From positions 1 to 23,733 of IMG/VR virus record IMGVR_UViG_3300023179_000511: DNA of 23,733 nucleotides, one strand, 5' to 3'. The notes beneath the pieces are model-generated. The model was given only the letters and a program-made list of their open reading frames with translations, was not told where the DNA came from and made no database searches. How positions within the stretch are numbered: position 1 is the first letter of the stretch; each line of letters begins with the position of its first letter. The stretch is from a virus. Of this stretch, positions 1-23,733 are shown in pieces. The translations under genes and the position numbers were made by a program.

Positions 1-115
1 AGTATTTGAGGTAGACATTGTGGGTGATAATGTTGATGACGATATCATTCAAGTTCAATTTGGGAATGGTTCTGTTAGTTTTCTTTTCAAAGAATGGATT
101 GAAATAGAGGACTAA
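1..115 (+). CDS. Partial hypothetical protein, C-terminal 37 residues
   Basis: An open frame enters from the left edge (first full codon at base 2) and ends at TAA 113-115. The visible 37 residues are acidic, with several Asp in the middle, and end in the motif FKEWIEIED. The start is outside the window. The last codons GAG GAC TAA are shared with the gene ending at 653, and the same string recurs just after the gene ending at 374, so this is probably another member of the same cassette series. The visible part is too short to prove it is a paralogue of the two genes that follow. Function is unknown. Confidence 0.6.
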   Translation, partial: VFEVDIVGDNVDDDIIQVQFGNGSVSFLFKEWIEIED

Positions 116-130
116 GTTTATTAAAAAAGA

Positions 131-150
131 TTTCGTATATTAAATGTATA
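131..150 (+). promoter_or_regulatory. Cassette promoter motif, copy 1
   Basis: TTTCGTATATT followed by AAAT and GTATA, then an A-rich leader to the ATG at 168. It is one of about 17 copies of the same motif, each ending 15-40 bases before a small gene. The TATATT box resembles the Bacteroidota -7 element. Promoter function is inferred from position and repetition. Confidence 0.65.
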
Positions 151-167
151 AATAAAAAAAAGAAAAA

Positions 168-374
168 ATGGAAATTTTAAATCAAACATCACAACAAGTA
201 ACAGAAAATGTTTTTATCCTTCAACACCCAACAGAAGGAGTACTAATCTATAAAGAATGGTTAAACGATTCAGGTAAACTTATAGATTGTGAATTACGAA
301 GTAAATCAGGATATTCAATTGATGACGCAGCATTATTTGATGAAGTATGTGAATTTGTTGATAATGTTTCTTAA
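168..374 (+). CDS. Small acidic hypothetical protein (tandem paralogue A)
   Basis: A 68-residue protein that is clearly paralogous to the next gene (441-653). Both share the pattern I..T..QV followed by F, then LN..GK.ID, R...GY and a C-terminal L/F-D-x-V-x-EF segment. It is acidic and has no membrane segment or catalytic motif that I recognise. It has its own promoter motif at 131 and an A-rich leader without a Shine-Dalgarno site; the ATG at 168 is the first in frame after the promoter. The tandem copies with near-identical promoters suggest local duplication. Size and position suggest an early accessory protein, but function is unknown. Confidence 0.75.
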   Translation: MEILNQTSQQVTENVFILQHPTEGVLIYKEWLNDSGKLIDCELRSKSGYSIDDAALFDEVCEFVDNVS

Positions 375-404
375 CCAAAAGAGGACTAAGAAATATAAAA
401 TATC

Positions 405-424
405 TTTCGTATATTAAATGTATA
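405..424 (+). promoter_or_regulatory. Cassette promoter motif, copy 2
   Basis: TTTCGTATATT, AAAT, GTATA, identical over the core to the copy at 131, and followed by the same A-rich leader to the ATG at 441. The upstream GAGGACTAA is also shared with copies 1 and 3, so promoter and flank were duplicated together. Confidence 0.65.
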
Positions 425-440
425 AATAAAAAAAAGAAAA

Positions 441-653
441 ATGAAGTTAATTAAAAAAACAACAGAACAAGTAATTACTGAAACATTTGAAATTGAATTA
501 ACAGCCGGCAATAAGGTGTTTGTAATAGATTATTTGAATGAACAAGGTAAAGTAATTGACACAGTGTTTCGGGATGAAAATGGATATGATTTAAGTGATG
601 ATCCTGACTTATATGATCATGTACTTGAGTTTTTAGAAAATTTAGAGGACTAA
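441..653 (+). CDS. Small acidic hypothetical protein (tandem paralogue B)
   Basis: A 70-residue paralogue of the 168-374 product, sharing LN.QGK.ID, GY followed by an acidic stretch, and a C-terminal DHVLEFLENLED. It is strongly acidic at the C terminus. No known domain is recognised. It is monocistronic under its own promoter motif at 405, with the ATG 16 bases after the second box. Acidic small phage proteins in such arrays often act by binding host proteins, but that role is only a guess here. Confidence 0.75.
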   Translation: MKLIKKTTEQVITETFEIELTAGNKVFVIDYLNEQGKVIDTVFRDENGYDLSDDPDLYDHVLEFLENLED

Positions 654-668
654 AAAACATAAAATAGC

Positions 669-688
669 TTTCGTATATTGATTGTATA
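669..688 (+). promoter_or_regulatory. Cassette promoter motif, copy 3
   Basis: TTTCGTATATT, GATT, GTATA, then a purine-rich leader to the ATG at 703. It probably serves both 703-891 and 907-1074, because no motif lies between those genes. Confidence 0.65.
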
Positions 689-702
689 AAAAAAGAGAAA
701 TT

Positions 703-891
703 ATGAAAAAATTTGAAGAAAAAGCATTAGAACAAATCGTACATTTAGCAGATGATATTGAATTAGGTGACGATACACCAAAACGAGATGCATTCATACT
801 TGAATTCCAAAGTGCAGTTAAGCTGATGAGAAATGATGATTGGGATCAGTTTTATGCATTTGCTGATGTTATTATGCAACGATATAATTAA
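703..891 (+). CDS. Small helical hypothetical protein
   Basis: A 62-residue, acidic, mostly helical protein. The frame is open back to a TTG at 682, but that codon lies inside the promoter motif, so the ATG at 703 is the likely start. It contains an ELGDDTPKRDAF stretch and a C-terminal DQFYAFADVIMQRYN. No family is recognised. The next gene starts 15 bases after its stop without a promoter motif of its own, so the two probably form a small operon. Confidence 0.7.
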   Translation: MKKFEEKALEQIVHLADDIELGDDTPKRDAFILEFQSAVKLMRNDDWDQFYAFADVIMQRYN

Positions 892-906
892 AAAAAATAA
901 AAAGTT

Positions 907-1074
907 ATGACACAAGTAATTCAAAAAGGAGGAAGAATAAGTGAAGGTGGTCGTGTAGTAAAGGAATTTGATGATCACGAAGAAGCAAAACAGTATGCTA
1001 AACAACGTAGAAAACACTTAACACCTGGAGAACGACATTATTACAAATATAGTTTTATTGTTAGAAAAAAATGA
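907..1074 (+). CDS. Small basic phage protein with EAKQYAK / LTPGE motif
   Basis: A 55-residue basic protein. The pattern FDDHEEAKQYAKQRRKHLTPGERHYY resembles, from memory, a widespread small phage protein type in which an EAK..AK helix is followed by LSPGEK.YY and a short beta strand; its function is unknown. The start follows the leader AAAAAAATAAAAAGTTATG, and no promoter motif precedes it, so it is probably co-transcribed with 703-891. It is the last gene before a gene-poor stretch. Confidence 0.7.
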   Translation: MTQVIQKGGRISEGGRVVKEFDDHEEAKQYAKQRRKHLTPGERHYYKYSFIVRKK

Positions 1075-1379
1075 AAATCAACGTGTAAAAAACGAAGAAA
1101 ATCATCACTAATGATAATTGTCAAAGAATAAAAATCATCGCAAATAACACAAGAAGGAAAATTGACATATGTGGACTGAAAATTAACAGGTGACAAATGA
1201 AAATTGATAAAAAGAAAAATGAAAATGAAAATTGTTAATAGTGAGTGGAAAGTGAAAATTGACAAGTATAGTATAAAAAGAATTGATATCTAACCCATTC
1301 ATGACTCGCCCCAAACATTTTCAAAACATTCCAAAAATATATACAAAACACAACAAAAACACATATGTATAATAAAAAA
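1075..1379 (+). other. Gene-poor spacer with degenerate GAAAATTGA repeats
   Basis: About 305 bases without a credible gene on the + strand. Short repeats related to GAAAATTGA or GAAAATTAA recur between about 1155 and 1262, and AAAATTGACA appears twice. Only tiny in-frame stretches occur (for example 13 codons from ATG 1197), with no promoter motif in front. Long minus-strand frames here are Phe/Leu/Tyr-rich shadows of A-rich DNA. It may be the remains of a decayed cassette. Confidence 0.5.
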
Positions 1380-1424
1380 ATGGAAAACGGAGGCGGATGT
1401 GGCTGTGGAAGGCCAAAAAAGTAA
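1380..1424 (+). CDS. Micro-ORF: 14-residue Gly/Cys peptide ending in GRPKK
   Basis: Fifteen codons including the stop encode MENGGGCGCGRPKK. A partial promoter motif (single GTATAAT box at 1367-1373) and an AAAAAAATG leader precede it, like the leaders of neighbouring genes. The C-G-C pair could bind a metal, and GRPKK matches an AT-hook core also found in the two larger AT-hook proteins of this locus. The composition is far from what random AT-rich DNA would give, which supports a real coding sequence, but the length alone cannot prove it. Confidence 0.4.
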   Translation: MENGGGCGCGRPKK

Positions 1425-1483
1425 TTAACAGGAACTTTAATTAAGTTAAAAAAAGTAATAACCAGGATAATTGGTAATGAAAT

Positions 1484-1501
1484 TTTTTTAGTATATTTAA
1501 A
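1484..1501 (+). promoter_or_regulatory. Partial cassette promoter motif
   Basis: TTTTTTTAGTATATTTAA is present, but the second GTATAAT box is missing, and the ATG at 1510 follows immediately after an A-run. It is a degenerate member of the series. Confidence 0.35.
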
Positions 1502-1509
1502 GAAAAAAA

Positions 1510-1626
1510 ATGAAAACAATTGAAGTAACAATTCAGGAAATCCAAATGGCAACAAGGCCAAACGTATACAAAAATAAAAAGAAATATACAAGAAAGGAAA
1601 AACATAAAGGGAATAAAGATTGTTAA
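1510..1626 (+). CDS. Small Lys-rich basic protein
   Basis: A 38-residue protein: an acidic/hydrophobic N-terminal half (residues 1-14) followed by a very basic tail from about residue 16, with the segment RPNVYKNKKKYTRKEKHKG. Similar short Lys/Arg tails are common in small phage proteins that may contact nucleic acid. No family is recognised with certainty. The start at 1510 follows AAAGAAAAAAAATG and a partial promoter motif. The tail makes a non-coding origin less likely, but confidence stays moderate because of the length. Confidence 0.5.
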   Translation: MKTIEVTIQEIQMATRPNVYKNKKKYTRKEKHKGNKDC

Positions 1627-1631
1627 AATTA

Positions 1632-1653
1632 TTTTGTATGTTAATTGTATAAT
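1632..1653 (+). promoter_or_regulatory. Cassette promoter motif (C lost)
   Basis: TTTTGTATGTT, AATT, GTATAAT, then AATAAAGGTTATG-type leader to 1670. The usual TTTCG reads TTTTG here. Confidence 0.6.
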
Positions 1654-1669
1654 TAAAAAGATAAAGGTT

Positions 1670-1909
1670 ATGAATAAAGTAGTTACTGACATTTTATGGT
1701 TAAATGGCGCCCCAATATCATTTAACCAAATATCATTTAAAAATAAAAAATACGAAGGAATATGCCCTTGGTGCACTAAGAATTTAGGGAAAATAAAAGC
1801 CTCCACTTATATAGAACTATATCTTAAATTATTCCCCGTTCAGGCAGATCATATGAATGTATGTGAAGGACGAGAATTAACAGAGATAAAAGTTATCATC
1901 AAAGGATAA
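1670..1909 (+). CDS. Small zinc-finger-like protein (CPWC)
   Basis: A 79-residue protein with CPWC at about residues 33-36 and a later H-x-x-x-C (HMNVC), the spacing of a C2HC zinc-binding fold. An in-frame TTG at 1634 lies inside the promoter motif; the ATG at 1670 follows the leader GATAAAGGTTATG seen before neighbouring genes and is preferred. It could bind nucleic acid or a host protein; neither is shown. It has its own promoter, with the next cassette promoter starting 17 bases after its stop. Confidence 0.7.
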   Translation: MNKVVTDILWLNGAPISFNQISFKNKKYEGICPWCTKNLGKIKASTYIELYLKLFPVQADHMNVCEGRELTEIKVIIKG

Positions 1910-1926
1910 AAATCACTAAAATAAAA

Positions 1927-1946
1927 ATCGTATATTTAAAGTATAA
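1927..1946 (+). promoter_or_regulatory. Cassette promoter motif
   Basis: ATCGTATATTTAAA then GTATAAA, followed by a leader ending in AATAAAGGTTATG at 1965. Confidence 0.6.
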
Positions 1947-1964
1947 ATTTAAAAAATAAAGGTT

Positions 1965-2093
1965 ATGAATAAAATTAATTATTTAGAATTTCTTTGGTTA
2001 CAGGAGCGAACCAGTCAAGTTATTTATTTTCATCAAGGCTATTTATTCCAATTTGAATTAGTAGGAATAGATTGTATAGTTAGAAATAATTAA
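1965..2093 (+). CDS. Small hypothetical protein, 42 residues
   Basis: A short protein with aromatic-rich segments (YLEFLWLQE and IYFHQGYLFQFELVG). No signal or family is recognised. The start is supported by the full promoter motif and the conserved AATAAAGGTTATG leader. The next cassette promoter begins 23 bases after the stop. Confidence 0.6.
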   Translation: MNKINYLEFLWLQERTSQVIYFHQGYLFQFELVGIDCIVRNN

Positions 2094-2116
2094 GGATAAA
2101 TTTGTTTAAAATAAAA

Positions 2117-2136
2117 ATCGTATATTGATTGTATAA
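2117..2136 (+). promoter_or_regulatory. Cassette promoter motif of module copy 1
   Basis: ATCGTATATTGATT then GTATAAT, leader AATAAAAGTTATG to 2155. The C at 2119 is the last cytosine before a 254-base C-free run. Confidence 0.6.
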
Positions 2137-2154
2137 TTAAAAAAAATAAAAGTT

Positions 2155-2286
2155 ATGAAAAAAAGTTTAAGTTTAGTAAAAAGTAATTTAGTAGAAGTTT
2201 TAGTAATTGGATTTGTAATTGGATTTATTAGTTTAATAATTTATAATATAGTTGTAAATGGAGTTGGGTATTATTATAATGTTTAA
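2155..2286 (+). CDS. Single-pass membrane peptide (module copy 1)
   Basis: A 43-residue peptide with a short polar N terminus and one hydrophobic segment of about 20 residues (roughly 13-32, VEVLVIGFVIGFISLIIY), so probably a small inner-membrane protein. It is strongly similar to the product of 4518-4646 over residues 4-30 (SLVK.NLVE.LVIGFVIG.ISLIIYN). It lies wholly in a C-free stretch and contains no Ala, Pro, Thr, His or Gln. The following gene is an AT-hook protein, and the same order is repeated at 4518-5042. Function is unknown. Confidence 0.7.
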   Translation: MKKSLSLVKSNLVEVLVIGFVIGFISLIIYNIVVNGVGYYYNV

Positions 2287-2308
2287 GGAATAAATTAATT
2301 AAAATTGA

Positions 2309-2330
2309 TTTAGTATATTTAGTGTATAAT
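2309..2330 (+). promoter_or_regulatory. Cassette promoter motif
   Basis: TTTAGTATATT, TAGT, GTATAAT, then the leader AATAAAAGTTATG to 2346. The usual C in TTTCG is A here. Confidence 0.6.
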
Positions 2331-2345
2331 TAAAAAATAAAAGTT

Positions 2346-2759
2346 ATGAATAGAAATGAATTGGTTAAAAAAGCTTTAGAAGCAGGAATTACAAAAGCAA
2401 ATACTATGAAAAGTGTAGTATTAGAAGAAATGTTAAATGGGATGGAAGTTAAAAAGACAGGTAAAAGAGGACGCCCAATAAATGAAAACAGTGTAAGACA
2501 ACAAAGGTTAAAAGAATTAGAAAGTAAAAGAGAATTAGGACTATTAAAGAAAGGACGACCAATAAATGAAGATAGTAATCGTCAAAAGAGGATTAAAGAT
2601 TTAGAAGAAAGAAAATCAAACAAAACTTTTAAATTAGGACGACCTGTAAATGAGAATAGTGATCGTCAAAAGAGATTAAAAGAATTGAATGAGAAAAGAG
2701 AACAAGGATTGTTAAAAAGAGGACGACCTAAAAAAGATAATAATGAAATAGCTGCTTAG
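2346..2759 (+). CDS. Multi-AT-hook repeat protein with SAP-like N terminus (module copy 1)
   Basis: A 137-residue, very basic protein. GRP cores lie at residues 42, 70, 98 and 126, an exact 28-residue period. Each of the first three is followed by (I/V)NE(N/D)S and RQ(K/Q)R, then an acidic/basic helix (LKELE-type); the last ends in RGRPKK. GRP flanked by basic residues is the AT-hook core that enters the minor groove of AT-rich DNA. Residues 4-31 (ELVKKALEAGI to VVLEEML) look like a SAP/HeH-type helix-turn-helix. It is likely a DNA-bridging or regulatory protein of this AT-rich genome. Its paralogue is at 4710-5042. A classical terminator follows. Confidence 0.8.
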   Translation: MNRNELVKKALEAGITKANTMKSVVLEEMLNGMEVKKTGKRGRPINENSVRQQRLKELESKRELGLLKKGRPINEDSNRQKRIKDLEERKSNKTFKLGRPVNENSDRQKRLKELNEKREQGLLKRGRPKKDNNEIAA

Positions 2760-2786
2760 GAATAAAATAATAATCATCATCAAAGG

Positions 2787-2809
2787 ACCCCTTATTAAAG
2801 GGGTTTTTT
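2787..2809 (+). terminator. Intrinsic terminator
   Basis: Stem ACCCCTT (2787-2793) with AAGGGGT (2798-2804), loop ATTA, then six T (2804-2809). The T-run also forms the start of the next promoter motif at 2806. Confidence 0.85.
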
Positions 2810-2827
2810 GTATATTCATTGTATAAT
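2806..2827 (+). promoter_or_regulatory. Cassette promoter motif fused to terminator
   Basis: TTTTGTATATT, CATT, GTATAAT, then the AATAAAGGTTATG leader to 2843. Its first bases are the T-run of the terminator at 2787-2809. Confidence 0.65.
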
Positions 2828-2842
2828 TAAAAAATAAAGGTT

Positions 2843-3109
2843 ATGAAATTAGAACAAATGATTAAAAACATTAACGGAACACAATTTCAAAATGATTTAG
2901 GAAAAAACATTAGTGTGAATAATGGACAAATGCCTGTTGGTTATTGGAATTTAATTACATCAATTCGTGATTGTAAATTGTATAGTAAAGGAATTAAACC
3001 ACATCGGATGTGGAAAATTAGTGATGTGAAATGGTATTTTGGAGTAAAAGGAGATGCAATGAAAATTGCTGAAGTGTTAGAACAATATAAAACATTATTA
3101 ACACAATAA
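2843..3109 (+). CDS. Hypothetical phage protein, 88 residues
   Basis: A soluble basic protein with the motif GYWNLITS, an RDCKLYSKGIKPHRMWKI segment and DVKWYFGVKG. The string KGIKPHR.WKI.DVK.YFG is compact and reads like a conserved small domain, but I cannot name it. The start ATG 2843 follows the conserved leader and the promoter motif. A terminator and the first copy of a structured hairpin element follow its stop, so it is a closed single-gene transcription unit. Confidence 0.75.
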   Translation: MKLEQMIKNINGTQFQNDLGKNISVNNGQMPVGYWNLITSIRDCKLYSKGIKPHRMWKISDVKWYFGVKGDAMKIAEVLEQYKTLLTQ

Positions 3110-3122
3110 AGAAATTGGTTTA

Positions 3123-3152
3123 GAGTTGTACCAGAAAACAACTCATTTTTTT
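3123..3152 (+). terminator. Intrinsic terminator
   Basis: Stem GAGTTGT (3123-3129) with ACAACTC (3138-3144), 8-base loop, then A and seven T (3146-3152). The T-run merges with the start of hairpin element copy A. Confidence 0.8.
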
Positions 3153-3197
3153 AATTATACGCATTGGAAGCTCATGTAAATGGGCTTTCAGTGTGGG
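3146..3197 (+). promoter_or_regulatory. Structured hairpin element, copy A
   Basis: TTTTTTTAATTATACG, then outer stem CATTG (3162-3166) with CAGTG (3189-3193), inner stem AGCTCAT (3169-3175) with ATGGGCT (3180-3186), and a GTAA tetraloop. It aligns with copies B and C. Several pairs differ but stay paired, and the wobbles are G-U only if the + strand is the RNA. It has no trailing U-run, so it is not a standard terminator. Confidence 0.7.
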
Positions 3198-3217
3198 ATA
3201 AAGAATATCATAATAAA

Positions 3218-3239
3218 TTTCGTATATTTAAAGTATAAT
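3218..3239 (+). promoter_or_regulatory. Cassette promoter motif
   Basis: TTTCGTATATT, TAAA, GTATAAT, leader AAAAAATAGAAATATG to 3254. Confidence 0.6.
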
Positions 3240-3253
3240 TAAAAAATAGAAAT

Positions 3254-3349
3254 ATGATAGGTGATTTAATTTATTTTAGTTTATTATTGAATGTAGTGTT
3301 AATAATGAAATTAATTATGAAATCAAAGAATAAAGTTAATAAAAAATAA
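3254..3349 (+). CDS. Single-pass membrane peptide, 31 residues
   Basis: A hydrophobic segment of about 20 residues (3-22, GDLIYFSLLLNVVLIMKLIM) followed by a Lys-rich tail, an N-out/C-in small membrane protein by the positive-inside rule. It is supported mainly by the full promoter motif and leader in front. It is part of the C-poor stretch and has only one C (at 3324). Function is unknown. Confidence 0.5.
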   Translation: MIGDLIYFSLLLNVVLIMKLIMKSKNKVNKK

Positions 3350-3370
3350 TTTGTATATTTAGTGTATAAT
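3350..3370 (+). promoter_or_regulatory. Cassette promoter motif (C lost)
   Basis: TTTGTATATT, TAGT, GTATAAT immediately after the preceding stop codon, leader to 3386. Confidence 0.6.
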
Positions 3371-3385
3371 TAAAAAAATAAAAAT

Positions 3386-3568
3386 ATGTTTGTAGTTAAA
3401 ATTTATGATTTAGATTCTTCCTCTTATAAAATAAGAGATGTTAAAGTTAAAGTGTTTAATTCTTTAGAAGAAAGTAAGAAATTTATAGTGGAAAAACATT
3501 ATGAAATAGATTGGGATAATTGTAATACTGATTTAGAAAAAGATGAATATTTAAATTTATTTATTTAA
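3386..3568 (+). CDS. Hypothetical protein, probably truncated by an in-frame TAA
   Basis: Sixty codons encode an acidic/basic alternating soluble protein starting MFVVKIYDLD, with no known domain. After the TAA at 3566-3568 the same frame stays open for another 20 codons to TAA 3629-3631, with very similar composition (EDIKDKLYDTFEYEIEEVTI). A longer 81-residue ancestor interrupted by CAA to TAA is a simple explanation and fits the loss of C in this region. It could also be a normal stop followed by chance open frame. The ATG at 3386 is fixed by the promoter and leader. Confidence 0.65.
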   Translation: MFVVKIYDLDSSSYKIRDVKVKVFNSLEESKKFIVEKHYEIDWDNCNTDLEKDEYLNLFI

Positions 3569-3637
3569 GAAGATATAAAGGATAAATTATATGATACTTT
3601 TGAATATGAAATTGAGGAAGTAACTATTTAAAGTTAC

Positions 3638-3657
3638 TTTTATATATTTAATTATAA
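3638..3657 (+). promoter_or_regulatory. Degenerate cassette promoter motif, no G or C
   Basis: TTTTATATATTTAATTATAA aligned with the motif series, with the usual CG replaced. A long A/T leader of about 40 bases precedes the ATG at 3698. It is nearly identical to the copy at 4096. Confidence 0.45.
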
Positions 3658-3697
3658 TTAAAAAAATAAAAATAATTAAAAATTAAAAATTAAAAAG

Positions 3698-4054
3698 ATG
3701 AAATTAGAATTAGAAAAAATTTATAAAGAGTATTGTAATAGTGATTTAGAAAGTTTAAGAGGTGAAGATAAATTTATAGATATGATGTTTGTATTTGTAG
3801 AATTTAGATTAGAAGTAAGTGGTGGGAGTGAAGGTGGTTGTATGGTAAGTATGAATAATGTAAGTAATTTTTTAAATGAAATATTTTTATATGATAATAT
3901 GATGAGTGATTGGGGAGGTGGTTATAGAGGAGATTTTTGTTATGAAAATTTTGAAAAATTAAAAGAAGAAGTTGATAAAAGTAATTTAGAAGAAAATATT
4001 AAAAAAGAGATATTAGAAGGTTATAGAAAAGAAAATGGAATGGATGAAGAATAA
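3698..4054 (+). CDS. Hypothetical acidic protein encoded without any C
   Basis: A 118-residue acidic protein with a Gly-rich centre (SGGSEGGCM and DWGGGYRGDF) and a helical, charged C terminus (KLKEEVDKSNLEENIKKEILEG). It has no Ala, Pro, Thr, His or Gln; every Ser is AGT, every Leu TTA/TTG, every Arg AGA, because the gene contains no cytosine. The regular hydrophobic pattern suggests a folded protein despite this limit. No family is recognised. The start ATG 3698 follows a long A/T leader that repeats ATTAAAAA units and a weak promoter motif. Confidence 0.7.
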   Translation: MKLELEKIYKEYCNSDLESLRGEDKFIDMMFVFVEFRLEVSGGSEGGCMVSMNNVSNFLNEIFLYDNMMSDWGGGYRGDFCYENFEKLKEEVDKSNLEENIKKEILEGYRKENGMDEE

Positions 4055-4095
4055 ATAAATAATAATTTATAAAGGAATATTTTAATTAAATTAAA

Positions 4096-4116
4096 TTTTA
4101 TATATTTAATTATAAT
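4096..4116 (+). promoter_or_regulatory. Degenerate cassette promoter motif, no G or C
   Basis: TTTTATATATTTAATTATAAT, nearly the same as the copy at 3638, with a similar long A/T leader to 4149 ending in TTAAGGTTATG. Confidence 0.45.
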
Positions 4117-4148
4117 TAAAAAATAAAAATAATTAAAAAATTAAGGTT

Positions 4149-4325
4149 ATGAAAAAAGAAGTAAAAAAAGAAGATGTAGAAAATTTAGTAAATGTTTTTA
4201 TTAAAGAGTATTATTATAATTTAAGTATAGGTGAATTTGAATTAAGTGAGGAGTATTGGAAAGAAATTGAATATTATATGGATAAGTATTTGAATGATGA
4301 TTTAGATTTTATTAAGGATAAATAA
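4149..4325 (+). CDS. Small acidic protein encoded without any C
   Basis: A 58-residue acidic helical protein rich in Glu, Lys and Tyr (IKEYYYNLSIGEFELSEEYW, then a YYMDKYLNDDLDFIKDK tail). It contains no Ala, Pro, Thr, His or Gln. The leader ending in AAGGTTATG matches the start context of the neighbouring cassettes. Function is unknown. Confidence 0.65.
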   Translation: MKKEVKKEDVENLVNVFIKEYYYNLSIGEFELSEEYWKEIEYYMDKYLNDDLDFIKDK

Positions 4326-4337
4326 GTTAAAGTTTTA

Positions 4338-4359
4338 TTTAGTATATTTAGTGTATAAT
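4338..4359 (+). promoter_or_regulatory. Cassette promoter motif
   Basis: TTTAGTATATT, TAGT, GTATAAT, leader AAAATAAGTTATG to 4375. Inside the C-free run. Confidence 0.6.
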
Positions 4360-4374
4360 TAAAAAAAATAAGTT

Positions 4375-4455
4375 ATGTTAATATTTGGTGGTTTTATTAT
4401 TTTAGGTATTGTATTATTGATTTTAGAAATTAGAAAAATTAAAATTAATGAGTAA
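4375..4455 (+). CDS. Membrane micropeptide, 26 residues
   Basis: One hydrophobic segment (residues 2-17, LIFGGFIILGIVLLIL) followed by a basic tail EIRKIKINE. Support comes from the complete promoter motif and the standard AGTTATG start context; the coding sequence itself is too short to judge. It has no C. Confidence 0.45.
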   Translation: MLIFGGFIILGIVLLILEIRKIKINE

Positions 4456-4480
4456 AAAGGAATAAGTAAGTTAAGTTAAA

Positions 4481-4502
4481 TTTTGTATATTTAGTGTATA
4501 AT
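4481..4502 (+). promoter_or_regulatory. Cassette promoter motif of module copy 2 (C lost)
   Basis: TTTTGTATATT, TAGT, GTATAAT, leader to 4518. The equivalent motif of module copy 1 (2117) still has C. Confidence 0.6.
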
Positions 4503-4517
4503 TAAAAAAATAAAAAG

Positions 4518-4646
4518 ATGAAAGTTTTAAGTTTAGTAAAAAATAATTTAGTAGAAATTTTAGTAATTGGTTTTGTAATTGGAGTAATTAGTTTAATAAT
4601 TTATAATTGTATTACTATGGGGACTACTTGTTATTTTAGTGTTTAA
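4518..4646 (+). CDS. Single-pass membrane peptide (module copy 2)
   Basis: A 42-residue paralogue of the 2155-2286 product: same N terminus (LSLVK.NLVE), same hydrophobic core (LVIGFVIG.ISLIIYN), but a different C-terminal tail (CITMGTTCYFSV instead of a Tyr-rich one). The gene is C-free until base 4615, where the divergent tail begins. As in copy 1, the next gene encodes an AT-hook repeat protein. A membrane peptide constantly paired with a DNA-binding protein suggests a linked role, for example DNA-membrane tethering or regulation, but this is inference. Confidence 0.7.
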   Translation: MKVLSLVKNNLVEILVIGFVIGVISLIIYNCITMGTTCYFSV

Positions 4647-4690
4647 GGAATAAGTAGGTAAATAGATAGTTCGTATATTAAGTGTATAAA
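4647..4690 (+). repeat. 44-bp direct repeat, left copy
   Basis: Matches 5099-5142 with a single A/G difference. It begins GGAATAAGTAGG and includes the promoter motif, so the AT-hook gene 4710-5042 is bracketed by direct repeats 452 bp apart. Confidence 0.8.
4670..4689 (+). promoter_or_regulatory. Cassette promoter motif
   Basis: TTCGTATATT, AAGT, GTATAA, leader AATAAAGTTATG to 4710. It lies inside the 44-bp direct repeat. Confidence 0.6.
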
Positions 4691-4709
4691 AATAAAAAGA
4701 AATAAAGTT

Positions 4710-5042
4710 ATGAAAAAAGTAGAAACAAGTGAAGTAAAGCAATTAGGTCGTCCGGTTAATGTTAATAGTGCAAGACAAATCCGTTTAGCAGAATTAGCGG
4801 CTAAAAAAGCAAATGGTGAGTTGAAACGTGGACGCCCTGTAAATGTGAATTCAGAACGTCAGTTCCGTTTGAAAATGCAAGCAGCAAATAAAGCATTAGG
4901 TATAGGTCAAGGACGTCCTGTAAATCCAAATAGTGCTAGGCAGTTACGATTAGCTGAGTTGAAGGCTAAGGCTGAAGCAAATGGTGGTACCGTTAAACGT
5001 GGACGACCAGCTCAAGTTAAAGGCGATGAGATAGCCGGATAA
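4710..5042 (+). CDS. Multi-AT-hook repeat protein (module copy 2)
   Basis: A 110-residue basic protein with GRP cores at residues 13, 41, 68 and 98. The first three are followed by VN(V/P)NS, then ARQ or ERQ and RL, and a helical linker (AELAAKKANG-type); the last core is preceded by KR (KRGRPAQ). It is a paralogue of the 2346-2759 product but lacks the SAP-like N terminus. Its DNA uses C normally, in contrast to the C-free gene before it. The likely role is minor-groove binding to AT-rich DNA, in genome compaction or regulation of the repeated AT-rich promoters nearby. Structured element copy B follows the stop. Confidence 0.8.
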   Translation: MKKVETSEVKQLGRPVNVNSARQIRLAELAAKKANGELKRGRPVNVNSERQFRLKMQAANKALGIGQGRPVNPNSARQLRLAELKAKAEANGGTVKRGRPAQVKGDEIAG

Positions 5043-5047
5043 GTTAT

Positions 5048-5100
5048 CTTTTTAATTATACGACCTGTGAGCCCGAGCAATCGGGCTTTCGGGGTCTGGG
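5048..5100 (+). promoter_or_regulatory. Structured hairpin element, copy B
   Basis: CTTTTTAATTATACG, outer stem ACCTG (5063-5067) with CGGGG (5090-5094; four of five pair), inner stem AGCCCGA (5070-5076) with TCGGGCT (5081-5087), GCAA tetraloop. It ends in CTGGG like copy A's GTGGG and is followed at once by the right 44-bp repeat and a promoter. Confidence 0.75.
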
Positions 5101-5142
5101 AATAAGTAGGTAAATAGATAGTTCGTATATTGAGTGTATAAA
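5099..5142 (+). repeat. 44-bp direct repeat, right copy
   Basis: See left copy 4647-4690; one mismatch (A to G after TATATT). Confidence 0.8.
5122..5141 (+). promoter_or_regulatory. Cassette promoter motif
   Basis: TTCGTATATT, GAGT, GTATAA, short leader to the ATG at 5156, without the usual GTTATG context. Confidence 0.6.
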
Positions 5143-5155
5143 TAAATTGAGAAAC

Positions 5156-5413
5156 ATGATTAAAGTTGATTTTACAGTGAGTGATTTAAGTGGTAAAGTA
5201 ATTAAGACATACTCCCTAAACCTAGAACCAAGCCATATATTGATTGAGGTTGATAACGCTAGAGCGGTATGGGATGAGTACTATGTTAGAGTCAAGAGCG
5301 ATAACCCAATTGCTCCATTTGAGGTATTTAAGACCAAGACCTATAAGCAGGAGATGATGGAGCGCCAGTACATGCTTGACTTACATGATGAGGTATGTGA
5401 CCAAGATTTTTAA
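5156..5413 (+). CDS. Hypothetical protein, 85 residues
   Basis: A soluble protein with a beta-rich N-terminal half (IKVDFTVSDLSGKVIKTYSL), the segment ARAVWDEYYVRVKSDNP, and a helical acidic C terminus ending in HDEVCDQDF. A TTG at 5147 is in frame, but the ATG at 5156 is more likely. Codon use is clearly richer in G and C than in the genes at 2155-4650. No family is recognised. Hairpin element copy C follows the stop. Confidence 0.7.
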   Translation: MIKVDFTVSDLSGKVIKTYSLNLEPSHILIEVDNARAVWDEYYVRVKSDNPIAPFEVFKTKTYKQEMMERQYMLDLHDEVCDQDF

Positions 5414-5430
5414 ATAAGCAACAATTTTAT

Positions 5431-5480
5431 CTTTTAATTATACGCCCTGTGAGCCCGAGCAATCGGGCTTTCGGGGTGCG
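5431..5480 (+). promoter_or_regulatory. Structured hairpin element, copy C
   Basis: CTTTTAATTATACG, outer stem CCCTG (5445-5449) with CGGGG (5472-5476), inner stem AGCCCGA (5452-5458) with TCGGGCT (5463-5469), GCAA tetraloop. No promoter motif separates it from the next ATG at 5497, so it lies in that gene's leader if both are on one transcript. Confidence 0.75.
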
Positions 5481-5496
5481 TAAAACAAAGACACAC

Positions 5497-5667
5497 ATGA
5501 GCACATACACATTTATCCGATTAAACCAAACCCGCATCTTAAACATTGATGGGTGCTTAACCGATCAAGCCAACGTGACCGTAAAGCGTGAAGACGGTAA
5601 GCTGGAGTTCTATTATTTTGAGAACGGTGAGCTGGTGGGTTCAAAGACCAAGGTACAAGGGTGGTAG
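5497..5667 (+). CDS. Small hypothetical protein, 56 residues
   Basis: The frame is open back to a GTG at 5449, but that codon is inside hairpin element C, so the ATG at 5497 is preferred. The protein is beta-rich: TYTFIRLNQTRILNIDG, then VTVKREDGKLEFYYFENGEL. No family is recognised. It is the last gene of the small-gene array; a perfect 8-bp inverted repeat overlaps its stop codon. Confidence 0.65.
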   Translation: MSTYTFIRLNQTRILNIDGCLTDQANVTVKREDGKLEFYYFENGELVGSKTKVQGW

Positions 5668-5676
5668 GCTTGTACC
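5652..5676 (+). repeat. Inverted repeat over a stop codon
   Basis: GGTACAAG (5652-5659) and CTTGTACC (5669-5676) are perfect 8-bp arms around a 9-base loop containing TAG. No T-run follows, so a terminator role is uncertain. Confidence 0.6.
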
Positions 5677-5965
5677 GGTACGGCGGTATATATATGGTAT
5701 GCATATAGTATCACGTACTGGGTACCACGCGCGTTGGGGTCAATATATGGCGGTATGGTGAAGGACATGGACTTAGAGTAAATCTCTTCTCTTTAAAACC
5801 TAACCCCATCGACCTCATATATCTTTATATACCCCCAAAATAAGATCCAAATTTCCAAATCGGTTATTTTTATAAAAAATATTAAAAATCAAATCCTTCT
5901 TCTTTAAAAAATACTTGGCGTCGACAAAATATATATGTATATTACAAGACGTAAATAGATTTGCA
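5668..5965 (+). other. Gene-less junction with composition shift
   Basis: About 300 bases without a credible gene. The first 90 bases are unusually GC-rich for this genome and contain GTACCGGTAC, GGTACC and GCGCG. The next 130 are C/T-rich on the + strand (ACCTAACCCCATCGACCTC), opposite to the purine-rich cassettes. A near-palindromic TATTTTTATAAAAAATA lies at about 5865-5881. No tRNA-like TTC arm or cassette promoter motif was found. Confidence 0.55.
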
Positions 5966-6160
5966 ATGAAATTTAGACTACCAAGAAAAATTAAAAAAAA
6001 ATTAAAAAAAGATTTCTATACTTACCCAAAAAGTGAAAGAAATACTTATTTAATTGCTTGGCCAAGTAAATACGAGGAAGATTATATCGCATATAAAAAA
6101 GGTTTATTAAGAGGTTTAAAAGAAGAATCAAAAAAAATATTAAAAAATGAAAAATTTTGA
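5966..6160 (+). CDS. Small Lys-rich basic protein
   Basis: A 64-residue basic protein beginning MKFRLPRKIKKKLKK, followed by YPKSERNTYLIAWPSKYEEDY and a Lys-rich helical tail. The frame is open back to a TTG at 5915; the ATG at 5966 gives a more natural N terminus. Its end overlaps the start of the next gene by 14 bases, which suggests co-translation. No family is recognised. Confidence 0.65.
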   Translation: MKFRLPRKIKKKLKKDFYTYPKSERNTYLIAWPSKYEEDYIAYKKGLLRGLKEESKKILKNEKF

Positions 6161-6614
6161 TTATTTAAAAGCATTTTGTTCACCATTCAAACGACCAAAA
6201 TTAAAATGGTATTTTGGTAAGATTGTTATTGGTACTCCTTATTTTCTTCCACGAAAAGCTATTAAAGATCCAAATAAACCAGGATACCTAAAATTTGTAC
6301 CTAAAAAAATAGGATTTGATTTTGTTGGATTGGGATGGAAAACTAAATGGAATTCAACCGATTATCGTTTTGAATGGGCTCCCGTTTGGTCATTTGTTTT
6401 TTTTGGAAAGCAGATAGCAGTTATCTTTCGAGCTCCGGAACAAGATCATTATTGGGAAGCTTGGTTATATTATACATATAACACAACAGGTACTAAAAAA
6501 GAAAGAATTGCTAAATGCAAATCAGAGTTTCCTTTAAAATGGACAGTTAGTGATAAAAACAGTGAACAGTCAGTAGATTACTATGATTTAATTTTAAAAC
6601 ACAAATATAAATAA
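6147..6614 (+). CDS. Conserved-looking phage protein rich in Trp/Tyr/Phe
   Basis: A 155-residue protein. The N terminus has KWYFGKIVIGTPYFLPRK, the centre FDFVGLGWKTKWNSTDYRFEW followed by FVFFGKQIAVIF, and the C terminus a WEAWLYYTYNTTGTKKERI segment. The many aromatic beta strands suggest a compact beta-rich fold. From memory similar proteins occur as unnamed ORFs in large AT-rich phages; I give no function. It overlaps the gene in front by 14 bases, and the next gene starts 1 base after its stop. Confidence 0.75.
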   Translation: MKNFDYLKAFCSPFKRPKLKWYFGKIVIGTPYFLPRKAIKDPNKPGYLKFVPKKIGFDFVGLGWKTKWNSTDYRFEWAPVWSFVFFGKQIAVIFRAPEQDHYWEAWLYYTYNTTGTKKERIAKCKSEFPLKWTVSDKNSEQSVDYYDLILKHKYK

Positions 6615-6615
6615 C

Positions 6616-6864
6616 ATGAAAAGTGAATATAGGTTTGGAATGATCGGCCCAAGTGTGAAGGAAATCGAAAGGGGAATAGCATTTATTGATAAAAATTACA
6701 ATAAGTCTATTAAGTTGCAGCCTGCAGATTGGGATCTATTAGTCCCAGATGAGTATGTAGTTTATGTAAAACTTAATGCAAAAGGCAAACAACACAGCCA
6801 CATGGAGTTTATAAACAATATGTTAAACGAAAATAATTTTGAATGTAAATTATATAATCTTTAA
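6616..6864 (+). CDS. Hypothetical protein, 82 residues
   Basis: A soluble protein with KEIERGIAFIDKNYNKSIKLQPADWDLLVPDEYVVYV and a C-terminal helix with SHMEFINNML. No known family. It is tightly coupled to the gene in front (1-base gap) and lies 10 bases before the next, so 5966-7069 probably form one operon. Confidence 0.7.
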   Translation: MKSEYRFGMIGPSVKEIERGIAFIDKNYNKSIKLQPADWDLLVPDEYVVYVKLNAKGKQHSHMEFINNMLNENNFECKLYNL

Positions 6865-6874
6865 TTGAATAATA

Positions 6875-7069
6875 ATGGAAAACCAAAAACAATCAGGAGG
6901 AATAGGAATTGGGATGATCCTTTTTATTATTTTTTTAGTATTAAAACTAACAGGAAATATTGATTGGAATTGGTGGTGGATTTTTTCCCCACTTTGGGTA
7001 CCAATTATTTTAACTACAATCCTAATAAGTTTAATTATAATTTTTTATTATAATAAGTTTAAAAATTAA
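6875..7069 (+). CDS. Two-pass membrane protein, 64 residues
   Basis: Gly-rich N terminus, first hydrophobic segment about residues 9-27 (IGIGMILFIIFLVLKLTG), a Trp-rich turn (IDWNWWWIF) typical of the membrane interface, a second segment about 38-59 (WVPIILTTILISLIIIFYY), and a basic C terminus. The two helices with Trp hairpin resemble small phage membrane proteins of unknown role; a holin is possible by size, but nothing specific supports it. Confidence 0.65.
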   Translation: MENQKQSGGIGIGMILFIIFLVLKLTGNIDWNWWWIFSPLWVPIILTTILISLIIIFYYNKFKN

Positions 7070-7090
7070 AAAAAATTTACTCATTACCCA

Positions 7091-7098
7091 TATTTATA
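7091..7098 (+). promoter_or_regulatory. Candidate late promoter box TATTTATA
   Basis: ATATTTATAA context 24 bases before the ATG at 7123. It belongs to a set of the same octamer in front of late-type genes. Confidence 0.4.
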
Positions 7099-7122
7099 AC
7101 CAAACAAACAAAAATAAAAATT

Positions 7123-7365
7123 ATGAGTGACGTAAGACAAGAAATGGACAAAGTAATCAATGAATTACAGGCAAAAGGAATTGATCCTTCAGTGTCAAAA
7201 GAAGAACTTGAAAGACGAGGTTTAGGTGATGTTGTTGAAGGTATGTTAAATAAATTTGGCATCACCCAAGAACGTTACAAAGAGTGGTTTAACCTACAAG
7301 AATGCAATTGCACAGCACGTAAAAAATGGCTTAACAATTTTTTTAGTTGGAATGTAAAAAAATAA
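7123..7365 (+). CDS. Small phage protein with CNC..RKKWLN C-terminal motif
   Basis: An 80-residue protein. The N-terminal half is helical (DVRQEMDKVINELQAKGIDP); then GLGDVVEGMLNKFGI, and a C-terminal CNCTARKKWLNNFF. From memory this ending matches small proteins of large phages that carry a DCGC-type motif before (R/K)xxWLN, with GLGD upstream. The two Cys could contribute to metal binding. Function is unknown. A TATTTATA box and an AAAATTATG leader precede it. Confidence 0.7.
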   Translation: MSDVRQEMDKVINELQAKGIDPSVSKEELERRGLGDVVEGMLNKFGITQERYKEWFNLQECNCTARKKWLNNFFSWNVKK

Positions 7366-7369
7366 GAGC

Positions 7370-7483
7370 ATGATAAAAAATTTATTAATGCTCCCAGCCC
7401 ATTTTATAATCGGTTACATTGCAATTATTATTTGTGGAACAATTAGTTTGTTTGATATATTTATAAACAAAGCAAACAATTAA
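7370..7483 (+). CDS. Membrane micropeptide, 37 residues
   Basis: Starts 4 bases after the preceding stop. One hydrophobic segment (residues 5-31, with IIGYIAIIICGTISLFDIF) with Lys at both ends. Its last codons contain the TATTTATA box placed before the gene at 7504. Short, but the tight spacing favours a real gene. Confidence 0.5.
   Translation: MIKNLLMLPAHFIIGYIAIIICGTISLFDIFINKANN
7458..7465 (+). promoter_or_regulatory. Candidate late promoter box TATTTATA
   Basis: 38 bases before the ATG at 7504, overlapping the end of the micropeptide gene. Confidence 0.4.
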
Positions 7484-7503
7484 TTATTTAAAATTAAAAT
7501 AAA

Positions 7504-7782
7504 ATGGCAAACGTACCAGTAAATTTTGGAGGTGCACTTTTAACCGCAGGAAACTCTATTACAGGATCTTTTTCAGGAATCCAAAGTCTAGGAACAGGTT
7601 CTATTAATAATCCTACTGGATCTCTTATCACTGCCTTTAAGTATGGTGTTAATCGTGATGCTACAAATAATATTATTGAAGCAACAGGTGTTTCATTTAC
7701 TTTACCCGCAGGAGTTTTTCTTCCATTAACTATTACATCTGCAAGTTTAGGAGCAGGAAGTGCACCTGTAATTTTCTACTAG
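7504..7782 (+). CDS. Small Gly/Ser/Thr-rich probable virion protein
   Basis: A 92-residue protein with the low-charge, beta-rich composition of phage structural or decoration proteins (FGGALLTAGNSITGSFSGIQ, later LPAGVFLPLTITSASLGAG). It has few charged residues and no Cys. It ends with TAG directly followed by TAA. A late-type TATTTATA box precedes it. I infer a virion surface role only from composition. Confidence 0.65.
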   Translation: MANVPVNFGGALLTAGNSITGSFSGIQSLGTGSINNPTGSLITAFKYGVNRDATNNIIEATGVSFTLPAGVFLPLTITSASLGAGSAPVIFY

Positions 7783-7810
7783 TAAAAAAATCCTTGGCTT
7801 CCTAATTTTT

Positions 7811-7832
7811 TATTCGTATATTTACAGTATAA
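7811..7832 (+). promoter_or_regulatory. Cassette promoter motif outside the main array
   Basis: ATTCGTATATT, TACA, GTATAA, leader ATTAAGGTTATG to 7852. The early-type motif thus reappears 2.7 kb after the last array copy. Confidence 0.55.
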
Positions 7833-7851
7833 ACAAATAAAAATTAAGGTT

Positions 7852-8001
7852 ATGTTAAATCAAGTAAAAAACAAAGAAATTAAAATTTTAGCAATCATTG
7901 GATTGTATGTAGCATTCAGTTTTACTGGGTTATTTGGATTTGCATTTATAGCAGGGTGTTTAGTTGGTGAAATAGTAATGGCGGCTTATTTAAATCGTTA
8001 A
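7852..8001 (+). CDS. Membrane peptide, 49 residues
   Basis: A Lys-rich N terminus followed by two short hydrophobic stretches (ILAIIGLYVAFSFTGLFGF and AFIAGCLVGEIVMAAYL), perhaps a helical hairpin. Start fixed by the cassette promoter motif and AAGGTTATG context. The next gene begins 3 bases after the stop, so they share a transcript. Function is unknown. Confidence 0.6.
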   Translation: MLNQVKNKEIKILAIIGLYVAFSFTGLFGFAFIAGCLVGEIVMAAYLNR

Positions 8002-8004
8002 AAA

Positions 8005-8247
8005 ATGGAAAACCAAAAGTATCAACCAAGTAGAAAAGTTAGAACTGCAGATGGAACAATTATGTATTTATTTGATGGTAAACTTCATAATTGGGAAGGA
8101 CCAGCTTTAATTCCCGAAGGCAATAAACGTAAAAGAGAATATTACCTTAACGGAATTAAAATGACGGAAGCACAATGGAAAGAGACTTTAAAAAATAGAG
8201 AAGGGCTTCCATGGTATAAAGGTGCAAATGCTAAAACTCGATTTTAA
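8005..8247 (+). CDS. DGKLHNWEGPA-type repeat protein
   Basis: An 80-residue protein with MYLFDGKLHNWEGPALIPEG then YYLNGIKMTEAQW. From memory this (N/D)GKLHxxxGPAxxxxxG...YYxNG pattern is a short beta-hairpin repeat, MORN-like in spacing, found in many large-phage and giant-virus proteins. Here there is one full repeat plus a half. The function of such proteins is not settled. It sits in a three-gene operon (7852-8699) with 2-3 base gaps. Confidence 0.7.
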   Translation: MENQKYQPSRKVRTADGTIMYLFDGKLHNWEGPALIPEGNKRKREYYLNGIKMTEAQWKETLKNREGLPWYKGANAKTRF

Positions 8248-8249
8248 TT

Positions 8250-8699
8250 ATGAAGCGTTTGACGCTTGAAGAAGCTAAAAATTATGTTCCGTATTGTAGA
8301 ACACCTTTAGCCCCTCAACCAAAATATTATTCAATTAAACAAGATGGTGAATGGGATGTTGTCGAATATTATACCGGACGTTTAAGGCAAAGTGTTGATG
8401 GTAAAAAAGGTGACCAATATGTTTATATATTAGTTAATCCTTCAATGCCTGAAATGTTAAAAATAGGTTATACAAAAAATGATCCTGAAGAACGGGCTAT
8501 TCAATTGAGTAAATCAACTGGTGTTCCTTTACCTTTTAATGTTGTATATTCGTATAGTTGTTTTAATGGGGAGCGTATTGAAAAGGAAGTACATAAACTC
8601 TTAAAGCAAAAACGTGTTAGAGGTGAAAGAGAATTTTTTTATGTTTCTTTAGATGAAGCAAAACAAGTCATTAAAAAAGTTGGAGAACAATTTGATTAA
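8250..8699 (+). CDS. T5orf172 / MUG113-type (GIY-YIG-like) protein
   Basis: A 149-residue protein. Residues about 1-50 are a family-specific lead. From residue 57 the pattern fits the T5orf172 (Meiotically up-regulated gene 113) family, a branch of the GIY-YIG nuclease superfamily: YVYILVN (57-63), KIGYT (71-75), then R82, an ERIEKEVHKLL helix with H115, and EFF (128-130). The Y..Y and KIG(Y/F)T strand pair plus the following Arg correspond to the GIY-YIG core, though the usual GIY triplet is YVYIL here. Stand-alone copies in phages may act in DNA processing or as free-standing endonucleases; activity is not shown. Confidence 0.8.
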   Translation: MKRLTLEEAKNYVPYCRTPLAPQPKYYSIKQDGEWDVVEYYTGRLRQSVDGKKGDQYVYILVNPSMPEMLKIGYTKNDPEERAIQLSKSTGVPLPFNVVYSYSCFNGERIEKEVHKLLKQKRVRGEREFFYVSLDEAKQVIKKVGEQFD

Positions 8700-8700
8700 A

Positions 8701-8708
8701 TATTTATA
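8701..8708 (+). promoter_or_regulatory. Candidate late promoter box TATTTATA
   Basis: Directly after the stop of the T5orf172 gene, about 60 bases before ATG 8769. Confidence 0.35.
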
Positions 8709-8732
8709 CGTAAAATCAATGATTTTATACGT
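8703..8732 (+). repeat. TTTATACGT direct repeat with internal hairpin
   Basis: TTTATACGT at 8703-8711 and 8724-8732. Between them TAAAATC (8711-8717) and GATTTTA (8721-8727) form a 7-bp stem with a 3-base loop. It could be an operator or a weak hairpin terminator. Confidence 0.45.
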
Positions 8733-8768
8733 GAATTTTAATTTAAAATAATATATACATATAGAGTG

Positions 8769-9236
8769 ATGAGTTTGAATGGCATATTTGCATTATTTGG
8801 GTTTCCTGGAGATAATAAAGATCCTAAGGAAATGAGAAAAATGAAAAATGAGTTAGAGGAATTTAAGAAGACTCCTTACTTTAAGTTAGGTATGTTTTAT
8901 AAACTAATCATGAATGGTCAAGCATTTAAAAAACAAGTTTTAAGTTTTTTTTCAAAATCTGACCCTTCTTTAGATGTAAATGGGATTGATGATGCTGGGG
9001 AATTTATGATGTTTACTAGGGCTTATTTTTGGATTGAAGAGTTTAAATTTGGAAGTAAAATTTGGAAAGAAGATTTAAAAAAACATTCAACTGAAGAATT
9101 TTTAGTTGCAATAAATCTTTCTATACATTATTTTGTTAGTACAGAAGAATATGAGAAATGTGCTCATTTACAAAAAATTCTACTATTAGTAGAGAAAAAT
9201 CTAAAGGAACAAAAAATCCGTGACTATTTAAAATAA
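8769..9236 (+). CDS. Conserved-looking phage protein with UVR-like C terminus
   Basis: A 155-residue protein from ATG 8769 (an in-frame GTG directly in front at 8766 is the alternative). N terminus MSLNGIFALFG, a charged helical region, then FYKLIMNGQAFKKQVLSFF, WIEEFKFGSKIWKEDL, and the C-terminal EEYEKCAHLQKILLLVEKNLK. The last motif resembles a UVR motif (Y..CA.L...I), a helical hairpin used for protein-protein contact in UvrB and others. Function is unknown; the helical content suggests an adaptor. Confidence 0.7.
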   Translation: MSLNGIFALFGFPGDNKDPKEMRKMKNELEEFKKTPYFKLGMFYKLIMNGQAFKKQVLSFFSKSDPSLDVNGIDDAGEFMMFTRAYFWIEEFKFGSKIWKEDLKKHSTEEFLVAINLSIHYFVSTEEYEKCAHLQKILLLVEKNLKEQKIRDYLK

Positions 9237-9253
9237 AGTTATTACCTTTATTT
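9231..9253 (+). terminator. AT-rich hairpin, possible terminator
   Basis: AAATAAAG (9231-9238) with CTTTATTT (9246-9253), 7-base loop, followed by ATATTTT. The stem has no G-C pairs except one, so it would be weak. It overlaps both the stop codon in front and the TATTTATA box behind. Confidence 0.4.
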
Positions 9254-9256
9254 ATA
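9249..9256 (+). promoter_or_regulatory. Candidate late promoter box TATTTATA
   Basis: About 55 bases before the ATG at 9311. Confidence 0.35.
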
Positions 9257-9310
9257 TTTTAATATTATTATTGAAATAAATAGTTATAAAAAATAAGTAA
9301 ATAAAATAAA

Positions 9311-9478
9311 ATGAAAAATAAAGAATTAGTATTAAGACGCTTAGAGTCTATTGAAGGAAAATTAAAACGAATGAGAAACGCTTTAAACGAAAGAAATATA
9401 GAAGCCGCTCGTGAAATTTTAAAAGAACTTTTTGAACTTCAAGAAGATACTCAAGCAATCGTTGAACGTGAAAATTAA
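9311..9478 (+). CDS. Small helical protein, 55 residues
   Basis: A highly charged, almost fully helical protein (LRRLESIEGKLKRMRNALNE, then EAAREILKELFELQEDTQAIVE). Heptad-like Leu spacing suggests a coiled coil or helical hairpin. No family is recognised. It precedes the HD hydrolase by 17 bases and probably shares its transcript. Confidence 0.65.
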   Translation: MKNKELVLRRLESIEGKLKRMRNALNERNIEAAREILKELFELQEDTQAIVEREN

Positions 9479-9495
9479 TTAAATAAATAAAAGTT

Positions 9496-10290
9496 ATGAA
9501 CCTTACCGCCGAACAAATCCAAGATAATTGGAATGAATTAATGGAATATATTAATGATTATATTTCCGAACCTCGTAAAGAAAATCTTTTAACATTTTAC
9601 GAACAATATTCCGAACGTTTAATGTTAATGCCTGCTGCGCATAAAAAAGAATATCATAATGCTTTCCCAGGTGGGTATGTAGAACATGTTTTACGCGTTA
9701 TTCGATGCGCACTTAAACAAACTCAATTATGGGAAGATGAAGGGTGTGATATGTCTACTTTTACAATTGAAGAACTTGTATTTTCAGCTCTGAATCATGA
9801 TTTAGGTAAAATGGGTGATGAAGATGAGGAATCATATATTCCTCAAACTGATCAATGGAGAAAAGATAAGTTAGGAGAAGATTACATGTTTAACACTAAA
9901 GTTCCATTTGCTTCAGTTCCCGATAGAGGATTATTTATGCTTCAATCACATGGTATCCAGTATACATTTAATGAAATGATTGCTATTCAGACACATGATG
10001 GTTTATATGATGAAGCAAATAAAAAATATCTTGCTACTTTTATGCCAGAACAAAAACCACGTACTTCACTTCCTTATATTTTACACCAAGCAGATTTAAT
10101 GGCAGCACGTATTGAGTTTGAACGTGAATGGCTACCTAAATTAAAAGAAGGAAAAAAATCCGTGGATAATGAGAAGGGGAATTTTACATTGGGAAATAAA
10201 CCCAACATGTCTAAAAAGACATCAACCAAAACTAAAGCTTTAGGTTCATTCAAAAGTGATGGTTTAAAAAATATGTTAGATAACTTATGA
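9496..10290 (+). CDS. HD-domain metal-dependent phosphohydrolase
   Basis: A 264-residue protein with the full set of HD-superfamily ligands: H64 in GGYVEH, H101-D102 in NHDLGK, H152 and H167-D168 as further candidates, and D200 in HQAD. Such enzymes remove phosphate from nucleotides or cleave phosphodiesters with bound divalent metals. The HNAFPGGYVEHVLRV region resembles the HD part of YhaM-type 3'-5' exoribonucleases, but no OB domain is present. The C-terminal 50 residues are a Lys/Ser/Thr-rich tail. It lies directly before the late sigma factor, with an ATGA overlap to the next gene. Substrate unknown: nucleotide metabolism, RNA decay or removal of a host signalling nucleotide are all possible. 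Confidence 0.8.
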   Translation: MNLTAEQIQDNWNELMEYINDYISEPRKENLLTFYEQYSERLMLMPAAHKKEYHNAFPGGYVEHVLRVIRCALKQTQLWEDEGCDMSTFTIEELVFSALNHDLGKMGDEDEESYIPQTDQWRKDKLGEDYMFNTKVPFASVPDRGLFMLQSHGIQYTFNEMIAIQTHDGLYDEANKKYLATFMPEQKPRTSLPYILHQADLMAARIEFEREWLPKLKEGKKSVDNEKGNFTLGNKPNMSKKTSTKTKALGSFKSDGLKNMLDNL

Positions 10291-10574
10291 TAGCTTTAAC
10301 AATTGTTTGCTGTGTATTAGCAATTTTAGTTGCGATTCTAGGATTTACAACTTTTAATCTTCTTAAAAAAAATGAAAAACAAGAAGATATTGTAGCTGGG
10401 TATTTAATTTATCTAGATCGTTTATCTCGCACAATTGAAATTTCTGATAAGAAATTAAGAGAATTAGATCGTGGAGGTATATTTGAAAAAGATGATGAGG
10501 TTGGGGTTATATTTCAATCTATTCTTCAAATCCAAAATATCTTAAATGAGTTCAACCTTAAAAAATTTAATTAA
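10287..10574 (+). CDS. Membrane-anchored small protein next to gp55
   Basis: A 95-residue protein with one N-terminal membrane segment (residues 2-24, ending FNLLKKNEKQEDIV), then a cytoplasmic helical part (YLIYLDRLSRTIEISDKKLRELDRGGIFEKDDEVG). From memory, T4-type phages of cyanobacteria have a very similar small protein with the same KNEKQED and GIFE.DDEVG motifs. Function is unknown. It overlaps the HD gene by 4 bases and the sigma gene by 29 bases, so the three are translationally coupled. Confidence 0.75.
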   Translation: MIALTIVCCVLAILVAILGFTTFNLLKKNEKQEDIVAGYLIYLDRLSRTIEISDKKLRELDRGGIFEKDDEVGVIFQSILQIQNILNEFNLKKFN

Positions 10575-11280
10575 ACCTAAAAAAACATCTGACAAAAATT
10601 ATTTTACTCAGGAAACTGAGAATGCAATTATATTATATAATAATACAATTGATTCTACTTTAAAAAGTAAAATATATGAGGAAAAAATTCATTATGCTTT
10701 TTTTAAATTAGTTCAAAATATAATTCATACATTTAAATTTTATCATACTGAGGTAGAAAATTTAGAACATTTACAACATGAAATAATCGTGTTTTTACTT
10801 TCTAAAATTCATCTTTTTAATCCTCAAAATGGAGCTAAAGCATATTCATATTTTGGTACGATTGTAAAACGTTGGTGTATCTTGTATAATGAAAAAAATT
10901 ATAAAAGTAAGGTTAGTAAAGTATCAACTGATGAACTTTTAAAAGATGATACATATTCATATACTATAGAATTCAATAATTCAGATGATCGTTTATCTTA
11001 TTTTATGGATGAATGGGTCGAATTTATAAGTTTAAATTTATATGAAATTTTTCCTAAAGAATATGATGCAAAAATTGCAGATGCTGTTTTAGAATTATTT
11101 AGAAAACGAGATAATATAGATGTATTTAATAAAAAAGCCCTTTACATTTATATCCATGAAATGATCCCAGATGCTAAAACTCCTAAAATTACAAAAATAG
11201 CAGGTGTTTTATATAATACATTTAAAAAAAATTATTTATTTTATTTAGAACACGGCTATATAAAATTCCAACTTTTGTAA
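10546..11280 (+). CDS. 55: T4 gp55-like late sigma factor
   Basis: A 244-residue protein whose centre matches a sigma-70 region 2-type helix set: EHLQHEIIVFLLSKIHLFNP followed by NGAKAYSYFGTIVKRW (about residues 95-110), the (F/Y)xYFxTIxKR core of phage gp55 proteins. T4 gp55 replaces the host sigma on RNA polymerase and recognises only a -10-like octamer (TATAAATA). It is longer than T4 gp55 (about 185 residues), with an extra helical C terminus. The start ATG 10546 lies inside the gene in front. The gene directly precedes the baseplate genes, whose leaders hold a repeated AT octamer. Recognition is by motif and context only. Confidence 0.75.
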   Translation: MSSTLKNLIKPKKTSDKNYFTQETENAIILYNNTIDSTLKSKIYEEKIHYAFFKLVQNIIHTFKFYHTEVENLEHLQHEIIVFLLSKIHLFNPQNGAKAYSYFGTIVKRWCILYNEKNYKSKVSKVSTDELLKDDTYSYTIEFNNSDDRLSYFMDEWVEFISLNLYEIFPKEYDAKIADAVLELFRKRDNIDVFNKKALYIYIHEMIPDAKTPKITKIAGVLYNTFKKNYLFYLEHGYIKFQLL

Positions 11281-11287
11281 TTGTTTA

Positions 11288-11295
11288 TATTTATA
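11288..11295 (+). promoter_or_regulatory. Candidate late promoter box TATTTATA
   Basis: ATATTTATAA 13 bases before ATG 11309, at the head of the gp5 gene cluster. Confidence 0.5.
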
Positions 11296-11308
11296 AAAAA
11301 CAATACAT

Positions 11309-11647
11309 ATGGGAAATTTAGAATCAAATATATTTGGAAAGAAAAAATTTTCAGATATTTTAAAAGAAATTTACGAAAACCAAAAGAAAAAAGAACAACA
11401 AATTACTGCTTTAATAGGTGAATTAAAACCACTTATTAATGATATTGGTGATGCTACTTTAATTGTTCCTTTAATTAAAGAATATATGGAACTAGGAATT
11501 AAAAATGATGAGCAGCTAATTAAAATGGCTACTATTATCCAACGTGCCCTAGCTACAGGCAAATCAGAAGATGAAGGATTCGGAATGACTGAAGAAGAAA
11601 AAGCACAATTATTAAATGAAGTTAAAAAATTTAATTCAAAAGACTAA
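11309..11647 (+). CDS. Conserved small protein preceding gp5
   Basis: A 112-residue helical, highly charged protein (FSDILKEIYENQKKKEQQITAL; later IVPLIKEYMELGIKNDEQLI and GFGMTEEEKAQLLNEVKKF). No enzyme motif. Its position, with its stop overlapping the start of the spike gene by 1 base, suggests a tail-assembly or minor virion role, as seen for small ORFs beside gp5 in T4-type phages; this is inference from context. Confidence 0.7.
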   Translation: MGNLESNIFGKKKFSDILKEIYENQKKKEQQITALIGELKPLINDIGDATLIVPLIKEYMELGIKNDEQLIKMATIIQRALATGKSEDEGFGMTEEEKAQLLNEVKKFNSKD

Positions 11648-12981
11648 TGGCTATTTTTAGACAAGGAATAAAAACTACCCTAGGGACCCAATTTGTTTCA
11701 GATACAACAATTAGTACCCAAACTGCTTTAACTAATCAACAAAATTCAAGTGTTAATAATATTTTTATCCCTGTCAGAGTAACTGATATAGTATTAAATG
11801 AAAAACATCCTAAATTTATAGAGGTAGGAGAATGGAATGGAATTGGAACTATATTTTATGAAACAATAGGAATAAATGAAAGATCAACAGGATTTGCTTA
11901 TCCTTTTGATCCTCATTTTAAAACTTTTCCATTAGCTAATGAAATTGTTTTATTAATACTTATCCCTAGCAAATTTACAGATACAAGACAAATCCAAGAA
12001 ATTTATTACTATTTAAATCCTATAGGGATTTGGAACCATCCTCACCATAATGCAAACCCAAAACTCCCCCCAGGAGAAACATTTAATTTTCTTAATAACC
12101 AACAACAACAAGATTATAATAAAACAGATACAGGATATGTTAGAAGAGTCGATGATGATAGTACTGAAATAAATTTAAATTATTTGTATTATCCTAATAA
12201 AAGTCAATCTACTTTTGTTGAAAAAGTAAATTTACATCCTTTGTTACCTTTTATGGGAGATACTATTTTTGAAGGTCGATTTGGAAATAGCATTAGATTA
12301 GGAAATACTTCTAGATTTGCTTCTTCTCTTCCCTCAGATGAAATACCTTCATTTGAATTCCAAAATAATTGGTCTTCTACAGGCAATAATGGTGATCCTA
12401 TTACTATAATAAGGAATGGTCAAAATCCAAGTTCTAGTTCCGAAGGATGGAAACCTATAACTGAAAATATAAATAATGATTTATCATCTATTTATTTAAC
12501 TTCATACCAAAAAATTCCATTTAGTATAGCAAATGAAAATTTTGTTTCATATACTACACCACCTACAACCCCATCTCAATTTACGAATCCCCAAATTATT
12601 TTAAATTCAAATAGAATTGTTTTAAATGCTAAAACAGATAGTGTTTTAATTAGTGGAGAAAAATCTGTTAGTATATCATCTAATGGAAGTATAAATGTAG
12701 AAGCTAAACAAATTTATTTTAACGGAGTTGACATTCGATTGGGAAGAAAAAATGCTGAAGAACCAGTTTTATTAGGAGATAAAACTGTAGAATATTTAAA
12801 AATATTAATCAATGAGTTAAAAAATTTAACTGAAGCATTAAAAACAATCCAAAATTGGCCTGGGGGTAATCCTACACCACATTCAACTATGTTAACTGTA
12901 GCTAATTCTGCTCAAAATATTTTTAAAAAAATATATGACGATATAGACAACATTAAATCAAATTTTGTAAAAACTATTTAA
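11647..12981 (+). CDS. 5: Baseplate central spike, gp5/VgrG-like, without lysozyme domain
   Basis: A 444-residue protein. Residues about 36-140 fit the gp5 N-terminal OB-fold (IPVRVTDIVLN, WNGIGTIFYE, then ANEIVLLILIPSK). A Gly/Ser/Asn-rich middle follows. Residues about 312-362 are short repeating strands (IILNSNRIVLNAKTDSVLIS, VSISSNGSINVEAKQIYFNG) typical of the triple-stranded beta-helix needle. The C-terminal 80 residues are helical. T4 gp5 has a lysozyme domain between OB-fold and needle; I see no E-D-T lysozyme motif here. The trimer would form the membrane-piercing tip of the tail. Confidence 0.8.
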   Translation: MAIFRQGIKTTLGTQFVSDTTISTQTALTNQQNSSVNNIFIPVRVTDIVLNEKHPKFIEVGEWNGIGTIFYETIGINERSTGFAYPFDPHFKTFPLANEIVLLILIPSKFTDTRQIQEIYYYLNPIGIWNHPHHNANPKLPPGETFNFLNNQQQQDYNKTDTGYVRRVDDDSTEINLNYLYYPNKSQSTFVEKVNLHPLLPFMGDTIFEGRFGNSIRLGNTSRFASSLPSDEIPSFEFQNNWSSTGNNGDPITIIRNGQNPSSSSEGWKPITENINNDLSSIYLTSYQKIPFSIANENFVSYTTPPTTPSQFTNPQIILNSNRIVLNAKTDSVLISGEKSVSISSNGSINVEAKQIYFNGVDIRLGRKNAEEPVLLGDKTVEYLKILINELKNLTEALKTIQNWPGGNPTPHSTMLTVANSAQNIFKKIYDDIDNIKSNFVKTI

Positions 12982-12982
12982 A

Positions 12983-13786
12983 ATGAGTTATCCTCTTGCA
13001 GATGCTATTAATTTATCTACTCCTATTGAAGGAAATTTAAATGGAAAATATATAGCTTTTGACTCTCTTCCAGAATCTATTAAAATATTAATATCAAATC
13101 CTAAATATATTGTTTTAGTTAGAGAAACAACAACAACTGTTGGTTCTAAAGGAGGAAGAACTAGTGGTACAATGTGGTATAATAAACAGATTTTAGGATT
13201 TACAGTTGAAGATGCTGTTAGAGACAAAAAGATTGCTGGAAGAACTTCAATACCAGATATCATACAAGATGCTAGTAAATTTAATGGTATCCCATCTAAC
13301 GTATATAATATTATTATAGGTAGTGGTACAAATAGTGAAACGGTAAAAAAATCTCTTGTAAATGGATTTGGTTTAAGAGTTAGTTCTAAATCAGATCCTA
13401 GTGGATATAAAATTTTAGAAGAAGATGTTTATGTTTCTTCTAATTTTGCTACAGACAGGGGAAACTTAGCTTTTGATGTAGTTTGGATTCATGGAGGGAC
13501 TTCAGAAGGAAGTTCTGCAGGATGTATAATTTTTAGTAGAACTCGAAATGAAGATAATACTATTAAATTAGATCATAATGCTGTTATAAATTTACATAAA
13601 TATTTAAAAAGTAAAGGTTTAATAGGTAAAGGTAAAACTCAACAATTTGCTATTGTCAATTTATGGGAATTCCCATTACCTTCTCCTACAATAAAAATTA
13701 CAGGTACAATAATTGATAGTAAAACTGGGTTACCTATAAATAATTCTACTCTTTCATCTCCATCTTCTAATACAAATACTAATTAA
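12983..13786 (+). CDS. DUF5675-like protein with C-terminal carboxypeptidase-regulatory-like strands
   Basis: A 267-residue protein. Residues about 45-185 follow the DUF5675 plan: VLVRETTTT, TSGTMWYN, FTVEDAVRDKKIAGRTSIP, then the signature IHGGTSEGSSAGCIIF with H170 and C181 at the spacing seen in DUF5675 (H, 11 residues, C). The His/Gly-Cys pair also recalls L,D-transpeptidase active sites, so a cell-wall role is conceivable but unproven. The C terminus (237-267, ITGTIIDSKTGLPI) starts a carboxypeptidase-regulatory-like beta-sandwich that seems to continue in the next gene. It starts 1 base after the spike gene. Confidence 0.65.
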   Translation: MSYPLADAINLSTPIEGNLNGKYIAFDSLPESIKILISNPKYIVLVRETTTTVGSKGGRTSGTMWYNKQILGFTVEDAVRDKKIAGRTSIPDIIQDASKFNGIPSNVYNIIIGSGTNSETVKKSLVNGFGLRVSSKSDPSGYKILEEDVYVSSNFATDRGNLAFDVVWIHGGTSEGSSAGCIIFSRTRNEDNTIKLDHNAVINLHKYLKSKGLIGKGKTQQFAIVNLWEFPLPSPTIKITGTIIDSKTGLPINNSTLSSPSSNTNTN

Positions 13787-13797
13787 TATATTGTATT

Positions 13798-14883
13798 ATG
13801 GCTAATGGGCAAATTTCAACTACAATATCTTCATCTTTACCCTTAGATGTAGACCCTAAAAATTTACCAAAAATCTCTATATCTTCCCCAGGATATGAAC
13901 CTATAGAAATAATCCCATATAAAGGAGATGGTACTGCAAAAACAGATTTAGGAATAATATCACTAGTTCCAATTAATGTTGCTACTGAACAAGATAAAAT
14001 TAAAGCATCTCAATTAAATATTGATCAAATTAAAGAACTTTCTAAAGGAGATAAAGGAGTAGATTACTTTTCTCAAGAACGTTTATCTAATCAAATAAAT
14101 ACAATTAAATCTACATTAATTCCTTCTGTTATAACTATGGTATCAACTTTTGGAATAACTAAAGCTACAGATTTAGCAACCCAAAATCAAGATAAAATTT
14201 TAGATATTATAAATAAAAATTCTACTTGCCCACCAAATTTAGAATTAACTACACTTATTAATAATAAAAATAAATTAGTTAAACAACTAAATAATATCTT
14301 AAAATTAATAGATAATACTACTAAAGCATTAGGTATTACTGGAGGTGTTATAGAAGGATTAGATATAGCATTTAATATTTTAAAAAACTTACCTATCCCT
14401 ACATCTACAGGTGTTCCTGGTATCCCTGGGTTACCTGTTAATATAGTGCTAGGAATTCAAGATAATAAAGATAAGATTGATAAACTTATAGGAAAATTAA
14501 AAAATATAAATACTAGTACTTTATCTATTTTAGTTTTATTAAGACAAGTTCTTTTACAAGTAATTCAATTATTAAATTTACTTGACCAACTTGTACAAAA
14601 ATGTTATCCTAATGCTGAACAAGAACAAATTTCTAAAGAATTAACAGCCTTAACTATCCAACAATCTCAACAACAATCTCCTATAGTTACGAATGTAAAT
14701 GGATTTACAATGAAGGTTGAAACAGAAATAACAGATAAATCTTTAAAACGTAGAAGAGCTACAGCTACTAATAAACAAGGTGTTGTAATGTTAAAAGGAG
14801 AATGGTCATTTAGTTCAATTGATCAGATATTAATTGATGAATTAGTATTTTATATTCAACAAAATAATTTAAAAGCAGATTAA
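13798..14883 (+). CDS. Baseplate/tail structural protein, 361 residues
   Basis: Residues about 1-60 (IKISSPGYEP-type strands: PKISISSPGYEPIEIIPYKGDGTAKTDLG) look like the second half of a carboxypeptidase-regulatory-like domain. A long helical centre follows, with STCPPNLELTTLINNKNKLV and hydrophobic LSILVLLRQVLLQVIQLLNLL. The C terminus (NVNGFTMKVETEI, KSLKRRRATATNKQG, then SSIDQILIDELVFYI) resembles, from memory, the end of a virion protein in T4-type marine phages. The role is inferred from position between the spike and gp25. The gene begins 11 bases after the preceding stop, in another frame. Confidence 0.65.
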   Translation: MANGQISTTISSSLPLDVDPKNLPKISISSPGYEPIEIIPYKGDGTAKTDLGIISLVPINVATEQDKIKASQLNIDQIKELSKGDKGVDYFSQERLSNQINTIKSTLIPSVITMVSTFGITKATDLATQNQDKILDIINKNSTCPPNLELTTLINNKNKLVKQLNNILKLIDNTTKALGITGGVIEGLDIAFNILKNLPIPTSTGVPGIPGLPVNIVLGIQDNKDKIDKLIGKLKNINTSTLSILVLLRQVLLQVIQLLNLLDQLVQKCYPNAEQEQISKELTALTIQQSQQQSPIVTNVNGFTMKVETEITDKSLKRRRATATNKQGVVMLKGEWSFSSIDQILIDELVFYIQQNNLKAD

Positions 14884-14888
14884 CTAAA

Positions 14889-14896
14889 TATTTATA
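14889..14896 (+). promoter_or_regulatory. Candidate late promoter box TATTTATA
   Basis: TAAATATTTATAAT directly before ATG 14902; if used, the transcript would be nearly leaderless. Confidence 0.45.
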
Positions 14897-14901
14897 ATTA
14901 T

Positions 14902-15237
14902 ATGAAAACTGATATATTAAAAAAATTAATTAAAGAAGCTGTAAGAGAAGTAATTCAAGAAGAATTAAAAGACATTCTTTTAGAAGCAATTCGTAGTCCA
15001 AAAACAGTTGTTAAAGAATCTATTCAAGCAATAGATACTCCAAAACCAACATTTACCCCTCCTACAATGAATACAAGACAAGCATATATGGATATTATGA
15101 ATGAAACTGCTTTAAGTTTTACTTCTCGTGATACTCAAGTACCATTTAAACCACAAGTAAGTGATCCTGTAAATGGTACTTTAGGTACTGGTGAAGTAGG
15201 AATGGATCAAATTATGAATCTATTAAATAATAAATAA
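14902..15237 (+). CDS. Small virion-associated protein upstream of gp25
   Basis: A 111-residue protein: an amphipathic charged helix (LKKLIKEAVREVIQEELKDI, residues about 6-25), a Pro/Thr-rich linker (TPKPTFTPP), NTRQAYMDIMNETALSF, and a C-terminal hydrophobic peptide MDQIMNLLN. Modular helix-linker-peptide layout suggests an adaptor or scaffold-type protein. No family can be named. Its stop overlaps the gp25 start by 1 base. Confidence 0.65.
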   Translation: MKTDILKKLIKEAVREVIQEELKDILLEAIRSPKTVVKESIQAIDTPKPTFTPPTMNTRQAYMDIMNETALSFTSRDTQVPFKPQVSDPVNGTLGTGEVGMDQIMNLLNNK

Positions 15238-15644
15238 TGGCTTTTAATCCCCAATTTATTGCTCCTGCAAATTTAAATCCTAATATTGGGTTGGGGATTC
15301 AAATTCCTTTTACAAATCCAAATGTATTTTCTTCTACTTATAACACTAATGAAACCATTAAAAATAACTTAATAAACTATTTTTTAACCAACCCAGGAGA
15401 AATCCCATTAAATCCTACTTTTGGAGCTGGGCTAAGAAATTTTTTATTTAATCAACTTAATCAAAATACTTTTTCAGGTATTGAATCTTTTATTAAATCT
15501 AAAATTCAAAAAGTTTTTCCTCAAGTTAACATAAGCCAATTGACAGTTTCTCCATCTTCAACAATAGATAATTCAATAACTATACAATTAACATATTATA
15601 TTCCTAATTCTAATATTAACGGAAATATTACTTTTAATTTTTAA
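15237..15644 (+). CDS. 25: Baseplate wedge protein gp25-like
   Basis: A 135-residue protein of the GPW/gp25 family. Key pattern: ETIKNNLINYFLTNPGEIPL then NPTFGAGLRNFLFNQ (about residues 38-75), matching the family's I...I..LL.T..GERP..P.FG..L core, followed by IESFIKSKIQKVFPQV and beta strands. The acylphosphatase-like gp25 binds the sheath initiator and wedge in contractile tails. The length matches T4 gp25 (132). It is followed 2 bases later by gp6, the standard order in contractile phages. Confidence 0.9.
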   Translation: MAFNPQFIAPANLNPNIGLGIQIPFTNPNVFSSTYNTNETIKNNLINYFLTNPGEIPLNPTFGAGLRNFLFNQLNQNTFSGIESFIKSKIQKVFPQVNISQLTVSPSSTIDNSITIQLTYYIPNSNINGNITFNF

Positions 15645-15646
15645 CC

Positions 15647-17491
15647 ATGACCCCAACAAATAGAGATATAAAATATATTAATAGAGATTTTTCTAGTTTT
15701 AGACAGCGACTAATAGAATATACCCGAACTTATTTTCCTAATACATATAATGATTTTTCTCCTACATCACCTGGGATGATGTTCATAGAACAAGCATCTT
15801 ATGTGGGGGATGTTTTAAGCTTCTATTTAGATAATCAATTCCAAGAAACCTTTACCCAATACGCCCAGCAAACAAATAATATATTTGAATTAGCATACAT
15901 GTTTGGATATAAACCAAAAACAACTGGAGTTGCACAAACCTCTATAACTTGTTACCAACAAGTCCCTTCTAAACTTTCAGGATCTGAATATGTACCTGAT
16001 TATGATTATACTTTAGTTATTGGAGAAAACTCAGTTATTTCTTCTACTAATAATATAAATTTTTTAATTCAAGATAAAGTAGATTTTTCTGTATCTAGTT
16101 CCCAAGATCCTACTGAAGTATCTATTTATCAAACAGCAGGTAATATTCCTCAATATTTTTTATTAAAAAAAGAAAGAAATGCTATTTCTGCTAATATAGC
16201 AACAGCTACATTTACGTTTGGTGCTCCTCAACAATTTTCTACAGTAAATATTCAAGCACCAAATATTATTAAAATTTTAGATATAACTGATTCTGACGGA
16301 AATATATGGTATGAAGTAGATCATTTAGGACAAGAAATGGTTTTAGACACTATAAAAAATACTAATGTAAATGATCCTAATAGAATAAATAATATTCCAT
16401 ATCTTTTAAAATTAAAAAAAGTAGCTAGACGATTTGCAACACGTTTTATTTCTTTAAGTAATTTGCAAATTCAATTTGGGGCTGGAACTCCTGATACTAT
16501 TACTGAAGAAATTACTCCTAATAGTGATAATATAGGGATAGGGTTACCTTTTATAAAAGATAAATTAACTGCTGCTTATTCTCCTGTTAATTTTTTATAT
16601 ACTAATACTTATGGTATTGCCCCTTCTAATACAACTTTAACTGTTAGATATTTAGTTGGAGGAGGAGTTCAATCTAATGTTCTTGCTGGTTCATTAAATA
16701 ATTTAAATACTACTAATACTAAATTTAATACAACTGGATTAAATATAGCAACTGCTAATTATGTTTTTTCTTCTTTAACTGCTGTGAATCTTGTAGCTGC
16801 AACAGGAGGAAAAGGAGGAGATACTTTAGAAGAAATTCGACAAAATACTTTAGCCCTTATAGCCTCCCAAAAACGATCAGTTACTGCAGATGACTATTTA
16901 ATTCGTGCTTTAAGTATGCCTTCTGATTATGGTGCTGTTTCCAAAGCATATATTGAACAACCTAAATTAACCGACAATCAAGTTTCAACTATTGAGACAT
17001 TAAATTTGTATGTTTTATCTTTAAACAGTAGTGGTCAATTAGATTATGCTACTGAAACATTAAAAAATAATTTAAGAACATATCTATCCCAATATAGAAT
17101 GATTGGAGATAATATTGAAATTAGAGATGCTTTTATAATTAATATAGGTGTAGATTTTGAAATCATAGTATTACCCGAATATAATAATAATGAAGTTTTA
17201 ATTCAATGTATTACAGAAATTAGTAATTATTTTAATATATCTAATTGGCAAATAAATCAACCTATTTTATTAAAAAATTTATACGTACTTTTAGATAAAA
17301 TTAAAGGAGTTCAAACTGTTAAATCTATTAATATTATAAATAAAGTAGGATCTTCTTTAGGATATTCTCAATATGCTTATGATATACCATCTGCTACTCA
17401 AAATCAAGTAGTTTATCCTTCATTAGATCCTAGTATATTTGAAGTAAGATATCCAAGTACTGATATTAAAGGTAAAGTAGTTCCTTTATAA
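15647..17491 (+). CDS. 6: Baseplate wedge protein gp6-like (baseplate J family)
   Basis: A 614-residue protein, near the length of T4 gp6 (660). The N terminus has INRDFSSFRQRLIEYTRTYFP and then SPGMMFIEQASYVGDVLSFYLDNQ, the hallmark of gp6 proteins in T4-type phages. At about residues 385-435 lies the baseplate-J-like segment GGKGGDTLEEIRQNTLALI followed by SVTADDYLIRAL. gp6 dimers form the core of each wedge and bind gp7 and gp25; both probable partners are in this cluster. No anomalies seen. Confidence 0.92.
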   Translation: MTPTNRDIKYINRDFSSFRQRLIEYTRTYFPNTYNDFSPTSPGMMFIEQASYVGDVLSFYLDNQFQETFTQYAQQTNNIFELAYMFGYKPKTTGVAQTSITCYQQVPSKLSGSEYVPDYDYTLVIGENSVISSTNNINFLIQDKVDFSVSSSQDPTEVSIYQTAGNIPQYFLLKKERNAISANIATATFTFGAPQQFSTVNIQAPNIIKILDITDSDGNIWYEVDHLGQEMVLDTIKNTNVNDPNRINNIPYLLKLKKVARRFATRFISLSNLQIQFGAGTPDTITEEITPNSDNIGIGLPFIKDKLTAAYSPVNFLYTNTYGIAPSNTTLTVRYLVGGGVQSNVLAGSLNNLNTTNTKFNTTGLNIATANYVFSSLTAVNLVAATGGKGGDTLEEIRQNTLALIASQKRSVTADDYLIRALSMPSDYGAVSKAYIEQPKLTDNQVSTIETLNLYVLSLNSSGQLDYATETLKNNLRTYLSQYRMIGDNIEIRDAFIINIGVDFEIIVLPEYNNNEVLIQCITEISNYFNISNWQINQPILLKNLYVLLDKIKGVQTVKSINIINKVGSSLGYSQYAYDIPSATQNQVVYPSLDPSIFEVRYPSTDIKGKVVPL

Positions 17492-17496
17492 TCCTA

Positions 17497-17518
17497 TATT
17501 TATAATAAAATATTTATA
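17497..17518 (+). promoter_or_regulatory. Two candidate late promoter boxes TATTTATA
   Basis: Octamers at 17497-17504 and 17511-17518, 14 bases apart, filling the 28-base gap between gp6 and the gene at 17520. The right copy ends 1 base before the ATG, so the left one is the more plausible promoter. Confidence 0.5.
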
Positions 17519-17519
17519 A

Positions 17520-18722
17520 ATGGCCATTTACAAAATATTTCCTACTCAGGATACTACTTTATATTGTGCTTATTCAACTATGAATACTGGGTTAGATGCT
17601 ATATTAGAAGTATCTAACAAATTAAGTTTAGATGGGTCTCCTCAAGTAGCTAGATATTTAATTAAATTTGATCAAGATGAAATTTTAGATATATATTCTA
17701 ATAAAATAGGTAATAATCAATATAATATATATTTTAAAAATTTTATTGCTGAAGCTCAAGGTTTAAATCAAAATACTACCTTAGAAATTCTCCCTGTTGC
17801 TCAATCTTGGAATAATGGTACAGGATATTATTTAGATAATCCAAAAGAAAAAGATGGAGCTTCTTGGAAATTTGCTAATTTTGATGGGTCAGGAGCCTGG
17901 GCTCTTTCAGGTTCATATGTAAATACTTCTGGTCAAATATTTTTTACTAGTTCTTTTAGTAATATTTGTGGTGGAATTGGTGGAGGAAATTGGTTTTATG
18001 ATGCATCTGGAAGTTTATATGTAGCTATAGGATATGTTGTTCCTGGATATGTTCTTTCCCAATTAGCTTTTAGTGGATCATCTAATATTCAATTTAATTT
18101 ACGTGATACTAAAGATATAGAAGCTAATGTAACCAATACAGTCAATGCTTGGTTTTCAGGATCTATTCCAAATTATGGATTTATAGTTAAATTAACTGGT
18201 TCTCAAGAATTTAATTCTAGCCAATATATTCAACCTATATTCAAATACTATAGTGTTGATACAAATACTATTTATCCTCCATGTTTAGAATTTAGATGGA
18301 GAGACTACTCAACAATATTAACAGGATCAGCTACTAGTAGCATTGTTAATACAGTTGACTTAAAAATGTCTTTATCTGAAAATCCAGGGGTATTTTATCC
18401 TACTAGTAAAAATAGATTTTATATAAATGTAAGTCCTTTATATCCAACTAGAACATACCAAACATCATCATTATTTACTAATTTAAATTATTTACCAACT
18501 TCTTCATACTATGCCATAAAAGACTTGGCTACTAATGAATATGTTATTAACTTCGATGACAATTATACTCAAATTAGTTCTGATACTAATGGAAATTATT
18601 TTGATGTTTATATGAGTGGACTTGAACCAGAAAGATATTATTCAATTTTAATTAAAACTAATATCAATGGTTCTACTAAAATTTTTGATGATAATTATTA
18701 TTTTAAAGTTATAAATGGATGA
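17520..18722 (+). CDS. Beta-rich virion protein, DNRLRE-like N terminus
   Basis: A 400-residue protein. It opens with FPTQDTTLYCAYSTMNTGLD, then LEVSN and RYLIKFDQDEI, the (D/N)xT...N.G....L.V...(R)(Y/L)L(I/L)(K/R)FD plan of DNRLRE-type beta-sandwich domains. The middle is rich in Gly, Ser and aromatic residues; the C terminus (INFDDNYTQISS, YMSGLEPERYYSILIKT) looks like a second beta-sandwich. Position between gp6 and a gp7-like protein suggests a baseplate-peripheral or fibre-attachment role. It ends with an ATGA overlap to the next gene. Confidence 0.65.
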   Translation: MAIYKIFPTQDTTLYCAYSTMNTGLDAILEVSNKLSLDGSPQVARYLIKFDQDEILDIYSNKIGNNQYNIYFKNFIAEAQGLNQNTTLEILPVAQSWNNGTGYYLDNPKEKDGASWKFANFDGSGAWALSGSYVNTSGQIFFTSSFSNICGGIGGGNWFYDASGSLYVAIGYVVPGYVLSQLAFSGSSNIQFNLRDTKDIEANVTNTVNAWFSGSIPNYGFIVKLTGSQEFNSSQYIQPIFKYYSVDTNTIYPPCLEFRWRDYSTILTGSATSSIVNTVDLKMSLSENPGVFYPTSKNRFYINVSPLYPTRTYQTSSLFTNLNYLPTSSYYAIKDLATNEYVINFDDNYTQISSDTNGNYFDVYMSGLEPERYYSILIKTNINGSTKIFDDNYYFKVING

Positions 18723-19072
18723 GTGAAAATATATCATTTAATAGTCCTAATACATATGATAAAAATTCTTATACTAAATTGATAAATACTTCATTTAATC
18801 AATTAGGGGTTAAACCTATTCAAGAACAAATTAATCAACAACCAACTGTAAATGAATTTTTTAATATGTATAATGAAATGTTTTATCAAATACCTGAATT
18901 AGGATCTACTAATTCACACGAGTATTTAATTAAAAAAAGTAGTGAATATATAAATTTTGAAACTAATCAAGAAGAAATAATCGCGTTGCAAAATGAAATA
19001 GCTCAATTAAGAACTGATTTACTTGATTCTCAAAAACAAGTTATAGAACTACAAATATCTTCATCTATTTAA
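18719..19072 (+). CDS. Small virion protein with C-terminal coiled coil
   Basis: A 117-residue protein. The N-terminal part is Asn/Gln-rich with ELGSTNSHEYLIKKSSEYI; the last 35 residues (EEIIALQNEIAQLRTDLL then SQKQVIELQ) show clear heptads of a coiled coil. It may mediate trimer or wedge contacts. Start at 18719 overlaps the previous stop (ATGA); the following gene begins 5 bases after its stop. Confidence 0.65.
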   Translation: MSENISFNSPNTYDKNSYTKLINTSFNQLGVKPIQEQINQQPTVNEFFNMYNEMFYQIPELGSTNSHEYLIKKSSEYINFETNQEEIIALQNEIAQLRTDLLDSQKQVIELQISSSI

Positions 19073-19077
19073 ATATA

Positions 19078-22000
19078 ATGGCAACAGAAGTAAACTCTTT
19101 AAGTTATTTAGATTATGTTTTTCAAAGTTACAATGATCTCCCTTTAACTAGTTTTAATAGTGTTGATAATATTTCAACATTAACTACTTCAAGTTATATA
19201 GAATTTTTTATTTATGATAATAATAAAAATATACTTGAAGAAGATTATAATTTTATAAACTACACAGTTAGAAATCAAAAACAAGTTTTTTCTGAAGACA
19301 GTCCTTTTATAAACGATATAATTATTGATCCTGAAGAATCTTTAACAAATTTAGGATATGATGTAGGACAATATAATGCTTATTATAATTTTTTAAATAA
19401 AAAAATAGGTTCCCCCCAAGAACAACTTTTTATTAAAGAAATTTCTTTTGATAGAACTGAAATAAGATTAGATAGTATTTCCTTTTCAATAATATCATTA
19501 GTTGATAGTGTTACTCAATTTATTCAAGAAAGAGAAAATTCTTTATATTTTGTAGATTTTTGTTTAAATTTTGGAAGTAATAGATTAGTTATTGCTAATA
19601 ATATTGCTTTAGATACTAGTGATTCTGAAAATCCTACTATTTTAATTAAATTATACCAACCATTACCCCAAGATTTTAATATAAATTCTCAATTATGGAT
19701 TGTTACGTATCTTAGTACTCCTGTTGTTTATCAAGTTACATTTGAAGATATTATAGTTGTTCCTGATAACTTTATACGGCTTAATGGTCCAAATTTTAAT
19801 TTAAATATTAAAGATCAAATAAATAATTCTACTGTATTTTTAGATTATAATACTTTAACTTCAACAACTTTAACTAGTTCCCTTAATCAATTAAATAGCT
19901 TATTAGAAGAAAAAGAAATTGATATTAATATAGACTATACTGAATTTTTTAATTTTACCCATTTTAGCTCAGCTAAAACTAGATTAGAAAATTTTTATCA
20001 TAAAGTTAGTTTAATAGAAGATTATTCTTCTTCTATTGCTAATTTAAATGGAGTTATTTTAACTCCAAATGTTAGTAATAGTATAGCTTTATATGAAACT
20101 GAAATAAATAATATTATAACAAATTTTGATGGTTATGATTATTATCTATATTATTCAAGTGGATCTTGGGCATGGCCTAAATTAACTACTGAACCTCCTT
20201 ACATATTAGCTGCAACAGGTAGTATATTAGTAAATAATTGGTATCCAAATTTAATTTTATCTGCTTCTAATTTTGATGAATTAAACCAAAATAATCTTTA
20301 CTACGCTATCCCTGAATATTTAAGAAATGACCCCGCTAACCAGCCTTATGAATTATTTGTAAATATGGTTAGCCAGTTTTATGATAATATTTGGGTTTAT
20401 TATAAAGATGTTACCGAAAAATATAACGCTGATAACCGTTTAGAATATGGTATTTCAAAAGATATAGTAGCAGATGCAATACGTGATTTTGGAATTAAAT
20501 TATATCAAAACAATTTCTCAATCCAGGATTTATACACAGCATTTTTAGGTTTAACCCCTGAAGGTGGATTATTCCCCTTTCCTAATATTACAGGTTCACT
20601 TCCAACTCCTAGTGGATTTGAATATGTTGATACTTTAATATCTGCCTCTAACGATTATATGCCGTTAGACGACGTAAATAAATCGTTATACAAACGAATC
20701 TATCATAATTTACCGTACTTATTAAAGGCAAAAGGTACCCTACCAGGTTTACGCACTTTAATCACTTCATATGGTATTCCTGATACTGTGTTAAGAATTA
20801 AAGAATATGGAGGTAAAGATAAAGTTAATGTAAACGATTGGGATTATTGGCAAGATACTTTTAATTATGCTTTTTACACAACAGGAAGCAATTCAATTTT
20901 TTCTAATTGGAAATTAAACCCAAATTGGAATTCTCCTGATAGTGTTCCTGCTACTTTAGCTTTTAGATTTAAAACAGAAGGTTTACCTACATCATCTATT
21001 CCATATTCCCAAAGTTTATGGTATACTGATACTTATTCTTCTATTGTACTGCAATATACAGGATCAGGATATGCTACTGGTTCCTATTCAGGCTCAATTA
21101 TTGATCCGTATTATCAATATGCTAACTTAGTTTTTTACCCTGATCCGACAACATACCCAGGATCATCTGCTAGCATATATCTACCATTTTTTAATGGTGG
21201 TTGGTGGTCTGTAATGGTAACTCGTAATGGAAATGATTTTAATTTATATGCTGGTAATAACATATATGAAGGGGGAGATAATGGAACTCTGTTAGGATTT
21301 TATTCTTCTTCATCTATAAACGAAGATTCAACATTTTGGACTTTAGGTTCAAATGTAACTTTTACCTCCCAAAACCCAGCTATTCCTGGTGGGTTATATG
21401 AATCATTTTCTGGTTCATTACAAGAAATTAGATACTATAATACCGTAATAAGTGAAAGTGTATTTAAGGATTATATAATGAATCCTCATTCTATTGAAGG
21501 TAATTTTCTTAATTCTTCCCCAGATAATTTAGCTTTTAGAGCACCTTTAGGAGGAGAATTATATACTGGTTCTGTTTCTATACACCCAAAAGTTACTGGT
21601 TCTTGGACTGCAACAAGTTCATTTAATTTTGATAGTGATTTTGTTTATGGTAATCCTCCAACATTTAATCCTAACACAGAATATTTCTTTGTAGATCAAC
21701 CTCTTGCAGGTATTAAAAACGCTGTATCTGATAAAATTAGAATAGAAAATAGTGTAATTCCTTCCGGAGATACTTTATCTGCTTTTAGAACTTTATCCCA
21801 AAATTCAGAAATTAGTCAAAGTTATACTGCAAATACAAATTTACTTGAAGTAGCATTTTCACCTCAAGATGAAATAAATGATGATATTGCTGATCAAATT
21901 GGATATTATAATATTGGAGAATTTATAGGTGACCCAAGATTTAGATCTTCTTCTGCTTTATCATACCCTGAATTAGATACTTTACGAAATGCTTATTTTG

Positions 22001-23733
22001 AAAAATATACTAAAAATTATAATTTAAATGACTATATCCGTTTAATTAAATTTTTTGATAACTCGTTATTCAAGATGATTAAAGATTTTGTACCTGTACG
22101 TACAAGTCTTGCTTCAGGTATTGTAATTAAACAACATATTCTTGAAAGAAACAGATATCCTCAACCACAGGTAGATAATTATTCAACTATAGCATACACT
22201 ACTAGTGGATCAAATAATAACATTCCATTTACTTTTCAAAATATTGTAGTTTCTGGAACATTAGCCCCTCAATGGAATAATTATCAACTAGGAACTGTAC
22301 AAAATTTTAATGGGGGGTCTGCGGGAGTATTTAACCCATATAATAGCGTTTTAACTTCTCCTTATGGAGCAAATGGTACTGGGCCAAATAACATATATTT
22401 TTTAACCCAAAGTTGGGTTGAAAGTATTCCTACCCTTTCAGGGTCTGCACTTGTATTGCATAGTACTCAAGATGAATTTTATAATGGTGAATTTAGTGGG
22501 TCTGTTTTAACAGTAACTACTCAAAGTTTACATACTCCATACAAAATCTATTATGAATCTTTTGCATATAAACATGTTCATTACAACTATACTACCCTAG
22601 AAATAGCTAATGGAACATTTGATTCAAATTTTATTAATAATGTAACATCTCCTAAAAATGGAGAAATATTTTTTTTAAATGTAAAAGAAAATTTTCCATT
22701 ACCAAACCCTCATATAGGTACTAAATATTTAAAAATTTCTAAATTTGACTGTAATGGAAATGATGCTACTATTCCTTTAGGCCAAATAGATACCTTATAT
22801 ATAAATAACGTTTATACTCCTACTTCAGGATATTATGAATATAAGGTATTAGTTATAAATGATCAACCTAATTATTATCTTTATAAAGTATTAAATAATA
22901 ATCTCCTTATAATAAATGGAATTTCTCCAAACCAAGTTTTAAATTATACTGTTTCTGCTTCTAATGCAGGAACGTTTATCCCATTATCAACTACAATTCC
23001 AACTACTTTTACTTCATATGGTAGTGTATCTGGAAATGCTTTAGGATATTTTAATAGCACTACAGGAATCCATACTTTAGAAAATACTCCAAATACTCCT
23101 TTATCAATAACAGGATCTGTTTCTATTGGTGGTACAGGTACTGGTAAATTTAATATAAGTTTACTTCGTCAAGGGGTATCTACCGCTTTATCAACGGTTA
23201 ATGTTTCTGCTGGATCTTCTTATTCAATTTCTTCTTCATATTATGGATTACAAGGAGATCAAATTTATTTAGATGCTACTCGAGGAACAGGTTCACCCCA
23301 ATTTACAAATGGTAGTTTATTACTTACTCAAAGCGGAGCAGTAAGTTCTTCAAATTGTGAATTTGTAATTTTTGAACCATACATTACAGAACCTAATTAT
23401 TACTACAGTAATTATAATCCTGTAATGAATAATATTAATGAAGCTCGTTCAAGTATTAAATACGAAGAAGTTTCATATAACCCTGGAATTCAAACTCCAT
23501 CAAATTTTGCTCAAATAATTAGTGGAAGTGCGATTAAAGCAGATGTTCAAGATTCAAATTATTCTTCTAAACGTGTTATTAATCCACGTTATGATGGTGT
23601 AAAATCAACTTCTCAACAATTAAATGTTTGGACTCCTGGTGATAATGGAACATATGGTAAGACACCAACAGTAGATAGTTTAAAAACAATGGTAGCTTAT
23701 TGTGATTGGATTGGAGGATGGCCCCCTGAAATG
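19078..23733 (+). CDS. Giant baseplate wedge protein, gp7/P2-gpI-like, with LamG-like domain (3' incomplete)
   Basis: Open for 1552 codons from ATG 19078 to the window edge without a stop, so partial. Residues about 300-340 include YTEFFNFTHFSSAKTRLENF, a motif I associate with T4-type marine phage virion proteins. About 410-470 holds YYAIPEYLRNDPANQPYELF and DNIWVYYKDVTEKYNADNR; about 530-570 has YKRIYHNLPYLLKAKGTLPG with LITSYGIP, like the tail-protein-I (P2 gpI) core. About 627-805 is a LamG/concanavalin-like beta domain ending LQEIRYYNTVISESVF. At about 1000-1025 is FKMIKDFVPVRTSLASGIVI followed by HILERNR. The C-terminal part has QDSNYSSKRVINPRYDG. gp7 caps gp6 in the wedge, which fits the order gp25-gp6-this. 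Confidence 0.7.
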   Translation, partial: MATEVNSLSYLDYVFQSYNDLPLTSFNSVDNISTLTTSSYIEFFIYDNNKNILEEDYNFINYTVRNQKQVFSEDSPFINDIIIDPEESLTNLGYDVGQYNAYYNFLNKKIGSPQEQLFIKEISFDRTEIRLDSISFSIISLVDSVTQFIQERENSLYFVDFCLNFGSNRLVIANNIALDTSDSENPTILIKLYQPLPQDFNINSQLWIVTYLSTPVVYQVTFEDIIVVPDNFIRLNGPNFNLNIKDQINNSTVFLDYNTLTSTTLTSSLNQLNSLLEEKEIDINIDYTEFFNFTHFSSAKTRLENFYHKVSLIEDYSSSIANLNGVILTPNVSNSIALYETEINNIITNFDGYDYYLYYSSGSWAWPKLTTEPPYILAATGSILVNNWYPNLILSASNFDELNQNNLYYAIPEYLRNDPANQPYELFVNMVSQFYDNIWVYYKDVTEKYNADNRLEYGISKDIVADAIRDFGIKLYQNNFSIQDLYTAFLGLTPEGGLFPFPNITGSLPTPSGFEYVDTLISASNDYMPLDDVNKSLYKRIYHNLPYLLKAKGTLPGLRTLITSYGIPDTVLRIKEYGGKDKVNVNDWDYWQDTFNYAFYTTGSNSIFSNWKLNPNWNSPDSVPATLAFRFKTEGLPTSSIPYSQSLWYTDTYSSIVLQYTGSGYATGSYSGSIIDPYYQYANLVFYPDPTTYPGSSASIYLPFFNGGWWSVMVTRNGNDFNLYAGNNIYEGGDNGTLLGFYSSSSINEDSTFWTLGSNVTFTSQNPAIPGGLYESFSGSLQEIRYYNTVISESVFKDYIMNPHSIEGNFLNSSPDNLAFRAPLGGELYTGSVSIHPKVTGSWTATSSFNFDSDFVYGNPPTFNPNTEYFFVDQPLAGIKNAVSDKIRIENSVIPSGDTLSAFRTLSQNSEISQSYTANTNLLEVAFSPQDEINDDIADQIGYYNIGEFIGDPRFRSSSALSYPELDTLRNAYFEKYTKNYNLNDYIRLIKFFDNSLFKMIKDFVPVRTSLASGIVIKQHILERNRYPQPQVDNYSTIAYTTSGSNNNIPFTFQNIVVSGTLAPQWNNYQLGTVQNFNGGSAGVFNPYNSVLTSPYGANGTGPNNIYFLTQSWVESIPTLSGSALVLHSTQDEFYNGEFSGSVLTVTTQSLHTPYKIYYESFAYKHVHYNYTTLEIANGTFDSNFINNVTSPKNGEIFFLNVKENFPLPNPHIGTKYLKISKFDCNGNDATIPLGQIDTLYINNVYTPTSGYYEYKVLVINDQPNYYLYKVLNNNLLIINGISPNQVLNYTVSASNAGTFIPLSTTIPTTFTSYGSVSGNALGYFNSTTGIHTLENTPNTPLSITGSVSIGGTGTGKFNISLLRQGVSTALSTVNVSAGSSYSISSSYYGLQGDQIYLDATRGTGSPQFTNGSLLLTQSGAVSSSNCEFVIFEPYITEPNYYYSNYNPVMNNINEARSSIKYEEVSYNPGIQTPSNFAQIISGSAIKADVQDSNYSSKRVINPRYDGVKSTSQQLNVWTPGDNGTYGKTPTVDSLKTMVAYCDWIGGWPPEM

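What the first reader, a model, noticed from the sequence alone, without database searches (positions are those of the whole stretch)
3638..4614. A 977-base run without a single cytosine on the + strand
Every base from 3638 to 4614 is A, G or T. G is frequent (about a third in some 60-base lines), so this is not just AT-richness but complete, strand-specific loss of C, with a sharp right boundary. It covers three whole genes, most of a fourth, promoters and spacers, so it is not a protein-level effect. Possible causes: directed C-to-T change on the non-template strand (a deaminase acting on exposed single-stranded DNA); selection for C-free early mRNA, for example to escape CTP-analogue chain terminators made by prokaryotic viperins (ddhCTP) or CTP/dCTP-depleting defences; or selection to remove palindromic restriction sites, since a C-free strand can contain none that include a G:C pair. 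I cannot choose between them.
Basis: seen in the sequence. Interest (0 to 1): 0.92.

Follow-up and report, generated by a model that had tools for sequence, protein, structure and literature searches.

The report
Phage genes written without cytosine
Some phages that replace guanine in their DNA with a modified base keep a few small genes whose messages contain no cytosine at all, apparently so that the copying machinery never meets a modified guanine on the strand it reads; this class of genes seems not to have been described before.

Summary
The same thing recurs in about 35 related contigs (C-free tracts up to 1,665 nt) and, nearly, in one gene of the cultured Flavobacterium phage immuto. 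I found 62 C-free genes in 37 families.

The tracts match transcription units. C stops at the promoter -7 box and returns in the terminator stem, and the 5' leaders are C-free too. Deamination is disfavoured: at codon positions 1 and 2, C is replaced mostly by A or G, and Ser and Arg survive as AGT and AGR. The data fit selection against C in the transcript, which equals selection against G in the template strand.

All sufficiently complete carriers in the immuto group encode DpdA and Que genes (7-deazaguanine DNA modification). So do three of four unrelated lineages found by blind C-free scans, against 0.4% of phage records with QueC. My best reading is that these early-type genes avoid modified guanine on the strand RNA polymerase reads. 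Escape from CTP shortage or ddhCTP remains a rival. DpdA is not sufficient: CP220 and phiST have it and lack C-free genes. The mechanism is inferred, not shown.

The parts
3638..4614 (+). C-free tract (977 nt)
   Evidence: exact run without C; G retained
3619..3637 (+). short inverted repeat AGTAAC..AGTTAC at the left boundary; holds the last C before the tract
   Evidence: sequence; similar left edges in relatives
3643..3650 (+). promoter -7 box TATATTTA (Bacteroidetes-type TAnnTTTG-like) at the 5' edge of the tract
   Evidence: sequence; recurrent before cassette genes
3698..4054 (+). C-free gene F1, 118 aa, all-helical model, function unknown
   Evidence: homologues with 0-4.3% C
4149..4325 (+). 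C-free gene, 58 aa, unknown; no relative found
4375..4455 (+). C-free 26-aa ORF (membrane-like peptide)
4518..4646 (+). 42-aa membrane-like peptide gene; C-free up to 4614, 3 C in its 3' part
2120..2373 (+). second C-free tract (254 nt) with the paralogous 43-aa gene 2155-2286
   Evidence: 68% identical protein
4710..5042 (+). neighbouring gene with normal C (GRPVN repeats), marks the sharp right side
8250..8699 (+). T5orf172 (GIY-YIG-like) gene, landmark 3' of the cassette locus
   Evidence: PF10544 E 8e-20
9496..10290 (+). HD phosphohydrolase, synteny landmark (immuto gp120)
15647..17491 (+). baseplate wedge protein, 46% to immuto gp112

Best explanation
The tract is one instance of a class of C-free genes in phages that carry 7-deazaguanine DNA modification. 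Shown here: (1) the C-free unit is the transcript; (2) substitution patterns fit selection against C, not deamination; (3) the genes code for conserved proteins; (4) carriers encode DpdA and Que enzymes. Inferred: a transcript without C comes from a template strand without G. In DNA whose guanines are replaced by a 7-substituted 7-deazaguanine, these genes alone give RNA polymerase a template with no modified guanine. They are probably immediate-early genes that unmodified host RNA polymerase must read from virion DNA (host-type promoters). Modified template guanine would slow or stop elongation at each site, which would explain why nearly every single C is selected against. Other genes would be read later, by altered polymerase or from newly copied DNA that is not yet modified.
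For: Transcript limits: C-rich flanks end at the -7 box and C returns in the terminator stem, in immuto-like phages and in G422; in G423 the tract ends after a T-run. 5' leaders of C-free genes have 1 C in 593 nt against 187 in 3,724 for normal cassette genes (p 3e-11), and C content is bimodal. Selection: codon position 1 loses C to A and G with no gain of T, Ser is all AGT and Arg all AGA/AGG with totals kept, and a C-to-T model is 78 log units worse than recoding. In 15 homologue pairs only 30 of 129 changed C sites at positions 1 and 2 are T. Substitutions inside tracts: A/G 95, C/T 2; outside: 1,675 and 1,267 (p 2e-20). dN/dS is 0.17-0.39 in family F2. Association: DpdA in immuto, G003, G017, G023, G428, G438 and G426, in unrelated G422 and G423/G424, and beside QueC in G442. 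Background: DpdA of this type in 19 and QueC in 209 of 50,697 phage records.
Against: DpdA is not sufficient. Campylobacter phage CP220 (DpdA; from memory all dG replaced by dADG) and Cellulophaga phage phiST (DpdA) have no C-free gene. G003 and G017 have DpdA but only 3% C in the F1 gene. G441 has a 199-nt C-free half-ORF without DpdA or QueC. The window is a fragment without dpdA, so its own modification is inferred from relatives. Selection against C in RNA and against G in the template cannot be told apart by sequence. No expression data exist; early timing is inferred from promoters. That a modified template guanine impedes bacterial RNA polymerase was not tested. Most genes of the same phages carry template G and must be transcribed.
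Confidence: 0.45

Rival explanations
1. Escape from shortage or poisoning of CTP. Host defence (viperin making the chain terminator ddhCTP, or CTP depletion) makes each C in a transcript a hazard, so counter-defence genes needed at that moment have C-free mRNA.
For: Each C would matter singly, which fits near-zero C including leaders and C only in terminators. Viperin family NF038283 is above cut-off in 12 of 395 Bacteroidia genomes. Reviews describe ddhCTP as a chain terminator of phage RNA polymerase (PMC12926258).
Against: Gives no reason for the association with DpdA and Que genes in unrelated lineages. Viperins are rare (3% of the class). 37 unrelated gene families are C-free. No direct evidence.
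Confidence: 0.2
2. Other RNA-level selection: avoidance of a C-dependent RNase, of Rho binding, or of RNA structure.
For: The constraint follows the transcript. C-free mRNAs fold less strongly per base. That Rho prefers C-rich RNA is established knowledge.
Against: Rho and structure need low, not zero, C. G is not reduced in the CDS. C-free genes fold as strongly as or more strongly than their own shuffles in four of five cases. Residual C are uniform along genes, not 5'-depleted.
Confidence: 0.15
3. Mutation: a deaminase or damage turns C to T on the exposed non-template strand of highly transcribed units.
For: Strand-specific and transcript-limited; third positions do change to T.
Against: Positions 1 and 2 go to A or G. 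Gln codons would become stops. Proteins are conserved, with dN/dS below 1 in F2. Adjacent genes with similar promoters keep normal C. Homologues of one family are C-free in one phage and normal in another.
Confidence: 0.05
4. Removal of restriction or other DNA-recognition sites (no palindromic site with a G:C pair can exist in a C-free strand).
For: True by construction of the sequence.
Against: The rest of the genome keeps such sites, and tracts stop at promoter and terminator.
Confidence: 0.03

Closest known systems
7-deazaguanine DNA modification of phages (DpdA, FolE, QueD/E/C, QueF; Hutinet 2019, PMC6884629)
   Same: Near-complete relatives of the window, and unrelated carriers of C-free genes, encode DpdA and Que genes.
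   Different: Described as protection from restriction. That paper mentions possible effects on sigma and transcription factors but, in the passages read, not codon or base avoidance in genes.
T4 hmC DNA and the Alc transcription-termination factor (from memory)
   Same: A link between a modified base and which DNA RNA polymerase can read.
   Different: T4 acts through proteins that spare modified DNA. Here the gene sequence itself avoids the base.
Cytosine loss in RNA viruses explained by CTP limitation (Danchin and co-workers; the work is cited in PMC8842674)
   Same: Selection against C linked to CTP.
   Different: There it is a graded genome-wide bias (from memory); here it is a near-absolute, gene-by-gene, transcript-bounded absence in DNA phages.
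Immutovirus (Flavobacterium phage immuto, NC_055915)
   Same: Same synteny of small-gene locus, T5orf172, HD, baseplate; one near-C-free gene (gp143, 1.4% C, 25% G).
   Different: Only one such gene, still with 5 C, against several C-free genes in the window.

Membership tests
Immutovirus-like myophage | homologues of immuto baseplate wedge gp112, HD gp120 and T5orf172 in the same order | tested here: met
   46% and 50% identity; T5orf172 at 8250-8699 by Pfam
Phage with 7-deazaguanine-modified DNA | DpdA and Que/FolE genes | tested here: inconclusive
   absent from the 23.7-kb window fragment; present in all sufficiently complete relatives
Phage with 7-deazaguanine-modified DNA | modified nucleoside in virion DNA | not testable with these tools
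   needs mass spectrometry
Deaminase-hypermutated DNA | C replaced by T regardless of codon position | tested here: not met
Viperin-escape genes | expression resistant to ddhCTP | not testable with these tools
   host viperin prevalence only
Immediate-early genes | host-type promoter | tested here: met
   TAnnTTTG-like box before the genes; host promoter consensus from memory
Immediate-early genes | transcribed first | not testable with these tools
   no expression data

The most novel reading that the evidence does not exclude
Phages with hypermodified guanine carry a distinct class of starter genes whose whole transcription unit has a guanine-free template strand, at the price of five amino acids, so that unmodified host RNA polymerase can read them: coding sequence adapted to the chemistry of its own DNA.
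Probability: 0.42. Interest if true: 0.95.

Novelty: categorically new. Interest (0 to 1): 0.88.

Why it matters
Whole genes, with leaders, that avoid one base at every codon position while their proteins remain under selection would be an extreme constraint acting on transcription. If the link to modified guanine holds, it would show that DNA hypermodification costs the phage transcription, that evolution pays for it in gene sequence, and it would mark a genome's first-needed genes by sequence alone. It can be tested in a cultured phage (immuto, one candidate gene). C-free genes were also a blind marker that led to 7-deazaguanine pathways in three unrelated virus lineages.

Tried and rejected
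Sequencing or assembly artefact: rejected, since the same tracts occur in separate samples (L032/L033, L127/L128, L129/L130, L131/L132) and a near-C-free gene is in the cultured immuto genome. Protein-level bias: rejected by synonymous choice. Strand-level bias of the phage genome: rejected by 1-3 outlier ORFs per genome. Function of F1 and F2 by sequence and fold: no Pfam or PHROG match for F1; structure matches weak (best Z 6.9 and 6.7, no viral hit at E 0.001), so function stays unknown. TGT model PF01702 finds none of the known DpdA here, so it was uninformative; a home-made DpdA model was used instead. Literature: no paper found on cytosine-free or cytosine-depleted phage genes; the paper on newer 7-deazaguanine derivatives is not held. 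Search for relatives of the 58-aa gene: none. C-free scan of bacterial genomes gave only symbiont and other AT-rich genomes and was not pursued.

Full report
Observation. The window is a complete 23,733-nt IMG/VR virus record. The C-free run 3638-4614 is exact, and the next longest is 254 nt. The run holds genes of 118 and 58 aa, a 26-aa ORF and most of a 42-aa gene. The genes use no codon with C: Ser is only AGT, Leu only TTA/TTG, Arg only AGA, all NNY codons end in T, and Ala, Thr, Pro, His and Gln are absent. Given the proteins and the codon usage of the other genes, log10 P of no C is -14 to -18; loss of the five amino acids has log10 P -19 to -25.

What phage. Baseplate wedge (46%) and HD phosphohydrolase (50%) place it near the cultured Flavobacterium phage immuto. 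The C-free genes lie in a locus of small genes, most with their own promoter, 5' of T5orf172, HD and baseplate genes.

It recurs. Relatives of the 118-aa gene, a promoter-anchored scan and a leader-anchored scan gave about 35 contigs with C-free tracts in the same locus, among them 1,665 nt plus 293 nt after one C in L032, flanked by two near-identical terminators. In whole or large genomes 1-3 ORFs stand apart: immuto gp143 1.4% C against 5.5% for the next ORF, G023 0.6 and 0.9 against 6.7, G426 0 against 8.4. In all, 62 distinct ORFs of 37 families have at most 1.2% C. In promoter-bearing cassette genes C content is bimodal, with a dip at 3-5%.

The unit is the transcript. C-rich spacer ends at the -7 box and C returns in the terminator stem. 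In one promoter two C lie between the -7 box and the expected start site. The 5' leaders of C-free genes have 1 C in 593 nt; those of normal genes have 187 in 3,724. Inside multi-gene blocks the internal promoters are C-free too, and almost the only C are in terminators (L030).

Selection, not deamination. Against normal cassette genes, C at codon position 1 is replaced by A and G with no gain of T; at position 2 mostly by A and G; only position 3 turns mainly to T. Total Ser and Arg are kept by AGT and AGR. A C-to-T model fits amino-acid use 78 log units worse than recoding. In 15 pairs of C-free and normal homologues, 30 of 129 changed C at positions 1 and 2 are T. Between related C-free tracts, A/G changes number 95 and C/T changes 2; outside they are 1,675 and 1,267. 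dN/dS is below 1 in the F2 family. Remaining C sit mostly in Thr, His, Gln and Ala codons, evenly along the genes. One protein family can be C-free in one phage and normal in another.

Link to modified guanine. A transcript without C means a template without G. Immuto encodes QueC, QueD, QueE, FolE, QueF, a formyltransferase and the DNA guanine transglycosylase DpdA. DpdA is also in G003, G017, G023, G428 and G438, and G426 has DpdA, QueF and the formyltransferase. Fragments without it (G431, G434, G015, G021) lack all or part of the replication and Que region. Three blind scans anchored on Shine-Dalgarno leaders found four further lineages: G422/G439, with the complete pathway; G423/G424, with QueC, QueE and a DpdA homologue and a 1,024-nt C-free three-gene unit; G442, with QueC and an adjacent DpdA homologue (E 1e-9); and G441, with neither and only 199 C-free nt of half an ORF. 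In 50,697 phage records QueC occurs in 209 and this type of DpdA in 19. Three of four lineages by chance would be about 3 in 10 million, if IMG/VR has a similar background.

Limits. CP220 and phiST carry DpdA and have no C-free gene, so modification alone is not sufficient. phiST encodes an RNA polymerase annotated as its own, which could free it from the need; CP220 has no such excuse that I know of. The window itself is a fragment without dpdA. Timing and the effect of modified guanine on host RNA polymerase are not shown. Escape from CTP poisoning stays possible: viperin is in 12 of 395 Bacteroidia genomes, but it does not explain the DpdA association.

Function of the proteins is unknown. 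The 118-aa protein is modelled as all-helical (pLDDT 83), family F2 as alpha/beta (pLDDT 87), without a convincing structural match. They are acidic (D+E 22%, K+R 14%). One C-free gene of G423 resembles a winged-helix regulator weakly and has two paralogues with normal C in the same genome.

Verdict. A real, recurrent and, as far as the held literature shows, undescribed class of C-free genes. Selection on the transcription unit is well supported (about 0.85). Modified template guanine as the reason is the best single explanation (about 0.45), with the CTP reading next (0.2).

Noticed in passing
L138 (IMG/VR 3300025137_008346), 1-8409: A probably circular 8.3-kb element with only 34 C on one strand (0.4%) and 18% G, coding for two serine recombinases; one ORF on the other strand is correspondingly G-free, so here the bias belongs to the DNA strand and not to transcripts.
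   Followed up: partly
L029:1235-2067 and L026:1963-2918: Marine contigs with a 618-648-nt C-free stretch that is a G-free, Q/N-rich gene on the opposite strand: the mirror image of the present case.
   Followed up: partly
window 3386-3628: ORF 3386-3568 ends at a TAA where the L030 homologue (3795-4040) runs on; the window frame continues with matching residues, so the gene looks interrupted by a nonsense change next to the C-free tract.
   Followed up: no
L206 (contig of 73.6 kb), tract 3976-4174 of the reverse strand: C-free first half of an ORF that then has normal C, in 22% C surroundings, without DpdA or QueC.
   Followed up: partly
window about 5600-5800 and L010:12811-12939: Shared GC-richer stretch 3' of the cassettes, seen as similar minus-strand ORFs; probably a conserved non-coding element.
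   Followed up: no
window 2346-2759 and 4710-5042: Paralogous proteins with GRPVNxxSxRQxRL repeats flank the C-free genes here and in relatives (L009, L030, L032).
   Followed up: no
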